A DNA stretch of 64,000 nucleotides from Idiomarina loihiensis. Lineage in GTDB: Bacteria > Pseudomonadota > Gammaproteobacteria > Enterobacterales > Alteromonadaceae. Under the pieces are notes generated by a model. That model did not search any database and was not told the DNA's origin. It worked only from the letters and a program-made list of their open reading frames with translations. Location: NCBI RefSeq assembly GCF_024584785.1, contig NZ_CP074112.1:2604001-2668000 (forward strand), in the 5' to 3' direction. This document shows, piece by piece, positions 1-64,000 of this stretch (position 1 is the stretch's first letter; each line of letters starts with the position of its first letter). Position numbers and translations under genes: made by a program.

Positions 1-219
1 AGCTACTTTAACGAGATTGCTGACATCAGTGTGTTAGGGCCATTACCAGCGTTACTGGAACGCCGAGCAGGTCGCCACCGGTTTCAATTATTGCTGCAAT
101 TTCAACAGCGTGGGCTTCGTGCGCAAGTGCTGCGTCATGTTTTGCCTCAATTAGAGCAGCGCGCCGAACTGCGCAAAGTGCGCTGGTCGTTAGATGTCGA
201 CCCACAAGACTTCACCTAG
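1..219 (+). CDS. priA: Primosomal protein N' (replication restart helicase PriA), C-terminal end
   Basis: Only the last 72 residues lie in the window; the gene begins upstream. The reading frame is open from base 1 to the TAG at 217-219. The stretch VLGPLPALLERRAGRHRFQL matches the conserved C-terminal domain of PriA, the 3'-to-5' helicase that reloads DnaB at stalled forks. priA lies upstream of ftsN and hslVU in related gammaproteobacteria, which supports the call. A run of eight T follows the stop, but I see no convincing stem before it. The alternative of an unrelated short protein starting at the GTG at 31 is unlikely, because the similarity continues upstream of it. Confidence 0.85.
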   Translation, partial: SYFNEIADISVLGPLPALLERRAGRHRFQLLLQFQQRGLRAQVLRHVLPQLEQRAELRKVRWSLDVDPQDFT

Positions 220-300
220 CGGTTTTTTTTCTGCCCCCAACAGCGTAAAATGCGGCAAGATATTTTTTGCTTTTCACTCTTTGTTTTTAAGGCCATATCA

Positions 301-2043
301 ATGAAAGAACAGTTGGAACAAATTCTTGCCACCGCGATTGCTGATTTACAGCAACAGGGCGTGCTACCAGCCGATGTGCAACCACGCATTCTGCTCGACC
401 GCCCCCGCGATAAAAGCCATGGCGATTTTGCCACCAACTTAGCTCTGACCTTGGCCAAGCCGGCGGGAATGAACCCGCGCGCCCTAGCCGAGGCGTTGAT
501 AGCAGCCTTACCTAAGGTTGATTGGTTAGCTCAAGCGGATATCGCAGGGCCAGGATTTATCAATTTCACCCTGAGCCAACAGCAGCTGATTGATCAATTG
601 GAGCACGCTTTAGCCAGCGCAACTACGGGGATTCAAGCGGCCCCGGCGGCAAAAACCATCGTGATTGATTACTCATCGCCTAACCTCGCCAAAGAAATGC
701 ACGTTGGCCATTTGCGTTCAGCGATTATCGGTGACGCTGTGGCGCGGGTACAAGAATTGCTGGGCCACAAGGTGGTACGACAGAATCATGTGGGCGACTG
801 GGGTACCCAGTTCGGGATGCTATTAGCGCACATGGAAGAACTAGGTGATGCTGAGTTAGACATGCAGCTTAGTAATCTAGAGACCTTTTATAAGGCGGCC
901 AAGAAACGTTTTGATGACAGCCCTGAATTTGCTAACCGCGCGCGCGAGCTGGTGGTTGCGCTGCAATCGGGTGAGGCGCGCTGCCGTCAGTTATGGCAAC
1001 AGTTTATCGATGTGTCGTTAAGCCACTGCCAAGAAGTTTACGACCGTTTAGGCGTGGCCCTTACACGAGCTGATGTGATGGCGGAGAGTGCTTACAATGA
1101 TGATCTGCCGCAAGTCATTGAAGATTTAAAAGCACAAGGTCTGTTAGTAGAAGACCAAGGTGCACAATGTGTCTTCCTAGACGAATTTAAGAACAAAGAT
1201 GGTGAAGCGCTACCGGTTATCGTACAAAAATCGGGTGGCGGCTACTTGTATGCAACCACCGATTTGGCAGCAGTACGCTACCGCCAGAATGTGTTGCATG
1301 GCGACCATTTGATGTACTTTGTTGACCAACGCCAAGGCTTACACTTTCAGCAGATCTTTACCCTAGCGAAAAAAGCCGGCTTTGCCCGGGCTGATTTGCA
1401 AATGGACCACTACGGATTTGGTACCGTGATGGGTAAAGATGGGCGCCCGTATAAGAGTCGTGACGGTGGTGTCACCAAGTTAGCAGATTTGCTTGATGAG
1501 GCAGAAAAACGCGCGCTAGAACTGGTGCAGCAGAAAAATTCAGATTTAACTGCCGCCGAGCAAGAGCACGTAGCTAAAGTGGTCGGTATCAGCTCAGTGA
1601 AATACGCGGACTTATCAAAGAATCGCACCAGCGATTACATTTTTGATTGGGACACCATGCTTAGCTTTGAAGGCAATACTGCGCCTTATCTGCTGTATGC
1701 TTACACGCGGGTGGTCAGTATTTTTAACAAGGCCCAGATCAATCCGGCAGAAGTGAGTGGCGAGTTTGTCTTAAATGATGAGCGTGAACTGGAGTTAGCC
1801 AACTTATTAGTTCGTTTTAACGAAGTGGTGCAGCAAGTTGCAGATAAAGCCATGCCACACTTCTTATGTGGCTATCTGTTTGAGTTGGCGGGTAAATTCT
1901 CAAGTTTCTATGAAGCCTGTCCGATTTTACAGCAAGACGACCAAGCGCTGCGTCAAAGTCGCTTGAAGTTAGCCGCTTTAACTGCCAAAACGTTACGCCA
2001 AGGGTTGCAGTTATTGGGTATTCATACACTTGAGAAGATGTAA
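301..2043 (+). CDS. argS: Arginyl-tRNA synthetase
   Basis: This class I aminoacyl-tRNA synthetase charges tRNA-Arg in the cytoplasm. The product is 580 residues, close to the usual 577. It has an N-terminal tRNA-recognition domain (about 1-110), the class I HIGH-type motif HVGH at residues 134-137 within [16 protein letters not shown], the conserved [14 protein letters not shown] segment that replaces a canonical KMSKS loop, and a C-terminal anticodon-binding helical domain. An upstream in-frame ATG at 250 would add 17 residues rich in Phe and Cys. The ATG at 301 gives the family-typical N-terminus. The gene ends two bases before ftsN, so the two are probably co-transcribed. Confidence 0.97.
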
Positions 2044-2045
2044 GC

Positions 2046-2609
2046 ATGGATTACGCCAATCGTAAGCGTCCACCCAAACGGCCACCGGTAAAGAAAAAGC
2101 CAGCCGCCAAAAAGGCCTCAGCTCAACGCGCTGTGCCTTGGCGCATAGTGGTGTTAGCTCTGGTACTGGTTGGCTTGTTCGTGTGGGGTTTGGTTACTAT
2201 CGCTGGTAAACGCCATCAGCAACCAGCGGTCAGTCAGTCACAGCCCGAGCCTGTGCCAGCGACGGTGCCACAATCCATCAATGAACTGCCAGAGTTACCG
2301 CAAGAGCGCTGGGAGTATATTGACGAGCTAGAAAACCAAGAAGTGATTGTGGATGTGCCAGAACGTGAGGTGGGCCCACCGAAAGTGATGCAATGCGGTT
2401 CGTTTCGGCAATTGGCCGATGCAGAGCGCTTGCGTGCGCAAATTGCGATGGCCGGCTTAGAGTCGCAAGTCCGTACTACCGAAGGTCAAACTGGCACCTG
2501 GCATCGAGTGATTCTAGGGCCTTACGCAACAAAACGCGAAGCCGAAGCCGAGCGCCACAAGCTAGAACGTGCCCGCATTCACAATTGCATGATTTGGAAT
2601 TGGGAATAA
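2046..2609 (+). CDS. ftsN: Cell division protein FtsN-like, SPOR domain
   Basis: The protein has 187 residues. It starts with a very basic cytoplasmic segment (about 1-30, rich in Lys, Pro and Arg). One membrane helix follows at about 34-53, then a Pro/Gln/Glu-rich periplasmic linker, then a C-terminal SPOR domain (about 110-187) that should bind denuded septal peptidoglycan. This single-pass layout matches FtsN, the late divisome activator, although it is shorter than the 319-residue E. coli protein. Its position directly upstream of hslVU matches the ftsN-hslV-hslU order of E. coli. A generic SPOR protein cannot be excluded by sequence alone, but the context favours FtsN. Confidence 0.85.
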   Translation: MDYANRKRPPKRPPVKKKPAAKKASAQRAVPWRIVVLALVLVGLFVWGLVTIAGKRHQQPAVSQSQPEPVPATVPQSINELPELPQERWEYIDELENQEVIVDVPEREVGPPKVMQCGSFRQLADAERLRAQIAMAGLESQVRTTEGQTGTWHRVILGPYATKREAEAERHKLERARIHNCMIWNWE

Positions 2610-2617
2610 CCTACCTA

Positions 2618-2644
2618 TTGAATTTCACAAATTCGTCCTCATAA
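2618..2644 (+). promoter_or_regulatory. Candidate heat-shock (sigma-32) promoter of hslVU
   Basis: TTGAA at 2618-2622 is followed, 14 bases later, by CCTCATAA at 2637-2644. The sigma-32 consensus is CTTGAA, a 13-15 base spacer, then CCCCATNT. The site lies just upstream of hslV, whose E. coli orthologue is a sigma-32 gene. Assignment is by eye. Confidence 0.5.
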
Positions 2645-2673
2645 CTGGTTCATAGCAACCAAGAGGACGAATT

Positions 2674-3210
2674 GTGACTACTATCGTATCTGTCCGCCGC
2701 GGTGACAAAGTTGTCATCGGTGGCGATGGCCAAGTTTCACTTGGCAACACCGTAATGAAAGGCAATGCACGCAAAGTAAGACGGCTATACAACGGTCAAG
2801 TATTGGCTGGGTTTGCTGGCGGTACTGCGGATGCTTTCACCCTATTTGAACGGTTTGAAAAGAAACTTGAGGTGCATCAGGGCAACCTCATGCGCGCTGC
2901 TGTTGAGCTTGCCAAAGATTGGCGTACCGACCGTGCTCTACGCCGACTCGAGGCGCTGTTGGCCGTGGCTGACAAGCATACGTCACTGATCATCACTGGT
3001 AATGGTGATGTAGTGCAACCCGAGCATGATCTCATTGCGATTGGTTCAGGCGGGCCGTTTGCCCAGTCAGCAGCCACAGCACTACTTGAAAACACCGATT
3101 TAAGCGCGCGGGAGATTGTTGAGAAAGCGCTCACTATCGCAGGTGATATCTGTGTCTTTACTAATAGTTTCCAAACCATCGAAGAGCAGGAGTCGGTAGC
3201 CAATGTCTGA
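2674..3210 (+). CDS. hslV: ATP-dependent protease HslVU, peptidase subunit HslV (ClpQ)
   Basis: HslV forms the two-ring proteolytic core of the HslVU (ClpYQ) heat-shock protease. The product is 178 residues and begins Met-Thr-Thr-Ile-Val. Removal of the initiator Met exposes the N-terminal catalytic threonine. The family-typical [20 protein letters not shown] follows. The start codon is GTG at 2674, preceded by an AAGAGGACG ribosome-binding region. The 3' end overlaps hslU by 8 bases, which suggests translational coupling. Confidence 0.97.
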
Positions 3211-4540
3211 TATGACCCCACGTGAAATTGTTGACGAACTTAACCGTCATATTATTGGCCAAGACAATGCCAAAAAAGCAGTCGCAGTAGCGCTACGTAA
3301 CAGATGGCGACGGATGCAGTTAAGTGATGAATTGCGTCCTGAAGTGACCCCAAAGAATATTTTGATGATAGGGCCAACCGGGGTGGGCAAAACTGAAATC
3401 GCACGGCGGTTAGCTAAGTTAGCCAATGCTCCTTTTATCAAAGTAGAAGCCACTAAATTCACTGAAGTTGGCTATGTTGGTAAAGAAGTGGAGTCTATCA
3501 TTCGCGATCTTACTGATACAGCAGTGAAGCAAACGCGTGAACAGATGATGCAAAAAGTACGTTTCCGAGCTGAAGAAGCCGCTGAAGAACGTATTCTCGA
3601 CGCGCTATTGCCACCCGCTAAAAAGACCGGTTGGGCTGACGAAGCCGAGCCAGAGCGTGATAGCAGTAATACTCGCCAAGTATTCCGCAAAAAACTGCGC
3701 GAAGGTCAGCTTGATGATAAAGAAATTGAGATTGAGTTAAGCGCGCCGCAAATGGGCGTAGAAATTATGGCGCCACCAGGAATGGAAGAAATGACCTCGC
3801 AATTGCAGAGCATGTTCCAAAACCTAGGTAGCGGCAAAGCAAAACCGAAGAAGCTGAAGATCAAAGACGCCTTCAAGCACCTGATTGAAGAAGAAGCGGC
3901 GAAAATGCTAAACCCTGAAGAAATCAAGGAGCAGGCGCTGCAGTCGGTTGAGCAAAATGGCATTGTGTTCTTAGACGAAGTGGACAAGATCTGTAAGCGC
4001 GGTGATGTCTCGGGCCCAGATGTAAGTCGCGAAGGCGTACAACGCGATTTGCTTCCACTCGTAGAAGGCACCACAGTATCAACCAAGCACGGCATGGTAA
4101 AAACCGACCATATCTTGTTCATTGCTTCAGGTGCCTTTCAGATGTCTAAGCCATCAGATCTGATTCCTGAGCTGCAAGGTCGGTTACCTATTCGAGTTGA
4201 GCTTAATGCGCTAACCAGCGGTGACTTTGTGCGCATTCTGACCGAGCCGAATGCCTCTTTAACTACCCAGTACAAGGCTTTGATGGCAACCGAAGGGGTA
4301 GATATTGAATTTACCGCAGATGGGATTGCGCGGATTGCTGAAACAGCGTTTCATGTGAACGAAACCACGGAAAATATTGGGGCGCGTCGTTTGCACACAG
4401 TGCTGGAGCGTTTGATGGAAGAAATATCTTTTAAAGCCAGTGACTTACATGGGCAGAGAATTGAAATTGATGCTGCCTATGTCGAGCAACATGTGGGCCA
4501 ATTAGCACAAGACGAAGACTTAAGTCGCTTTATTCTGTAA
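3203..4540 (+). CDS. hslU: ATP-dependent protease HslVU, ATPase subunit HslU (ClpY)
   Basis: HslU is the AAA+ unfoldase that feeds substrates to HslV. The 445-residue product carries the Walker A motif GPTGVGKT at 57-64, a Walker B motif in [10 protein letters not shown] near residue 255, the charged intermediate domain between them, and the C-terminal tail SRFIL whose last residues insert into HslV. The start is ATG at 3203, inside the end of hslV. Length and motif order match E. coli HslU (443 residues). Confidence 0.98.
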
Positions 4541-4570
4541 GCGCTTGAGCTAACGCAGTAAAGCCTTGCT

Positions 4571-4598
4571 TTTGCCTAGGCCGTTTACCCGCTATACT
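4571..4598 (+). promoter_or_regulatory. Candidate sigma-70 promoter of rraA
   Basis: TATACT at 4593-4598 matches the -10 consensus. TTTGCC at 4571-4576, 16 bases upstream, is a weak -35. The site sits in the 127-base gap between hslU and rraA, so rraA probably has its own transcript. Confidence 0.45.
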
Positions 4599-4620
4599 GT
4601 GCAAAGTTAACGCATCGGTG

Positions 4621-4644
4621 CCTACCTGCAAGCCCGCAGGTAGG
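4621..4644 (+). promoter_or_regulatory. Stem-loop in the rraA 5' leader
   Basis: CCTACCTGC (4621-4629) and GCAGGTAGG (4636-4644) are perfect inverted copies around a six-base loop. No T-run follows, so it is not an intrinsic terminator. It lies between the candidate promoter and the ribosome-binding site of rraA and would form at the 5' end of the message. Its role is unknown; transcript stabilisation is one possibility. Confidence 0.5.
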
Positions 4645-4673
4645 TTGCCAGCACAGAGAGTAGGGGAATGGCC

Positions 4674-5159
4674 ATGGAATACAATACTTCAGAACTTTGC
4701 GATTTATATCCGGACATGATTGATGTGGTCGAGCCCATGTTTATTCATTATGGCGGGCGCATCAGTTTTGGTGGTCAGTTAGTCACCATCAAGTGCTTTG
4801 AAGATAAAGGCGTGATTGAAGAAGTCGTACAGCAGCAAGGCACTGGCAAAGTACTTTTAATTGATGGCGGCGGTTCTAATCGACGTGCATTGATTGATAT
4901 TGCTATCGCTGAATTAGCCTTTGATAACGACTGGGAAGGTATTGTTTGCTATGGCGCAGTGCGCGATGTTGAAGCTCTAGACGAGCTTGATATGGGCATT
5001 ATGGCAGTCGCTTCTATTCCGGTTGGAGCCATCAGTGAAGGCGTTGGTGAAGTGGACGCAGCAGTGAACTTTGGTGGGGTAACCTTCTTACCTGAAGACC
5101 ATCTTTATGCTGATAGTACCGGCGTGATTATTTCTCCAGAACCTCTCGATATCGAATAA
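4674..5159 (+). CDS. rraA: Regulator of ribonuclease E activity A
   Basis: RraA binds RNase E and inhibits its endonucleolytic activity, altering mRNA decay. The fold resembles a swivelling methyltransferase-like domain but has no known catalysis. I place the start at the second ATG (4674), giving 161 residues beginning [14 protein letters not shown], which matches the E. coli N-terminus and length. The GGGG Shine-Dalgarno at 4663-4666 is also better spaced for this ATG than for the one at 4668. hslVU-rraA proximity is common, with menA between them in E. coli. Confidence 0.93.
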
Positions 5160-5162
5160 CCT

Positions 5163-6239
5163 ATGTTGTTTGAAGCCCTACCCACCGCTACTTGGTTTAC
5201 CCCTCGTAGCGGTGAAACTCGCTTGGGCCAAGCGCTCACTTGGTTACCACCTGTTGCTGATATCCCTGCTTATAACAAGGCCCTCGCCCATGCTTGGCAG
5301 CAAGGCCAAAGAATCGCGATTATTGGCGTGCCTGAAGGTATTGGCCCGCGTGCCAACTTAGGCCGAGGGGGTGCTGAACATGGCTTTCATGCCGCCTTAA
5401 AAAGCTGGCTCAATTTACAAGCTAACGCCCACCTAGTAACGGATCAGATACTGATGCTAGGCGCTTTAGCTTGTGATGATTTACAGCAACAAGCGAACCA
5501 GCTTGAGGTAACGGAGCCGTCACAATTGGCCCAATTAAGGCAGCTGTGTGCCGAGCTTGATAGTCGCCTAAGCGCTGTGTTGACGCCGCTCTTTAGCCAA
5601 GGTTTTCGGGTGATTTTAATCGGTGGCGGACACAATAATGCCTATCCGTTATTACAATCATTAGCCACTGCCAAAGCTAGCCCTGTTGCCGCCATCAATT
5701 TAGATCCCCATGCTGATTTTCGTGCTTTAGAAGGGCGCCATAGCGGTAATGGTTTTTCTTATGCACATGCGGCTGGGGTGTTACAACACTACCATGTGAT
5801 GGGGCTACACCTAGCTAAGAACAATGCCGCCAGCCTGCAAGCATTAACTGCTGCTGGGTTTAGCTACAGCAGTATTCAAGCCATTTACCAACAGGGCTGG
5901 CAACCTTTGTGGTCAGCGCAACTAGCGCAGCAAGCGCAGGGGCAACTGCCGTTAGGCATAGAAGTGGATATTGATGCGATTCAAGGTGCGCCTGCAAGTG
6001 CGATTAATTATTTAGGCGTGAGTGCGGCGCAGGCCTGTCAGTTTGTCGCACAATTGGCGCAGTTACCCCATGCCGCATACCTGCATTTAGCGGAAGCCGC
6101 ACCCAGCTTACACCCCGCCGGACAGGCTGTGGGAGACATGGTGTGCGGGCAACTACTCAGCGAATTAATGCTGGCTTTTATCGGCGTTGACCTTGATGCC
6201 AGCAACCACGCAACTGCTGCAGGCCAAACTGATAGCTAA
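5163..6239 (+). CDS. hutG: Formimidoylglutamase (ureohydrolase family)
   Basis: This enzyme probably hydrolyses N-formimidoyl-glutamate to glutamate and formamide, the last step of histidine degradation. The 358-residue protein carries the dinuclear manganese ligands of the arginase/agmatinase fold: His157 in GGGHNN, Asp181-His183-Asp185 in NLDPHADFR, and Asp269/Asp271 in [13 protein letters not shown]. The ATG lies three bases after the rraA stop, but the function belongs with the hut genes that follow. The 3' end overlaps the convergent hutI by 62 bases. Assignment as HutG and not another ureohydrolase rests on the hut context. Confidence 0.88.
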
Positions 6240-7398
6240 GTGTGGCTGGGTCGGCACAGTCCCACCAGCATAGATCAGCCCGCATTCCAACTTTTAATTG
6301 ACCGCGGTCGTGAAGCCCCAGTGCTTGTGCGGCCGCCACCGTTACTCCACGTAAACACTCTTCTGGGGTTAGCCGAAACAATGTCGCGCCCATCTGCAAC
6401 ATCAATAACAAACTAAAAATAGGCGAAGTGCCTGGGTTGGCATCCGTTGCTAAGGCAATAGGTACCTGGTACTCACGCAACAATGCTAATGGCGGTAATT
6501 GTTGTTCCCGCAAAAAGTAATAAGCTCCGGGTAACAACACCGCAACGGTATTACTCGCCGCCATGGCCGCGACGCCAGCCTCGTCGAGATATTCGAGGTG
6601 GTCACAAGATAACGCCTGATAACGCGCGGCTAATTGGCTCCCTGCTTGGTTACTGAGTTGCTCTGCATGTAATTTAACCGGCAGATTTAGCGCTTTGGCT
6701 GCAGCAAACACGCGCTCAGTTTGAACCGTGGTAAAGCCCACCTTCTCACAAAAAGCATCCACTGCGTCGGCTAATCCCTCGGCTGCTATTTGCGGTAGAA
6801 TCTGCTCTACAATGAGGTCGATGTATGCATCAGGCTGCTGTTGATATTCAGGTGGTAAGGCATGGGCCGCGAGCAAAGTGGTCACCACCGACACTGGATT
6901 GTTATCGGCTAAGGCTCTAGCGGCTAATAGCTGTTTCCGCTCATGCTCATAGCTGAGGCCATAGCCAGACTTGATCTCGATGGTAGTAACGCCTTCACGC
7001 ATCAACGCCTCTAAGCGTGGTTGGCTCAGCGCGATTATTTGCTCAAGGCTTGCCGCTCGAGTGGCGGCAACGGTAGCTGCAATACCGCCGCCTTGAGCAG
7101 CGATATCAGCGTAGCTAGCGCCATGCAAACGCTGGGCAAACTCATTAGCGCGCGAGCCTGCCCAAACTAAATGAGTATGGCAGTCAATCAGGCCGGGGGT
7201 AACCAAGCCGCCGCCACCGTCAAGCAATTCTACTTGGCTTAGGTCAGGGCCTCCTTCGGCATGACTGAGATGCTCACCAGCATACTGAATTCCGCTAGCG
7301 TTAAACACAATCAGGCCTTGTTCAATAAGACCGTAGCCATCGCCTTGCATGGTGGCTAAACGGACATTGTGGATGGCTTGCAGGGTGGAAGCTGACAT
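6178..7398 (-). CDS. hutI: Imidazolonepropionase
   Basis: HutI opens the imidazolone ring to give N-formimidoyl-glutamate, the third step of histidine degradation. The 406-residue amidohydrolase shows the metal-binding HxH in [19 protein letters not shown] (His74 and His76), a further ligand in [13 protein letters not shown], and [11 protein letters not shown] near the C-terminus. An upstream in-frame start would add ten residues. I chose the ATG at 7398 because AAGGGA precedes it at good spacing. The gene is divergent from hutC across a HutC-type operator and convergent with hutG. Confidence 0.95.
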
Positions 7399-7416
7399 GA
7401 ATTTTCCCTTTGCTAC

Positions 7417-7428
7417 TTGTATATACAA
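7417..7428. promoter_or_regulatory. HutC operator between hutI and hutC
   Basis: TTGTATATACAA is a perfect 12-bp palindrome that contains the TGTA-N2-TACA core described for HutC. It lies 19 bases upstream of the hutI start and 52 bases upstream of hutC. It is therefore placed to let HutC repress both divergent units until urocanate accumulates. Confidence 0.8.
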
Positions 7429-7480
7429 TTAAGCTTGCCTACACTCTAGCACAATTTAATAAATCTTAAAGTGTAGAGGC

Positions 7481-8182
7481 ATGGCAAAGTTCTCGGTTAT
7501 TAAACAACATCTGTATCAAAAAATAGCCTCTGGAGAGTGGCCTGAAAATCATCCGGTAAGCTCAGAAAATGCCTTAGCACAGCAATTTAACGTGAGTCGC
7601 ATGACCGCGCGGCGTGCCCTGCAAGAACTGGCGGATGAGGGCTTGGTGTTGCGCAACAAAGGCTCTGGTACCTATGTGGCGCCGCTAAAGTCGCAAACAT
7701 CCTTTATGGCTATACGCAATATTGCCGATGAAATTGCCAATCGCGGCCACCAGCATCAAGCTATTGTGCACACACTTAAAGCTCAACCGGCTAGCCCGCA
7801 AGTCGCGGAGTTTCTGCAAGTACCGGTAGCCAGCAAAGTCTTTTTCTCGGTCATCACTCATCTAGAAGACGGGGTGCCGGTGCAGGTAGAAGAGCGTTAC
7901 GTGAACCCTTCCATGGCCACGCACTACCTCAAACAAGATTTTACCAAGCTCACCCCGCATGAATATTTGAGTGCGGAATCACCGCTAACCGAAGCTAGCC
8001 ACCAAATTGAAGCGGTTAGCCCTAGTGCACAATTGTGTGAATGGTTGCGCTTAAGCAAGCCAGAGCCGTGCCTACGGATTATTCGCCGTACCTGGAGTCA
8101 TGCCGGTATTGTTACTTATGCCGTGCTAACCCATCCAGGTTCGCGTTTTGTGCTAGGCGGCCATTTAACCTTTAAATCTTAG
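7481..8182 (+). CDS. hutC: Histidine utilisation repressor HutC (GntR/UTRA)
   Basis: HutC is the urocanate-responsive repressor of hut genes. The 233-residue protein has an N-terminal GntR winged helix (about 1-68, with [20 protein letters not shown] as the recognition region) and a C-terminal UTRA ligand-binding domain (about 90-230). It is first in a run hutC-hutU-hutH with short gaps, so the operon is probably autoregulated through the operator at 7417-7428. AGAGGC precedes the ATG closely. Confidence 0.93.
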
Positions 8183-8199
8183 TAAGCAAAGGAGCTACG

Positions 8200-9879
8200 A
8201 TGAGTTTCACCCGATTAGATAGCAGTCGCCAGATTCGTGCAGACCGCGGTAGTCAGCTCACTACAGCAAACTGGCAGATTGAAGCTGCCAAACGGATGCT
8301 GATGAATAATCTCGACCCAGAAGTGGCAGAACATCCGCAAGCGCTCGTGGTGTATGGCGGTATTGGCCGCGCCGCGCGCAGCTGGGAAGCCTACGATAAA
8401 ATCGTTGAAGTATTAGAACGCTTGCAGCCCCATCAAACTTTATTGGTTCAATCGGGTAAGCCAGTGGGAGTATTCACGACTCATGAAGATGCGCCGCGAG
8501 TCCTGATTGCCAACTCAAATTTAGTACCTCAGTGGGCCACTTGGGAGCACTTTAACGAATTAGATCAGCAAGGCTTGATGATGTACGGTCAAATGACCGC
8601 AGGGTCTTGGATCTACATCGGCTCGCAAGGCATTGTTCAAGGTACTTACGAAACCTTTGTGGCCGTTGCGCGCCAGCATTTTGGCGGCGAAACTCGTGGC
8701 CGTTGGATCCTTACCGGCGGGCTTGGCGGTATGGGTGGAGCGCAGCCGCTGGCGGCAACCATGGCGGGCTACAGTATGCTGGCTGTTGAAGTGGACGAAA
8801 CTCGAATTGATTTTCGCTTGCGCACGCGCTACCTGGACTACAAAGCCGAAAGCCTAGATCAAGCACTACAACTGCTAGAGCAAGCACGAGCCAAGGGCGA
8901 AGCTATTTCGGTTGGCCTGCTTGGCAATGCCGCCGATGTTTATGCGGAGCTGGTAGCCCGTGGGGTTACTCCCGATGTGGTGACAGACCAAACTTCAGCA
9001 CACGATCCTTTGCATGGCTATGTCCCACAAGGTTGGAGTTTAGCTGACTATCAGCTACAACAGCAGCAAGCCCCAGCCGCCACCGTAGCTGCCGCGAAAC
9101 AGTCGATGGCGGTACAAGTACAAGCCATGTTAACGCTGCAACAGCGAGGCGCGGCAACCCTTGATTATGGCAATAATATTCGGCAGATGGCAAAGGATGT
9201 GGGGGTAGCCAATGCCTTTGATTTTCCTGGCTTTGTGCCAGCTTATATTCGTCCTTTGTTTTGCCAAGGGATAGGCCCATTCCGTTGGGTCGCGTTATCT
9301 GGTGACCCTGAAGATATCTATAAAACGGACGCCAAGGTGAAAGAGCTGATCCCAGACGATAAGCACTTACATAATTGGTTAGATATGGCGCGTGAACGTA
9401 TTGCCTTCCAAGGCTTGCCGGCTCGTATTTGCTGGATTGGCCTAAAAGACCGTGCGCGCATTGCAAAAGCTTTCAATCAGATGGTAAGAACCGGCGAGTT
9501 GAAAGCGCCGATTGTGATTGGCCGTGACCATCTAGATTCTGGCTCTGTGGCCAGCCCTAACCGCGAAACCGAAAGCATGTTAGACGGCTCCGATGCAGTG
9601 TCAGATTGGCCGTTGTTAAACGCCTTGTTAAATACCGCAGGTGGCGCAACTTGGGTTAGCCTACATCATGGCGGCGGGGTTGGTATGGGTTACTCCCAAC
9701 ATGCCGGCGTGGTGATTGTTGCTGATGGTAGTGATGCTGCTGAGCAACGCTTAGGCCGAGTGCTATGGAACGATCCTGGCACTGGCGTGATGCGTCATGC
9801 CGATGCTGGCTACGAAATTGCACAAGAGTGCGCCCGTGAGCAAGGCTTAGATTTACCTATGGTGGAGCAATCCAAATGA
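8200..9879 (+). CDS. hutU: Urocanate hydratase
   Basis: HutU converts urocanate to imidazolonepropionate using tightly bound NAD+ as an electrophile. The 559-residue length is typical. The glycine-rich segment [18 protein letters not shown] near residue 175 forms part of the NAD site, and the conserved [15 protein letters not shown] stretch lies near the C-terminus. The ATG follows AAAGGAG at good spacing. The stop overlaps the start of hutH (ATGA), a sign of translational coupling. Confidence 0.97.
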
Positions 9880-11432
9880 CAGCAATGACGAAGATGCCAA
9901 GTTTTGAATTACAGCCAGGTGCACTGGGTTTAGAGCAACTGCGCGACTGGTGGCAGCAGCCACAGCAATTGAGTTTGACGAGCGCAGCTTATGAAGCAAT
10001 TGCTAAGTCACAACAAACCGTAGCTGCGGTGCTGGCCGCCGGCAAAGTGGTCTATGGCATTAATACCGGCTTTGGCTTGCTGGCAAACACTCGTATCCCA
10101 CCCGAAAAATTAGAAGATCTGCAGCGCCGTATTGTGTTATCCCATGCTGCAGGTACTCAAGAGCTGATGAGTGATACCGTTGTCCGCTTGATGTTGTTAC
10201 TCAAAATCAACTCGCTCAGCCGTGGCTATTCTGGCGTCCGCCAAGAGGTTATTGATGCGTTGGTTGATTTACTTAATCATCAAGTGTACCCCTGCGTACC
10301 CAGCAAAGGCTCAGTAGGTGCGTCGGGTGATTTAGCCCCGCTGGCGCATCTGGTGTTGCCACTACTAGGTGAAGGCCAAGTTCGCATCAATGGCGAGATC
10401 TACGATGCGGTTACCGGTTTAGCTAAAGTAGGGTTGCAGCCGCTCGGCCGCTTAGCACCCAAAGAGGGCTTAGCGCTACTTAATGGTACCCAAGCGTCCA
10501 CGGCTTTGGCGTTGCATGGTTTATTCCAAATCGAGCGGGTATTTGATGCAGCCTTGGTCACTGGAGCTATGTCAGTAGAGGCTGCCATGGGCTCGCGTTC
10601 ACCCTTTGATGCACGAATTCATGCGGTGCGTGGTCAACCCGGCCAAATCGCTGTCGCAGCGAGCTTCCGGCAGCTCTTGGGTGATACGTCAGAGATTGGT
10701 AGTAACCATGCGGATTGCGAAAAAGTTCAAGATCCTTATTCGTTGCGATGCCAACCACAGGTGATGGGTGCGGTCTTTGATCAGCTGCAACATGCCAGCG
10801 CTATTTTGGTGCGCGAAGCTAATGGTGTAACCGATAACCCGCTGGTATTTTTTGATAATGGCGACATTATTTCAGGAGGCAACTTCCATGCCGAACCAGT
10901 GGCAATGGCAGCTGATATCTTAGCGATTGCGGCCAGTGAGATTGGTGCCTTATCGGAACGCCGTAGTGCACTTTTAATCGACCACCATCTAAGTAACTTG
11001 CCACCTTTCTTAGTGAATGACGGTGGGGTTAACTCGGGCTTTATGCTGGCGCAGGTGACTGCAGCTGCTCTTGCTTCAGAGAATAAAACCCTAGCGCATC
11101 CGGCATCGGTTGATAGCCTGCCGACCTCGGCAAACCAAGAAGATCATGTGTCTATGGCTACCTTTGCCGCACGAAGATTGTCAGATATTGCAGCTAACGT
11201 GCGTGATATTGTGGCTATTGAGCTATTAGAAGCGGCTCAAGGGTTAGATTTTAGACGCCCGTTAAAAGCTGCTAATGCAGTAGAACAGGCGCATGCCATG
11301 GTAAGGTCAAAGGTAGGTTTTTATGATCAAGATCGTTACTTTTCGCCTGATATCGCTGCTATTTCACAGCTTATCAAGCAAGGTGAGTTATCTTCATTAA
11401 TAACCACCGGGGCATTACTTGAGGACGCTTAA
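9876..11432 (+). CDS. hutH: Histidine ammonia-lyase
   Basis: HutH removes ammonia from L-histidine to give urocanate, the first step of the pathway. The 518-residue protein contains the Ala-Ser-Gly triad at 149-151 (in [15 protein letters not shown]) that cyclises to the MIO electrophile, and the GINTGFG segment near residue 61. The start ATG overlaps the hutU stop. The last codons (Glu-Asp-Ala-stop) lie inside a perfect palindrome shared with the convergent zinc-finger gene. Confidence 0.97.
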
Positions 11433-11452
11433 GCGTCCTCTTCTTCATCTTT
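11421..11452 (+). terminator. Terminator-like palindrome ending the hut operon
   Basis: GAGGACGCTTAAGCGTCCTC (11421-11440) is a perfect 20-bp palindrome. It can fold as an 8-bp stem with a TTAA loop and is followed on the + strand by T-rich TTCTTCATCTTT. It contains the stop codons of both hutH and the convergent gene. On the minus strand no T-run follows, so termination there is less likely. Confidence 0.55.
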
Positions 11453-11677
11453 AAGCGCTTGGCAGTCAACACACAGAGCAACGTCTGGTTTGGCTGCTAG
11501 CCGCGCTGCTGAAATTTCGTCACCGCACTCAATACAATAGCCATATTCGCCACTACGCATACGTTGCAGTGCAGCTTGTGCGCTTTCAGCGTTACGGCTG
11601 TTGGGTTGCTCGTTGACCACGGTTTCTAACTTACTACGGATGCGTAACAACTGCTGGGCGGTTAATGATTCACTCAT
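11429..11677 (-). CDS. DksA/TraR-family C4 zinc-finger protein
   Basis: This 82-residue protein has a helical N-terminal half and a C4 zinc finger, with Cys48, Cys51, Cys69 and Cys72 in the pattern CIEC-x17-CVDC. This is the signature of the DksA/TraR family, whose members bind the RNA polymerase secondary channel. It is about half the length of DksA and so resembles TraR or YbiI-type short members. The acidic C-terminus DEEEDA is unusual and comes from the palindrome shared with hutH. The target and effect are unknown. Confidence 0.85.
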
Positions 11678-11690
11678 GTTTACGTCCTTT

Positions 11691-12593
11691 TTATTTTTTC
11701 TTCGCTAAAACAACAAACTGGCCAGTAAATTCTGCGACCGGTTTATCGCCATCGTAAATTTGCGACTTAAGCGTTACGCGTGCGTTTTGCCCCTGGCTAA
11801 GGCTGCTTAAATCCCCGGTAAAACTTGATAAGCGAGCCAGCGCTCTAGGTTCTTTACTCACCGGTTTGTGATAGCTGATCTGCCCATCGGCTAACACAAT
11901 GGCTCCGGCTAACTCTCTTTCGCGCAATTGTAAATGCAGTAAGCCCCAGCATGTCAAGGTTGCGAGTGAATAAATACTGCCGGCAAACATAGTGCCATGC
12001 ACATTAATATTGCGCGACAAGATGGCAGCCGTCTCAAATTCGCGCCCCGTATACTGAGTAATACGTATGCCCATGGTATCCGTGATAGGAATTTCTTGAT
12101 GCCAGGTTTGTTGTAGATCTTGGCACCAACTAGGACGATAAATAATGCGGTTAAACTCGGTAAAGGTTTTGCGCAACTGGTGCTCGGCTTGCGGGTTTTT
12201 CACGGTATCGCCTTCTTCTACCACCTCGTAGCCGCATTTAATGTAAAAACCGAGGGTATTATCACGTGAGTTAATCACAACATGCTTGGCACCTTCAGCA
12301 CGAGCTACCTTTTCTAGTTCATGCACGATAGCTACGCCATGGCCTTCGCCCCGGTGCTCAGGAGCCGAGGCCATAAACCTGATTTGTCCCTCGTCAGGGC
12401 TATTAAAATGTAAACGGCCAATAGCAATGGCTTCGCCGGCACTGTTCACCACCGTACGATGTTGACCTACACCATCATATTCATCTTGTTCAGAGCCGCG
12501 TGGACGTTGAAAAGGCTCGCGCAATACCCGCCAGCGCAGATAATAATAACTTTCCCATTGTTCTGGCGTAGACGGCGTAATTACTCGATACAT
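11691..12593 (-). CDS. yiiD: YiiD-type protein: GNAT domain fused to thioesterase-like domain
   Basis: Residues about 1-145 form a GNAT acetyltransferase-like domain (EHRGEGHGVAIVHELE is the acyl-CoA-binding loop region, and GFYIKCGYEVV ends the fold). Residues about 155-300 match the YiiD C-terminal hot-dog thioesterase-like domain. E. coli YiiD (FabY) has the same fusion and has been linked to initiation of fatty acid synthesis; I recall malonyl-ACP decarboxylation being reported for this family. The order yiiD-dtd-yihY, all on one strand, is the E. coli arrangement, which strongly supports orthology. The exact reaction here is inferred. Confidence 0.88.
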   Translation of the reverse strand: MYRVITPSTPEQWESYYYLRWRVLREPFQRPRGSEQDEYDGVGQHRTVVNSAGEAIAIGRLHFNSPDEGQIRFMASAPEHRGEGHGVAIVHELEKVARAEGAKHVVINSRDNTLGFYIKCGYEVVEEGDTVKNPQAEHQLRKTFTEFNRIIYRPSWCQDLQQTWHQEIPITDTMGIRITQYTGREFETAAILSRNINVHGTMFAGSIYSLATLTCWGLLHLQLRERELAGAIVLADGQISYHKPVSKEPRALARLSSFTGDLSSLSQGQNARVTLKSQIYDGDKPVAEFTGQFVVLAKKK

Positions 12594-12611
12594 AAATGTT
12601 TTTATCCTTTA

Positions 12612-13064
12612 CTAAGTCTTTGCTGCGGGTACCTGCAGTAAGAAAGTCACGGGGCCATCGTTCACCAGGCTAACTTGCATGTCGGCACCAAACTGACCGG
12701 TTTGGCAGAAGATACCAAGCTTAGTTAACTCTGCAACAAAGGCCTCATAAAGAGGCTCTGCTTGAGCCGGAGCTGCCGCAGTAGAGAAACTTGGCCGTCG
12801 GCCAGAATCAGTATCGGCTGCCAAGGTAAACTGCGACACCACTAACGCTTGGCCACGGGCATCGATTAAACCCACATTCATTTTGTCATCGGCATCGGCA
12901 AAGACGCGATAGTGAGCCACTTTGTTCGCTAACTTGTGCGCATCAGCTAGGGTATCGCTGGTGGCTACCCCGAGCAAGATCAGTAAGCCCTGTTCTATCG
13001 CACCAACCTTAACATCAGCCACACTCACGCTAGCTTGGCGCACTCGTTGAATTAAAGCTTTCAT
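12612..13064 (-). CDS. dtd: D-aminoacyl-tRNA deacylase
   Basis: Dtd hydrolyses D-amino acids (and glycine) mis-attached to tRNAs. The 150-residue length is standard. The two motifs that form the chirality-checking site across the dimer are present: SQFTLAADTDSGRRPSF near residue 78 and VNDGPVTF near residue 133. The start overlaps the end of yihY by 4 bases, consistent with a yihY-dtd-yiiD operon. Confidence 0.96.
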   Translation of the reverse strand: MKALIQRVRQASVSVADVKVGAIEQGLLILLGVATSDTLADAHKLANKVAHYRVFADADDKMNVGLIDARGQALVVSQFTLAADTDSGRRPSFSTAAAPAQAEPLYEAFVAELTKLGIFCQTGQFGADMQVSLVNDGPVTFLLQVPAAKT

Positions 13065-13975
13065 TCAGACCCCTGATCTCCAGTGTTAGAGGTTGCTGCT
13101 GCAGCGGGATCGGCCTCAGGAGGTGCCGCTGGGGTAGTGAACTCTTCAATACTTGCGGTTAATTCGGCACCCAGCAACACAATATTCCATGACACGAAAA
13201 TCCACAGTAACAAAATTGGGATAGCAGCCAAAGCCCCATAAATGGCTTCGTAACTAGGGAACGCAGTGATATAGGCCGCAAAGCCTCTTTTGCTGACTTC
13301 GAATAAGATGGCAGCTAGCAGCGCCCCCCAAAAGGCATGTCGCACGCGTACGATACGGTTTGGCATCATCACGTACAGCAGTAAAAAAGCAACCAGCGAG
13401 GTGACAATCGGCACTGCGCTGAGGAGCGTGGTACGAATTCCTGATACGTAATCTTCAGCAAATGCTGTCAAAGATATCAGATAAGAGCTCACGGCCATCC
13501 CCGAACCCATCAGAATAGGGCCCAAGGTTAAAATCATCCAGTACACAGCTAACGCAACCACAATGCGTCGGCGTTGATGATTACGCCAAATACGGTTCAT
13601 GGTGGCATCAATAGTGCTGATAAGATTTACCGCCACCACAATCACAAAAACCACCCCAATGGTGGTCATCTTAGAAACATTACCAACAAAGGTATTTAAG
13701 TACTCGCTAATGACTTCGCTAGAAGTGGGCAGCAAATTGGCGAATAAAAAGGCTTCTAGCTGTTCACGTAACTCTTCAAACATAGGAAAAGCCGAGAAAA
13801 TCGAAAACATCACCACCATCATCGGCACCAACGCCAACATGCTAACAAAGGTTAAGTGGCCGGCAATAATGGTGACGCGGTCGTCTAAACAGCGCTTACC
13901 AAAATACAACAAAAACCGCCCCGCGTAGCGCAGCCGTTCTAACCCTTGTTGTTGCCAAGATGACAGCTCGGTCAT
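13061..13975 (-). CDS. yihY: YihY/BrkB-family inner membrane protein
   Basis: This 304-residue protein has about six predicted membrane helices spread from residue 30 to 265 and matches the YihY (formerly UPF0761, BrkB/virulence factor) family by layout and by its position upstream of dtd. The N-terminal cytoplasmic part (about 1-35) precedes the first helix. The C-terminal tail is rich in Ala, Pro, Asp and Glu. The biochemical role of the family is not settled. The proposed tRNA-processing link (RNase BN) was withdrawn for E. coli YihY. Confidence 0.9.
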   Translation of the reverse strand: MTELSSWQQQGLERLRYAGRFLLYFGKRCLDDRVTIIAGHLTFVSMLALVPMMVVMFSIFSAFPMFEELREQLEAFLFANLLPTSSEVISEYLNTFVGNVSKMTTIGVVFVIVVAVNLISTIDATMNRIWRNHQRRRIVVALAVYWMILTLGPILMGSGMAVSSYLISLTAFAEDYVSGIRTTLLSAVPIVTSLVAFLLLYVMMPNRIVRVRHAFWGALLAAILFEVSKRGFAAYITAFPSYEAIYGALAAIPILLLWIFVSWNIVLLGAELTASIEEFTTPAAPPEADPAAAATSNTGDQGSE

Positions 13976-14070
13976 GGTGATTCCTTGAGTTAATCTGACT
14001 ATTTAGTAGGGCGTTATAATCCCAAACCCTAGTGCTTGCGTAAAGACTATATCAAGATAGAGGAGCAAGT

Positions 14071-14787
14071 ATGCGGATAATTATAGGTGCAAATGGTGGT
14101 TTAGGTCGTGCGTTGGTGGATTATTACAGCCAAGCTGAACCTGTGATTGCTGTTTCTCGAACAGCGCCGCCGGTATCCTTGGCCGCTGAGGTGACTTGGG
14201 TACAAGTCGCAGGTTACCAGCCAGAGCATTTAGCGCCGCTGTTTGAAGTCTTAACGGAGCAGTTGGCCGCCGGTCAGGTCGTGAGTGGGGTGCTTAGCGC
14301 TATTGGGTTATTACACACCGATAGTTATCAGCCAGAAAAGCGTTTAGCGGATCTTAATCTGGCGCAGTTACAACATCAATATCAGGTGAATGCCATATTG
14401 CCGCTATTGCTGTTACAGCAATTAGTGCCTTACTTACCTCGGCAGCAACCATGCAGCTTTGTGCAATTGAGCGCCAAGGTTGGCAGTATCACTGATAACC
14501 ATTTGGGAGGCTGGTACAGTTATCGAGCCAGTAAAGCGGCCCTAAACATGTTGCTTAAAACCGCCGCGATAGAGTTACGACGTACACATAAACAGCTCAC
14601 CATCGCAGCGATTCATCCGGGTACCACGGATACCGAACTTTCTAAACCCTTCCAAGCCCGACTCACGCCAGATAAGCTCTACTCTGCGCAACTATCGGCA
14701 CAACGTATTGCAGCTGTCATCGCACAACTCGATCCGCAGCACAGCGGTGCGCTTTGGCATTGGGACGGTACCTTACTACCTTTTTAG
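14071..14787 (+). CDS. Short-chain dehydrogenase/reductase, CsgA-like
   Basis: The 238-residue protein is a classical-type SDR. The NAD(P)-binding glycine motif GANGGLG lies at residues 6-12, the catalytic Ser in VQLSAKVGS, and the Tyr-x3-Lys pair in YRASK near residue 151. The sequence resembles the C-factor (CsgA)-like subgroup of short SDRs found in marine gammaproteobacteria. The substrate cannot be read from sequence. AGAGGAG precedes the ATG at good spacing. The gene is divergent from yihY. Confidence 0.85.
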   Translation: MRIIIGANGGLGRALVDYYSQAEPVIAVSRTAPPVSLAAEVTWVQVAGYQPEHLAPLFEVLTEQLAAGQVVSGVLSAIGLLHTDSYQPEKRLADLNLAQLQHQYQVNAILPLLLLQQLVPYLPRQQPCSFVQLSAKVGSITDNHLGGWYSYRASKAALNMLLKTAAIELRRTHKQLTIAAIHPGTTDTELSKPFQARLTPDKLYSAQLSAQRIAAVIAQLDPQHSGALWHWDGTLLPF

Positions 14788-14843
14788 ATGGTGGCTATGA
14801 TAGTTTGTTGGTTAGTTTCTTTATTAAACAACAGCCTTGCAGG

Positions 14844-14867
14844 TATACTGTGGTGATTACACCACAG
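14844..14867 (+). promoter_or_regulatory. Promoter -10 merged with a perfect hairpin, upstream of the DUF2959 gene
   Basis: TATACT at 14844-14849 is a good -10 element. CTGTGGTG (14848-14855) and CACCACAG (14860-14867) form a perfect 8-bp inverted repeat with loop ATTA, starting within the -10. It could be an operator blocking the promoter or a hairpin at the very 5' end of the message. No regulator is identified. Confidence 0.45.
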
Positions 14868-14883
14868 CAAATAAGGAGATGTT

Positions 14884-15540
14884 ATGCGAGTTCTGCTGCA
14901 GATTGCCAGTGTTGCCTTAGGCGCAGTACTGTTAACGGGCTGCCAAAGTGCTTACTACGGCGCCATGGAAAAAGTCGGCATTCATAAGCGCGATATTCTC
15001 GTGGATAGAGTGGACGATGCTCGTGAAGCGCAAGGCGATGCCCAGCAAGAATTTAAATCAGCGTTAGAACAACTTGATGCGTTGTTGAACATTGACGGTG
15101 GTGAGCTAGAGCAGCGCTACAATGCGTTAAATGATGATTATGAAGCCAGTAAAGCGGCGGCCGAGCGGGTTAACGATCGCATTGAAGCCATTCATGATGT
15201 CGCCGAAGCACTGTTTGACGAATGGCAAGATGAACTTGCGATGTACTCTAATGACGCCATGCGTCGCCAAAGCGAGCGCTCACTTCGTGATACCGAACGG
15301 CGGTACAAAAGTCTGTTAGCAAGTATGGAGCGGGCCGCGGCAACCATGGACCCCGTGTTAGCTAAACTGCAGGACAACGTTCTATTTTTAAAGCATAACC
15401 TCAATGCGTCGGCGGTAGATGCCATTCGCGGCGAGTATCGTAGTTTAGAAACGGATATAGCTGTGTTGATCAAAGAAATGGAAGCGGCAATAGCGGAATC
15501 TGACGCCTTTATTAAAGCCATGCAAGAGGGACAATCATGA
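14884..15540 (+). CDS. DUF2959 family lipoprotein
   Basis: The 218-residue product has an N-terminal signal ending in the lipobox LLTGC (Cys at residue 20), so it should be an acylated periplasmic or outer-membrane lipoprotein. The rest is almost entirely helical and highly charged, with long heptad-like stretches (about 40-215) suggesting coiled coils. It matches the DUF2959 family, common in Alteromonadales and of unknown function. AAGGAG precedes the ATG. The stop overlaps the next start (ATGA), so the two genes are coupled. Confidence 0.85.
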   Translation: MRVLLQIASVALGAVLLTGCQSAYYGAMEKVGIHKRDILVDRVDDAREAQGDAQQEFKSALEQLDALLNIDGGELEQRYNALNDDYEASKAAAERVNDRIEAIHDVAEALFDEWQDELAMYSNDAMRRQSERSLRDTERRYKSLLASMERAAATMDPVLAKLQDNVLFLKHNLNASAVDAIRGEYRSLETDIAVLIKEMEAAIAESDAFIKAMQEGQS

Positions 15541-16049
15541 GTTTACTTATCATTGCCGGCAGCAGCCGCGTAGATTCTATTAATGCCGTGCTGCAGCAAC
15601 GAATTGCGGCAGTCGCAACGGCTGCGGGCGAGGCCTGCCACCTGTATGCTGCCGCCGATTTAGATGCACCTTTGTATCAAGGCGACTACGAGCAAGAAAA
15701 TGGAGTACCGTCAAATATTCAGAAGCTAGCGACAGCTATCAACGACGTCACCAAAGTGATTATTGTATCGCCTGAATACAATAGTTCGATTCCGCCTTTA
15801 TTAAAAAATGCGATTGATTGGTCGACCCGGCTACCACAGAATCCGTGGCAGGGTAAAACCGTGTTACTAGCTGGCGCTGCGCCAGGTCGCTTAGGCTGTA
15901 TGCGGGTATTGACCCATTTAAATACAGTGATGAGTGCTGTACAAAGTTGGGTTGCACCCATGTTTCTTAGCTGCGCTAATGCCAGCGCAGAAAGCCTAGC
16001 TGAGTTTGACCAAGCAGCTATTGAGAGCTTTATTGCGCAAGGTGGCTAA
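15537..16049 (+). CDS. NADPH-dependent FMN reductase family protein
   Basis: The 170-residue flavodoxin-like protein shows the phosphate-binding start IIAGSSR (residues 5-11) and the hallmark SPEYNSSIPPLLKNAIDW near residue 77 of the NADPH-dependent FMN/quinone/chromate reductase family. It probably transfers electrons from NAD(P)H to FMN, quinones or metals in the cytoplasm. The start overlaps the stop of the DUF2959 lipoprotein gene. Confidence 0.9.
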   Translation: MSLLIIAGSSRVDSINAVLQQRIAAVATAAGEACHLYAAADLDAPLYQGDYEQENGVPSNIQKLATAINDVTKVIIVSPEYNSSIPPLLKNAIDWSTRLPQNPWQGKTVLLAGAAPGRLGCMRVLTHLNTVMSAVQSWVAPMFLSCANASAESLAEFDQAAIESFIAQGG

Positions 16050-16061
16050 TTTTAAGCCGAG

Positions 16062-16676
16062 TTAAGCCTGCAAGCCCTTGAAGTAACATTCAATGGCTTG
16101 TTTGGCGGTACTGTTTAAATCAAACAAGCTTTTATCGAGTAGCCAGTTGTACATCAGCCCATCAACCAAGCTGAATAATCCCAACACAATCGCTTGAGAA
16201 TTAAGATCGGCACCAATAAGGCCTTTCTTTTTTGCTTCATCAAGCAAAATACAAGACTCTTCAATGCAAGCGTTACGACCGCCTAGATGGCGTAAATGAA
16301 TCGGTAAGGCATCGTCCACGTATTCGCATTTGTGCAGCAAGATATTGATTAGCGCCTGCATGTGCGGATCGTGCTCAACCTGATGAATAATATGAAGGCA
16401 GCGCGCTTTTAGAATAGCTAGTGGATTATCCTGATGAGCTTGGACAATTTCTTCTAGCATTTCATCGACAGGTAATTTAACCCGATCCATCAATGCATTG
16501 ATAAGATCCAGTTTGTTTTGAAAGTGATGATAAATAGCGCCGCGTGTTACCCCAGCGGCTTCGGCAACTTGCATCATCGAGGTATTAGCTACCCCGTTAC
16601 TACTAAATACTCGCTCAGCGGCATCTAATAACTCAGTGCGGGTTGTTAATGCATCAGCTTTTGTACGGCGTACCAC
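16062..16676 (-). CDS. TetR-family repressor of the AcrR/TtgR type
   Basis: The 204-residue protein has an N-terminal TetR helix-turn-helix (about 10-58, including GVTRGAIYHHFQNKLDL) and a C-terminal ligand-binding region that resembles AcrR/TtgR-type efflux repressors. A long imperfect palindrome of the AcrR-operator kind lies directly upstream (16719-16750), so autoregulation is likely. No efflux operon is adjacent. The RND pair at 26.4 kb is a possible but unproven target. Confidence 0.88.
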   Translation of the reverse strand: MVRRTKADALTTRTELLDAAERVFSSNGVANTSMMQVAEAAGVTRGAIYHHFQNKLDLINALMDRVKLPVDEMLEEIVQAHQDNPLAILKARCLHIIHQVEHDPHMQALINILLHKCEYVDDALPIHLRHLGGRNACIEESCILLDEAKKKGLIGADLNSQAIVLGLFSLVDGLMYNWLLDKSLFDLNSTAKQAIECYFKGLQA

Positions 16677-16718
16677 AATTCACCTCAATTGAATAAACCA
16701 TGGACGATTATAAACTAT

Positions 16719-16750
16719 TTTATACAAACATGCATGTATGTATGTATAAA
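16719..16750. promoter_or_regulatory. AcrR-like operator upstream of the TetR gene
   Basis: TACAAACATGCATGTATGTA at 16723-16742 is a palindrome with one mismatched pair. It is flanked by TTTATAC (16719-16725) and GTATAAA (16744-16750), which are also inverted copies. The repeated TGTATGTA units are typical of AcrR/TtgR-type operators. It lies about 40 bases upstream of the TetR start codon. Confidence 0.65.
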
Positions 16751-16792
16751 TGCAAAACTTGCAAGATAAGATCTTAATCCCCATAGCTTAAC

Positions 16793-16831
16793 TATAGAGT
16801 TAAAGTATAGAGTTAAAGTATAGAGTCAAAG
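16793..16831 (+). repeat. Three tandem 13-bp repeats
   Basis: TATAGAGTTAAAG occurs at 16793-16805 and 16806-16818, and as TATAGAGTCAAAG at 16819-16831. The array lies upstream of the DUF3081 gene in a 229-base AT-rich gap and could be a multi-copy activator site or simple slippage. Confidence 0.8.
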
Positions 16832-16905
16832 ACAAAAAATAGTCATTGTTGAACCGCAAGTGCTATGCTCAAACGTAGCCTAATAAGTTTTAACAGGGGG
16901 TTGCC

Positions 16906-17187
16906 ATGAAGAATGAGATTGATCAACGCTTAGTATTAGATGCTTACGAGACAATTCATCAATACGGTAAAGCCGAACAAGGTAAGCATACCTTAGAGGG
17001 TATTTCGGCCTATACCGACCACGATGGCTATACCGTCTTTTTAGAGGGACATGGCGTACGTATGACGCTTGAGTTCCACAATAAATATCATTTGGATTAT
17101 GAAAATGAACGCCAGTATGAAATGTTCATGCGGGCACTAGAAAATATTAGCCAAGGCCATTACGAGCCCAAACGCACCGAAACTTAA
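16906..17187 (+). CDS. Small conserved protein, DUF3081-like
   Basis: This 93-residue acidic cytoplasmic protein resembles the DUF3081 family, short proteins of Vibrio/Alteromonas relatives, in segments such as YETIHQYG, DHDGYTVFLEGHGVRMTLEFHNKY and YEMFMRAL (the middle one is quoted only to locate it). The function is unknown. CAGGGGG precedes the ATG. Transcription probably starts in the repeat-containing region upstream. It is 16 bases from the TrhA-like gene and may share its transcript. Confidence 0.65.
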   Translation: MKNEIDQRLVLDAYETIHQYGKAEQGKHTLEGISAYTDHDGYTVFLEGHGVRMTLEFHNKYHLDYENERQYEMFMRALENISQGHYEPKRTET

Positions 17188-17203
17188 CCCAGAGTAGGAT
17201 GGC

Positions 17204-17866
17204 ATGACCAAGATAAAGCACAAAGCCTATAGTGTGGCTGAAGAAGTCGCCCATGCGTTAACCCATGGTGCTGGCGCCATAGCAGCCATTGTCGGATTAG
17301 TGCTGATGCTGGCTTGGGCCAGTACTTATGGTGACACTTTTCATGTGGTCAGTGCGGCTATTTATGGCGGAAGTTTGATTTTATTGTATTCGGCCTCGAC
17401 GCTTTATCATGCATTTCCGTGGCCGCGAATTAAGGCCTTCTTCCAGCATCTTGATCATGCCGCCATTTATGTGCTGATCGCCGGCACCTACACCCCGTTC
17501 GCCTTGGTGAACTTACGTGGCGCGTGGGGTTGGACGCTGCTAGCGGTGGTGTGGAGCATTGCTATCTTCGGCGTGGTTATTGAGCTTGCGCTTAAAGAAC
17601 GCAAAAAATGGCTTTCGCTAAGCCTCTACTTAGGGCTAGGTTGGATGGCCATTTTGGTGATAAAACCCATGCTAGATAACGTAGCCGCCGGAGGTTTATG
17701 GTTATTATTAGGCGGTGGCCTAGCCTATACCTTTGGCGTGATTTTTTATGTCTGGAAGTCACTGCCATTTCATCACGCCATATGGCATCTCTTTGTTTTA
17801 GCCGGCAGTGTGCTGCACTTCTTATCCGTCTTTTATTATGTTTTGCCGCAACCGAATATGATTTAA
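17204..17866 (+). CDS. trhA: TrhA/hemolysin III (PAQR) family membrane protein
   Basis: The 220-residue protein has about seven membrane helices and the PAQR signature residues: EEVAHALTHGAGA near residue 10, ASTLYHAF near residue 65, LDHAAIYVLIAGTYTPF near residue 85, and the C-terminal HAIWHLFVLAGS. The conserved His and Asp residues form the zinc-binding catalytic-like site of the superfamily. E. coli YqfA/TrhA affects membrane energetics. 'Hemolysin III' is a historical name and does not imply toxicity. A strong terminator-like hairpin follows at 17994. Confidence 0.9.
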   Translation: MTKIKHKAYSVAEEVAHALTHGAGAIAAIVGLVLMLAWASTYGDTFHVVSAAIYGGSLILLYSASTLYHAFPWPRIKAFFQHLDHAAIYVLIAGTYTPFALVNLRGAWGWTLLAVVWSIAIFGVVIELALKERKKWLSLSLYLGLGWMAILVIKPMLDNVAAGGLWLLLGGGLAYTFGVIFYVWKSLPFHHAIWHLFVLAGSVLHFLSVFYYVLPQPNMI

Positions 17867-17993
17867 GTTATGGTGGCTTGCCTTTCCTAAATGAAAGGGC
17901 TATGGTTGCGCCTAAGCAAAGAGGGTAACCAGTTTTATTATGTTTAAGTACGATTATTCAATTCTAAGTACCGCACTCACCTTTCCAAATTAA

Positions 17994-18030
17994 GCCGATT
18001 GCAGTTTAAGCAATCGGCGTATCTTGTTTT
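17994..18030 (+). terminator. Intrinsic terminator after trhA
   Basis: GCCGATTGC (17994-18002) pairs perfectly with GCAATCGGC (18010-18018) across a 7-base loop, followed by the T-rich GTATCTTGTTTT. It lies in the 231-base gap before the Rnk-like gene. Nothing else in that gap looks coding. Confidence 0.7.
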
Positions 18031-18097
18031 ATCCAAAGCAACTAGCCATGTAGCTAATTAATGATTTTTCGTGTTTTAGTTCGGTAGGAGTAAAGCC

Positions 18098-18502
18098 GTG
18101 CTTGCGCGTATTTGGGGTTATTGTAACTCCGCCGCTTGTTTACATCAGTCATGGTTTCAATGTCAGCAATTTAGGGTACTACAAGACCCTTTATTACTTG
18201 CCGATCTCTATCAACGCTTAGAACTCAGCGACCGTCCTGCATCAAAAATGAATGCACGGGTGGTGATAGGTTCGCGGGTAACCGTGCGTCAATTAAATGC
18301 CAATGATAAACAAGTTTTTCATCTGACAATTGTCGAGCCAAGTAGCGCTAACTTACAGCGACATAAGATCTCTTATCTTTCGCCGATGGGGTTAGCGCTA
18401 CTTTCTTTGCCGTTAGGCGCTACTTTTTATTTGTCTGATAGGGCCAGTGAAAGTCACTGGTGTGTTGTTGCCATCAACTCAGCAGGAGATCATCATGAGT
18501 AA
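18098..18502 (+). CDS. Rnk/GreA-GreB C-terminal domain protein
   Basis: The 134-residue protein ends in a GreA/GreB-type FKBP-like domain (about 55-130), recognisable from KISYLSPMGLALLSLPLGAT, which parallels the conserved ISYLSPIG stretch of Gre factors and Rnk. It has no long N-terminal coiled coil, so it should not cleave backtracked RNA like GreA and is closer to Rnk, which binds RNA polymerase. The start is GTG at 18098 after TAGGAG. Cys-rich residues near the N-terminus (Cys9, 14 and 22) are unusual. Confidence 0.7.
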   Translation: MLARIWGYCNSAACLHQSWFQCQQFRVLQDPLLLADLYQRLELSDRPASKMNARVVIGSRVTVRQLNANDKQVFHLTIVEPSSANLQRHKISYLSPMGLALLSLPLGATFYLSDRASESHWCVVAINSAGDHHE

Positions 18503-18575
18503 AGAAAAGCAGAAGAAAAAGCCGCAAAAAACGTTGAAAGAAAAACGTAGAGAAAAGAAGAACAAAGCGGACTAA
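18495..18575 (+). CDS. 26-residue Lys-rich small protein
   Basis: ATG at 18495 opens a 26-codon frame (starting MSKEKQKKKPQKTLKEKRRE and ending KKNKAD) that overlaps the end of the Rnk-like gene by 8 bases, with AGGAG seven bases upstream. About half its residues are Lys or Arg. I recall similar very short basic proteins annotated as hypothetical in related genera. The good ribosome-binding site, the coupling and the terminator placed just after it make it likely to be expressed. The function is unknown; RNA or ribosome binding would suit the charge. Confidence 0.6.
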   Translation: MSKEKQKKKPQKTLKEKRREKKNKAD

Positions 18576-18604
18576 CCGGTACCATTAGGATAACCGAAAA
18601 AAAA

Positions 18605-18634
18605 GCCAGTCAGAACCTTCTGACTGGCTTTTTT
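18605..18634. terminator. Bidirectional terminator between the Rnk operon and typA
   Basis: GCCAGTCAGA (18605-18614) and TCTGACTGGC (18619-18628) form a perfect 10-bp stem with loop ACCT. An A-run stands before it and six T after it, so it can terminate transcription from both convergent sides. Confidence 0.9.
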
Positions 18635-18658
18635 AATCAAGCTGTTGTGACTAATCAA

Positions 18659-20488
18659 TTAGCTACGGCTAGCTCGTTTACGCTCGTTCTCAGTAAGCAA
18701 GCGCTTACGAACACGAATTGATTTTGGTGTGATTTCTACCAATTCATCGTCATCAATAAACTCAAGAGCTTGCTCTAATGACATCCGAATAGGTGGCGTT
18801 AGTAACAAGGCATCATCAGTACCAGCTGCACGGATGTTGGTTAATTGCTTACCTTTCAGACAGTTTACGGTTAGGTCGTTAGACCGGCTATGAATACCAA
18901 TCACCATACCTTCGTAAACTTCTTCCGCGTGGCCAAGCATTAACCGGCCGCGTTCTTGTAGGTTAAACAAGGCGTAGGCTAGGGCTTTACCTTGGGCGTT
19001 AGAAATCAAGACGCCGTTGATGCGCTGGCCAATGTTGCCGCCTTTAAACGGACCATAGTGATCAAAGCTATGGTAAAGCAAACCGGTGCCTGAGGTTAAG
19101 GTCATAAACTCAGTCTGGAAGCCAATCAAACCACGGCTAGGTACAACGAAGTCGATACGAATACGGCCTTTACCATCTGGGGTCATGTTGGTCATTTCAG
19201 CTTTACGCAAGCCAAGTTTTTCCATCACTGAACCCTGGTGTTGCTCTTCAATATCCACGGTCAGGTTTTCAAACGGTTCTTCTTTCACGCCGTCTACTTC
19301 GCGCATGATAACTTCAGGGCGAGATACCGCCAGCTCGAAGCCTTCGCGACGCATATTTTCAATAAGTACGCCTAAGTGCAACTCACCACGGCCAGACACC
19401 CGGAAGCGGTCTGGGTTGTCAGTTTCTTCTACGCGTAAGGCAACGTTGTGCTTAAGCTCTTGTTGCAGGCGCTCAAGAATTTGACGAGAAGTAACATACT
19501 TACCTTCTTTACCAGCAAACGGAGAGGTGTTTACTTGGAACGTCATGGTTACTGTTGGCTCATCTACAGTTAATGCAGGCAGAGCTTCTACTGAGCCAGC
19601 CGCACATACGGTGTCAGAGATTTTTAATTCGCCTAAGCCAGTAATAGCAACGATGTCGCCGGCACTCGCTTTATCGGTTTCGATACGGTCTAAGCCCAAA
19701 TAACCAAAGACTTGGCCAACTTTACCGTTACGAGTAGAACCATCAGCGCCAACCACAGTTACCTGCTGGCCAACTTTCAATGAACCACGTTTAATCCGGC
19801 CAATACCGATAATGCCCACGTAGCTTGAGTAATCAAGCTGTGAAATTTGCATTTGCAATGGACCATCACGATCCGCATCGGGCGGAGATACTTTGTCTAG
19901 AATGGTTTCAAACAACGCGGTCATGTTGTCAGTCACCACGTTATAATCGTGGGTTGCCCAACCGTTTAATGCAGAAGCATAAACGACTGGAAAATCTAGT
20001 TGCTCATCGGTAGCACCTAGGTTGTCAAACAGATCAAAAATTTGGTCGATAACCCAATCAGGACGAGCGCCCGGACGGTCGATTTTGTTTACAACAACAA
20101 TCGGCTTCAAGCCATGCGCAAAAGCTTTTTGCGTAACGAAGCGGGTTTGTGGCATAGGTCCGTCAACGGCATCAACCACCAACAACACTGAATCGGCCAT
20201 CGACAATACCCGCTCAACTTCACCACCAAAATCGGCGTGTCCAGGGGTATCAAGAATGTTGATACGGTAGTCTTGATAATTTACCGCTGTATTTTTCGCC
20301 AAAATGGTAATGCCACGTTCTTTCTCAAGATCGTTGGAGTCCATCACCCGTTCTTCAGCGCCACCGCGGCTTTCTAAAGTGCCGGAGCTTTGAAGAAGTT
20401 TGTCAACAAGGGTGGTTTTGCCGTGGTCAACGTGCGCAATAATTGCAATATTGCGCAGCTTGGAAAGTTCAGTTGCTTGAATTGTCAT
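18659..20488 (-). CDS. typA: Ribosome-associated GTPase TypA/BipA
   Basis: BipA is an EF-G-like translational GTPase that helps 50S assembly at low temperature and under stress. The 609-residue protein has the P-loop AHVDHGKT at residues 18-25, the switch II DTPGH, and the NKID guanine-recognition motif near residue 129. The EF-G-like domains and the BipA-specific C-terminal domain follow. Length and motif order match the family. Confidence 0.98.
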
Positions 20489-20631
20489 TGATAAAGCCTG
20501 TAAAAACGCGAGGATAGGACCCCAAAATGGCCACGCCGCGAGAATGTCACGAGTGGTTAAAATAGCGGCGTATTATACGCATACAGCTAACACTACGCTA
20601 GTTTTTTTACAGGCTTGTGGCAGCTAAAGAC

Positions 20632-21657
20632 TTAATTTACGCTGTTATTGTCGTGTTTGAGGCGCTTACCCCAGCGTTGCTGGGCATAGCGACGAAGGCT
20701 CGGAACCGTATCAGTTTCGTCCATAATAGGCTGGCCGAGGATGGTTTCAATGATATCTTCTAGTGTCACTAAGCCCATCCAAGTGCCATGCTCATCGTAC
20801 ACCAATGCCATATGTTGACGCTGCTGAATGAGTCTTGCCATCAGTTTTTCAACGTTCACCATCTCGCTAACAATTTCGGCTTCGCGGGCTAATTCAGCAA
20901 TGTTTTGCGAGGTGTCTGACTCCAGTGCTTCATTGCGTAAGATAATGCCATGAGGTACTTCGTCTGCATCAATAATCGGAAAGCGCGAATAGGGCATAGA
21001 TTTTACCCGATACAAAAAGTCACTGACGGTTTCGTCTGGGCGCACGGATTCGCACACCGTACGTGGTGTCATCACATCCCGCACACGAATGGTGTGCAGG
21101 TCCAGAATATTACTGATCACTCGACGCTCATCGGTATCGATGATTTTTTGCTCTTCACCCAAGGTCGCCAGCGCCTTAATTTCTGAGCGCACATCAACAT
21201 CTTCTTCTCCACCAATACGTTTGGTGACTTGATCGGATAGCCAAATGAAAGGCTTCAAGATGAGGATCATCAGATTCAGGATGCCAGGCAATAAAGGAGC
21301 TAGCTGACGCCAGAATTTGGCACCGATAGTTTTAGGGAGGATTTCTGAGAGCACCAAAATTAAGACGGTCATGACTGCTGAGGCAATCGCTAAATAACCA
21401 TCGCCAAACACCACACCAACTTGTGCACCTACGCCCGCTGCACCTGCAGTATGGGCTACGGTATTGAGGGTAAGAATAGCCGCAAGGGGGCGGTCAATAT
21501 TATCTTTGAGCGCTTGTAGTTTGCCATGCAATACCGGTTGTTCTGCCTTAAGTTGCGCCACGTAACTTGGCGTGATAGAGAGCAAGGCAGCTTCAAGAAT
21601 GGAGCATAAAAAAGAAATACCAACGGCAATAAAAGCAAACAGAATCAGCAGGAACAT
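20632..21657 (-). CDS. CNNM/CorB-type membrane protein with CBS pair
   Basis: The 341-residue protein has an N-terminal DUF21 (CNNM) domain with about four membrane helices (residues 1-150) and a cytoplasmic CBS pair (about 185-310, including TIRVRDVMTPRT and the second repeat). This architecture belongs to CNNM/CorB Mg2+ transporters once called hemolysin-like. The frame stays open 62 codons upstream into the end of the TonB receptor gene. The ATG at 21657 is chosen because it begins the first hydrophobic helix (MFLLILFAFIAVG). It has no strong Shine-Dalgarno. No corC-type extension is present. Confidence 0.82.
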   Translation of the reverse strand: MFLLILFAFIAVGISFLCSILEAALLSITPSYVAQLKAEQPVLHGKLQALKDNIDRPLAAILTLNTVAHTAGAAGVGAQVGVVFGDGYLAIASAVMTVLILVLSEILPKTIGAKFWRQLAPLLPGILNLMILILKPFIWLSDQVTKRIGGEEDVDVRSEIKALATLGEEQKIIDTDERRVISNILDLHTIRVRDVMTPRTVCESVRPDETVSDFLYRVKSMPYSRFPIIDADEVPHGIILRNEALESDTSQNIAELAREAEIVSEMVNVEKLMARLIQQRQHMALVYDEHGTWMGLVTLEDIIETILGQPIMDETDTVPSLRRYAQQRWGKRLKHDNNSVN

Positions 21658-21707
21658 GGGTTTCACATAAGTTAAATAAGACAAGCGATTGTGGCACAAC
21701 TGTAAGC

Positions 21708-21731
21708 ACAAAAAAAGGGGCCGCAGCCCCT
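21708..21731 (-). terminator. Intrinsic terminator after the TonB receptor gene
   Basis: Read on the minus strand, AGGGGC and GCCCCT (21731-21726 and 21721-21716) form a 6-bp stem with loop TGCG, followed by a run of seven T. It lies 27 bases beyond the receptor stop codon and insulates the downstream CNNM gene. Confidence 0.85.
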
Positions 21732-21757
21732 CTTCGCAAGTACTTAAACGCTGGTTA

Positions 21758-24115
21758 TTAGAAGCTGTAGCTGGCTGAGAACCAGAAGCTGCGGGCGCGT
21801 TCAGCCGTGTTGTAATCGGGCGAACATAAGTACTCAACTTCATTGTCGGCTAGCAAACAGCTGCGGCTAGACAAGTCGGTATCAAGCAAGTTGTTGATTC
21901 TGGCCCGTAAAGTCCATGATTCAGAGAGCTCGTAGTTAGCCCCTAAATGCAACAGTTCGTAAGCTTTGTAATATTCCTCAACGGTTTCAGGGCCGGCCGG
22001 GCCGGTCACGTTGGCGGTACCACGGAAGCGTTCACCACGTACTTCGGCACGTAAATCAAAGCTCAGTGCATCGGTTAGGGCGTAACTTAGCGTAGCATTG
22101 GCCATGTGCTCAGGCGTATTGACCAAGGGTAAACCTTTGTCAGCGCCGCTGCGCACTTCACTGTGAGTGTAGGTGTAGTTACCGCGTACGCTTAAAGCAT
22201 CGGTAATATCGTATTCAGCATACACCTCAGCACCTTTGGTGACCGCTTTGTCAACGTTGGCATATTGAGTAAAGTAGTCGTAGCCAAGGTCCGCCCAACC
22301 CTCACCAATGTCTACACAATACTGACCTGGCTGTGCGATCTCACAGTTAGGGGCACTGTCTTGACGAATGATTTTGTCGTCAAACTCGTTGTAGAACACG
22401 GTGAGGTTGGCGGTAAAGTCGTATGCGTTATCAAAATACACGGCCGCTTCGTAGTTCACGCTCGTTTCTGGTTGCAGGTTAGGGCTACCCACCAAAGGAA
22501 TGGTACCTTGGCGACCAAAGCCAGTGATGCCAGGGAAGAGATCATTGGGTTTAGGTGCTTTATAGCCGGTGCTGATCCCGCCTTTAACGGTCCAGTCTGG
22601 GTTAATGCTGTAGTTTAAGTAAACGCGCGGACTCCACTGTCCAGAGAAGATATTGTGATGATCGTAACGAGCGCCGGTCGTTAAGGTCAGCGAGTTGGTT
22701 GCATCAAAACTGTTCTCTGCAAAAATAGCCCATTGGCGATGGTCTTGAGTGGTTCCTGCGCGATAATCACTACCGTAAAAACCAAACACCCCGTCTTCCA
22801 TGGAGACATCAAGGTATTGCACCCCAGTCACCAGCTTATTGCGGGCGAAGCTCATCTCAAAAGTCGAATCAAAAATCCAGTTGGTCAGTTTTAGTGGTCG
22901 ATTAGGGCGAGGTAAGTATTCGCTCTCAATCACCGCGCGAATATCATCAGTCAGTACCGGTCGGCTCACGCCTTGGTCTGCGACTGCTTGGTCCCACAGC
23001 TGTTGAAACGCAGCACGTTCTGCCAAAGACAGCGGTAAGCTACGGCCTAAGTTCTCGCTGATACTATGGGTGATGCTATTGCGCCATACGCCAGCATCAA
23101 AGGTACCAATATGAGAGAGCACAGCTTGCTCACGTTGCACCCGCTGGTAAGGCGCATAACCAACCCGGGGCTCAACTAAACCGTTGCCGCCAGCTCGCCA
23201 CATGTTCTCGGCAGAATCAAGCGTACCCACTTGGCTTTGAGTGTTATCGTAGCGCTGTTTAGCTAAATCGTAACTAAGCGCAAAGCGCTGCTTTTCAGTC
23301 AGGTTATAGTCTAAAGTAGCACCGTAGTTCCAAGACTTACCGCCGACAATCTTGCGGTCGCCAAAGCTGCCTGAATCGGTCCAAGTGCTGCCATCGGGCA
23401 ACGGCAGTTCAGTCACGTAGCCCGGTTCACTAGGCTCGCGCCAATAACCACTGCCGCGTAAGGCAAGGCTCAAGGCCTCGTTAATAGGACCGGTAAGGTA
23501 AAAATCAACTTTTTGGTCATTGCCGTATTGGTCATCTTCTTGCAAGGTACCAGCTACCGACACATCACCGTGCCAGGCATCCAGGGTGCGGCGAGTAATA
23601 ATATTCACTACCCCACCAATGGCATCGGTACCATACAAAGTAGACATAGGCCCGCGTACCACTTCAATGCGTTCAATAGCTGCCAACGGCGGCATGTACA
23701 TATACTGACTGTTACCGAAGTTGTTAGGCCCAATATCACCGGTATCATTTTGGCGACGGCCATCAATCAACACTAAGGTGTATTCAGCGGGTAAGCCGCG
23801 CATGGTGATACTTAAGTTACCGTTCTTATCCTGTCCAGAACCTACATCAATACCTTCTATATCACGCAAGGCATCGGCTAAGCCCGAATAGGGTTTGGTT
23901 GCCAAATCTTCGCGAGTTACCACGGTTACACTCGCTGGTGCATCAATAACCTTGGTTTCGTAGCCCGCAGCAGTAACCACGATCCGCTCTACGCGGTCTT
24001 TTGCATCAGCGTCTGGAACCGGTTCGCCAGCAGCCATAGCTGGCGCTTGGATAGTGGTGAATACCAGTGATGCAATCATTAAAGCAAGCGGTGTAGGACG
24101 AGTCCGAAGTGACAT
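21758..24115 (-). CDS. TonB-dependent outer-membrane receptor (iron/siderophore type)
   Basis: The 785-residue protein has a signal peptide (about 1-28, ending AMA), a TonB-box-like ERIVVTA near residue 43, a plug domain (about 55-170, with GVVNIITR at its end) and a 22-strand barrel ending in aromatic FWFSASYSF. The conserved VRGPMSTLYGTDAIGGVVN is typical of FepA/CirA-type receptors. Two Fur boxes upstream and the divergent PepSY/DUF2271/DUF4198 genes point to ferric-chelate uptake. The ligand cannot be told from sequence. Confidence 0.92.
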   Translation of the reverse strand: MSLRTRPTPLALMIASLVFTTIQAPAMAAGEPVPDADAKDRVERIVVTAAGYETKVIDAPASVTVVTREDLATKPYSGLADALRDIEGIDVGSGQDKNGNLSITMRGLPAEYTLVLIDGRRQNDTGDIGPNNFGNSQYMYMPPLAAIERIEVVRGPMSTLYGTDAIGGVVNIITRRTLDAWHGDVSVAGTLQEDDQYGNDQKVDFYLTGPINEALSLALRGSGYWREPSEPGYVTELPLPDGSTWTDSGSFGDRKIVGGKSWNYGATLDYNLTEKQRFALSYDLAKQRYDNTQSQVGTLDSAENMWRAGGNGLVEPRVGYAPYQRVQREQAVLSHIGTFDAGVWRNSITHSISENLGRSLPLSLAERAAFQQLWDQAVADQGVSRPVLTDDIRAVIESEYLPRPNRPLKLTNWIFDSTFEMSFARNKLVTGVQYLDVSMEDGVFGFYGSDYRAGTTQDHRQWAIFAENSFDATNSLTLTTGARYDHHNIFSGQWSPRVYLNYSINPDWTVKGGISTGYKAPKPNDLFPGITGFGRQGTIPLVGSPNLQPETSVNYEAAVYFDNAYDFTANLTVFYNEFDDKIIRQDSAPNCEIAQPGQYCVDIGEGWADLGYDYFTQYANVDKAVTKGAEVYAEYDITDALSVRGNYTYTHSEVRSGADKGLPLVNTPEHMANATLSYALTDALSFDLRAEVRGERFRGTANVTGPAGPETVEEYYKAYELLHLGANYELSESWTLRARINNLLDTDLSSRSCLLADNEVEYLCSPDYNTAERARSFWFSASYSF

Positions 24116-24158
24116 AAAACAACCTTTTAATGAAAATTAATGAATCCGATGTTGCAAA

Positions 24159-24173
24159 TGATAATAACTCTCA
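24159..24173. promoter_or_regulatory. Fur box 1
   Basis: TGATAATAACTCTCA matches the 7-1-7 Fur core TGATAAT-N-ATTATCA with two mismatches. It lies 44 bases upstream of the TonB receptor start, in the divergent control region shared with the PepSY gene. Confidence 0.7.
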
Positions 24174-24194
24174 TTTATCATGTAAACAGTTAAA

Positions 24195-24209
24195 TGATAA
24201 TAATTCTCA
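24195..24209. promoter_or_regulatory. Fur box 2
   Basis: TGATAATAATTCTCA matches TGATAAT-N-ATTATCA with one mismatch. Together with box 1, centred 36 bp away, it gives a paired Fur site between the receptor and the PepSY gene, so both should be iron-repressed. Confidence 0.75.
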
Positions 24210-24270
24210 AAAACATTGACCAAGTCGGTTTTTGCTTTGAGAGCTCAACTAGGTAGAACGGATTCGAAGA

Positions 24271-25449
24271 ATGTGCCCAATCACTTCATCAACAAGTCAA
24301 TCGCCTAAATCCAAGCGCCGTCATGCTGCACAGGATAAACCCACGCGCCGCAAATCAGGCTGGCGCGATCTGAAAGCTTGGCATTGGGTTAGTTCAGCCG
24401 CCTGCTTAGTTGCGACACTTTTGTTCGCGCTTACGGGCATCACCTTAAACCATGCGCATCAGCTAGAAGCCTCGCCCTCTACAACAGTGATAGAGCAGCA
24501 GCTGCCCACGGCTGTGGTACAGGCAATGCAAGCCCGCCAGCAGCAATTACTCGAAGGGTCTTACAGCGCGGAAGGGCCTCTACCAGCGGTGTTCAGAGGT
24601 TGGTACTTAAGTTCGCAGCAGCAATCCTTGCCTGCTGAAAAAGCCGCCCAGTGGGACGAGTTTGAGGCCTATTTTGGCTTACCTCGGGCCGGTGGTGATC
24701 TCTGGTTTCGAGTCGATTTAGAGACCGGCATGTTTTACCAAGAAAGCATTGATCGAGGCTGGATTGCCTATTTCAACGATTTACACAAGGGCCGCAATAC
24801 CGGCTGGGGATGGATAACTATGTTAGATATTTTAGCGGTCGTGATGCTGGTGTTTTCAGTAAGCGGTTTATTGTTATTAAAGCGCTATGCCAAAGGTCGT
24901 AAATCTACTTGGTGGTGGGTAGCTCTGGGCGTGGTTGTTCCTTGGTTAGCCTTGTTGGTACCAGCCCATGCAGCAGAAGCCGCTTCGCCCAAGCAGATGC
25001 TATTGCACGTAGAGATCCCGCAGCTAGATGTGGCTGAATATCATCGACCTTATGTTGCTATCTGGTTAGCCGATGCGAAACATCAACGGGTGGCTGACCT
25101 CGCTGTTTGGTATGACGGCAAACTAGCAAACAAAGAGGGCGAAAAATGGCTCAAGGATATGCGTCAATGGTGGCGCCGCAGTGGCCGCATGGCCACCATG
25201 CCGATTGATGGAGTTACTGGAGCAACCCGCCGCCCGGGCAGCCATAACCTTAATTTAAGCCAATTTTTACCGCAGTTAGCCGAGTTACCGCCAGGTGAGT
25301 ATCGGTTGAATATTGAAGCCGCGCGTGAGGTTGGTGGTCGTGAACATCTACAACTGCCTATCACCCTGCCATTGCAGGCACCGGTGAGCGCTCAAGTGCA
25401 AGGTCAACACGAGCTCGGCCTGATTAAGTTAAGCGTAACAGCACAATAA
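24271..25449 (+). CDS. PepSY-associated membrane protein fused to a DUF2271 domain
   Basis: Residues about 1-205 form a PepSY-type membrane module: a basic cytoplasmic start, one helix at about 43-62, a periplasmic loop with DLWFRVDLETGMFY, then DLHKGRNTGWGWITMLDI and a second helix at about 183-203. A further hydrophobic stretch (residues about 213-231) ends in PAHAAEA like a signal-peptidase site. A DUF2271-like periplasmic domain follows (about 240-392, with RPYVAIWLAD and DGVTGATRRPG). In many relatives these are two separate genes next to a TonB receptor; here they are one frame. It probably assists uptake or reduction of ferric chelates. Confidence 0.8.
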   Translation: MCPITSSTSQSPKSKRRHAAQDKPTRRKSGWRDLKAWHWVSSAACLVATLLFALTGITLNHAHQLEASPSTTVIEQQLPTAVVQAMQARQQQLLEGSYSAEGPLPAVFRGWYLSSQQQSLPAEKAAQWDEFEAYFGLPRAGGDLWFRVDLETGMFYQESIDRGWIAYFNDLHKGRNTGWGWITMLDILAVVMLVFSVSGLLLLKRYAKGRKSTWWWVALGVVVPWLALLVPAHAAEAASPKQMLLHVEIPQLDVAEYHRPYVAIWLADAKHQRVADLAVWYDGKLANKEGEKWLKDMRQWWRRSGRMATMPIDGVTGATRRPGSHNLNLSQFLPQLAELPPGEYRLNIEAAREVGGREHLQLPITLPLQAPVSAQVQGQHELGLIKLSVTAQ

Positions 25450-25512
25450 TCACGCGAATCTGAATGTGAACACTTACTATCTTTGATTGAAATAGAACGA
25501 AAGGAAACTAGC

Positions 25513-26319
25513 ATGCGTTATATTATTTTATTCGGGGCCCTCGCCCTAAGTTTTTCGGCCGAGGCGCATCGCGCTTGGATCAAACCTGATGCCACGGTGA
25601 TTTCTAAAGAAAATGCTTGGGTTACCTTTGAGGCGGCAGTTTCTAACGAAATATTTGCTCGTGACCATGTGGCGTTCCGCCTGAATGGGGTTGTGGCATT
25701 AGCACCCAACGGTCAGCCGCTAGAGTTACAGAATGCCCATACGGGTAAATTGCGCTCCGTTTTTGATTTGCAGCTTACCGAAAATGGCACCTATAAAGTT
25801 GTTACCGCATCGCAAAACCTGCAAGCCCGCTGGGTAGATGCCAACGGTGAACGTCAATTCTGGCCAGGTCGTGGGGTTACGCCTAAGCCGGGTGATTTTG
25901 AGCGTGAAGTGCCAAAACAAGCGCAAGATTTAACCATTACTGAATACTCGCGTCGGATTGAAACTTTTGTGACCAACGGAGCCCCGAGCGATACGGTGTT
26001 GGCGCCAACTAACCAGGGCTTTGAAGTGGTTCCAGTAACTCATCCAAACGATTTGTACGCTGGCGAAACCGCAGACTTTAAAGTGCTGTTTGATGGCAAG
26101 CCTGTAGCTGGTGCTGAAGTTACTGTTATTCGTGAAGGCATGCGCTACCGTGCGCAGCAAGAAGAGCAAACAGTGACCAGTAATGGTGCCGGCGAATTCT
26201 CAGTAACTTGGACCGAGGCCGGCCAGTATTTTATGGAAGCTGAGTATCAAGACGACCAAGGTAAGGCCCCAGCAACTCAACGTAGAGGCAGTTACGGCGC
26301 GGTTTTCGAGGTTCTTTAG
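25513..26319 (+). CDS. DUF4198 periplasmic protein
   Basis: The 268-residue product begins with a signal peptide (MRYIILFGALALSFSAEA). The body matches the DUF4198 family: HRAWIKPDATV right after the signal, a central region with TEYSRRIETFVTNG, and a C-terminal Ig-like domain with PVAGAEVTVI and AGQYFMEAEY. DUF4198 proteins are often encoded with TonB receptors and PepSY proteins and are thought to be metal-related periplasmic proteins. I chose the ATG at 25513 over an in-frame upstream ATG at 25483 because AAAGGA precedes it and the signal peptide starts there. Confidence 0.82.
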   Translation: MRYIILFGALALSFSAEAHRAWIKPDATVISKENAWVTFEAAVSNEIFARDHVAFRLNGVVALAPNGQPLELQNAHTGKLRSVFDLQLTENGTYKVVTASQNLQARWVDANGERQFWPGRGVTPKPGDFEREVPKQAQDLTITEYSRRIETFVTNGAPSDTVLAPTNQGFEVVPVTHPNDLYAGETADFKVLFDGKPVAGAEVTVIREGMRYRAQQEEQTVTSNGAGEFSVTWTEAGQYFMEAEYQDDQGKAPATQRRGSYGAVFEVL

Positions 26320-26345
26320 AAAAAAGCGAAATAAATCATCCCAAG

Positions 26346-26391
26346 TTGCTAGAATATGCTCTATAATTTTTTCTATAGAGATTTCTAGCAA
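26346..26391. promoter_or_regulatory. Nested palindrome over the RND operon promoter
   Basis: TTGCTAGAA (26346-26354) pairs with TTCTAGCAA (26383-26391), and inside it CTCTATA (26359-26365) pairs with TATAGAG (26374-26380). TATAAT at 26362-26367, a perfect -10 sequence, lies in the inner arm. The right outer arm ends at the GGGG Shine-Dalgarno of the adaptor gene. It could be a double operator occluding the promoter or, if transcribed, a hairpin masking the ribosome-binding site. Confidence 0.6.
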
Positions 26392-26401
26392 GGGGATGAA
26401 G

Positions 26402-27367
26402 ATGATTTTAAATCGTAGTTTAGTCGGCCTGATGTTCAGCGCCGCACTCGTTTTAGTCACCAGCAGTGGCATGGCTCACGCCACCGATTACACCGTAAAG
26501 CAAGCATCTATTGCTGAATACATTCATTTGCAAGGGGTGGTTGAGTCAACCAACAGCGCGACCGTATCAGCGCAAGTTTCTGGCCGTATTGAAGCCGTTA
26601 ACGTGGATGTTGGTGACCAGGTTGAAGCGGGTGCCACCATAGTCACCATCACCTCCGTTGATCAATATCAAGCTGTGGCTCAGGCCCAAGCCCAAGTAGC
26701 GGCAGCACGAGCAACCCTAGTGGCTGAGCAGCAGGAATTTGATCGAGTCACTAAATTAGTGGCGCAAAAGTTAGTGCCCGATGCCGAACTCGATCGGGCT
26801 AAAGCGCGCTTAGACAACGCTAATGCCCAGTTAAAAGCGGCGCAAGCAGCAGCCAAGCGCGCCCAAGAGCAACTGTCTTATACCGCAGTCAAAGCTCCTT
26901 ACAGCGGTGTCGTGAGTGAGCGTTTAGTAGAGCCAGGTGAGTTAGTGCAGCCAGGCACCCCGTTGATGTCGGGCTTTGATCCGGCCGAATTACGAGTGCA
27001 TGTTGATATTCCTGCGCTGTTTGCAACGGCGGTTGAGCAATTCAAATGGGCTGAAGTAGCCGGCTTAAAACCCGTAGCACAGCGTCTATTTCCCACGATT
27101 CATAGTGCCTCCAGTACCGTGCGATTACGGTTAAATTTGCCTGCAGACGGTAATCTATTGCCCGGTCAGTGGTTACCGGTGGTCGTGCAAGTGGGTGAGC
27201 ACGAGGGCCTTCTAGTACCACAGCAAGCGGTGTTGCAACGTGGTGAACTGACCATGGTGCGAATGCAAGATAATAGCTGGCGTGCGGTTCGCTTAGGCCT
27301 CACTCAAAATGGTCAAGTAGAAGTGGTCAGCGGGCTAAAAGCTGGCGAGGTTATTCGTTATGAGTAA
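26402..27367 (+). CDS. RND efflux periplasmic adaptor (membrane fusion protein)
   Basis: The 321-residue protein has an N-terminal signal (about 1-27, ending AHA), a biotinyl-lipoyl half-motif around residue 55 (VSGRIEAVNVDVGDQVEAG), a short alpha-hairpin (about 85-150, Ala/Gln-rich), the second lipoyl half (VKAPYSGVVSERLVEPGELV) and a beta-barrel domain. It should link the inner-membrane pump downstream to an outer-membrane channel. The ATG at 26402 is better spaced from AAGGGG than the one at 26396. It overlaps the pump gene by 8 bases. No TolC-like gene is adjacent. Confidence 0.9.
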   Translation: MILNRSLVGLMFSAALVLVTSSGMAHATDYTVKQASIAEYIHLQGVVESTNSATVSAQVSGRIEAVNVDVGDQVEAGATIVTITSVDQYQAVAQAQAQVAAARATLVAEQQEFDRVTKLVAQKLVPDAELDRAKARLDNANAQLKAAQAAAKRAQEQLSYTAVKAPYSGVVSERLVEPGELVQPGTPLMSGFDPAELRVHVDIPALFATAVEQFKWAEVAGLKPVAQRLFPTIHSASSTVRLRLNLPADGNLLPGQWLPVVVQVGEHEGLLVPQQAVLQRGELTMVRMQDNSWRAVRLGLTQNGQVEVVSGLKAGEVIRYE

Positions 27368-30300
27368 TAAACCACTAGGGATTGCAGGTAAGTTTGCAGC
27401 CTGGGGTGAGCGCTCCCAACTAACCCCGCTGTTGGCGCTGTTTGGCTTAATTCTGGGGATTATGGCGGCGATGATCACGCCGCGCGAAGAAGAGCCCCAA
27501 ATTGATGTGACCATGGCTGATATCATGATCGCCTTTCCTGGTGCCGATGTGAGTCAAGTTGAACAGCAACTGACCACACCGTTAGAGCGTCATTTTGCCC
27601 GCATGCAGGGTATTGAACATATTTTCTCGGTGTCACAGCCTGGCCAAGCCTTAGTGACGGTGCAGTTTGAAGTTGGCATCGCGCGCGACACGGCATTGGT
27701 GCAATTGTTTGATACGTTAGCCGGTTGGCAGCAACAGCATCCGCAGTTTACGCAACCGCTTGTGAAAGCTCGAGGCATTGATGATGTACCAATTTTAGGG
27801 CTAACCCTAACCGGCGCAGACTTAGAGCTGAAGGATGTAGCTGATAGTTTGATTGAGCCGCTGCAAAACGTCGCCGGGGTGCGAGACATCAGTATTATTG
27901 GTGCCGAGCCCGAGCAAATAAATGTCACCTTAGATAACACCGCCCTCACTCGTGTTGGTTTGGATTTTAATGCGGTTAGCCAAGCGCTAGCTAGCCAAAA
28001 CCAAAGTGGGCAAGCGGGGTATCGATTACAGGGCAATCAGTACATCCCAGTGCAAGTAGGTGGGTTTATTGAAAGTGCTGAGGCGCTGAGCAATCTGATT
28101 GTAGCCAATGTTGATGGTAAGCCAGTGCGCTTGCATCAAGTGGCGGAAATATCAACCCAAGCAGAAGTACCGTCACAGTACGTGTGGTCGCGGCAAAAGG
28201 GGGGTGAGCTTGCACCAGCAATAACCTTAGCCATTACCAAAAAGGCAGGCGAAAACGCCGTGGTGGTAGCCGAGCAAGTACTCGCTCGTTTAGCTACCAT
28301 GCAGCAGCAATTGTTGCCTGAACAATTGCAGGTAGAAGTCACTCGCAATTACGGCCAAACTGCAGACGATAAAGCTTCTAAACTTATCCAGAAACTGATC
28401 TTTGCGACCATCTCGGTGGTGGCTTTAGTGCTGCTCACACTTGGTAAACGTGAGGCCGTGGTGGTGGGCAGTGCGGTGGTCTTAACCCTAGCCATGACCT
28501 TATTTGCATCGTGGGCGTGGGGCTTCACCTTAAACCGCGTGTCGCTGTTTGCCCTGATCTTCTCGATTGGTATTTTGGTGGATGACGCCATCGTGGTGGT
28601 AGAAAATATTCACCGCCATCTAGGGCTAGGTAAGTCACTTAAAACATCCATTCCTGCTGCTGTGGACGAAGTAGGTGGGCCAACGATATTGGCAACCTTC
28701 ACGGTGATTGCCGCGCTCTTACCTATGGCCTTTGTTAGTGGCTTAATGGGCCCATACATGAGCCCCATTCCTATCAATGCATCTTTGGGAATGTTGCTGT
28801 CGCTACTGATTGCGTTAACCGTTACCCCTTGGCTGGCGCGCCACTTACTCAAAGATGAGCATCATCAAGAGCAGCAAAGTGATAAATTGCATCGTTTCTT
28901 TCATAAGCTGATGCTACCGCTGCTAACTCATCGCAAACGTCGCTACCTGATGGGCTTTGGCCTCATTGGCCTGATTGTGGCGATGCTCGGTCTTGCGGTG
29001 GTGCAAGCAGTGGTAATGAAAATGCTCCCGTTTGACAACAAAAGTGAAATTAAGCTGGTGTTGGATATGCCCGAAGGCAGCACCTTAGAGCAGACCAACG
29101 CGGTGCTGGTGGAACTAGCGCAGACGCTTGATAGCGTGGACGAAGTAGCCGCGACGCAGATTTATGCGGGTACCGCATCACCGATAGGCTTTAATGGTTT
29201 AGTGCGGCAGTACTATTTGCGCCAAGGCGCTAACATGGGCGATGTGCAAGTCACTCTGAAAGAGCTTGGTGAGCGAGAGCGGGCAAGCCATGAGTTGGCC
29301 TTAGCGATTCGCCCGTTACTGACCCCTATTGCCGAAGCTGTTGGCGCGTCATTGAAAATCGTTGAAGTGCCGCCGGGGCCACCGGTGATGGCACCCATTG
29401 TTGCAGAAATTTACGGCCCAAGTGCACAGGCTCGGGCTGATGCCGCTCAGTTAACCTTGGCACAACTGCAGCAAACCGAAGGTGTGGTGGATATTGATAG
29501 CACCTTGGTGAGCGATAGTTTAGAAGAAGTTTGGCAGGTTAACCGCGAGCGTGCGGCGCAATTAGGAGTGACGGCTGAACAAGTGGTACGGGTATTGCAA
29601 ACGGCCTTGGCAGGGATGGATGTCACTTATTTAGCCATTCCCCATCAAACCCAACCGGTAGCAGTAAAAGTACGGTTACCAAACACTTGGCAAGGTCAGT
29701 TAAGCCAGCTGCAAAATGTCACTGTGCTATCACAAACCAGTGGCCAGGCGATTCCGGTGGCGGAGCTTATCGACCGAGTTCAGCGCCCTTATGCCCAGCC
29801 GATTTACCACAAAGACCTACGTCCGGTGGTTTATGTGACGGCAGATATGGCGGGTGATTTGGATAGTCCTTTATACGGTTTGTTTGCCGCAGCTGGTGAC
29901 ATTGAGTTGCCACAAACCTACATCAGCCAACCTGATGTGTGGAATACGGCTGCACTAAAATGGGATGGAGAGTGGCAAATCACCTACGAGACCTTCCGTG
30001 ATATGGGAGCTGCCTATGCCGTCGGTTTGTTGTTGATTTACTTGCTGGTTGTGGGGCACTTTGGCAGCTACGCGGTACCGCTGGTAATCATGGCTCCGAT
30101 CCCGCTCACCCTGATAGGGATTATGCCAGGGCATGCGTTACTGGGAGCACAGTTTACCGCAACCTCGATGATCGGGATGATTGCGTTGGCTGGCATCATT
30201 GTGCGCAACTCCATTCTCTTGGTGGATTTTGTCCGCGAAGAAGTGGCGGCTGGCAAGGATTTGAACGAGGCAGTGATAGAAGCTGCAGCGGTGCGAGCTA

Positions 30301-30482
30301 AGCCGATTGTATTAACGGCACTAGCGGCCATGTTGGGGGCGTTCTTCATTCTGGATGACCCGATTTTCAGTGGTTTAGCAGTGAGTTTGATCTTCGGTAT
30401 CGCAGTATCAACAGCATTAACCTTGGTGGTTATTCCGCTGCTGTACGCGTCGTTATTGCGACGCAAGGCTAAGCATCTTTAA
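27360..30482 (+). CDS. RND efflux transporter (HAE/MMPL-type pump)
   Basis: The 1040-residue inner-membrane pump has the RND layout of twelve helices with two large periplasmic loops (after helices 1 and 7). The proton-relay acidic pair is visible in FSIGILVDDAIVVVEN (near residue 400). ATFTVIAALLPMAFVSGLMG and the C-terminal GIIVRNSILLVDFVREE are conserved in the family. The sequence is closer to the broad AcrB/MdtB-like 'efflux RND permease' group than to metal pumps, which carry other helix-4 motifs. The substrate is unknown. A clear terminator follows. Confidence 0.93.
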   Translation: MSNKPLGIAGKFAAWGERSQLTPLLALFGLILGIMAAMITPREEEPQIDVTMADIMIAFPGADVSQVEQQLTTPLERHFARMQGIEHIFSVSQPGQALVTVQFEVGIARDTALVQLFDTLAGWQQQHPQFTQPLVKARGIDDVPILGLTLTGADLELKDVADSLIEPLQNVAGVRDISIIGAEPEQINVTLDNTALTRVGLDFNAVSQALASQNQSGQAGYRLQGNQYIPVQVGGFIESAEALSNLIVANVDGKPVRLHQVAEISTQAEVPSQYVWSRQKGGELAPAITLAITKKAGENAVVVAEQVLARLATMQQQLLPEQLQVEVTRNYGQTADDKASKLIQKLIFATISVVALVLLTLGKREAVVVGSAVVLTLAMTLFASWAWGFTLNRVSLFALIFSIGILVDDAIVVVENIHRHLGLGKSLKTSIPAAVDEVGGPTILATFTVIAALLPMAFVSGLMGPYMSPIPINASLGMLLSLLIALTVTPWLARHLLKDEHHQEQQSDKLHRFFHKLMLPLLTHRKRRYLMGFGLIGLIVAMLGLAVVQAVVMKMLPFDNKSEIKLVLDMPEGSTLEQTNAVLVELAQTLDSVDEVAATQIYAGTASPIGFNGLVRQYYLRQGANMGDVQVTLKELGERERASHELALAIRPLLTPIAEAVGASLKIVEVPPGPPVMAPIVAEIYGPSAQARADAAQLTLAQLQQTEGVVDIDSTLVSDSLEEVWQVNRERAAQLGVTAEQVVRVLQTALAGMDVTYLAIPHQTQPVAVKVRLPNTWQGQLSQLQNVTVLSQTSGQAIPVAELIDRVQRPYAQPIYHKDLRPVVYVTADMAGDLDSPLYGLFAAAGDIELPQTYISQPDVWNTAALKWDGEWQITYETFRDMGAAYAVGLLLIYLLVVGHFGSYAVPLVIMAPIPLTLIGIMPGHALLGAQFTATSMIGMIALAGIIVRNSILLVDFVREEVAAGKDLNEAVIEAAAVRAKPIVLTALAAMLGAFFILDDPIFSGLAVSLIFGIAVSTALTLVVIPLLYASLLRRKAKHL

Positions 30483-30518
30483 TTGTTCAACCTTGTTCGT
30501 TACTGATTGATTGCGATA

Positions 30519-30545
30519 GGGCTCCGTGGGTGGGGCCCTTTTTTT
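30519..30545 (+). terminator. Intrinsic terminator after the RND operon
   Basis: GGGCTCC (30519-30525) pairs with GGGGCCC (30532-30538, one G-T pair) across the loop GTGGGT, followed by seven T. It separates the RND genes from the glnA control region. Confidence 0.85.
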
Positions 30546-30560
30546 GTGCATTTTACCGGT

Positions 30561-30613
30561 TGCACTATCGCGATGCACTATCACAATGCACGCAAATGCA
30601 CTATCATGGTGCA
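30561..30613. promoter_or_regulatory. Three NtrC enhancer sites of glnA
   Basis: TGCACTATCGCGATGCA (30561-30577), TGCACTATCACAATGCA (30574-30590, sharing four bases with the first) and TGCACTATCATGGTGCA (30597-30613) match the NtrC dyad TGCAC-N7-GTGCA. The third is the closest match. They lie 75-127 bases upstream of the sigma-54 promoter, the usual enhancer position. Confidence 0.9.
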
Positions 30614-30687
30614 AGCGGTGAGTAAAAGCACCTCCTAATATCGTTAGCATAATTATTAGTTATTGATTTAATTGGTATTTAAATAGT

Positions 30688-30703
30688 TGGCACGGGGTTT
30701 GCT
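30688..30703 (+). promoter_or_regulatory. Sigma-54 promoter of glnA
   Basis: TGGCACGGGGTTTGCT matches the sigma-54 consensus TGGCACG-N4-TTGCW exactly. With the upstream NtrC sites it gives nitrogen-limited activation of glnA. A TATACT at 30746-30751, closer to the gene, may be a sigma-70 -10, as in the two-promoter glnA of enterics. Confidence 0.93.
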
Positions 30704-30789
30704 TTAGTTTTGTGCAAACGCAGTGCAGAAAGTTTCAGTGCACGCTATACTCATTGTTCATTTTGACGATTGCGATCGCGGAGGATCAC

Positions 30790-32202
30790 ATGTCTACACC
30801 ACAAGACGTTATGGCTTTTATTGAAGAAAACGAAGTTAAATTTGTAGATTTGCGCTTTACCGATACCAAAGGTAAAGAGCAGCACGTGACCATTCCAGTG
30901 TCGCAAATTAACGAAGAGTTCTTTGAAGAAGGCAAAATGTTTGACGGCTCGTCGATTGGCGGCTGGAAAGGTATTAACGAATCAGACATGGTACTGATGC
31001 CAGATTGCAGTACCGTAGTATTAGACCCGTTTACTGACGAAGTCACCATGAACGTGGTTTGTGATATCCTCGAGCCAGACACCATGCAAGGTTACGATCG
31101 TGACCCACGCTCTATCGCTCGTCGCGCTGAAGAATACTTACAAAGCATGAACATCGGTGACACCGCGTTCTTTGGTCCAGAGCCAGAGTTCTTCTTGTTC
31201 AACGATGTACGTTTTCATACTGACATGAGCGGCAGCTTCTACAAAATTGAAGCCGACGAAGCAAAATGGAACTCAGGTAAAGAATTCAAAGACGGCAACT
31301 TAGCGCACCGTCCTGGCGTAAAAGGCGGTTACTTCCCTGTGCCTCCGGTAGACTCAGCGCACGACATCCGCAGCACCATGAGTACGGTGATGGAAGACAT
31401 GGGCTTAGTGGTTGAAGCGCATCACCACGAGGTTGCTACTGCTGGCCAGAACGAAGTTGCCACCCGTTTTAACACATTGGTTAAAAAAGCTGACGAGATT
31501 CAAACCTACAAGTATGTGGTCCACAACGTGGCCCATTCTTACGGTATGACCGCAACCTTTATGCCGAAGCCGATTGTTGGCGATAACGGTTCAGGTATGC
31601 ACGTTCACATGTCGATTAGCAAAGATGGTAAAAACCTGTTTGCTGGCGACCAGTACGGCGGTTTGAGCGAAATGGCGTTGTATTACATCGGCGGTATCAT
31701 CAAGCACGCACGTGCCTTGAACGCTTTCTGTAACCCAACCACCAACTCATACAAGCGGTTAGTCCCTGGTTACGAAGCACCGGTCATGTTGGCCTACTCA
31801 GCACGTAACCGTTCTGCCTCTATTCGTATCCCAGTGGTTGCTAGTGCAAAAGCACGTCGTATCGAAGTTCGCTTCCCAGACCCAGCCGCTAACCCATACT
31901 TATGTTTTGCGGCACTCTTAATGGCTGGTTTAGACGGTATTAAAAACAAGATTCATCCTGGCGATGCTATGGATAAAGACTTGTACGACTTACCACCAGA
32001 AGAAGCGAAAGAAATTCCAACCGTGTGTCATTCATTAGAAATGGCCCTAGAAGCGTTGGATAAAGATCGCGAGTTCTTAACCGCTGGTGGCGTGATGACG
32101 GACGACATGATTGATGCATACATTAAGCTGAAGCACAAAGAAGTGATGACGCTGAAAATGACCACTCACCCAATCGAGTTCGACCTTTACTACAGCGTCT
32201 AA
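30790..32202 (+). CDS. glnA: Glutamine synthetase type I
   Basis: GlnA makes glutamine from glutamate, ammonia and ATP. The 470-residue length matches the enteric enzyme (469). Visible landmarks are the N-terminal beta-grasp domain, the DGSSIGGW loop, FFGPEPEFF with metal-binding glutamates, and the [18 protein letters not shown] substrate loop. The Tyr in [10 protein letters not shown] near residue 398 is the adenylylation site of GS-I-beta enzymes. The frame is open upstream to 30712, but ATG at 30790 follows GGAGGA and gives the standard N-terminus. Expression should depend on NtrC and sigma-54. Confidence 0.98.
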
Positions 32203-32232
32203 TTCAGCTGAGGTTTGAACCTAGGAGGACCG

Positions 32233-32817
32233 ATGCTTATTAGCCGCCTCATGGTTGTGATAATGCTGGCCGTTGCAGTTTCAACTGCAGCGGCACAGCA
32301 AGTTTACAAACGGCAAAATGCTGATGGCTCGGTCACATATTCGGATCAACCCTTACCCCAAGCTGAAGTGATTAACTTACAGCCGGTGCCAGTCACCGAA
32401 TTCACCACGCACTCCCCGGTTACTACCCAAACTCAAACTGCCATGTCAACGGTTACTGATGCCGCAGCGCCCACGGCCCAGATCATTGCGCCCGCGCAAC
32501 AAGCCGCGGTGCGTGCCAACGATGGTTCAGTTGCGGTGCGGTGGCAAACCACACCCAACCCACTACCCGATGGCTATCAGTTACAATTGCGAGTTGATCA
32601 GCGCATTGCTTGGCAGGGTTCCAGCCAAACCGAACTGACCCTAACCGATATCGACCGCGGCGAGCGGCGCTTGCAACTGCGGGTGCTTGATGCCGAAGGT
32701 AACGAAGTATCGCGCTCAGATACTATTGTGGTGTATGTGCTGCGGGCTAATATCAACAGCCCAGCCTTGGCGACCGGAGCAACTAGCGGTGATGGTGGTG
32801 GCAATGACGGCAACTAA
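32233..32817 (+). CDS. DUF4124 domain-containing exported protein
   Basis: The 194-residue product has a signal peptide (about 1-21, ending AAAQ) and then the DUF4124 signature VYKRQNADGSVTYSDQPLPQ, a short beta motif common in envelope proteins of gammaproteobacteria. The rest is a beta-rich domain resembling an Ig-like fold (about 90-175) and a Gly/Asp/Asn-rich tail. ATG at 32233 follows AGGAGG. It sits between glnA and ntrB, a frequent position in relatives, and overlaps ntrB by 14 bases. The function is unknown. Confidence 0.8.
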   Translation: MLISRLMVVIMLAVAVSTAAAQQVYKRQNADGSVTYSDQPLPQAEVINLQPVPVTEFTTHSPVTTQTQTAMSTVTDAAAPTAQIIAPAQQAAVRANDGSVAVRWQTTPNPLPDGYQLQLRVDQRIAWQGSSQTELTLTDIDRGERRLQLRVLDAEGNEVSRSDTIVVYVLRANINSPALATGATSGDGGGNDGN

Positions 32818-33889
32818 CGCTGATTGCACCACTGTGGTGCAACCTAGTTTAGATCAGCTCTTAACCGCGGTGGTGCAACTCGATACCGATTATTGTATTG
32901 CCTACATGAACACCGCGGCCGAGGCGCTTCTTGATGGCAGTCGTAATCGGCTGCAACAGCAGGATTTTTTTAGTCTGTTTAGCTACAGCAGCATCGACCC
33001 CAACACCCTCAAGCAAGCGCTCAATGACGACCAATCGGTATCCGACAGCGACGTGACCTTAGTTTTTCATGACGGCCAACGCATCACGGTCGAGCTAGTT
33101 GCGCAGCCACTGAAACTAGAGCAGCAGCGCATTGGCGTATTGCTTGAGCTGCGGCAAATGGACCAAATTAGGCGCATTAATCAAGAAACCGTACAACAGC
33201 AGCAACTACTGGCAGCGCAAAGCATGGTGCGCGGCATGGCCCATGAAATCAAAAACCCGTTAGGTGGCTTACGTGGCGCTGCGCAGTTGCTGGCAAGCGA
33301 ACTTGATGATGCCGAATTACAAGAGTATACCGATTTAATCATTAACCAAGCCGATCGTCTCAGCACCTTGGTTAATCGCATGTTAGGGTCAAATCAGTTG
33401 CCCCAACCAGAGCCCAGCAACATCCATGCGGTGCTCGAGCGGGTGCTGCAAGTGGCCCGTTTAGCTGGTGCCGAACAGATTCGTTGGCAACGAGATTACG
33501 ACCCAAGTTTGCCTGAGTTAACCATGGCCGCAGACCAGATTGAACAAGCGTTACTCAATATTGTCATGAACGCATGTGAAGCGCTGGCGCCAGAAGCTGG
33601 TGGCGAGATTGTGCTACGAACCCGCATCACCCACCAACAAACCTTGTATGGTAAGCGCTACCGGCAATGTGCGGTGATCGTGATTCAAGATAACGGCCCG
33701 GGTATTGCCGAAGCACTCCGCGATACCCTGTTTTATCCTATGGTAAGTGGGCGAGCCGGCGGTACTGGCTTGGGCTTAGCGATAGCGCAGAATATCGTGC
33801 ACCAACATAGTGGCAAGATTGAGTTGCAATCGCGCCCAGGGCACACCGAATTTACCCTTTATCTACCCTATGTAGAAACCTTAACATGA
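32804..33889 (+). CDS. glnL: Nitrogen regulation sensor kinase/phosphatase NtrB
   Basis: NtrB phosphorylates NtrC when glutamine is low and, with PII bound, dephosphorylates it. The 361-residue cytoplasmic protein has a PAS domain (about 15-125), the H-box GMAHEIKNPLGG near residue 140, the N-box NIVMNACEAL, and ATP-binding IQDNGPGI and GGTGLGLAI motifs. I take ATG at 32804, which overlaps the previous gene. Upstream in-frame starts would add a stretch that is out of character. The stop overlaps ntrC (ATGA). Confidence 0.95.
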   Translation: MTATNADCTTVVQPSLDQLLTAVVQLDTDYCIAYMNTAAEALLDGSRNRLQQQDFFSLFSYSSIDPNTLKQALNDDQSVSDSDVTLVFHDGQRITVELVAQPLKLEQQRIGVLLELRQMDQIRRINQETVQQQQLLAAQSMVRGMAHEIKNPLGGLRGAAQLLASELDDAELQEYTDLIINQADRLSTLVNRMLGSNQLPQPEPSNIHAVLERVLQVARLAGAEQIRWQRDYDPSLPELTMAADQIEQALLNIVMNACEALAPEAGGEIVLRTRITHQQTLYGKRYRQCAVIVIQDNGPGIAEALRDTLFYPMVSGRAGGTGLGLAIAQNIVHQHSGKIELQSRPGHTEFTLYLPYVETLT

Positions 33890-35328
33890 ACAACCTAAGC
33901 AGCAACGAAGCAAACCGCAGCAGCAATGCGGACATTTGGATTCTGGATGATGACAGCTCCATTCGCTGGGTATTAGAGCGGGCGCTCGCCCGGGCGGGTT
34001 TAAGCTGTCGCAGTTTTGCCGATGCCAGCAGTGTGTATCAGGCCTTGGCACAGCAAGCGCCCAGCAGCCAGCCGCGGGTGCTGTTAAGTGACATTCGGAT
34101 GCCCGGTGATGATGGCTTAGCGGTACTAGAGCATATGCGTCATCATTATCCGGAGCTAGCCGTAATCGTGATGACTGCCCATTCTGATTTACAATCAGCG
34201 GTGAGTGCGTTTCAGGGTGGTGCCTTTGAATACCTTGCCAAACCCTTTGATTTAAACGACGTGGTGCAAACGGTGAGTCGCGCCTTACAAAGAGAGCGCA
34301 GCCAAGCTCCCACTCCAGCTACCGCGGTTGAACCTAGCAGCGGGCTGCGTGGTTTGATTGGCTCAGCACCAGCGATGCAAGATGTGTTTCGGGCCATTGG
34401 GCGGCTCTCTCATTCTAGCGTGACGGTACTGATCAATGGTGCATCGGGCACTGGTAAAGAACTGGTCGCCCGAGCGCTACATGACAATAGCCCGCGCGCG
34501 CACAAACCCTTTATTGCGCTCAACATGGCGGCGATTCCTGCTGACTTGATAGAAGCTGAACTGTTTGGGCACGAAAAAGGTGCTTTTACCGGGGCCAGCA
34601 ATGCCCGCCAAGGCCGTTTTGCGCAAGCGCATGGCGGCACACTCTTTTTAGATGAAATTGGTGATATGCCGTTAGCGGTGCAGACGCGCTTGTTACGTGT
34701 GCTCGCCGAAGGCCAGTTTTATCCCATCGGTAGCTATGAACCTGTTACTGTTGATGTGCGTATCATCGCAGCCACCCATCAGAATCTCGAACAACGAGTC
34801 AAAGACGGGTTGTTTCGGGAAGATTTGCTGCATCGGCTCAACGTGATCCGACTAACTTTGCCTACTTTAGCTGAACGGCGTAGCGACATTCCGCAATTGG
34901 TGGAACATTTTCTGCAGCAAGCAGCGCAAGAACTCGGTGGTCAACCCAAGCGTATCAGTGCGGCTGCCATGGCAGTGTTACAGCAAGCGCCTTGGCCCGG
35001 CAACGTACGCCAACTCGAGAACAGCTGCCGCTGGCTAACCGTAATGGCCCCCGCCGCCGTGGTCGAAGTAAGCGATCTGCCCCCTGAGTTGCAAGCCGAA
35101 AGACATTCGGCCCCAGCTACGGAGCTGGGTCTGCAAGTGGTTCTTCAGACGGAGTTGAAGCGGCGCATCGCGGCCGGCGAGCAAGATATTTTGGCACCTT
35201 TGTGCAAAGAAGTGGAACAACTGGCGTTGGAGCTTGCCTTAGAACATACTCAAGGACACAAGCAAAACGCCGCGAAAATCCTGGGTTGGGGGCGCAATAC
35301 CTTAGCGCGCAAACTTAACGAAGCGTAA
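33886..35328 (+). CDS. glnG: Nitrogen regulation response regulator NtrC
   Basis: NtrC activates sigma-54 promoters such as glnA. The 480-residue protein has a receiver domain with the phospho-acceptor Asp in LLSDIRMPGDDG, an AAA+ domain with Walker A GASGTGKE, the sigma-54-contact loop GAFTGA and Walker B LFLDEIGDMP, and a Fis-type helix-turn-helix at the end (NAAKILGWGRNTLARKL). The N-terminus has an extra Asn/Ser-rich stretch of about 14 residues compared with E. coli. The stop codon lies in the first GTAAA of the repeat upstream of cpxR. Confidence 0.97.
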   Translation: MNNLSSNEANRSSNADIWILDDDSSIRWVLERALARAGLSCRSFADASSVYQALAQQAPSSQPRVLLSDIRMPGDDGLAVLEHMRHHYPELAVIVMTAHSDLQSAVSAFQGGAFEYLAKPFDLNDVVQTVSRALQRERSQAPTPATAVEPSSGLRGLIGSAPAMQDVFRAIGRLSHSSVTVLINGASGTGKELVARALHDNSPRAHKPFIALNMAAIPADLIEAELFGHEKGAFTGASNARQGRFAQAHGGTLFLDEIGDMPLAVQTRLLRVLAEGQFYPIGSYEPVTVDVRIIAATHQNLEQRVKDGLFREDLLHRLNVIRLTLPTLAERRSDIPQLVEHFLQQAAQELGGQPKRISAAAMAVLQQAPWPGNVRQLENSCRWLTVMAPAAVVEVSDLPPELQAERHSAPATELGLQVVLQTELKRRIAAGEQDILAPLCKEVEQLALELALEHTQGHKQNAAKILGWGRNTLARKLNEA

Positions 35329-35351
35329 AGTTAAGGTAAACCCTGTGTAAA
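35325..35351 (+). promoter_or_regulatory. Three GTAAA boxes with 11-bp spacing (candidate CpxR sites)
   Basis: GTAAA occurs at 35325-35329, 35336-35340 and 35347-35351, exactly one helical turn apart. CpxR binds tandem GTAAA pairs, so this array upstream of cpxR fits autoregulation. A TATACT at 35384-35389 is the probable -10. The first box includes the ntrC stop codon. Confidence 0.65.
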
Positions 35352-35413
35352 GCAACGAGCTTTCTTTACATAATTAAGAAAACTATACTTCTAGAAAACT
35401 CAGGAACAACACC

Positions 35414-36091
35414 ATGACCAAGTTATTGTTAGTAGATGATGATGCCGAATTAAGCAGTATGCTGGAGCAGATTCTGACCAAAGAAGGCTATCAATTAACC
35501 TTAGCCGCCGATGGTGAGACGGGTTTAGAGCGTGCCCTTAGCGGCTCTTATCATCTCATTCTGTTAGATGTGATGCTGCCTGGTATTAACGGTTTTCAGT
35601 TATTACAGCGCTTACGCCAGCAGCAACGCAGCACCCCAGTGTTGATGCTAACCGCGCGTGGTGATGATGATGACCGCGTACAAGGCCTTGAGCTAGGTGC
35701 TGACGACTACCTGCCTAAACCTTTTAACCCGCGCGAGTTAGTTGCAAGAGTGAAAGCCTTGTTGCGACGCACTCCAAATACGACAGTGGTGCCTGAGCCT
35801 ATTCATTATGCGGGCTTTTGGGTTGACCCTCAGCAAAACGAAGTGCGCTGCGATGAAGCTAAGCTAGAACTGACCCCCACTGAGTTTGATATTTTACGAA
35901 CCTTAGTGCAGGGACAAGGCCAAGTTGTGAGCAAAGATCAGTTATCAGTAGCTGCGTTGGGACGTCAACTTGCGCCATTTGATCGCAGCCTTGATGTGCA
36001 TATCAGCAACATCCGTAAAAAAATTGAGCTTAACCCCGAGCGCATTCAAACCGTGCGTGGCCGCGGTTACCGCCTACTGCAACTGGCCTAA
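35414..36091 (+). CDS. cpxR: Envelope-stress response regulator CpxR
   Basis: The 225-residue OmpR-family regulator has a receiver domain (phospho-acceptor Asp in LLLDVMLPG near residue 51) and a winged-helix DNA-binding domain (about 130-223, ending TVRGRGYRLL). The segment RVQGLELGADDYLPKPFNPR is nearly that of E. coli CpxR, which separates it from other OmpR paralogues. It is followed 12 bases later by its kinase gene. Confidence 0.93.
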   Translation: MTKLLLVDDDAELSSMLEQILTKEGYQLTLAADGETGLERALSGSYHLILLDVMLPGINGFQLLQRLRQQQRSTPVLMLTARGDDDDRVQGLELGADDYLPKPFNPRELVARVKALLRRTPNTTVVPEPIHYAGFWVDPQQNEVRCDEAKLELTPTEFDILRTLVQGQGQVVSKDQLSVAALGRQLAPFDRSLDVHISNIRKKIELNPERIQTVRGRGYRLLQLA

Positions 36092-36103
36092 GCTAGGGAC
36101 AGC

Positions 36104-37486
36104 ATGGCTATTCGCTGGTATCAATCGCTTACCTTAAGACTATTGCTGTTGTTCTGGCTACTGCTCTTTGCGGTAGCCACCAGCGGTTATCTATTAGCGC
36201 TATGGTATGCCAAACCAGCCCAGCCAGAACCCTTACAAGACAGTATTAAAACTGCCTTGGCGCCGCTGTTATCCGATCAAGTAACCTTCAGCTCACTATC
36301 GCCAGGGCGTTTAGTAGCAGCCCAGTACCGAGTGGCAGCGGCTGTCACTTCCGAGGCCGGGCCCAACCGCCTGCAGCTAGAGCCTAATTTAGCCAGTACC
36401 CATTACGAAGTGCTGCTAAGCCAGTTAGCCGCCGACCAGCCCGAACAATTACGGCTCGCCAATGGCTTATTGATCGGCCCTTTTAGTTTAGGCGAACAAA
36501 AGATTCTGTTGATTCGACCGCTGAGTGCAACCGAGCAAGCAGAGCAACAAGCCGACGCCCAGCAATCAGAGCAAGCACAAACTCTAACCTTGGTGTTTGG
36601 CAGTTTGCTCATCGCCGTCTTGCTTGGCTTTTGGTTGGTGCAGCCGCTGAAGCGGCTCACCTTTGCTACCAAGGAAATTGCCGAAGGTGCAGAGCGACTG
36701 CATCTAAAAAAGCTCCCTAAACGTTCCGATGAGTTGGGCGAACTAGCTCGCTCATTAGAGTCTGCCGCACACGATCTTACCGTGTCACGAAACGCCCAAC
36801 GGCGTTTATTGAGTGATGTCTCGCACGAACTGCGCTCACCACTGGCGCGAATGCAAGTAGCCTTGATGCTGAGCCAAGACGATGATAACCCTGATAGCAA
36901 CCCGCACTTAAGCCAGATGGCTCGAGATGTGGATCGCTTAGGCACCATCATTGAGCGAATTTTATCTTTATCGCGCCTAGAAAACGGCTTAGTACCGCTA
37001 CAGCGTGAACAACTTGATGTCGGCGAACTCATGCGCGTACTCGCGGCTGATTTGGCTTACGTAGATGCCAGCTACGGCGAGCGGGTGACGGTACTAGATG
37101 GTGATTGGCCGATTACTGCTAGCGATGACGAACTGTTGCGCCTAGTGATAGAAAACTTAGTGCGTAATGCGCTGCAATATACCGACCATGGTATTGAGAT
37201 CAGTTGCGAGCTTGGCGATAGCGAGTGCTTTATCTTGGTGCGTGACCACGGTGATGGCGTGCCAGAAGAGCAACTAGCGCAGCTGTTCGAACCTTTCTAT
37301 CGTGGTGACCCATCGCGCCATCATAAAGCTGGCGTTGGGCTAGGCATGGCGTTAAGCTTAAGGGCAGCAAATGTGTTAGGCGGCTCGGTGAGCGCGCGCA
37401 ATCATCCTGACGGTGGCTTAGAAGTGACAGTAACACTACCCTTAGTGAGCGAGGATGAAACCGCAGCACAAGCACCATCTGCCTAA
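36104..37486 (+). CDS. cpxA: Envelope-stress sensor kinase CpxA
   Basis: The 460-residue inner-membrane histidine kinase has helix 1 at about 12-32, a periplasmic sensor region (about 33-160), helix 2 at about 165-182, a HAMP domain, the H-box DVSHELRSPLARMQ near residue 247, and N- and G-box motifs (NLVRNALQYT, VRDHGDGVP, GVGLGMALS). Placement with CpxR supports CpxA. No cpxP is seen nearby. Confidence 0.93.
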   Translation: MAIRWYQSLTLRLLLLFWLLLFAVATSGYLLALWYAKPAQPEPLQDSIKTALAPLLSDQVTFSSLSPGRLVAAQYRVAAAVTSEAGPNRLQLEPNLASTHYEVLLSQLAADQPEQLRLANGLLIGPFSLGEQKILLIRPLSATEQAEQQADAQQSEQAQTLTLVFGSLLIAVLLGFWLVQPLKRLTFATKEIAEGAERLHLKKLPKRSDELGELARSLESAAHDLTVSRNAQRRLLSDVSHELRSPLARMQVALMLSQDDDNPDSNPHLSQMARDVDRLGTIIERILSLSRLENGLVPLQREQLDVGELMRVLAADLAYVDASYGERVTVLDGDWPITASDDELLRLVIENLVRNALQYTDHGIEISCELGDSECFILVRDHGDGVPEEQLAQLFEPFYRGDPSRHHKAGVGLGMALSLRAANVLGGSVSARNHPDGGLEVTVTLPLVSEDETAAQAPSA

Positions 37487-37522
37487 GTTGAGGCCCAATA
37501 GTTAACCAGCGGTAACCATGCA

Positions 37523-38518
37523 ATGACGCAGCAATCTGTGCCAGCCGATAATGATCCTCAATGGCTGCGCTTTTATCTACAAACCATCACTCCCTTTTGG
37601 CAGCAGCAAGTACAAACCCTGCAGTTAGTGCGCCCTGATAAGGTTAACTTAACCTGGTATTTGCATCAGCCGGAGCAAGCCAAAGCCTTGGTGCTGATTA
37701 GCCCAGGGCGAGTAGAAGCGGGCTTAAAATATCAAGAATTAGTCTGGTGGCTAGCCCAACAAGACTACGCCGTGGCCGTGTTAGATCACCGTGGCCAAGG
37801 TTTCTCAGATAGGTTAAGTAATAATCCTCACCATGGCCATATCGACCAATTTGAAGATTTTGTCACCGACCTTGAAGCCGTTGCTGCTGCCGCCACCGAA
37901 CTGTGTCCGCAGTTGCCACAATACCTGCTGGCTCACTCCATGGGCGGCGCTATTGCCAGTTTGATGCTAGCTCGTGGCAACCATAAGATTGAGAAAGCCG
38001 TGTTTTCAGCGCCTATGTTGGGGCTAGATACCGGCCGTACGCCCAAGTGGCTGGCGCAAACCATTGCAGTATCAGGCGCTTTGTTGAATCGATGGGTACA
38101 GCCGCGCAAGCCTTGGTACTTTATTGGGATGGAAGATTACCGCACGGTGCCCTTTGACGAAAACGAACTCACGCATAGCGAAGCTCGTTATCAGATGTTC
38201 CGTGACTTGTACGATCAGCATCCGCAAGTACAACTAGGCGGGCCTACATTTAATTGGGTAGCACAGGCCTTTGCGGCTGTGCGCGCAGCTCAGCAACAAG
38301 CAGCGCAAATCAGTATTCCGATCTTAATGTTGCAAGCTGGGGCTGACACCATTGTCGATAACCAAGGCCAACGACAGTTTGTGCAGCAACTACCGCATGC
38401 GGCTAGCCGCATCGAAGTGATAAAGGGAGCTCGGCATGAATTATTCATCGAAGCAGACCCGTATCGGCAACAAGCGCTAACGCACATTCAAGCTTGGTTT
38501 AACCAAGCGCATCCCTAA
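37523..38518 (+). CDS. pldB: Lysophospholipase-like alpha/beta hydrolase (PldB)
   Basis: The 331-residue alpha/beta hydrolase has the nucleophile elbow AHSMGG near residue 138, the oxyanion-side DHRGQGFSDRL with conserved Arg-Gly, a late Asp in QAGADTIVD and the catalytic His in GARHELFIE. The sequence matches PldB/monoacylglycerol-lipase-type enzymes, which cleave 2-acyl lysophospholipids. It has no signal peptide and probably acts at the inner membrane. It overlaps the convergent fieF by 4 bases. Confidence 0.85.
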   Translation: MTQQSVPADNDPQWLRFYLQTITPFWQQQVQTLQLVRPDKVNLTWYLHQPEQAKALVLISPGRVEAGLKYQELVWWLAQQDYAVAVLDHRGQGFSDRLSNNPHHGHIDQFEDFVTDLEAVAAAATELCPQLPQYLLAHSMGGAIASLMLARGNHKIEKAVFSAPMLGLDTGRTPKWLAQTIAVSGALLNRWVQPRKPWYFIGMEDYRTVPFDENELTHSEARYQMFRDLYDQHPQVQLGGPTFNWVAQAFAAVRAAQQQAAQISIPILMLQAGADTIVDNQGQRQFVQQLPHAASRIEVIKGARHELFIEADPYRQQALTHIQAWFNQAHP

Positions 38519-39408
38519 AAAGGCGTGTCGTCGTTATCTGGTACCACCGATTGTGGATCCATGTGCACAATCACATCGGTAGGCGGAAACAGCGCCGCTA
38601 CTTGGCGTTCAACCGTATCAGCAATGTGATGAGCTTGACGAATCGACAAATGATCATCTAATTCTATATGGCATTGTACAAAACGAACTTGGCCGGCTTC
38701 GCGAGTGCGTAAATCGTGCACGCCCAACACCCCCGGTACCGCTTTAATGGTGGCTAAAATCTGCTGCTTCTCAGCTTCTGGTAGTTCTCTATCCATCAAG
38801 CTTTGAAACGCATCCCAGCCGATGCGCACCGCGCCATAGGCCAAGAAAATAGCAATCCCGATAGCAAACACACTATCCGCCCAGCCCATGCCATAGGCAT
38901 TGAACAGGAGCGCAACAATAACTGCGGTATTTAAGGCTAAATCAGAGGTAAAGTGCAACGAATCAGCAGCAATGGCTTTAGATTGTGTTTTTGCCACCAC
39001 AATGCGCTGCAAGATCACCAAGGCCAAGGTGGCGACAATAGCAAATAGCGACACATAGATACCAATCTGGTGTTGTTGCACCGGTGAGCCTTGCACCCAT
39101 TGCTGAATACTATGCACAAACAACAACAGCGCGGAGCCCGTGATGAGCGCCGACTGCACTAACGCGGCTAGCGATTCAGCTTTACCATGGCCAAAGCGGT
39201 GCTCGTTATCGGCTGGCTGAATAGCATAACGAACGGCGAAAAAGGTGAACAGGCTGGCTAAGCTATCTAGCATGGAATCCGTCAGCGAGGCCAACATACT
39301 CGATGAGTCTGTCATCAGCCAAGCACCGGCTTTAACCACAATCAACAACAGTGCCACCGACACCGATGCCCGCGTTGCTAGTTTTACCCAAAAGCCATAA
39401 TCACGCAT
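38515..39408 (-). CDS. fieF: Cation-efflux pump FieF (CDF family)
   Basis: The 297-residue CDF transporter has six membrane helices (about 10-205) with the metal-site residues in DSMLDSLASL near residue 45 and HFTSDLALN near residue 153, plus the signature RFGHGKAESLAALVQS. A C-terminal cytoplasmic ferredoxin-like metal-binding domain follows (about 210-290). This fits FieF/YiiP, which exports Zn2+ and Fe2+ by proton antiport. I chose ATG at 39408 over a longer in-frame start. It lies 8 bases downstream of trmL. Confidence 0.92.
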   Translation of the reverse strand: MRDYGFWVKLATRASVSVALLLIVVKAGAWLMTDSSSMLASLTDSMLDSLASLFTFFAVRYAIQPADNEHRFGHGKAESLAALVQSALITGSALLLFVHSIQQWVQGSPVQQHQIGIYVSLFAIVATLALVILQRIVVAKTQSKAIAADSLHFTSDLALNTAVIVALLFNAYGMGWADSVFAIGIAIFLAYGAVRIGWDAFQSLMDRELPEAEKQQILATIKAVPGVLGVHDLRTREAGQVRFVQCHIELDDHLSIRQAHHIADTVERQVAALFPPTDVIVHMDPQSVVPDNDDTPF

Positions 39409-39416
39409 TGCGTTAC

Positions 39417-39881
39417 CTATTGTCCTTGTGCGAAACCCTGCTGACGCCAAGCTTCGTAGCTCACCAGCGCCGCCGTGTTAGATAAATTGAGTGAGCGGTT
39501 GTTGGGCATCATGGGAACTCGCAAACGTTGGGCTGGTGCAATTTGCTCCATCACCTCAGGCGCTAAGCCACTGGTCTCGGAACCAAACAGCAGCACATCG
39601 TCGGGCTGATAAGCTACCTCGGTATAACCTACAGTACCTTTGGTGGTAATCGCATAAAGGGTACGCTCACCCATAGCCTGCTTAAACGCTGCAAAATCAG
39701 GATAGCGCTCAACCCGGCTTAAATCGTGATAATCCAACCCTGCTCGGCGTAGTTTCTTCTCTTCAAAGTCAAAACCCAGCGGCTCAATTAAGTGCAACAT
39801 ACAGCCATTGTTCGCACATAAACGGATAATATTACCGGTGTTGGCTGCCATCACCGGGTTAAACAAAGCAATATGAAACAT
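39417..39881 (-). CDS. trmL: tRNA (cytidine/uridine-34-2'-O)-methyltransferase TrmL
   Basis: TrmL methylates the wobble 2'-OH of two tRNA-Leu isoacceptors. The 154-residue SPOUT protein begins [20 protein letters not shown] and carries the three SPOUT motifs: the N-terminal Asn-Thr-Gly-Asn, the FGSETSGL loop near residue 100 and the C-terminal [14 protein letters not shown] knot. Length and motifs match the E. coli enzyme (157 residues). Confidence 0.95.
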
Positions 39882-39919
39882 GCAAATGAACTCTCTTTAC
39901 TCATTAGCAGCGGATGCTA

Positions 39920-41416
39920 CTAACGATCTTTGTTAGTATCTAACTGGGCGTGCTCAAGTTCCGGCTCAGAGTAAAATTGACGAATCTCGCCCGAGCTCAC
40001 CAATTTTCTAAATTCGGTATCAAACCAATCCCGCAGCAAGCGCCCGCGAGGGGTGTTGTGAAATAACACATGAATAGGGTCAGCCTCACGAAGTTTCAAC
40101 TCATGGTAAGGCGTAGTTATCCAATCGGGCTGGTTGGCCCTGAAGGTGACCACTGCACCAACGCGTCCTTTGTCTAACATCACAAAGCAATCCAGCGAGT
40201 TGCTGCCATGATAAAAGGATGTACCGGTCGGAAAATAATGCTCGTAATGGTACCCGGCAACAAAACATACGGGCCGCTTCAACGCCCCCTGCATGGCCGC
40301 GGTGATGCTGTGTTGATTGAGGGCAAACACATATAAATCCATGTCGTAATCAACATGCAAGCGAGAACTGACAGCATCCACACGAACCTGCTCGATATTG
40401 CTACCAATGAGCATATCGAAGCGCTGATCTTGCAGCCCCAATACCGCGCGCTGAAAGCTGCTGGTATGTAAATCAAGTTCGTCTGCGACGGGTTCAAAAA
40501 CGTGCCGAATGACATCCCAATAACGGCCTGACCCATCCACCGAGGTGCGCGTTCGCCATAACCCGGCAGCGGCTGACACTAACTGAAAATGGGGCGGCTG
40601 GTTAAACTCTTGTAGCGGCTCGATAATCACTTGATGGTCATTAAAAATTTGCGTGATACGACCGTTATCGTGCATCTCGTCAAGGGTGCTATCGAGCTTG
40701 GCCAGCAAGGCTTCATGCTGCTTGTGTAGGTAGTGATAACCAACGATGTATTTGAGTGGCACAATCACCAAATGTTTTTGCTGATAGTAACCCAATTGAC
40801 GCGCTTCAAAATCGTTGATGAGCAGCGCCCGAACGCGATTATTACTAAACATCAAGTGCAACTGGTGCAGGTCTTGAGCCTGTACTGTCGGGCCCTTAAA
40901 GGACTCCTGTTTGAGTAGTTGCACCGGCCCTTGTTGACCATTGATGTAGGCTAGGTTTTCGACATCTTGCAAATTACACACGCCGCAATAACGACGATCG
41001 GCAACCAGCACTAATTGAAAACCAAACAACGGAAAGCTGCTGCGGCGTAAATTCGGATAGTTTTCGTCTAAATCAGGCAAGCGCCCTAGCTCGCCGGCAA
41101 TTCGGCCGTTGTTGGCTTCAACTAAACTGCGCGTACGCGGCATCTCGACGTACTCAACTTGTACGTTATGCTGGGCATAAGCTTCTTGCATAATCTCTTG
41201 CAGCGCATGGCTTAGGGGGCCAGGCTCGGGCGCACGAAATACCAAGGTCTGAGAAGGCGTTGAGGCGGCTACATTTGCTGTCGCCTGGGCCGCTTGGGCC
41301 GCGGGTAGGGCTAATGTCAACAGCAAGCTAACTAGGAGCGCAGCAACCAGCAGGCAGCTAGCGCGCTGCCAAGCAGAGCCAACAGTGTGTGTGGTTGTGA
41401 TTGTGGCAAACCCCAT
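39920..41416 (-). CDS. Exported protein with two tandem solute-binding-like domains
   Basis: The product (about 498 residues) has a signal peptide (hydrophobic about 20-42, ending AAQA). After it come two consecutive periplasmic-binding-protein-like (SBP type 3) modules, about 60-245 and 260-485, each beginning with a beta strand and an Arg-containing binding loop. It has no membrane anchor or output domain and no ABC partner genes nearby, so transport is not supported. Such proteins are sometimes annotated as ABC-type amino acid binding. The start is ATG at 41416, preceded by AGGT; a GTG at 41425 is also possible. Confidence 0.65.
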   Translation of the reverse strand: MGFATITTTHTVGSAWQRASCLLVAALLVSLLLTLALPAAQAAQATANVAASTPSQTLVFRAPEPGPLSHALQEIMQEAYAQHNVQVEYVEMPRTRSLVEANNGRIAGELGRLPDLDENYPNLRRSSFPLFGFQLVLVADRRYCGVCNLQDVENLAYINGQQGPVQLLKQESFKGPTVQAQDLHQLHLMFSNNRVRALLINDFEARQLGYYQQKHLVIVPLKYIVGYHYLHKQHEALLAKLDSTLDEMHDNGRITQIFNDHQVIIEPLQEFNQPPHFQLVSAAAGLWRTRTSVDGSGRYWDVIRHVFEPVADELDLHTSSFQRAVLGLQDQRFDMLIGSNIEQVRVDAVSSRLHVDYDMDLYVFALNQHSITAAMQGALKRPVCFVAGYHYEHYFPTGTSFYHGSNSLDCFVMLDKGRVGAVVTFRANQPDWITTPYHELKLREADPIHVLFHNTPRGRLLRDWFDTEFRKLVSSGEIRQFYSEPELEHAQLDTNKDR

Positions 41417-41553
41417 CAGCAACACCTATCCAGCCATGAAAAATTAAACCTTCCGCAGTATATCAGGTCAAAATGCCAATAACAGCTAAACTTAATTGAC
41501 TGTAAGCGCCTAACTCGTTAGCTTGGGCGCCATTCAATGGTGGGAGTAGACGT

Positions 41554-43245
41554 ATGAAACCAAATGTGTGGTCGTGGCTAGCAGCCATCGGCATCAGTGT
41601 GAGTGCCGGCTTGCCAGGCAGCAGCTTAGCGCAACAAACAGGCCCCGAATACCAGCTCTTTTTAGCGGGCGACGAACTTGCGCTCTGTAGCAGCATGGCT
41701 TGGCAGCATTGCGATGATACCAACTGGATTGATAACAGCAGCATGCGTACGGATCGCTACCTCAACCTCACGGATAAGTACGTGAAACCGCTGTTGGCCG
41801 ACGAACGCTGGCCGCAACATCGACGCGAAACCCGTGATGATGTAGCTGATGCCATTGTCATTATTCGCAACCGACTCAACGAAGACATCGTGCCAGAGCG
41901 GGTCTTTTTAGAAGAGTTTACGCGGCGCGCCACCCGTTATTTGTACGACAATTTGTCCGAGCGCGAATGGAACCTAGTGGTTGATCACTTAGAGATGCCG
42001 GTACCGCAAGGTAAAACTGATACCGCACGCTTGGATGAGCTGGTATTGCCTGCCAAACGCGACATTCTTGAGGCGTTTATTCGCCAAGCAAGCCTGGTGA
42101 AACAAGCACAATCCAAAGACGACAAAGTACCTACCATAGTGATTGCCGCGGTTGGGGCGCGAGACCCCTTTACCGCCGTCGAACCTTTCTTGAGTGGATT
42201 TGCCCAAGCCGGCGCTAACGTACAGTGGCTTCCCCTAGATGCAGCAGTGAATACCGCGCAGCGCACCAAACAATGTAACGAGCTAGAAGCCCTGCGCGAA
42301 ACCGAACTCGGTACTTGGCATCGGGCTCGCGTGCATGCTGATAAACATCGTCAGCAGCTAGAGTTTTGTAACAGCCCCTTAGCTGGCATCAAAATGATTG
42401 ACCAAGCCGACGGCTTATTTATTGTGGGTAACGACCCGAGCCTAGTGCGGGCCGCATTATTAAACCCGCTTAGTCAGCCAACCGACATCATGACGTCCAT
42501 TTATCTAAAAATGAAAGCGAACCGATTAGTAGTGGGCGCAACCAGCGATGCCATGAACGCACTCACGGCGCGCGCCATGGTGGCCAGCGGCACCAGTGCT
42601 GAAGCCTTGCGAAGTGGAGCCATTGCTGGCGAAGCTCCTCCTTTTGCCTGCAACAAAGACGACAGCTGTCCACGCAACATGAATCAATATAGCGTCAGCT
42701 ATCACCCTTTAGGCGGAGTAGGTTTGTTCGAGTTTGCTAGCTTAGACGGACAATTCTCCGATTTAGGCCGGCATGGGCGCTTACTAAGCGTTGCGGCCAC
42801 CACCGCCACGCCGCTTGCCGTGGGCATCGATGCGCGCACAGCATTAGCCGTGAACGTTCATAGCGGCGCCTTTACCGTGCTTGGTGAGCGCGGCGTATTC
42901 TTTGCTCCAGCCCCGCAACAAGTGGAGCATTCAGTCGTATCGGCGTTTCACTACCTGACCGCAGGTGCCAGCGGACAGTTTGTTGACCACGATATTAGCA
43001 ACGTGACCTTTGCCAAACGCGATAATGTGGTGCAAGAAGACCCCACCACACGTTTCTTGAACAAACGCGGTGCGGTAGACTCCTTACGATTGATTTGCCA
43101 ACAACGCGACCAGTTTAATCTGATCGAAAACGAATTTCGCTTGATGGTGATTGCCGATGATGCCACACAGCGACAGAAATCTGGCGGCGAATGCCAAGTG
43201 ATGAATGCCCGCATGGGTATATCGTGGCAGCCAGAGAAGTTTTAA
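41554..43245 (+). CDS. Exported cyanophycinase-like (peptidase S51-like) protein
   Basis: The 563-residue product starts with a signal peptide (about 1-27, ending LAQQ). The C-terminal half (about 275-460) follows the S51/cyanophycinase plan: DGLFIVGNDPSLVRAAL, then GATSDAMNALTA where the nucleophile elbow normally reads GTSAGA, then LDGQFSDLGRHGRL and GIDARTALAV. The elbow Ser is kept but its neighbours have changed, so activity is uncertain. The N-terminal part (about 28-260) is not recognised. It has its own terminator and looks monocistronic. Confidence 0.7.
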   Translation: MKPNVWSWLAAIGISVSAGLPGSSLAQQTGPEYQLFLAGDELALCSSMAWQHCDDTNWIDNSSMRTDRYLNLTDKYVKPLLADERWPQHRRETRDDVADAIVIIRNRLNEDIVPERVFLEEFTRRATRYLYDNLSEREWNLVVDHLEMPVPQGKTDTARLDELVLPAKRDILEAFIRQASLVKQAQSKDDKVPTIVIAAVGARDPFTAVEPFLSGFAQAGANVQWLPLDAAVNTAQRTKQCNELEALRETELGTWHRARVHADKHRQQLEFCNSPLAGIKMIDQADGLFIVGNDPSLVRAALLNPLSQPTDIMTSIYLKMKANRLVVGATSDAMNALTARAMVASGTSAEALRSGAIAGEAPPFACNKDDSCPRNMNQYSVSYHPLGGVGLFEFASLDGQFSDLGRHGRLLSVAATTATPLAVGIDARTALAVNVHSGAFTVLGERGVFFAPAPQQVEHSVVSAFHYLTAGASGQFVDHDISNVTFAKRDNVVQEDPTTRFLNKRGAVDSLRLICQQRDQFNLIENEFRLMVIADDATQRQKSGGECQVMNARMGISWQPEKF

Positions 43246-43270
43246 CCAACACAGGGTTGCAGAGAAATGA

Positions 43271-43308
43271 AAAAAGCTGGTGGACTTATTCAAGCCACCA
43301 GCTTTTTT
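43271..43308. terminator. Bidirectional terminator between the cyanophycinase-like gene and pyrE
   Basis: GCTGGTGG (43276-43283) and CCACCAGC (43295-43302) form a perfect stem with an 11-base loop, with five A before and six T after. It can serve both convergent genes. Confidence 0.88.
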
Positions 43309-43342
43309 ATTGCTAGATTAGAACTACTTTCAGGTGGACTGG

Positions 43343-43987
43343 TTAAGCCACACCATACTGCGCACGATAAGCTTTTACTGCAGGCAAAAACGCAGCTAAA
43401 TCGGGGTTGTCTTGAACGTAAGCAATGACATCGTTTAACTTCACAATGCTAATCACCTGCGCTTGATAATCGCGCTCAACTTCTTGAATGGCGCTCAGCT
43501 CACCTTGGCCTTTTTCTTGCCTGTCTAAGGCAATCAACACCCCAGCCAGCTCTGCGCCATTGGCTTCAACAATCGCCATAGATTCACGAATAGCGGTGCC
43601 AGCGGTAATCACATCGTCGACTAACATCACTCGCCCAGTAAGAGCGGAACCCACTAAGTTACCGCCTTCGCCGTGATCTTTTTTCTCTTTGCGGTTAAAG
43701 CAGTAAGGCACGTCTTTTTGATAGGTGTCATACAAGGCAATAGCTGCTGCAGTCGCAATAGGAATGCCTTTGTAAGCAGGGCCAAACAGCAGATCATAAT
43801 CGACCCCACTGTCTTGCAATGCCGCCGCATAAAAACGCCCTAAGCGTGCCAAATCAGAGCCTTTATTAAACAGTCCAGCATTAAAGAAATACGGACTAGT
43901 ACGCCCCGACTTCAGCGTAAACTCACCAAACTTTAAAACACCACGTGCAATGGCAAATTCAATAAAATCTTTTTGATACTGTTTCAT
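43343..43987 (-). CDS. pyrE: Orotate phosphoribosyltransferase
   Basis: PyrE makes OMP from orotate and PRPP in pyrimidine synthesis. The 214-residue length is standard. The PRPP-binding motif [13 protein letters not shown] lies near residue 120, and the catalytic-loop lysines in [12 protein letters not shown] near residue 100. It follows rph at a distance of 64 bases, the same order as in E. coli, where rph and pyrE are co-transcribed. Confidence 0.97.
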
Positions 43988-43996
43988 ATGAGAGCC

Positions 43997-44039
43997 GTTA
44001 TTCGTTATTCGTTGTTCGTTGTTCGTGCGCGCTTCGCAC
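43997..44039. repeat. Four 7-bp tandem repeats plus a hairpin between rph and pyrE
   Basis: GTTATTC (43997 and 44004) and GTTGTTC (44011 and 44018) form a tandem array, followed by GTGCG (44025-44029) and CGCAC (44035-44039) as a 5-bp stem. Read on the transcribed minus strand the hairpin comes first, then the repeats, just before the pyrE start. In E. coli this gap holds the pyrE attenuator. I do not see its leader-peptide logic here. Confidence 0.6.
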
Positions 44040-44051
44040 TGTTCGTGTTGT

Positions 44052-44765
44052 TTACGCCAATGCTTGTTTTTGTAAATCCATCAGTTCGCGGATGGCGTGT
44101 TTGGCGAGGTCTAGCATAGCGTTCATCTCTTCGCTCGAGAACGGTTCGCCCTCAGCGGTGCCCTGAATTTCAATAAATTTACCAGCTTCAGTCATCACCA
44201 CGTTCATGTCGGTTTCAGCTTTTGAGTCCTCTGGATAGTCTAAATCAGCTACCGGATTACCTTCGTACATCCCCACAGAAACCGCAGCAACCAAACCCTT
44301 CAGCGGATTAGTCTTAACCAAACCATCTTTACGCATCCAGTTCAAAGCATCTACCAACGCCACGCAAGCACCGGTAATCGACGCTGTACGCGTACCACCA
44401 TCAGCCTGCAGCACATCACAGTCGATGGTAATGGTGTTCTCACCCAACGCCGTCATATCCACACAAGCCCGCAACGAGCGGCCAATCAAACGCTGAATCT
44501 CTACCGTGCGACCACCTTGCTTGCCACGCGCCGCCTCACGGTCCATGCGCGTGTGCGTTGACCGCGGCAACATACCGTATTCAGCCGTGACCCAACCTTG
44601 CCCCTTACCCTTTAAAAAGCGCGGTACATTGCGGTCCACACTAGCGGTGCACAACACCTTAGTGTCACCAAACTCAATCAGCACCGAACCTTCGGCATGG
44701 CGAGTAAAATTCCGGGTAATAGTTACCGGGCGAATCTGTTGGGCTGTACGACCACTTGGACGCAT
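44052..44765 (-). CDS. rph: Ribonuclease PH
   Basis: RNase PH is a phosphorolytic 3'-exonuclease that trims tRNA precursors. The 237-residue protein begins [20 protein letters not shown] and contains the catalytic [19 protein letters not shown] segment, phosphate-binding arginines and [19 protein letters not shown] near residue 115. The full length indicates a functional enzyme, unlike the frameshifted rph of E. coli K-12. Confidence 0.97.
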
Positions 44766-44882
44766 GTTGAATTCCTCTGCTGCGCAAAAATAATGGCGGC
44801 GATTATATCAGATATGGATGTGAAATTCCGTTGCTTTGCGAGAGGTGCTAAACTATCCGTATTACAAACCTAAGGAATACCA

Positions 44883-45746
44883 ATGATTCAATCAATGACC
44901 GGCTATGCGCGCCATGAACTCAAAGCAGAGTGGGGCACCGCCACCTGGGAAATGCGCTCAGTAAACCAACGCTTTTTAGAAACTTATTTTCGGTTACCAG
45001 AGCAAATTCGTTCATTAGAAAACAGCCTGCGCGATCGCTTACGCAAGCAGCTACAGCGCGGCAAAGTAGAGTGTAATTTGCGCCTACACATTGAGCAAAA
45101 AGCCGAAGGCGGGTTAAGCCTCAACGAAGAACTAGCACGTAGCGTTATTTCTTCTGCAAATTGGGTCGCCAACCAAAGCTCAAGCGCGCAACTTAACCCG
45201 CTAGACGTACTACGTTGGCCGGGCGTAGTCGCTCAGCAAGAAGAAGATATGGATGCCATTCAAGCTGACGTACTAGGTGCGTTTGATGCCTGTTTGAGCG
45301 AATTCATTGATAACCGTGGCAGCGAAGGCAAAGCCCTCGAGCGCATGATTGAAGAGCGCCTTGAAGGGATATCTACCCAAGTTACATTTGTGCGCGGCCG
45401 TATGCCAGAAGTACTGCAGTGGCAACGAGACAAGCTGCTAGCGCGCTTTGAAGAGGCCCGCGTAGAACTCGACCCAACCCGCCTTGAAGCCGAAATGGTG
45501 ATGCTAGCGCAAAAAGTGGACGTCGCCGAAGAGCTAGACCGCCTAAATGCCCACGTTGTTGAAACCCGCAAAATTCTGCGCAAAGGTGGCGCTTGCGGCC
45601 GCCGCTTAGATTTCATGATGCAAGAGTTCAATCGCGAAGCGAACACTCTGGGCTCCAAGTCAATTAACGCTGACATTACGGCAGCTGCGGTAGAGTTGAA
45701 GGTGTTGATTGAGCAGATGCGCGAGCAGATCCAAAACATCGAGTAA
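44883..45746 (+). CDS. yicC: YicC/YloC-family endoribonuclease
   Basis: The 287-residue protein starts MIQSMTGYARHE and ends in the conserved region KGGACGRRLDFMMQEFNREA and NTLGSK, hallmarks of the YicC family, which has been shown to include RNA endonucleases acting in mRNA and sRNA decay. The gene is divergent from rph, as in E. coli. Its last codons coincide with the left copy of a 22-bp direct repeat, so the element downstream is inserted at its 3' end without changing the protein. gmk, often nearby, is missing from the window. Confidence 0.95.
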   Translation: MIQSMTGYARHELKAEWGTATWEMRSVNQRFLETYFRLPEQIRSLENSLRDRLRKQLQRGKVECNLRLHIEQKAEGGLSLNEELARSVISSANWVANQSSSAQLNPLDVLRWPGVVAQQEEDMDAIQADVLGAFDACLSEFIDNRGSEGKALERMIEERLEGISTQVTFVRGRMPEVLQWQRDKLLARFEEARVELDPTRLEAEMVMLAQKVDVAEELDRLNAHVVETRKILRKGGACGRRLDFMMQEFNREANTLGSKSINADITAAAVELKVLIEQMREQIQNIE

Positions 45747-45748
45747 CC
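45727..45748. repeat. attL: left copy of 22-bp direct repeat at the yicC 3' end
   Basis: The 22 bases starting AGATCCAAAACATCG are identical to 61161-61182. The repeat includes the last six sense codons and stop codon of yicC, the typical layout for a tyrosine-recombinase target in the 3' end of a conserved gene. Bases on either side of the two copies differ. Confidence 0.8.
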
Positions 45749-45803
45749 CGTGAACGTAGCCGTCGTTCCACGACAAGTGGCGCTGCGCGATGCTATACCC
45801 ACC

Positions 45804-45832
45804 ACACCCTCAATATCCACCATTGAGGGTGT
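45804..45832. other. 11-bp perfect inverted repeat near the left island end
   Basis: ACACCCTCAAT (45804-45814) and ATTGAGGGTGT (45822-45832) are exact inverted copies with a 7-base loop. No T-run follows on either strand. The position, 55 bases inside attL in a non-coding gap, would suit a recombinase or excisionase arm site or a structured transcript end. Confidence 0.55.
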
Positions 45833-45906
45833 ACCCCATACCCTTCCAAAATTTTTGTGTTCAGATACAGCAGAAAAGTTACATAAATACGAGCTGGGTT
45901 AGTGTT

Positions 45907-46434
45907 TTAGTAGTGAGCTTGTTTATCAGCCTCAGTTCCTAAAACTAATTGAGCGAAAGTCAGCTCAAGTAAGTCGAAAATATCTGTACACTCAACGTCA
46001 AATACGCGCGAAATGTTGGGGATTTTTACCTTGGTGCTGTTATTTGGAACCATAACTTCGTGCGTAACGATGACCGCTCCAATAGTTCTAGCTACAGCAA
46101 TAAGCCAAGGATCCGCACCAGAGAGAAAACGAGCTATCTCTCCTTGTGAATAAATAGAATGCTGCACAACATGGTTTGCAATTTCAGCATAGGCTTGCTG
46201 AATTTGAATATCTTTAGACCCGTGAAAAAAATGCTTATTAGTTATCGACCAGTTATGTAAGTCATCTGGGGTTGGTGTTGTTTTAGTTAATTCCGAATAT
46301 ACATGGTCGATACTGCGAATATCAGCCTGTTCATGCTTCTGAACAAGCCAGGTCCAGAATCCAGGGACTACGTTCATCCTGTAGTGGAAATTCTTTGCTT
46401 GTATAAATGAATTAGCATCCAGCAAATAAATCAA
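45907..46434 (-). CDS. PIN-domain protein, DUF4411 family (putative toxin)
   Basis: The 175-residue protein begins MIYLLDANSFIQAKN, the DUF4411 start with the first PIN acidic residue (Asp6). Further acidic residues follow in GADPWLIAVARTIGAVIVTHE (near 107), matching the PIN RNase active site. It is encoded downstream of, and overlaps by 4 bases, an XRE-ImmA/IrrE gene, an arrangement predicted by others to be a toxin-antitoxin-like pair. Function as an RNase toxin is inferred. A role in phage defence is possible given the surroundings. Confidence 0.82.
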   Translation of the reverse strand: MIYLLDANSFIQAKNFHYRMNVVPGFWTWLVQKHEQADIRSIDHVYSELTKTTPTPDDLHNWSITNKHFFHGSKDIQIQQAYAEIANHVVQHSIYSQGEIARFLSGADPWLIAVARTIGAVIVTHEVMVPNNSTKVKIPNISRVFDVECTDIFDLLELTFAQLVLGTEADKQAHY

Positions 46435-47585
46435 AAACTAAGTTCCTTCTTTGCAAAATCCTTTAACTTGCTTGGATGAACACCAATAAGGTGATGTGCA
46501 TCTCTCAACAGCATACGACCGCTCAAGGCCTCGCTTGCAACTGCGGTCGCAAGCTTCTTACTATAGCGCATATTGATTAACCGGTTGAAAGGCGGTCCAC
46601 CTTCTTTATCTTTTCGCTTTTCTTTTTCGTTTTTAAATGCGTCAAGAATTTTGCCGTAGTGACCCCAGTACTGTTGTTCGCTGATGAGCCTGTTTTCTAG
46701 AGCTCGACGGGCAATAACCCACTGGCTGACGTGAAAATGGGACTCTAGCTGTGGAAGATTTACGCGCCAATCTTCTAGTTCAACATCCCATAAACTTAAG
46801 AATTCGTCGGATGGTACGAGAAATTCAGCCGCCACGCGATTACAAAACTTCTCAAATCTATTTTCGTTTCGATGACTTAGGTCGGATACACCAGACTCAT
46901 TAATAAGAAGGTGTACGAATTCATGCAGTAATGTAAAAATTTGTGCCTGAGGCGTATCCGTTGCATTTATGAAAATTACCGGAGCGTGATCATCAGCTAT
47001 GGCAAAGCCTCTAAATTCATCACGATCTAAACTTCGGTGGGTATTGTTTCCTACAACACTGTTGCGCATAACTAAGGCGCCAAGTACCTCGATGTTAGTT
47101 ATTAACTCGTTGAAGTAATCGTGAAACTGTCTGGGGCGTTGTGCAATAGAACTACCAAGCAAGTTTTTAATTGTAGCGGTGGCTAACTCAAAGTCGTCGA
47201 CGGATACACATCCTATCCAGTTTAGTCTTGGTAGGTCTTGCTCACGATAGAAATCCTTATACCAAGCAAGGCGTTCAAAGGTACTTCGTATTGTATCTTT
47301 CAAATCCAAACTAAATTTACCAATCGGATGATTACCGATTGTCCGAAGATCGGGAATGGGTAACTCCTCCCGCGGAGGCTCATGTAAAAACAAATACCCA
47401 AACGGAACGTAGGTTTTGTCGGCAAACTTTTGAGCTTGCCGGAAAGTCGGCTTGGAGTCGCCCGTCTCCCAAGCTTCAACTTGTTCTTGTTTGATCTTTA
47501 ATTTTTCTGCCAATTTAGACACAGTAAACCCTGCCCGTTTACGAGCCCACGCTAGGATGCTTGGATTTACTAGTGTTTCAACCAT
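46431..47585 (-). CDS. XRE helix-turn-helix plus ImmA/IrrE metallopeptidase
   Basis: The 384-residue protein joins an N-terminal XRE DNA-binding domain (about 8-62, FTVSKLAEKLKIKQEQVEAW) to a COG2856 zinc peptidase domain with the HEFVH motif at 221-225 and a further Glu nearby. Such proteins cleave or bind repressors (ImmA) or act as antitoxins. It precedes the PIN gene and overlaps it by 4 bases, so it probably regulates that operon. The start ATG at 47585 lacks a strong Shine-Dalgarno. Confidence 0.85.
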   Translation of the reverse strand: MVETLVNPSILAWARKRAGFTVSKLAEKLKIKQEQVEAWETGDSKPTFRQAQKFADKTYVPFGYLFLHEPPREELPIPDLRTIGNHPIGKFSLDLKDTIRSTFERLAWYKDFYREQDLPRLNWIGCVSVDDFELATATIKNLLGSSIAQRPRQFHDYFNELITNIEVLGALVMRNSVVGNNTHRSLDRDEFRGFAIADDHAPVIFINATDTPQAQIFTLLHEFVHLLINESGVSDLSHRNENRFEKFCNRVAAEFLVPSDEFLSLWDVELEDWRVNLPQLESHFHVSQWVIARRALENRLISEQQYWGHYGKILDAFKNEKEKRKDKEGGPPFNRLINMRYSKKLATAVASEALSGRMLLRDAHHLIGVHPSKLKDFAKKELSF

Positions 47586-47628
47586 TTTTATACCTTGGGT
47601 ACTTTATTTTTTAGTAGTTACGCGCAAA

Positions 47629-47657
47629 TTGCATTAATCGCATTGCGGCGATATTAT
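47629..47657 (+). promoter_or_regulatory. Promoter of the DRT2-associated non-coding RNA
   Basis: TTGCAT (47629-47634) and TATTAT (47652-47657) are separated by the optimal 17 bases. Transcription would start near 47664, at the edge of the first stem-loop and about 280 bases before the reverse transcriptase start codon. Confidence 0.6.
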
Positions 47658-47663
47658 CACAAT

Positions 47664-47943
47664 GCTTCGTCTGTAGAGTCGAAGGTGTATCACAAGCTGT
47701 CAAGTAGCAATTGGAACCAGCAACCATAACTGGTGACCACATGCCTTGAGCAGCCGCACATAACGATTAGCTGAAACATGCCGATAGTTCCCTGTGACGC
47801 AATGATATTATACATCATATGTGACATATGAGTGGCCCGGCGCACAAGCGCTATGTATACGTAACAACTACGTTTGTTAAGCCCAAGACGGTAGCGGATG
47901 GCCACAGTCTTAGCCGTTTTGGGTTTTGCAAAGGGATTTTTGC
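47664..47943 (+). ncRNA. Structured non-coding RNA upstream of the reverse transcriptase
   Basis: This stretch has no plausible protein on the + strand for its first 160 bases and is rich in stems. They include CTTCG/CGAAG (47665-47684), ACCAG/CTGGT (47716-47734), TCATATG/CATATGA (47815-47831, 3-base loop), GCGC/GCGC (47840-47851), ACGTA/TACGT (47859-47873), GTGGCC/GGCCAC (47832-47837 with 47900-47905) and CCCAA/TTGGG (47882-47923). DRT2 systems have an ncRNA of about this size and position, part of which is reverse-transcribed as the template. Ends are estimated from the promoter and the RT start; the template limits are not determined. Confidence 0.6.
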
Positions 47944-49209
47944 ATGGCAACGGATGATTCGACCTGGTTTAAAAGACGAGGTTACCTCCACTTTGATGCG
48001 CCGCTCGGCGTCGCTAAAGCAACTAAGTTAGTTAGAAATACTAAGGCAGTCTCAAAGCACGCTTTTTACCCGCTGCTTCGTTACGAAGTCATCTCGAAAA
48101 AACTCAAACGTAATGCAGATGGTAAGTTAAAACCGGAACCAAAAGTTCGGCCTATTTCTTATGCTGCGCATGCGGATTCTCAGATATATTCTTTTTATGC
48201 TAATCAACTAGCTGAAGCCTATGAGAGAAAGTTAGCTAGCTTGGGGATATCAGAATGTGTTTTGGCATTCAGAAAACTCCGTAAATCCAATATCGAATTT
48301 GCGCGTGACGCATTCAGTGAAATAAGTAGTATGGGCCGTTGCTCGGCGGTAGCAATTGATATTTCCAAATTCTTTGACACCATAAACCATCAACACCTGA
48401 AAAGATCGTGGTGCGATGTAATTGGTAGAGGTAAGCTTCCCAACGACCATTACGCAGTGTTTAAATCGCTCACGAAATTTTCATTTTGTAACCGAGACGC
48501 GGTTTATAAAACCTTTCAAATATCATCAAATAATCCGTGGAATGGACGACAAAGGATCTGTGAGCCCGCTGAATTTAGAAAGCGAGTGCGTGATTCTGGT
48601 TTAATTACGACGAATAAAGACATTTTTGGAATACCTCAAGGCACGCCACTAAGCGCGTTATTGTCGAACATTTACATGATAGATTTTGACCGGCAAATGA
48701 AAGCCTTAGCTAAAGAGTGCGGGGGCAGCTATCGTAGGTACTGTGACGATATGCTTTTTATCGTTAAGCGTGGATGCGAAGCGCGTGTGGAGTCACAAGC
48801 TGATTCTGAGCTTACTAAGTTAGGGGTGGTCATAAACCCCAAGAAAACCGAAATAAGACACTTTTGGCGATATGGCGGGGTTCAAACGGCCAATGCACCT
48901 CTTCAATATTTAGGGTTTACATTTGATGGGCAGAGAATTTTGTTGCGCTCAGCAGCATTGGCGAAGTTTTCGGGCCGAATGAATAAAGCGATTCGACTAG
49001 TATCAAGAGCACTCGAAAATCAATTAGACGAAGGCGAGGATGTTCGTCTTCGGAAAAAGAAGCTTTATGAGCGTTACAGTCATCTCGGTCATCGTAATTT
49101 CATTCGCTACGGGCTACGAGCTGCCGATAAGATGCATTCGAAAGCCATAAAACGTCAGCTCAAGCCACTTTGGGGGAAGCTAAATAAGAAGCTTGATAAT
49201 CTCAGCTGA
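47944..49209 (+). CDS. drt2: Defence-associated reverse transcriptase, DRT2-like
   Basis: The 421-residue protein has the RT palm motifs in order: VRPISYAAHADSQIY (about 68), motif A AIDISKFFDTI with Asp near 139, GIPQGTPLSALLSNIYM (about 229), the catalytic RRYCDDMLFI (about 266) and the late PKKTE. The YCDD box in place of YADD, the start WFKRRGYLHFD, the length and the absence of maturase or CRISPR domains fit the DRT2 (UG2) class as I remember it. ATG at 47944 follows AAAGGGA. DRT2 enzymes make concatemeric cDNA from the upstream ncRNA on infection. Class assignment needs a search. Confidence 0.78.
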   Translation: MATDDSTWFKRRGYLHFDAPLGVAKATKLVRNTKAVSKHAFYPLLRYEVISKKLKRNADGKLKPEPKVRPISYAAHADSQIYSFYANQLAEAYERKLASLGISECVLAFRKLRKSNIEFARDAFSEISSMGRCSAVAIDISKFFDTINHQHLKRSWCDVIGRGKLPNDHYAVFKSLTKFSFCNRDAVYKTFQISSNNPWNGRQRICEPAEFRKRVRDSGLITTNKDIFGIPQGTPLSALLSNIYMIDFDRQMKALAKECGGSYRRYCDDMLFIVKRGCEARVESQADSELTKLGVVINPKKTEIRHFWRYGGVQTANAPLQYLGFTFDGQRILLRSAALAKFSGRMNKAIRLVSRALENQLDEGEDVRLRKKKLYERYSHLGHRNFIRYGLRAADKMHSKAIKRQLKPLWGKLNKKLDNLS

Positions 49210-49267
49210 TTTTTGACTGTCAAACGTTTTTAAGTTTCTATAGTAAGTGTGAATCGCTATTTCGAAA

Positions 49268-49942
49268 TTATTTTATTGTTATGGCGTTACTCATTTGACG
49301 TTTTTCTAGATACTCATGTGCGTCATTCGCAATATCATTTCCTAAAGCTGCACGGCCCAGATTTGTGGCTGCGATTATAGAAGAGCCTGAACCGAAGAAC
49401 GGGTCGCATACTACTTCACCAAGTTGGGTACTTTGAGTAATCAGCTTTTCAATTAAATTTACCGGTTTCTCTGTTGGGTAGCCTCGCCAGACACGCTTCT
49501 CTTCGAGGACATCAGGCATGCCTAAATCATTAAGCTTTCGCTTTCCCTTTTCGAAGAAAAGGATGAATTCATATCGGGCGCGATAATGGTAGCCCATCCC
49601 AATTGCCTGCTTATCCCACACCAAGGGCTTCCAAAATCTAAAGCCTGCGGCTTCAGCTATTGGCTTGATGACGAACATCGTTTCTTGGTCGCAAAATAAA
49701 TAAAAATGACGGTTATTTTTAAGGACTCGATATATTTCACTGACTAGTTCAGGAAAACGTTCGTTTGGGAAAATACGAAACCAATTATTGCTTGAGCTTT
49801 TACTATGGCTTAAGCGAGTAGTTGTGCCTACAGCTCTATGTTTTTCTAGAGATTCATAAGGAGGATCTGTGATGACAAGATCAATTGATTCAGAGGGCAG
49901 TTTTCGGAGCCAATCGACGGCATCTTGTCTAAATAGATTCAT
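49268..49942 (-). CDS. Solitary DNA methyltransferase (N6-A/N4-C, beta-type order)
   Basis: The 224-residue protein has the catalytic motif DPPY at 26-29 (VITDPPYES) followed, near the C-terminus, by the AdoMet-binding VCDPFFGSGSSIIAA. This is the beta-class order with a short target-recognition region between. It should methylate adenine N6 (or cytosine N4). No endonuclease is encoded beside it. A small zinc-ribbon gene ends 8 bases upstream and is probably co-transcribed. It may be a solitary modification enzyme, or protect against a restriction enzyme now lost. Confidence 0.85.
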   Translation of the reverse strand: MNLFRQDAVDWLRKLPSESIDLVITDPPYESLEKHRAVGTTTRLSHSKSSSNNWFRIFPNERFPELVSEIYRVLKNNRHFYLFCDQETMFVIKPIAEAAGFRFWKPLVWDKQAIGMGYHYRARYEFILFFEKGKRKLNDLGMPDVLEEKRVWRGYPTEKPVNLIEKLITQSTQLGEVVCDPFFGSGSSIIAATNLGRAALGNDIANDAHEYLEKRQMSNAITIK

Positions 49943-49950
49943 CTAATTCC

Positions 49951-50202
49951 TTAAATTTGATCGCATGTTTTCGCTTGACTTAGATCTGCTACTTTATCAC
50001 TCCTGCAGCATGTACAATAGCTCTGGGCACCTTCTGGATGTGAGGGTGATGAACGTTGGGCGGTAGTACCAAACTTGTCAGGGTATCGATAGAATACATG
50101 CATTTGGCCGTTTGCTCGAGAACAGTTAGGACAAGATTTCCATGTATCGTTTTGCTTGTACTGGCTCAGTTTTAGAAGTTTATCGCAGTGTTTACATTTC
50201 AT
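49951..50202 (-). CDS. Small zinc-ribbon protein upstream of the methyltransferase
   Basis: The 83-residue protein contains three Cys pairs: CKHC (residues 3-6), CPNC (about 24-27) and CTCC (about 62-65), consistent with one or two zinc ribbons. ATG at 50202 follows AAGGA with 7-base spacing; a longer in-frame start upstream looks non-coding. I do not recognise a named family. Its position directly before the methyltransferase suggests a partner or regulator. Confidence 0.6.
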   Translation of the reverse strand: MKCKHCDKLLKLSQYKQNDTWKSCPNCSRANGQMHVFYRYPDKFGTTAQRSSPSHPEGAQSYCTCCRSDKVADLSQAKTCDQI

Positions 50203-50329
50203 AGTGATTTCCTTATTCGTTTTACATGGCCACCACAATATATTTATAAAATGACACCTGATCAAATTATAAGCAGGCAGGTGCAGAATGCTGTTGTTCA
50301 AGCTAAATCCTCTTGCGATAACCCGCTAG

Positions 50330-50590
50330 GTTGAGAGCAAACGAGAGAAAAAGACGTTTGACGTAGAAAACTATCTTTGCGATTTAAACACACCCGCCAT
50401 GATGACACGCATTCGTGATGACGTGATAGCAATCAGCAAGAACTACCTGATCAACCCATTACACGGCTTTGAACGGCCCAAGCCGCCCGGATCAACTTTA
50501 GAAGAGTTAGTAGAGCAAGACCGTCAGGCGTAATTCCGAGAATGGGCGCACCAGCAATACAGTCGTGAGGTTAACTACGGACGCAAGTAA
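50330..50590 (+). pseudogene. Decayed gene of unknown family
   Basis: A frame open from 50330 (after a TAG) runs through KTFDVENYLCDLN, ISKNYLINPLHGFERPKPPG and STLEELVEQDRQA to a TAA at 50531. It then continues in the same frame with FREWAHQQYSREVNYGRK to a TAA at 50588. The protein-like composition on both sides of the inner stop suggests the 3' end of a gene broken by a nonsense mutation. I do not recognise it. Its last codons (GGACGCAAGTA) recur at 61251 with the same Gly-Arg-Lys-stop ending. Confidence 0.4.
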
Positions 50591-50659
50591 ACAGTGACGG
50601 ACACATAATTAATTACAGGCCTGCGCCATCGTATGACGAACTAAAACAGGAGAAACGTC

Positions 50660-50860
50660 ATGCTATTAATTAGATTGCCACAAGTAAAGGACATGACAGG
50701 CCTTGGCCGCTCATCGGTTTATAAGTTGATGTCGGAAGGTAGGTTCCCCAAAGCGGTTACGCTGATTGGGCGAGCAAGCGCCTGGGTGGAGAGTGAAGTG
50801 GTTGAGTGGATTGAAGCGCGGGTTGCTGAACGGGATTCAGGGTTACCCTCGGACAACTAA
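50660..50860 (+). CDS. AlpA-family prophage/island regulator
   Basis: The 66-residue protein is an AlpA (MerR-like helix-turn-helix) regulator: LIRLPQVKDMTGLGRSSVYK, LMSEGRFPKAV and WVESEVVEWIEARV are all family hallmarks. AlpA in E. coli activates excision of the CP4-57 element through its integrase. ATG at 50660 follows CAGGAG. It normally sits next to a P4-type integrase, which is absent here, so it is probably a relic of the element's mobility module. Confidence 0.88.
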   Translation: MLLIRLPQVKDMTGLGRSSVYKLMSEGRFPKAVTLIGRASAWVESEVVEWIEARVAERDSGLPSDN

Positions 50861-51011
50861 GTTGAAATATCCCCAGACTCTGCTTATTGTGATACTAACC
50901 TAAGCCTTTGATGTCCGTATCGAGTTGCCATTGCTCAAAATGGTATTACTACGAGGTAGGCTGGACTTTTAATCGACACTTATCGGTAACACTCTCAAAA
51001 GGCTTCTAGGG

Positions 51012-52973
51012 ATGAAAATTGAGAAGGTAAGACTGCAGAACTTTCGGTGTTTTGGACATCAGGTTGTTGAGCTTAATTTTGAAAAAGTACTGACTACGCT
51101 TGTTGGCGGCAACGGTTCCGGAAAAACGGCACTGTTACAAGCAGTATCACGGTTGTTTGGTACATCGCCAGCGCAGCGAGCAATACAGCGTCGAGACTTT
51201 CATATACCTGCTGACCGACAGGAACTTCTGTCTGGTGACAGCCTGTATATTGAAGCGATACTTACGTTTCCTGAACTTGCAGAACAAACCGGTTCTCCTC
51301 TTGATGCGGTCCCAGAATTCTTCAATCAGATGGCCGCATCAGCGCAGGGCGAGCCGCTCAAAGCTCGAATAAGACTACAAGCAATTTGGACCGATGATGG
51401 CACTCCAGAGGGAGCAATTGAAGAGGACCTTCGCTGGATACGAGCCTTGGATGATAATTTTGAGTGGGATGATTGTTCTAGAGTCCAAGCAGTAGAGCGC
51501 TCGTCTATTCAGCTCATCTATTTACCAGCCAATCGCGATGCGACAACACAGGTGACCGCTCTTCTGAAAGGACGTTTATGGCAGGCTGCAAAATGGTCGA
51601 CGGCATTTAGAGGCGCAAGTTCTGAAAATGCTAGTCAGATCCAAACCGATTTCGAGCAAGAAGTTCCGTTAATAGTTCTGTTAAGGCGTTTATCACAACG
51701 ATGGCAACAGGTGCACGAAGCCGATACCGATAGCCAACCTCGTTTAAGGTTGATTGAAAATCGTTTTGAAGAGCTTGTTCGAAAAGCCGAATTTACCTTT
51801 GCGCCTGATCAAGAAGGTCAGGAGCGAAGGTTATCCGAACTGAGTGACGGTCAACGTTCTCTTTTCCATATCGCTCTTACCGCAGCGACGCTTGAAACCG
51901 AGCGGGAAGCTTTCACTTTGCCCGCTGAGGACAGTTCATTTGAGCATGATAAGTTACATCGTGTTCATCTAACGATTTTAGCTATTGAGGAACCTGAAAA
52001 CAGCCTTTCACCGTTCTTTTTGTCCCGTATTATCGCCCAAGCTAGAGAAATCGGCGGCTTGCCATCTGCACAACTGCTTATATCCAGTCATTCTCCGGCA
52101 ATTATGAGTCGCATAGAGCCAGAAGAAGTCAGGTACATTCGTATGGATCTTGGAACAAAAAGCTCATCGATACGACAATTGACCTTACCAGGATTCGCAG
52201 ATGAGGCTGGTGTTTACGTTAGACTAGCGGTTAAGGCTTACCCCGAACTCTATTTTGCGCGATTTGTAATCTTGGGGGAGGGTGATTCGGAGCGCGTCGT
52301 TATTCCCAGAATAGCAGAAGAGATGGGCGTGCCGCTTGATCCATCATTCGTTCCTGTTGTGCCACTCGGAGGGCGGTTCGTAGCACATTTCTGGCGGCTG
52401 CTTAATGACCTTGAGATTCCACATGCTACATTGCTAGATCTTGATTTGGGGCGTAGGCATGGTGGTGCCAAAGTAATGAGCGATTGCATTCAAAATCTGG
52501 CTAATGTGGGCAATGATTTTGGAAATCGCAATTTAATTAATGTTGCTACGGTCACTGACCAGCAAATTTACAATGAAGGAATACAGGGGGATTGGTGCAG
52601 AGCGTTTGGAGATGAAGGCATTTTCTTTTCATATCCTCTCGATCTCGACTTTTCCATGTTACGTGCATTCCCAACTGCCTATCAGGTTACCAACCCAGGG
52701 GGGCACGGACCTCAGAGTAGTGCCTCGGCTATTCAGAACAAAAAGGTTAGCACACTAAAGTCAGGTGGTAATCTTGCCTTGTATAGCGAGGAATATGATG
52801 ATGCATTTAAATGGTACCCTTATCTCTTTCTGAGCCGTAGTAAGCCTGAAACTCATTTGGCGGCATTTTCCCGTATTCCAACTGGTACTTTGGCTACCTC
52901 CGCCCCCACTGAGCTCAGAGCTCTTATTCAATATGTTAAGGATAAGCTCCGTCTGCCAGGAGTAGATCAATGA
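51012..52973 (+). CDS. gajA: OLD-family ATP-dependent nuclease, Gabija GajA-like
   Basis: The 653-residue protein has an N-terminal ABC-type ATPase with Walker A GGNGSGKT at 32-39, a signature region LSELSDGQRSLF and Walker B LAIEEPENSLSP near 336 with the His switch SSHSP. A C-terminal TOPRIM domain follows, with ILGEGDSERVVIPRI near 420 and DLDLGRR. This is the class 2 OLD layout. Followed at 4-base overlap by a UvrD-like helicase, it forms a Gabija-type pair, which degrades phage DNA on nucleotide depletion. It is about 75 residues longer than the best-studied GajA. Confidence 0.75.
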   Translation: MKIEKVRLQNFRCFGHQVVELNFEKVLTTLVGGNGSGKTALLQAVSRLFGTSPAQRAIQRRDFHIPADRQELLSGDSLYIEAILTFPELAEQTGSPLDAVPEFFNQMAASAQGEPLKARIRLQAIWTDDGTPEGAIEEDLRWIRALDDNFEWDDCSRVQAVERSSIQLIYLPANRDATTQVTALLKGRLWQAAKWSTAFRGASSENASQIQTDFEQEVPLIVLLRRLSQRWQQVHEADTDSQPRLRLIENRFEELVRKAEFTFAPDQEGQERRLSELSDGQRSLFHIALTAATLETEREAFTLPAEDSSFEHDKLHRVHLTILAIEEPENSLSPFFLSRIIAQAREIGGLPSAQLLISSHSPAIMSRIEPEEVRYIRMDLGTKSSSIRQLTLPGFADEAGVYVRLAVKAYPELYFARFVILGEGDSERVVIPRIAEEMGVPLDPSFVPVVPLGGRFVAHFWRLLNDLEIPHATLLDLDLGRRHGGAKVMSDCIQNLANVGNDFGNRNLINVATVTDQQIYNEGIQGDWCRAFGDEGIFFSYPLDLDFSMLRAFPTAYQVTNPGGHGPQSSASAIQNKKVSTLKSGGNLALYSEEYDDAFKWYPYLFLSRSKPETHLAAFSRIPTGTLATSAPTELRALIQYVKDKLRLPGVDQ

Positions 52974-54829
52974 CTCGCGTAAGCACGGAGGATTGGGTCC
53001 CCCAGGGCGTTGGGGGTCTGGAAAACCGAGCATGGGAAGCTTTACGACAGAATGACATCAGCGTCCTCGTTACCGCTGGCGCTGGTGCTGGGAAAACCGA
53101 GTTTTTAGCACAAAAGGCGACTTATCTTCTTCAAACAGGAATTTGTCCGGCCCCCAAACGTATTCTAGCAATTAGCTTTAAAAAGGATTCAGCACGGAAC
53201 CTTACAGAGCGGGTTGCTAAACGTTGCCCTAAAGGCCAGGTACGGCGTTTTGATTCAATGACTTTTGATGCTTTTACCAAAGGACTTCTGGATCGGTTCC
53301 GTCCTGCGCTACCGGAGCCGTTCAATGCACCAGGCTCCTATCAGATCGTTACTCCGTTTCGTAGAAATTATGAGGATTTTATCGAGCGTCATAGCTATCA
53401 CAGAGTGAGCGCTCAGCAACTAGAAAGCGCAATACCTCTGGCAGACCTACCAATTGATATCTCAAGTGGTTCGGAAATAAATCGTGCATTAACAGATTAC
53501 TGGCAAGAACAACTTTTCGGGGAAGGTGAGATATCGCTGTCCTTCCCGATGATCAACAGGCTCGTAAAGCTGCTGTTGCAAGAAAACGCATATATCCGCC
53601 GAGCCTTACATGCAACCTATCCCATAGTCTTTCTTGATGAATACCAAGATACAACTTATGCTCAGTACGACATGCTGCTAACGGCATTTGATGGTAGCGA
53701 TTCTGTTTTCACAGCCGTTGGCGATGATAAGCAGCGTATTATGGGGTGGGCAGGAGCCATGAACGATGCTTTCGATCAGTTTGAAAACGATTTTGACGCT
53801 AGGCGTATTACCTTACTTTCTAACTGGCGGTCACACGAGGACTTAGTCCGTATTCAGCATGAGATAGCCCGACGGATAGATGGCAATGTGGAAGAGGTGC
53901 AGGCACAAGGGACCCGCGAGATCGAAGGAGATATTTCTGCAATCTGGCAATTTCGGAGCAAAGATGACGAGAAAAATTATCTCGCTGAATGGGTAAGCCG
54001 TGAGGTGCAGTTAGGGCGTGTCGAACCGCATGATGTTGCGATTCTTGTCAGAATGCGAGCAGATCAGGTGGAAGGTGAGATAACCCCTGATTTTGCAGCC
54101 CGAGGCCTTCGGATCAGAAACGCCGCGCGGTCAGTCGGTGAAATTCAAATTCAGGATCTTTTAGGAGAAGAGCTGACAGCTATATTCATTCCTTTGCTTC
54201 GCTTGGGAGCAACGGGCCGAAGCCCAGATAATTGGGAGGTTGCTCAGCAGAACTATATATTTCTGGAGGCGACGGACCCTGATAATGATATCACTCAGCA
54301 GCGATTACTGGTTAAGCTTGAAGGGTTCGTTCGTCGCTTAAGAGTAGAGCTAGAACGTCGCCAACCTGAACCTAATTCGGCTGAAGCGATTGCAGGAATG
54401 CTGCTTGCCTTTATCGGTTCTGCCACGCTAAGGCAATCCTTTCCAGCATATCAGCGAGAAAGAGATTTTGAGAGAGTTTGGAGTGGTTTTGTGGCACTTT
54501 TGAAAGAATGTGCAGAACACAGTGGTAGCTGGTCGGAAGTTTTGGATGAGTTTGAAGGTATTGGTCAAGTTGCTCTGATGACCGTTCATAAAAGCAAAGG
54601 TCTTGAGTTCCATACCATGATATTTTACGGCCTTGACAGTCAGACTTGGTGGAGTCTCACGCCGCAACGAGGTGAAGAACTAAACACCTTTTTCGTCGCC
54701 TTTACTAGAGCAAAGCAACGTGCATTTTTCTCCCAGTGCGTGGAGCGAGGGCGCTCTATCGGCTGGATACAGCAATTACTAGCTCTTGCAAGGGTGGAAA
54801 CGATAGATGGCACGACTATACTTAACTAG
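52970..54829 (+). CDS. gajB: UvrD/Rep-like helicase, Gabija GajB-like
   Basis: The 619-residue superfamily 1 helicase has Walker A AGAGAGKT at 36-43, motif II FLDEYQDT near 222, motif III VGDDKQRIMGWAGA, motif IV SNWRSHEDLV, motif V MTVHKSKGLEF near 540 and motif VI VAFTRAKQRAF. The ATG overlaps the stop of the OLD gene (ATGA). GajB partners are UvrD-like and sense or unwind DNA ends for GajA. It is longer than the 494-residue reference GajB, so this may be a divergent subtype. Confidence 0.75.
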   Translation: MTRVSTEDWVPQGVGGLENRAWEALRQNDISVLVTAGAGAGKTEFLAQKATYLLQTGICPAPKRILAISFKKDSARNLTERVAKRCPKGQVRRFDSMTFDAFTKGLLDRFRPALPEPFNAPGSYQIVTPFRRNYEDFIERHSYHRVSAQQLESAIPLADLPIDISSGSEINRALTDYWQEQLFGEGEISLSFPMINRLVKLLLQENAYIRRALHATYPIVFLDEYQDTTYAQYDMLLTAFDGSDSVFTAVGDDKQRIMGWAGAMNDAFDQFENDFDARRITLLSNWRSHEDLVRIQHEIARRIDGNVEEVQAQGTREIEGDISAIWQFRSKDDEKNYLAEWVSREVQLGRVEPHDVAILVRMRADQVEGEITPDFAARGLRIRNAARSVGEIQIQDLLGEELTAIFIPLLRLGATGRSPDNWEVAQQNYIFLEATDPDNDITQQRLLVKLEGFVRRLRVELERRQPEPNSAEAIAGMLLAFIGSATLRQSFPAYQRERDFERVWSGFVALLKECAEHSGSWSEVLDEFEGIGQVALMTVHKSKGLEFHTMIFYGLDSQTWWSLTPQRGEELNTFFVAFTRAKQRAFFSQCVERGRSIGWIQQLLALARVETIDGTTILN

Positions 54830-55217
54830 TTGTTGTAACGCTGGAAACCGCTCATTTTTGACCATTTTAGTATTTCAAACTAGGGTAAGTACATAACCTG
54901 AACGGCGCATCTTTTAAAATAAATAAAGTCAAGCAACTGCTCAAACTGCTCTCTTTTCTTTCGCCGCGCTTTAATTGGGTAAATACATGAAAAGTGAAAA
55001 GATGCTTTGAATGAGTTAGCCAAGCATCTAAAAACGTCACAGCACAAAAATCAAACTGGATTTGATGTGCTTTCACGTTAAAGTCCCTAGTGCTCATATA
55101 CTCACCGACTAAATTAACCACCCTGGTAGCACAATTTAGGCCATCTAATTTAATTCAAGGGTAGATTATTTTTTATTAATTATGTAACGTATGTAACATA
55201 AGTGATGGAGCTAGCTA
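54830..55217. other. Intergenic gap with a 9-bp-period direct repeat
   Basis: No convincing gene lies in these 388 AT-rich bases; a minus-strand frame at 54867-55121 has no family resemblance. ATGTAAC occurs at 55182-55188 and again at 55191-55197, just upstream of the ribbon-helix-helix gene. This is a plausible operator for that protein. Confidence 0.5.
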
Positions 55218-55403
55218 ATGAGTATTGGTAAAAGCGGTAGAATAGTTTTAGAGATAGACCCGGAGTTAAAAAGAGAGTTATACGGGAAAATCACAGCCGA
55301 AGGAGTGAGCCTCAAGGAGTGGTTTATTGCTTCCGCAAAGGAGTATTTAAATGGCAAACAGCCTGAAAAAACTATTTGCACGGGAAGAGAGTCTGATGAC
55401 TAA
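55218..55403 (+). CDS. Ribbon-helix-helix-like small protein preceding the methyltransferases
   Basis: The 61-residue protein begins MSIGKSGRIVLEIDPELKRE, a beta strand then helix pattern typical of Arc/CopG-type dimeric DNA-binding proteins, followed by a second helix (LKEWFIASAKEYL). ATG at 55218 follows TGGAG. It overlaps the next gene. It may act as a controller delaying restriction relative to methylation, binding the ATGTAAC repeats. That role is inferred from position only. Confidence 0.6.
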   Translation: MSIGKSGRIVLEIDPELKRELYGKITAEGVSLKEWFIASAKEYLNGKQPEKTICTGRESDD

Positions 55404-56268
55404 AGAAGTAAAAGTAGTGAAAGAAGAGACCAAAAAGGGCAAATATGACCCTCGAAATAAGCTAAACGATTTAACTTCTAGTGAATGGATTCCAGAAACA
55501 ATCTCAGTTTGGAATCAGAAGGGTTTGGGTAAAAATCACCCAGATGTAAAAATTGAAAAACAGCATCCGGCCCCATTTTCGTTTACAGATGTTGCTCGGC
55601 TCATTAAATTCTTCTCGAAAAAGGGGCAAACTGTGCTCGATCCTTTTTTGGGAATAGGCTCTACCTTAAAGGCTTGCGCTTTGGAAGGGCGTCATGGAGT
55701 TGGTTTTGAACTTAGTGAGAAGTATGCTGAGTTGTCCAGAGAACGACTAAAAATAGAAGTTTCTAGCGAAAGTGATAATTACCCGGAGCAATTGGTAATG
55801 CAAGGAGATGCTAGGGTGCTCGCCGATGAACTTGAAGAGAACTCTATCGATTTTCTAGTCACTAGCCCTCCATATTGGAACATACTACACAAGGTTGACC
55901 ATAAAGCAAAACAAGAGCGCCAAAGTAAAGAGCTTGATACAAAATATAGTGATAACTTAAAAGACCTTGGAAATATTGACGATTACGACGAATTCTTAAA
56001 TGAGTTAACGGGTATATTTGAAAAATGTCGGCGGGCTTTAAAGCCTGGCAAATATATGGCGATTATAGTGAGTGATTTCAGGGACAAGTCCAAGTATGTA
56101 ATGTTTCATTCAGACTTGGCTTCAAAGTTGGAGACTATCGGGCTTGAGATGCGAGGGTTAAAGGTTCTTTATCAACGCCACAAACGGATATTCCCATATG
56201 GCTATCCCTATGCGTATGTTCCAAACATTCATAACCAATTTATCTTGATTTTACAGAATAAGAAGTGA
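55351..56268 (+). CDS. DNA methyltransferase M1 (N4-cytosine-like)
   Basis: The 305-residue protein has the AdoMet motif DPFLGIGST at 97-105 before the catalytic TSPPYW at 170-175. TSPPYW is the form typical of N4-cytosine methyltransferases. The motif I before motif IV order with little sequence between places any recognition region at the C-terminal end. Two starts are possible: ATG 55351, with AAGGAG well spaced, or ATG 55396, overlapping the previous stop by 8 bases. I list the first. It is followed 4 bases later by a second methyltransferase, suggesting that each strand of an asymmetric site is modified separately. Confidence 0.83.
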   Translation: MANSLKKLFAREESLMTKEVKVVKEETKKGKYDPRNKLNDLTSSEWIPETISVWNQKGLGKNHPDVKIEKQHPAPFSFTDVARLIKFFSKKGQTVLDPFLGIGSTLKACALEGRHGVGFELSEKYAELSRERLKIEVSSESDNYPEQLVMQGDARVLADELEENSIDFLVTSPPYWNILHKVDHKAKQERQSKELDTKYSDNLKDLGNIDDYDEFLNELTGIFEKCRRALKPGKYMAIIVSDFRDKSKYVMFHSDLASKLETIGLEMRGLKVLYQRHKRIFPYGYPYAYVPNIHNQFILILQNKK

Positions 56269-56272
56269 TGCC

Positions 56273-57037
56273 ATGAATAAAATTTTTAATGAAGATTGTA
56301 TCGAGGGCATGACTAAGCTGGACGACTGTTCTGTTGACTTAATCATCGCAGACCCACCTTACAATTTGAACAAGAATTTTGGTCAGTGGGATGAGGCTAA
56401 GAATAAAGATAACTGGCTTCCATGGTCAAAACTGTGGCTAGACCAATGCAAAAGAGTACTAAAACCTGATGGTAATATTTTTGTTTATGGGATACACCAT
56501 CATCTCTGCTGGCTGCAATGCTACATGTATGAACTTGAGTTAAAATATCGGCGGCAAATCATTTGGTATTATGAAAATGGGTTTTCTGGTTACAAGAACA
56601 CTCTACAGGCACATTACGAACCGCTACTTTGGTTTTCAAAGTCTGATGAGTATACCTACAACCAAATTCGCGAACCCTACAAAAGCGCTGATAGGCTTAG
56701 GCATAAGGTGACTAAAAACGGTAAGGTTTGGACACCACACCCTGATGGACGATTGGCGGGTGACGTATGGCAATTTCCTACTTTGGCGGGGCGCAGATTT
56801 AAAGATGAAAAGGTTGCTCACCCAACTCAAAAACCGCTTTCGATTTCTCGAAGAATAGTGGAGCACTTTTCTGATGAAGGCGACACCGTATTGGTTCCTT
56901 TCGTGGGAAGCGGCTCGGAGTGTGTAGCGGCAAAGGAGCTCGGTAGAGAGTATATCGGCTTCGAGTTAAACCCGGATTACATAAAAATTGCAAAAACGCG
57001 GTTGGATAACGCTCAAAGCCAAAGAGAACTTGTATAA
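56273..57037 (+). CDS. DNA methyltransferase M2 (N6-adenine-like, beta order)
   Basis: The 254-residue protein has IIADPPYNLN near the N-terminus (DPPY at 27-30), a central recognition region, HPTQKPLSISRRIVEHF, and the C-terminal AdoMet motif VPFVGSGSECVAAKELGREYIGFE. The usual DPF of motif I reads VPF here. It is probably an N6-adenine enzyme. It converges with the Fe-S nuclease gene, leaving only 4 bases between stop codons. Together with M1 it makes a two-methyltransferase restriction locus. Confidence 0.85.
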   Translation: MNKIFNEDCIEGMTKLDDCSVDLIIADPPYNLNKNFGQWDEAKNKDNWLPWSKLWLDQCKRVLKPDGNIFVYGIHHHLCWLQCYMYELELKYRRQIIWYYENGFSGYKNTLQAHYEPLLWFSKSDEYTYNQIREPYKSADRLRHKVTKNGKVWTPHPDGRLAGDVWQFPTLAGRRFKDEKVAHPTQKPLSISRRIVEHFSDEGDTVLVPFVGSGSECVAAKELGREYIGFELNPDYIKIAKTRLDNAQSQRELV

Positions 57038-57041
57038 ACTC

Positions 57042-58049
57042 TCACTTTTCAGGTTCGAGGAGATCACAGGGAGAAGGCAGGTTAATTGCTCGACCTAACA
57101 TATTCTCGACGGCTCCCCTAGCTGACATATTGTTGTGGTCCAAGAAGAAATCTTCTAGGGGAATTTTTCTTTCGTTCCAGACTGCAACGAGAACAGCGGC
57201 TAACGGGACAACCGCAATCCTTAGGCCAGTGACCTCGTAAATGTCATGCAATAACTCCCAGAATTCAGTTCTTCTATTGGGCATAGAGGGAACGACAATC
57301 ATTCCGATGACATTGTGTTTACTGATATCGTATCGCGAACAGAATACAGCAACATCATCGAGAATATCTCTCGGAGCATCTAGGTTTGTAGCCTTTTCTA
57401 TTTCACATAAGACGTACTTCTTCTTATATATCCCTATCGCATCCATCCTCAGGTTCACATCCCCTTGCCTGCTTAACACATTCTCAATTCCACTGATTTG
57501 CATAGCTTTGGATACAAGGTTATTCAGTGTTCTGTAAGGAGATTCAGATCGCTCTATCCGCGAAAAAATAGTTTGAAAGAGCTCCTTGTTCTCGTTGATG
57601 TATTGGTTGTTTTCATTATGGGAAGCCTGGTCTGCTAGGCTATATTTGGTATCTGATGTTTCAATTGAATTATCATTGTAGGTAATTGAGATACCAGTCT
57701 CGTTCAAGCTAATCGCCTGCACAGGACAACGTGCAATACACATTCCGCACGATATACACGAATCTTTATCGATTTCGAGATGTCCATGCTCATTCGGGGC
57801 AATGGCATCGGTTGGACAAAGTTTAATCTTTTGAGAGCTGATTAAATCATCGAAAATTCCAGTAGGTACTGGGATTTTCATACAGTATGTTTCTTCACAA
57901 TTGACACAAGAAATTGGAAGTTCCTCTTGTGTATTGAATGTTAAGACCCTTATTCCGTGAGATAAGGTTGTGACAGACGAAACATCTTCTTGAATTTTGA
58001 ACCTATAAAGCTTCAAGTTAACTGAACGTTGATAAAAAAGTCTAGTCAT
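57042..58049 (-). CDS. Ferredoxin-domain protein fused to a PD-(D/E)XK-like nuclease domain (restriction subunit R2)
   Basis: The 335-residue protein has eight ferredoxin-type cysteines: C48-x2-C51-x4-C56 with C78-Pro, and the canonical C98-x2-C101-x2-C104-x3-C108-Pro, enough for two [4Fe-4S] clusters. After a linker (about 115-155) a domain follows with RMDAIGIYKKKYVLCEIEKA (Asp203, Glu216), resembling the PD-(D/E)XK core but reading Glu-Ile-Glu-Lys in place of Glu-x-Lys. It overlaps the upstream nuclease gene by 8 bases. I know of no described restriction enzyme with this fusion. The nuclease role is inferred from motif and context. Confidence 0.6.
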   Translation of the reverse strand: MTRLFYQRSVNLKLYRFKIQEDVSSVTTLSHGIRVLTFNTQEELPISCVNCEETYCMKIPVPTGIFDDLISSQKIKLCPTDAIAPNEHGHLEIDKDSCISCGMCIARCPVQAISLNETGISITYNDNSIETSDTKYSLADQASHNENNQYINENKELFQTIFSRIERSESPYRTLNNLVSKAMQISGIENVLSRQGDVNLRMDAIGIYKKKYVLCEIEKATNLDAPRDILDDVAVFCSRYDISKHNVIGMIVVPSMPNRRTEFWELLHDIYEVTGLRIAVVPLAAVLVAVWNERKIPLEDFFLDHNNMSARGAVENMLGRAINLPSPCDLLEPEK

Positions 58050-59017
58050 TGATTATTCCCGTTTTCCTTGATAGTTCGTCGAAGCCAAGCTTATGATTAT
58101 TTCTTAAACACTTAATGGCAATTTTCAAAAGGTAGTCGATACCAATTACCGCAACATCAATTTCAAAAACTTTCTTGAAGTCAGCTATCAACTGAGTTAC
58201 TTCCGCGCGGTTAGCTGGAAGATTAAATCCGACAGCTAAAGAAGAGGAATGTCTCTTATTTTTTATGGACTTTCGTGATTGAAGTATTATCTTATTCTCT
58301 ACGGCTTGCCTTATTGCTTTCACCGATATGTTCAGTTCTTCAGTTGGAGACTTGATCTCTATAGGAAGAGAATCGTCATGTGCCTTAATTACAGCATCCC
58401 ACCTTCTTGAATTGACGCCGTGAGGTGATATCTCACAATTTAAGCCGAGTACCGAAAATATATCGCCGATAAGGGGGTAAAACTTGTCTTTACTGTAAAT
58501 AGAGTACTTAGATTTCAACTTGGATATTATTTCCGATTCGCTATAGGCTTCTAAAAGAGGCTCAATATCTTTGACAAACTTGTTTTCTACATACTTCTCA
58601 CTTACCGTATATTCAGCTTCATTTAAAGCTAAGTAAGCAGCGTCGTAGCTTTTTTTTTCGTAAGTAATCGACGGGGAATAAATGGATTCCCTCTTTGATA
58701 CGGGTGGTTGCGTTTGAAAAATCTCTCTCAATTCATCCGGTGCTAAAGCCTGATATGGAGAGAATAGAATATTTTTCCCGACCACTTCCTTGGTTATTTG
58801 CTCCCATTTAGACTTCTCTTGCTGAATGTCTGTGATGTCGAAACCAGCGATTTCTAATAGCTCGTAAAATGCAGATTTAGCGATTGGATGTTTGCTATCG
58901 CTAGGTAAAATTTTATAGTCTGCCAACCGAAAGTCTGTTTTTGAGTTCAAGGCCTCTATGATTTCTTTTCCGGTTTCCGTTATTCGGTAAGTGTGTGTAG
59001 GTTTTTGGTAAAACTTT
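58042..59017 (-). pseudogene. Restriction subunit R1, 3' part (cut off by the IS)
   Basis: This is the C-terminal part of a nuclease gene. It contains a winged-helix-like join (YRITETGKEIIEALNS) and a PD-(D/E)XK motif, RRWDAVIKAHDDSLPIEIKS, with a classical Asp and Glu-Ile-Lys. Only a TTG (58950) could start it independently. The frame runs back without a stop to the IS boundary at 59017. After removing the IS and one CTTT copy it joins in frame to 60210-60907 as one 557-residue protein. It probably was the catalytic subunit of the restriction enzyme. Confidence 0.8.
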
Positions 59018-59088
59018 TGTAACTACCCCGTAAAATAATACAGCTCGCTCGTAGAATTTCTTTTAAACTAAAGCAAAGGAGTTTTACG

Positions 59089-59349
59089 ATGAGCAAACGC
59101 ATGACTGAAAGCCAAATTGTGGCGATTTTAAAAGAAGCCGAAGCCGGGATGCCGGTGAAAGATATTTGCCGTAAGTACGGCATCGGTAATTCAACGTTTT
59201 ACAAATGGCGCGAAAAATACGGTGGTATGGAAGCGTCTGATGTGCGCCGCTTAAAAGAACTGGAAGAAGAAAACCGCCGGCTTAAGCAGATGTATGCTGA
59301 GCTGAGCCTCAAGTCACAAATGCAAGAAGACATAATAAAAAAGCTCTAG
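59089..59349 (+). CDS. IS3-family transposase OrfA
   Basis: The 86-residue protein has the helix-turn-helix start MSKRMTESQIVAILKEAEAG, IGNSTFYKWREKYGGME, and a C-terminal leucine-zipper-like region (LKELEEENRRLKQMYAELSL) typical of OrfA. It ends in A AAA AAG at 59337-59343, in the right frame for -1 slippage to produce the OrfAB transposase. AAAGGAG precedes the ATG. Confidence 0.93.
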   Translation: MSKRMTESQIVAILKEAEAGMPVKDICRKYGIGNSTFYKWREKYGGMEASDVRRLKELEEENRRLKQMYAELSLKSQMQEDIIKKL

Positions 59350-59354
59350 CACCT

Positions 59355-60164
59355 GTGGCAGAACGGAAAATCTGGGCACGCGAGTTGCAGGTGCAGTATA
59401 ACGCGAGCGTTGTAAAGTGCTGTGATGTAGTTGGCATTAGCCGTACCGCTTACTATTACGAGCCAAAATTGAACGATGATGACGAAATCATTGATGCCTT
59501 GAATGCTTTAATCGACAAGCACCATCGGTGGGGGTTCCCGAAGTGCTTTAAACGCCTTCGAAAGCTAGGCCATCGATGGAACCACAAGCGTGTTTATCGC
59601 GTTTATACTGAGCTAAAACTGAACCTGCGACGCAAAGGCAAAAAGCGATTACCCAACCGCAACCCAGAGCCATTGGCTGCACCGAATGCATTGGGTAAGT
59701 CCTGGTCAATGGACTTTATGAGTGACAGCTTGCACAACAAAGTCAGGTTTCGCACATTTAATGTCATTGATGACTTTAATCGCGAAGTTTTAGGTATCGA
59801 TATTGCGACCAGCATGCCGTCGTTGCGCGTCATACGCTATCTTGACCAACTTGCTGAGTGGCATGGTTACCCTGAGAAAATTCGGGTTGATAATGGCAGC
59901 GAATTCACCTCGGAAGTGTTTGTAAATTGGGCAAAAGCACATGACATTATGATTGATTACATTAAACCTGGTTGCCCATACCAGAACGCCTACATTGAAC
60001 GATTTAACCGAACTTATCGCGATGATGTACTCGATTGCTACATCTTCAACAACCTGAACGAAGTGAAGCAAATAACCGAAGATTGGATTGAGCTATACAA
60101 CAACGAACGACCGCACGATTCACTCAATGACATGACGCCATTTGAGTACCGAAATGCGGCATAA
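59355..60164 (+). CDS. IS3-family transposase OrfB (DDE integrase core)
   Basis: The 269-residue frame carries the rve-type catalytic core: Asp in SWSMDFMSD near residue 119, Asp in IRVDNGSEF near 179, and Glu in YIERFNRTYR near 215. It lies in the -1 frame relative to OrfA. GTG at 59355 is a formal start, but the active product is probably the frameshifted fusion. It looks intact. Confidence 0.93.
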   Translation: MAERKIWARELQVQYNASVVKCCDVVGISRTAYYYEPKLNDDDEIIDALNALIDKHHRWGFPKCFKRLRKLGHRWNHKRVYRVYTELKLNLRRKGKKRLPNRNPEPLAAPNALGKSWSMDFMSDSLHNKVRFRTFNVIDDFNREVLGIDIATSMPSLRVIRYLDQLAEWHGYPEKIRVDNGSEFTSEVFVNWAKAHDIMIDYIKPGCPYQNAYIERFNRTYRDDVLDCYIFNNLNEVKQITEDWIELYNNERPHDSLNDMTPFEYRNAA

Positions 60165-60205
60165 ATACTCTACGAGATGACTGTGTTAGAAATGGGGTAT
60201 TTACA

Positions 60206-60907
60206 CTTTTTATCTCTGCATGGTTGCGCCCAGTTAAGCCATTTTAATGCCCCTAAGGGAAATCGTGTATAGTTTTCAGCCGTAGCTTTCTTAATTCCTC
60301 TACTCTTTAATGCTTCACTAAGCGCTTTTTTGAAATCGTTTGGTTTTTGTCTAAATCCTCGAATTAGCTCGACTTTGTTCTTCCATTCAATTTTGTCACG
60401 GTCGTGCAACATGGATAGAGGGCCCAAAATCATTTCATCTCGAGAGAGGACACCATCTAACTCATTCATGAATTTGATTATTGATGCAAAAGGCCTAATT
60501 GAGTAGTCACCGGAAACTTCAATTAATTCATTGGGGAACTCTATTCCTAAGAAGCACATTTCGACAAGTGGCTTTTCGTCAACCGCGGAAGCAACATGAT
60601 CGCCCAGCTGTGTAAACGTAAAGTTCAGAGCACTACCATGGCTTTGCATCCATCCTAAAAAGCGATATATCTCAGCAAACATCTTGCACTGGTTGTAAGA
60701 CTTGTCTCTTGATAAATCTTTATTTGAGCCTTTTAAAAGGGCCCGAATACCAGTTGCACCTGATGAGCTTATCAAGCCATTTGAGACCAGTATTTCCTGC
60801 ATATCGAATAGGCCAAATGCCTCATCGCGATCAATATTCTCGTATAACACATTAAAGCAATTTATTATGGTATCGACGGCTGACGATGGATTTGGAAACC
60901 TATGCAT
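60206..60907 (-). pseudogene. Restriction subunit R1, 5' part (interrupted by the IS)
   Basis: ATG at 60907, after AAGGA, starts a frame of 234 native codons that then runs 11 codons into the IS and stops at 60170. The protein (for example YRFLGWMQSHGSALNFTFTQ, IRPFASIIKFMNELDGVLSR, and LKSRGIKKATAENYTRFPLG) resembles the N-terminal recognition region of type IIS enzymes such as nicking-subunit relatives. That match is by general pattern only. It continues in the same frame at 59013. The truncated protein may still be made. Confidence 0.78.
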
Positions 60908-61160
60908 AGCTAATCCTTTGGTTGGTCTTGTTGTTCCTACAAATATATTGGCATAGTTGATTTGGCCACCAGCTTAGTACGATCATAATAGCAGCATAGC
61001 AAAATTAAGTAACAAGAGTTTATTGTTGAATTATTTGATATTCTAAATTTCATCGTCATCGACGAAGTGGTGGTTAAAGTGGTGGGTAATTAGTTTTTTT
61101 AAGAGAGTTTTATTTTTAAGCACATGAAAGGTAAAATAAATTTAATTTAGATCTATAATA
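60908..61160. other. Intergenic gap between R1 and attR
   Basis: AT-rich, no gene seen. It should hold the minus-strand promoter of the R1-R2 operon. I find no unambiguous -35/-10 pair. Confidence 0.5.
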
Positions 61161-61182
61161 AGATCCAAAACATCGAGTAACC
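61161..61182. repeat. attR: right copy of the 22-bp yicC repeat
   Basis: Identical over 22 bases to 45727-45748, here in non-coding DNA with no yicC sequence upstream of it. This is what integration into the yicC 3' end would leave at the distal junction. Confidence 0.8.
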
Positions 61183-61250
61183 TGGCGTTTATTCCGCAAG
61201 GTAAGCCGGGTGGCGCATTGCAGATGCAGCTTGCTTGCAAACGCAGTTTT

Positions 61251-61270
61251 GGACGCAAGTAGTCAGTGAC
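61251..61270 (+). repeat. Second copy of a 20-bp segment found at 50579
   Basis: This segment and 50579-50598 share GGACGCAAGTA, two differing bases, then CAGTGAC. In both, the reading frame ends Gly-Arg-Lys-stop. The surrounding 61183-61262 frame (FIPQGKPGGALQMQLACKRS) reads like a gene tail. It may be a relic shared with the decayed gene at 50330 or a further recombination site. Confidence 0.45.
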
Positions 61271-61286
61271 AATATTGTGAGTACTT

Positions 61287-61685
61287 ATGGACGAATTTCT
61301 GATTGGCTCCTTTAAACATGCTTGGCCATATTATCTGTTAGCGTTTGCGGTGGCCGAATTACTTCTTTTCTTAAAGCAAAGGAAAGGGTTATTTTCAGAG
61401 ATTATTGTGGCTTTTGTTATCTGTATTGCGCTGACCATTCTGGCGCAATATCAAAGTCACAGTTCTTGGGCGGCCGAAAGTAGACCTGTATTGCTCGCCT
61501 TGGCTAATTTCTTGAGCATACTTATGCCACTAATTATCTTTGTTGCGGCAAACCAATTTTTGGTCAAAATTCGGCACGCTGTTCAGCAACATGCCACGCT
61601 TTTAGTTGTGACCTTCATAACAATGTTTGTTTGGCCCTTAGGAGCTTTGTACGTTACGTGCGCCACTGGGTTAGATTGTTTATGA
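61287..61685 (+). CDS. Four-helix inner membrane protein of unknown function
   Basis: The 132-residue protein has about four hydrophobic helices (about 12-30, 37-53, 68-88 and 104-125) with a Lys/Arg-rich loop after the first. It carries no recognised motif. ATG at 61287 lacks a clear Shine-Dalgarno. It lies just outside attR and is the first gene of the next accessory segment. Confidence 0.6.
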   Translation: MDEFLIGSFKHAWPYYLLAFAVAELLLFLKQRKGLFSEIIVAFVICIALTILAQYQSHSSWAAESRPVLLALANFLSILMPLIIFVAANQFLVKIRHAVQQHATLLVVTFITMFVWPLGALYVTCATGLDCL

Positions 61686-61862
61686 AAAGCACTCATAGCA
61701 AGGCGACCAAGCGGACGTGTGAACTCGTAATTAAACTAGGATGTGTTGATTCGTAAGTTAAATAATAAATCTGTAAGCGCAGTATCTTAACTGTAAGTCT
61801 GATCGTTTATTTGTAATTAAAAAATCTAAAATGTAATAACTTTTCTGGTAAACTAGCTGTCA

Positions 61863-61872
61863 TATACGTATA
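61863..61872. promoter_or_regulatory. Palindrome upstream of the Fic gene
   Basis: TATACGTATA is a perfect 10-bp palindrome about 50 bases before the Fic start, in a 239-base AT-rich gap without genes. It may be an operator for the Fic transcript; no regulator is assigned. Confidence 0.35.
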
Positions 61873-61924
61873 CATAAACGTTGACTAAAGATAAGACCTT
61901 TTTGGCAAGAAATAAAGGACTGCT

Positions 61925-63481
61925 ATGAAACCAGTTGGATATGCTTACCTCAACCTGCATTACGATTTACGTCTACCGAAGCTCGGGGTGGAGGTTTATC
62001 AGGATCCAAATGTGGAAAAGGAACAGTTGATCCAATATGGTGGTAGCAAGCGCAAGGTCATTCCTGGCCACCTGAAGTACGATGATAACCCTTACTCGCA
62101 GATGCATGCGGCAATAAAAAACCAAGGCATCAGACTGCATTTCTTTGCAGCAATTTATAAAAAAATTAATGTGACTGAATTTACTGCGTTTATTTTAGAT
62201 AAACCGACAAGTCAATATAACCGAGTGCTCTGGTTTCTTTACGAATGGCTAACTGGGCAAAAGCTTGATATCCCGGACTTAAAGTCGTCGAATTATATAA
62301 AGTTATTTGAGGACGAGTTCTACTACACCCTGAGAAATGGGCAGAAAGATAAAAGAACACGGGTTATTAATAACGCGCTAGGTACACCTGACTTTTGTCC
62401 GACGATCCGAAAAACAACTGAGATAAGTCAGCTTGGTGAGGCTGACGTTTATAAAACTGCATTTGCGAGAATGCAGCGCATCGGAGAGCAGCTATCAGTT
62501 GACGTGATTGGGCGATCAGTGAATTACCTTTATACAAAAGAAACAAAATCATCGACGGAGATAGAAAGAGAAAAGCCAAATCGACAGCGCATGCAAAGAT
62601 TCCTGAATGCGATAAAAAATGTTGGCTTGTATGAGTTGAACAAGCATTCGCTCATCAAGGTTCAGAACCAAATTGTGGATGAGAAATTTAAAGCGGTCGA
62701 TTACCGTGAATCGGAAATTTATGTCGGTACAACGATTCAAAGATTTGGGAATCGAGATGAAGATGTTCATTACGTTGGTGCTAAACAAGAGCACGTAGCA
62801 AGTATGATGAATGGTCTAATCAAGCTACATGAAAACTTGATGATCGATGGCTCAGTTCCCCCATTATTCCACGCAACGTTGATCTCATTCGGTGAAGTTT
62901 ATATTCACCCATTTGACGATGGAAATGGTCGCATTCATCGCTATCTGATTCATGACGTCATGAAGCATCGAGAACCAGAGCATAAGTTTATTATTCCGAT
63001 ATCTGCTGCGATCTTAAAAAACCAACAAAAATACGATCAGGTTCTTGAAACCATTTCGGTACCAATAATGGCGATGTTGGATTACGAATTCGACAATTCC
63101 AATAGAATCGTAATCAATAATGATATTGATTACATGTATCGCTTTCCGGACTACACCGAGCATGTAAAGTTTGTATATGAGATGATGGATACAGCCATCT
63201 CCGATGATCTACTAAAAGAAGTATGCTTACTTACCGTGTTCGACTGTTTGAAAAAATTTATCAACGAAAATGCGGACTTGCCGAACAATAAAATCGATAT
63301 GGTTTTGTCGATTATTATTCAAAACGGTGGTGAAGTTTCGAAGCGCAAACGTGAGCAATTAGAAGCTCTATTAGAAGGCCAGATTCTCAATGAACTAGAG
63401 GGGCTGGCGACCCGCCTAATCGAAGAAATTAAGGATAAATTTGAAATTGATGTTGTTGCGGTGATGAACGAAGAGATTTAA
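61925..63481 (+). CDS. Fic-domain protein (AMPylase family)
   Basis: The 518-residue protein has the Fic motif HPFDDGNGR at 328-336, so it should transfer AMP (or another nucleotide moiety) to a target hydroxyl. A candidate inhibitory helix reads Ser210-x3-Glu214 followed by Arg, where the consensus has Gly or Asn. If real, it would be a class II (N-terminal) self-inhibited enzyme. The N-terminal 200 residues and C-terminal 150 are not recognised. AAAGGA precedes the ATG. No separate antitoxin is encoded next to it. Confidence 0.85.
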   Translation: MKPVGYAYLNLHYDLRLPKLGVEVYQDPNVEKEQLIQYGGSKRKVIPGHLKYDDNPYSQMHAAIKNQGIRLHFFAAIYKKINVTEFTAFILDKPTSQYNRVLWFLYEWLTGQKLDIPDLKSSNYIKLFEDEFYYTLRNGQKDKRTRVINNALGTPDFCPTIRKTTEISQLGEADVYKTAFARMQRIGEQLSVDVIGRSVNYLYTKETKSSTEIEREKPNRQRMQRFLNAIKNVGLYELNKHSLIKVQNQIVDEKFKAVDYRESEIYVGTTIQRFGNRDEDVHYVGAKQEHVASMMNGLIKLHENLMIDGSVPPLFHATLISFGEVYIHPFDDGNGRIHRYLIHDVMKHREPEHKFIIPISAAILKNQQKYDQVLETISVPIMAMLDYEFDNSNRIVINNDIDYMYRFPDYTEHVKFVYEMMDTAISDDLLKEVCLLTVFDCLKKFINENADLPNNKIDMVLSIIIQNGGEVSKRKREQLEALLEGQILNELEGLATRLIEEIKDKFEIDVVAVMNEEI

Positions 63482-63541
63482 GTGCAAATAAACAGCACAG
63501 CAAGTCTTTGAACCGCCTCAATGAATTATACGCGTCGGTTC

Positions 63542-63670
63542 TCATGTTAGCGTAGCGGTTTGCTTGGCAGTATCTAACACCAATTTTTCTGGCAGCATGG
63601 CTTTAGCCGCTAAGTGTGACAGCTCATCGAGCGTAAAATCACTGAATTTCTTGCTACGACTCACCTTCAT
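63542..63670 (-). pseudogene. Remnant of a HipA-like toxin gene
   Basis: ATG at 63670, overlapping the end of the XRE gene as hipA does with hipB, opens a frame of only 42 codons. Its C-terminal two thirds (TLDELSHLAAKAMLPEKLVL and DTAKQT) resemble the extreme C-terminus of HipA kinases, where LPEKLVLDTV-type sequences occur. The kinase body of about 380 residues is missing. This suggests an internal deletion that left start and tail. It might instead be a small intact protein. Confidence 0.5.
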
Positions 63671-63926
63671 CGCTGATCCCTTGGCTGCTTCGAATGATTG
63701 ACTTGATGGCAGGAATGGACTTTTTAGGCGCAACCAGTAGCTCTAGGTCGAGAACACGGGCAAGTGCAATCAAACTGGACATTCTTAAATCAACGCCGCC
63801 AGACTCGATTTTCGAAATATGACTTTGCGGCACCCCCGAACGCGCGCTTAACTCTCTTTGGCTAAACCCCTTGCGTACCCGAGCTTCTCGAAGACTTTCT
63901 AGTATCTGCTCTGTTACATAGCTCAT
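63654..63926 (-). CDS. HipB-like XRE-family regulator
   Basis: The 90-residue protein has an XRE helix-turn-helix (about 8-62: GFSQRELSARSGVPQSHISK, LRMSSLIALARVLDLEL) and a short tail, the layout of HipB antitoxins. It is followed by an overlapping truncated hipA-like frame, so it may now be an orphan repressor. The AT-rich region to the window end (63927-64000) should hold its promoter. Confidence 0.82.
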   Translation of the reverse strand: MSYVTEQILESLREARVRKGFSQRELSARSGVPQSHISKIESGGVDLRMSSLIALARVLDLELLVAPKKSIPAIKSIIRSSQGISDEGES

Positions 63927-64000
63927 TTCGATATGCCTTAATGCATCAATTAGGAATAATTATATACAAAAACACATCACCGTAATCCCACAAACACAAG

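Follow-up and report, generated by a model that had tools for sequence, protein, structure and literature searches.

Organisation of the locus

The DNA analysed is a stretch of 64,000 nucleotides from Idiomarina loihiensis (hereafter the window), in which two DNA methyltransferase genes on the plus strand lie beside two nuclease-like genes on the minus strand. M1 (55351–56268) encodes a protein of 305 amino acids with the motif TSPPYW, which matches the Pfam model N6_N4_Mtase (6.1e-28) and the PADLOC model MTase_II (1.3e-40), while M2 (56273–57037) encodes 254 amino acids with the motif ADPPYN and matches the same two models (1.4e-54 and 2e-63, respectively). Based on these motifs, M1 is presumably of the m4C type and M2 presumably of the m6A type. 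Homologues of M1 adjoin R1 and R2 in the relatives described below.

The nuclease-like gene next to M2, R2 (57042–58049, minus strand), encodes a 335-residue polypeptide with an N-terminal ferredoxin-like domain (residues 45–115; 57705–57917) and a C-terminal nuclease-like domain (residues 150–335; 57045–57602). The R2 frame overlaps the end of the R1 frame (58042–58950) by 8 bp, in agreement with the overlapping pair of minus-strand genes reported in a preliminary description of this DNA. That description treated R1 as one gene; in the window it consists of two pieces, both on the minus strand and separated by an insertion sequence. The C-terminal piece (58042–58950) carries a D..EIK core, and the N-terminal piece (60206–60907), the presumed DNA-recognition part, matches the R1 profile A7 with an E value of 7.8e-105. 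The insertion sequence (59018–60205, plus strand) is 1188 bp long and contains two transposase frames. Its ends, TGTAACTACCCC and TGTAAATACCCC, agree at 11 of 12 bases and CTTT flanks it on both sides; the end repeats were not among the output of a repeat finder with a 14-base minimum. A partial copy, 99% identical, is present elsewhere in the same genome, and we take the element to be IS3-like.

In the relatives R1 is a single gene encoding 557–587 amino acids, including an intact 557-residue version in locus L002, where Idiomarina piscisalsi TPS4-2 has a complete M1-M2-R1-R2 set. The Asp, Glu and Lys of the D..E-x-K core, previously called classical, are kept in all 13 R1 sequences aligned, and the C-terminal piece in the window also keeps all three. 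As R1 is split by the insertion sequence, restriction has probably been lost in this genome, and methylation is likely to be the sole remaining activity.

The ferredoxin-like domain of R2

R2 matches the Pfam Fer4 model (3.4e-07) and several other Fer4-type models, all within residues 76–142. Among 11 R2 proteins scanned, seven possess the domain and seven matched Fer4. Eight cysteines (C48, C51, C56, C78, C98, C101, C104 and C108) are invariant in the 10 ferredoxin-type R2s aligned (nine if the near-duplicate L047 is set aside), and Cys occurs in six or more of the 10 at none of the remaining alignment columns. These residues were originally said to have the exact spacing of a 2[4Fe-4S] ferredoxin. 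All eight are indeed present, in two motifs, and the second motif is canonical (C-x2-C-x2-C-x3-CP), but the first is not: it reads C-x2-C-x4-C-x21-CP in the window, with 21 to 25 residues before the last Cys among the sequences aligned. R2 has the cysteine complement and the Fer4 match of a 2[4Fe-4S] ferredoxin, with canonical spacing in one of its two motifs.

All conserved cysteines of R2 are N-terminal to the nuclease-like domain and none is conserved inside it, which supports the earlier proposal that the ferredoxin module stands apart from the nuclease fold. The dN/dS ratio between the R2 of the window and that of L002 is 0.083 for residues 45–115, 0.197 for residues 1–125 and 0.078 for the nuclease domain; purifying selection acts on the ferredoxin-like domain. 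The N-terminal domain most likely binds two [4Fe-4S] clusters.

The nuclease-like domain of R2 and its relation to R1

Alignment of the R2 nuclease-like domain with the C-terminal domain of R1 using hhalign gave a probability of 98.8 and an E value of 8.4e-17, with the active-site residues aligned. By this comparison the R2 domain is a paralogue of the nuclease domain of R1. The PD-(D/E)XK signature, D..(D/E)-x-K, is present in 13 of 13 R1s, and in all 14 R2s aligned the third position is Glu. D203, E216 and E218 are invariant in these 14 sequences, which reach down to 23% identity with the R2 of the window, and the residue of R1 that pairs with E218 in the alignment is the catalytic Lys. The motif had been read as EIEK with its Lys replaced. 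The replacement was confirmed, but the conserved string is D..E-x-E and the K of EIEK, K219, is variable (K, T, E, Q, N, A, G or S). K219 was considered as a displaced catalytic lysine and ruled out because it is not conserved. Since the catalytic Lys position is Glu, the case for catalysis by R2 is drawn from conservation.

The predicted nuclease fold of R2 is based on the motifs and the paralogy. The AlphaFold models have pLDDT values of 33.7 for R2 (from an alignment of two rows) and 35.2 for R1 (one row). Profile searches of the PDB gave no match for the R2 nuclease domain and, for that of R1, none or one chance-level match (E 0.25); neither protein has a significant sequence match to any solved nuclease. 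No nuclease model in Pfam, NCBIfam, PADLOC or PHROGs matched the R1 and R2 proteins scanned, E values outside the ferredoxin part being at least 0.029. Matches of R2 outside that part to PDC-S32 (0.029) and DNAJ_related (0.089), which were below threshold, were taken as chance, as were those of R1 or its pieces to Rep3_N (0.74), lpg1689_fam (0.06) and a PHROG neck protein (0.069), and those of R1 to four Pfam families in one member each (0.05–0.08). Positions 217–286 of the R1 profile reached an E value of only 0.06 with a MarR winged helix.

Conservation of the locus in other genomes

Including the window, 16 loci were found, two of which are near-duplicates. In 15 of them, the window included, R1 is followed immediately by R2, and the exception (L037) stops at a contig edge; both methyltransferases are adjacent in 14, the other two loci again stopping at contig edges. 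The R2 profile was run on all frames from 11 loci, including the three it was built from, and its only matches at E ≤ 1 were the 11 R2s and the 11 R1s. Used alone against a viral collection, it found nine loci, with R1 on every one of their contigs. The expectation that R2 homologues would neighbour methyltransferases and an R1 is thus borne out, and the pairing of R1 with R2 beside M1 and M2 gives sequence support to the earlier suggestion of a heterodimeric restriction enzyme accompanied by a pair of methyltransferases.

The ferredoxin-like domain is fused to R2 in 11 of the 15 R2 loci, each adjoining R1. It is absent from the other four, where R2 is 213–215 residues long, so not every member of the family needs a cluster. 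R2s with and without the domain are separated by one branch (support 100/100). With the paralogue as root, the short form is nested within the ferredoxin form, which suggests that the domain may have been lost in the short-R2 clade, but 38% of 200 bootstrap trees unite the ferredoxin-type R2s as a single group, and some branches were flagged as long. The M1 proteins of 11 loci were also compared. A longer N-terminus is present in all three from loci without the ferredoxin domain (L021, L034 and L035) and in one of the eight from loci with it (L028). By eye, the extension in L021, L028 and L035 resembles a helix-turn-helix.

Comparison with known systems

Type IIT enzymes have asymmetric recognition sites, which they cut internally or to one side, and their usual two methyltransferases serve one strand each. 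In one kind of Type IIT enzyme, site recognition and cutting of the first strand fall to the larger subunit while the smaller cuts the second, and Type IIT systems in general have two methyltransferases (PMC4081073). The same logic of unequal subunits is followed by BtsI (PMC2909958) and BspD6I (PMC6261011). From their sequences, R1 and R2 would provide two different catalytic sites, D..E-x-K and D..E-x-E, in paralogous domains, and M1 and M2 lie beside them at 14 of the 16 loci. The likeness of the predicted enzyme to BtsI, BsrDI and BspD6I/BstNBI consists of a large subunit that has a recognition part and a single nuclease domain, a small nuclease subunit and, generally, two methyltransferases. 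The short R2s are near in size to the small subunit of BstNBI/BspD6I, given as 186 residues in PMC4081073; they comprise hardly anything beyond the nuclease-like domain and are consistent with a Type IIT small subunit that has no specificity of its own and depends on the large one. Unlike these enzymes, R2 has D..E-x-E and, in 11 of 15 loci, the ferredoxin-like domain. Membership of the AlwI/BspD6I sequence family was considered on account of a weak tblastn match (E 0.5) and rejected, as it gained no support from profile-profile comparison: against six AlwI-family proteins, one of which matches BspD6I at 4.9e-12, hhalign gave a probability of 0.7 (E 0.08) for R1 and of 0.07 (E 0.71) for R2. 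R1 has no detectable sequence homology to the solved BspD6I chains.

BamHI is an enzyme that is active with Glu at the third position of the motif: its active site is D..E-x-E, and E113 occupies that position. The D94N/E113K form of BamHI is described as cleavage-deficient in PMC8845596. R2 resembles BamHI in the acidic residue at this position and differs from it in that its site would be one of two dissimilar sites in what is presumed to be a heterodimer; sequence searches revealed no match.

Two-cluster ferredoxin-like domains are known from ABCE1/Rli1, a nucleic-acid machine that carries one at its N-terminus with no obvious redox reaction, and its clusters are commonly regarded as structural. 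Unlike R2, a putative nuclease, it is a ribosome-recycling ATPase. AddB is an iron-sulfur nuclease. Cas4 has an iron-sulfur cluster in a nuclease protein (PMC4176176). R2 is like both in joining a nuclease-like domain to a cluster, here a predicted one. In Cas4 and AddB a single cluster sits on four Cys within the nuclease domain; R2 has eight Cys in a separate N-terminal module that is absent in a whole clade. BrxP of Type-4 BREX is described in PMC12839542 as having a region rich in cysteines that resembles a 4Fe-4S ferredoxin-type domain. BrxP is, like the putative defence protein R2, a protein with such a region but it is a PAPS-reductase-like modification protein and not a restriction nuclease. 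No description of a Type II restriction enzyme with an iron-sulfur domain was found in open-licence PMC texts, and the earlier remark that no such system had been described stands within that literature.

A putative heterodimeric restriction enzyme

We consider it probable that the locus is a heterodimeric (Type IIT) Type II restriction-modification system in which the ferredoxin-like domain is mainly a rigid structural module. The N-terminal part of R1 would read an asymmetric DNA site and its C-terminal D..E-x-K domain would cut one strand; R2 would join R1 and cut the other strand via its D..E-x-E site, so that the nick becomes a double-strand break. M1 and M2 would each protect one strand. 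The ferredoxin-like domain would be a rigid folded module for the stability of R2, its docking on R1 or contact with DNA.

Alternatively, in line with the gating proposed in the preliminary description, the clusters may control the change from nickase to double-strand cutter, such that R2 would dock and cut only while its clusters are intact or in the right charge state. We regard this as unlikely, even though the domain is on the subunit expected to turn the nick into a double-strand break, its eight Cys are kept in 10 of 10 sequences, and its absence from one clade fits a regulatory add-on, the longer M1 N-termini at domain-less loci, those of L021 and L035 being helix-turn-helix-like by eye, allowing for another means of control. 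Since a single branch accounts for the presence or absence of the domain, the link with M1 architecture amounts to one event, and the ferredoxin-like clusters of ABCE1 are commonly viewed as structural. On this unlikely reading, oxidising conditions, nitric oxide, a lack of iron or slow loading of the clusters would leave a nickase and spare the cell, or would hold restriction back until methylation is complete.

It is improbable that R2 is a dead or purely structural paralogue, with an R1 homodimer cutting both strands and R2 and its ferredoxin domain tuning binding. The Glu at the catalytic Lys position of all 14 R2s aligned would fit such a role, as would the lower mean column identity of the R2 nuclease domain (43%, 13 rows, compared with 55%, 12 rows, for that of R1), but invariance of all three acidic residues at such low identities is rare for a dead site, and the BamHI precedent shows the third-position Glu to be compatible with activity. 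That the domain is an electron carrier for another process (repair or a partner reductase), with the nuclease neighbourhood incidental, is very unlikely despite its matches to general ferredoxin models, given that the fusion is a single frame overlapping R1 in the window and recurs in 11 of 15 R2 loci, always beside R1.

Natural members of the family either carry or lack the ferredoxin domain beside the same partners, so comparing them directly would test the role of an iron-sulfur domain in a DNA-cutting enzyme. Should the cluster gate cleavage, restriction would depend on iron or redox state. Should it be structural, the family would offer a clear example of a ferredoxin-like module recruited as a building block and would also be a new heterodimeric restriction and nicking family.

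Further members of the family

These putative two-subunit enzymes of bacteria form a rare family whose smaller cutting subunit appears to bear an iron-sulfur domain similar to those found in electron carriers. Searches with single or few sequences returned one true relative (L002) or none. L003 was dropped as a ferredoxin-only match. Five plasmid-borne M1/M2 relatives, tried as a guide to R genes, gave no convincing R1 or R2 by tblastn (best E values 0.45 for R1 and 0.42 for the nuclease part of R2). One further match, in genome G1241, has an E value of 7.1e-4.

Organisation of the locus

The genome that contains the R1/R2 locus is a single contig of 2.9 Mb. R2, the smaller putative restriction subunit (57042–58049, minus strand, 335 amino acids), is overlapped by 8 bp by the 3′ end of the frame for the C-terminal piece of R1, the larger putative subunit (58042–58950, minus strand). 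The methyltransferase genes M1 (55351–56268) and M2 (56273–57037), both on the plus strand, converge on R2. The N-terminal remainder of R1 lies at 60206–60907, beyond an insertion sequence of 1188 bp (59018–60205), the ends of which are inverted repeats matching at 11 of 12 bases and flanked on both sides by CTTT; no inverted repeat was listed there by the repeat finder, which has a minimum of 14 bases. A partial copy of the insertion sequence, 99% identical, is present elsewhere in the same genome. As R1 is a single gene in relatives (557–587 amino acids) and is split here, the restriction function of this locus has probably been lost; the M1, M2 and R2 frames are whole.

R2 and R1 are paralogous

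The nuclease domain of R2 had no significant match in family or structure libraries (best E-value 0.029). Profile–profile comparison of the C-terminal domains of R2 and R1 gave an E-value of 4.9e-11 with four sequences each and of 8.4e-17 (probability 98.8) with 13 and 12 sequences, and by such comparisons the kin of the domain is R1 itself. With the same program, the AlwI family gave E-values of 0.08 against R1 and 0.71 against R2. An R2 profile was run against all frames from 11 loci, three of which had contributed to it (two of the 11 share one sequence); it matched 11 R2s and 11 R1s and no other frame at E ≤ 1. A nuclease fold is thus predicted for R2 from sequence.

In the alignment, D203, E216 and E218 of R2 pair with D440, E453 and K455 of R1, respectively. 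The D/E/K of R1 is conserved in 13/13 sequences and the D/E/E of R2 in 14/14. The Lys replacement proposed in the preliminary description for the EIEK motif of R2 is therefore real, as the position of the R1 Lys is a fixed Glu in all 14 R2s aligned, while the Lys of EIEK itself (K219) varies (K, T, E, Q, N, A, G or S). BamHI also has a Glu (E113) at the third motif position. The D94N/E113K variant of BamHI is described as cleavage-deficient (PMC8845596).

Distribution and gene order

Searches with R2 revealed one relative, in Idiomarina piscisalsi (locus L002, 79% identity). In samples from the genus, order, class and phylum they matched only the copy of this genome itself (1 of 26, 1 of 295, 1 of 369 and 1 of 398, respectively). 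When R1 and the nuclease part of R2 were joined into one query, five of 395 same-family genomes matched; four matches are real (the own genome, G1301, at the same positions as L002, G1338 and G1281) and the fifth is G1241 (E-value 7.1e-4). Further relatives were found in IMG/VR contigs with an R1 profile, and the 9 loci found there with the R2 profile are all on contigs already matched by R1. The family is rare in the genome samples searched, since the larger R1 profile matched only the copy of this genome itself in the phylum (1 of 200) and the order (1 of 295). There are 16 R1 loci including that of the window, but L031 is a repeat of L030, L047 is almost identical to L046 (R2 differs by one residue), and the number of independent branches is small.

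R2 directly follows R1 in 15 of the 16 loci, the exception being L037, where the contig ends first, and M1 and M2 adjoin the pair in 14. In the two exceptions the contig stops right after R2 (L033) or R1 (L037), and neither methyltransferase was found upstream in the available contig DNA. The two gene pairs are convergent in 12/14 loci, with all four genes in the same direction in L034 and L035. M1 contains TSPPY, typical of m4C enzymes, and M2 contains DPPYN, typical of m6A enzymes, each in 11/11 relatives; such a pair would fit an asymmetric site at which each strand has its own methyltransferase. Some M1 proteins have, by eye, an N-terminal helix-turn-helix-like extension (L021 1144–2241, L028 11623–12870 and L035 2755–3867), which matches PADLOC mad1 in L021 (8.1e-10) and L028 (1.6e-10); the M1 of the window is shorter and lacks it.

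The ferredoxin-like domain

Residues 76–142 of R2 matched twelve Fer4-type families in Pfam, where DNAJ_related was a sub-threshold match (E-value 0.17), and the best 25 of 101 NCBIfam and best 60 of 183 PDB matches are all iron-sulfur proteins by name. Eight cysteines (C48, C51, C56, C78, C98, C101, C104 and C108) are invariant in the 10 aligned ferredoxin-type R2s (nine if the near-duplicate L047 is not counted; L031, an identical copy, was omitted), and no other column has Cys in at least 6 of the 10. The preliminary description gave their spacing as exactly that of a 2[4Fe-4S] ferredoxin, which holds for motif 2, the canonical C-x2-C-x2-C-x3-CP, but not for motif 1, which is C-x2-C-x4-C followed after 21–25 residues by C (with P after it except in L030). 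Between the window and L002, dN/dS is 0.083 for the ferredoxin core (residues 45–115), 0.078 for the nuclease domain (150–335) and 0.197 for the whole stretch 1–125 (Nei–Gojobori counts, own script; dS about 0.9–1.1). Purifying selection is strong on the core and weaker on the residues around it.

The ferredoxin domain is present in 11/15 R2s (334–367 amino acids) and absent from four of 213–215 amino acids (L021, L033, L034 and L035); with near-duplicates removed, the counts are 9/13 and 4/13. One branch (100/100) divides the two kinds in the trees of R1 and of the R2 nuclease domain. When rooted on the R1/R2 duplication, the short R2s are nested inside the ferredoxin-type R2s, so that the domain may have been lost in the short kind, but long branches are flagged in this tree, and 38% of 200 bootstrap trees recover the ferredoxin-type R2s as a single group.

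Proposed function

The ferredoxin-like domain of ABCE1, which is comparable to that of R2, is regarded as structural. In Type IIT enzymes with unequal subunits, site recognition and cleavage of one strand fall to the larger subunit and cleavage of the other strand to the smaller, and there are in general two methyltransferases (PMC4081073). BtsI (PMC2909958) and BspD6I (PMC6261011) are described in these terms, and the small subunit of BspD6I as active only beside a catalytically active large subunit (PMC6261011). R1 (about 560 amino acids), the nuclease part of R2 (about 200), M1 and M2 match this layout, and R1 and R2 would cleave DNA with corresponding strand roles. We consider it probable that this is a Type IIT-like system in which R2 would bind iron-sulfur clusters that serve in structure or docking. 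Gating by redox or cluster integrity, as suggested in the preliminary description, appears unlikely; structure or docking is favoured because gene sets of this kind also occur without clusters and because the comparable domain of ABCE1 is regarded as structural.

No description of a restriction enzyme with a ferredoxin or iron-sulfur domain was found among the open-licence PMC texts listed and, to the extent of that literature, a Type IIT-like system in which one subunit carries an iron-sulfur domain would be a new form. The nearest literature includes DNA phosphorothioation (PMC9239217) and BREX, for which the descriptions include a fold of the RRM/ferredoxin-like type and a cysteine-rich part of BrxP that resembles a 4Fe-4S ferredoxin-type domain (PMC12839542); in the part of a restriction–modification review that was available, iron-sulfur is mentioned once, inside a reference (PMC12602166).

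Genomic neighbourhood

Upstream of M1 is a Gabija pair (51012–54829; GajA 9.2e-233, GajB 1e-209). The window also encodes a DRT2-type defence reverse transcriptase (47926–49209; PADLOC Drt2, 9.4e-186), an RmrA-like protein (46431–47585; 2e-22), a further methyltransferase (49268–49942; 3.9e-33) and a Fic-domain protein of the PADLOC candidate family PDC-S24 (61925–63481; 1.1e-153) with a small helix-turn-helix gene nearby (63654–63926). Together these genes look like a defence island. The islands of the window and of L002 share their adjoining core genes, which by eye are pyrE, rph and yicC (43343–45746 in the window, 8508–11491 in L002), and the site is likely an insertion hot spot common to both; L002 has an integrase there. 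Just upstream of R1 in L002 (670–2324) are a HipA-like kinase gene (Pfam HipA_2 1.9e-12, PADLOC PDC-M66A 6e-12) and, after it, a gene with no significant match. In the IMG/VR loci L029, L030/L031 and L033–L035, R1 and R2 are located amid genes that by eye look phage-derived, and the system may therefore travel on prophages.
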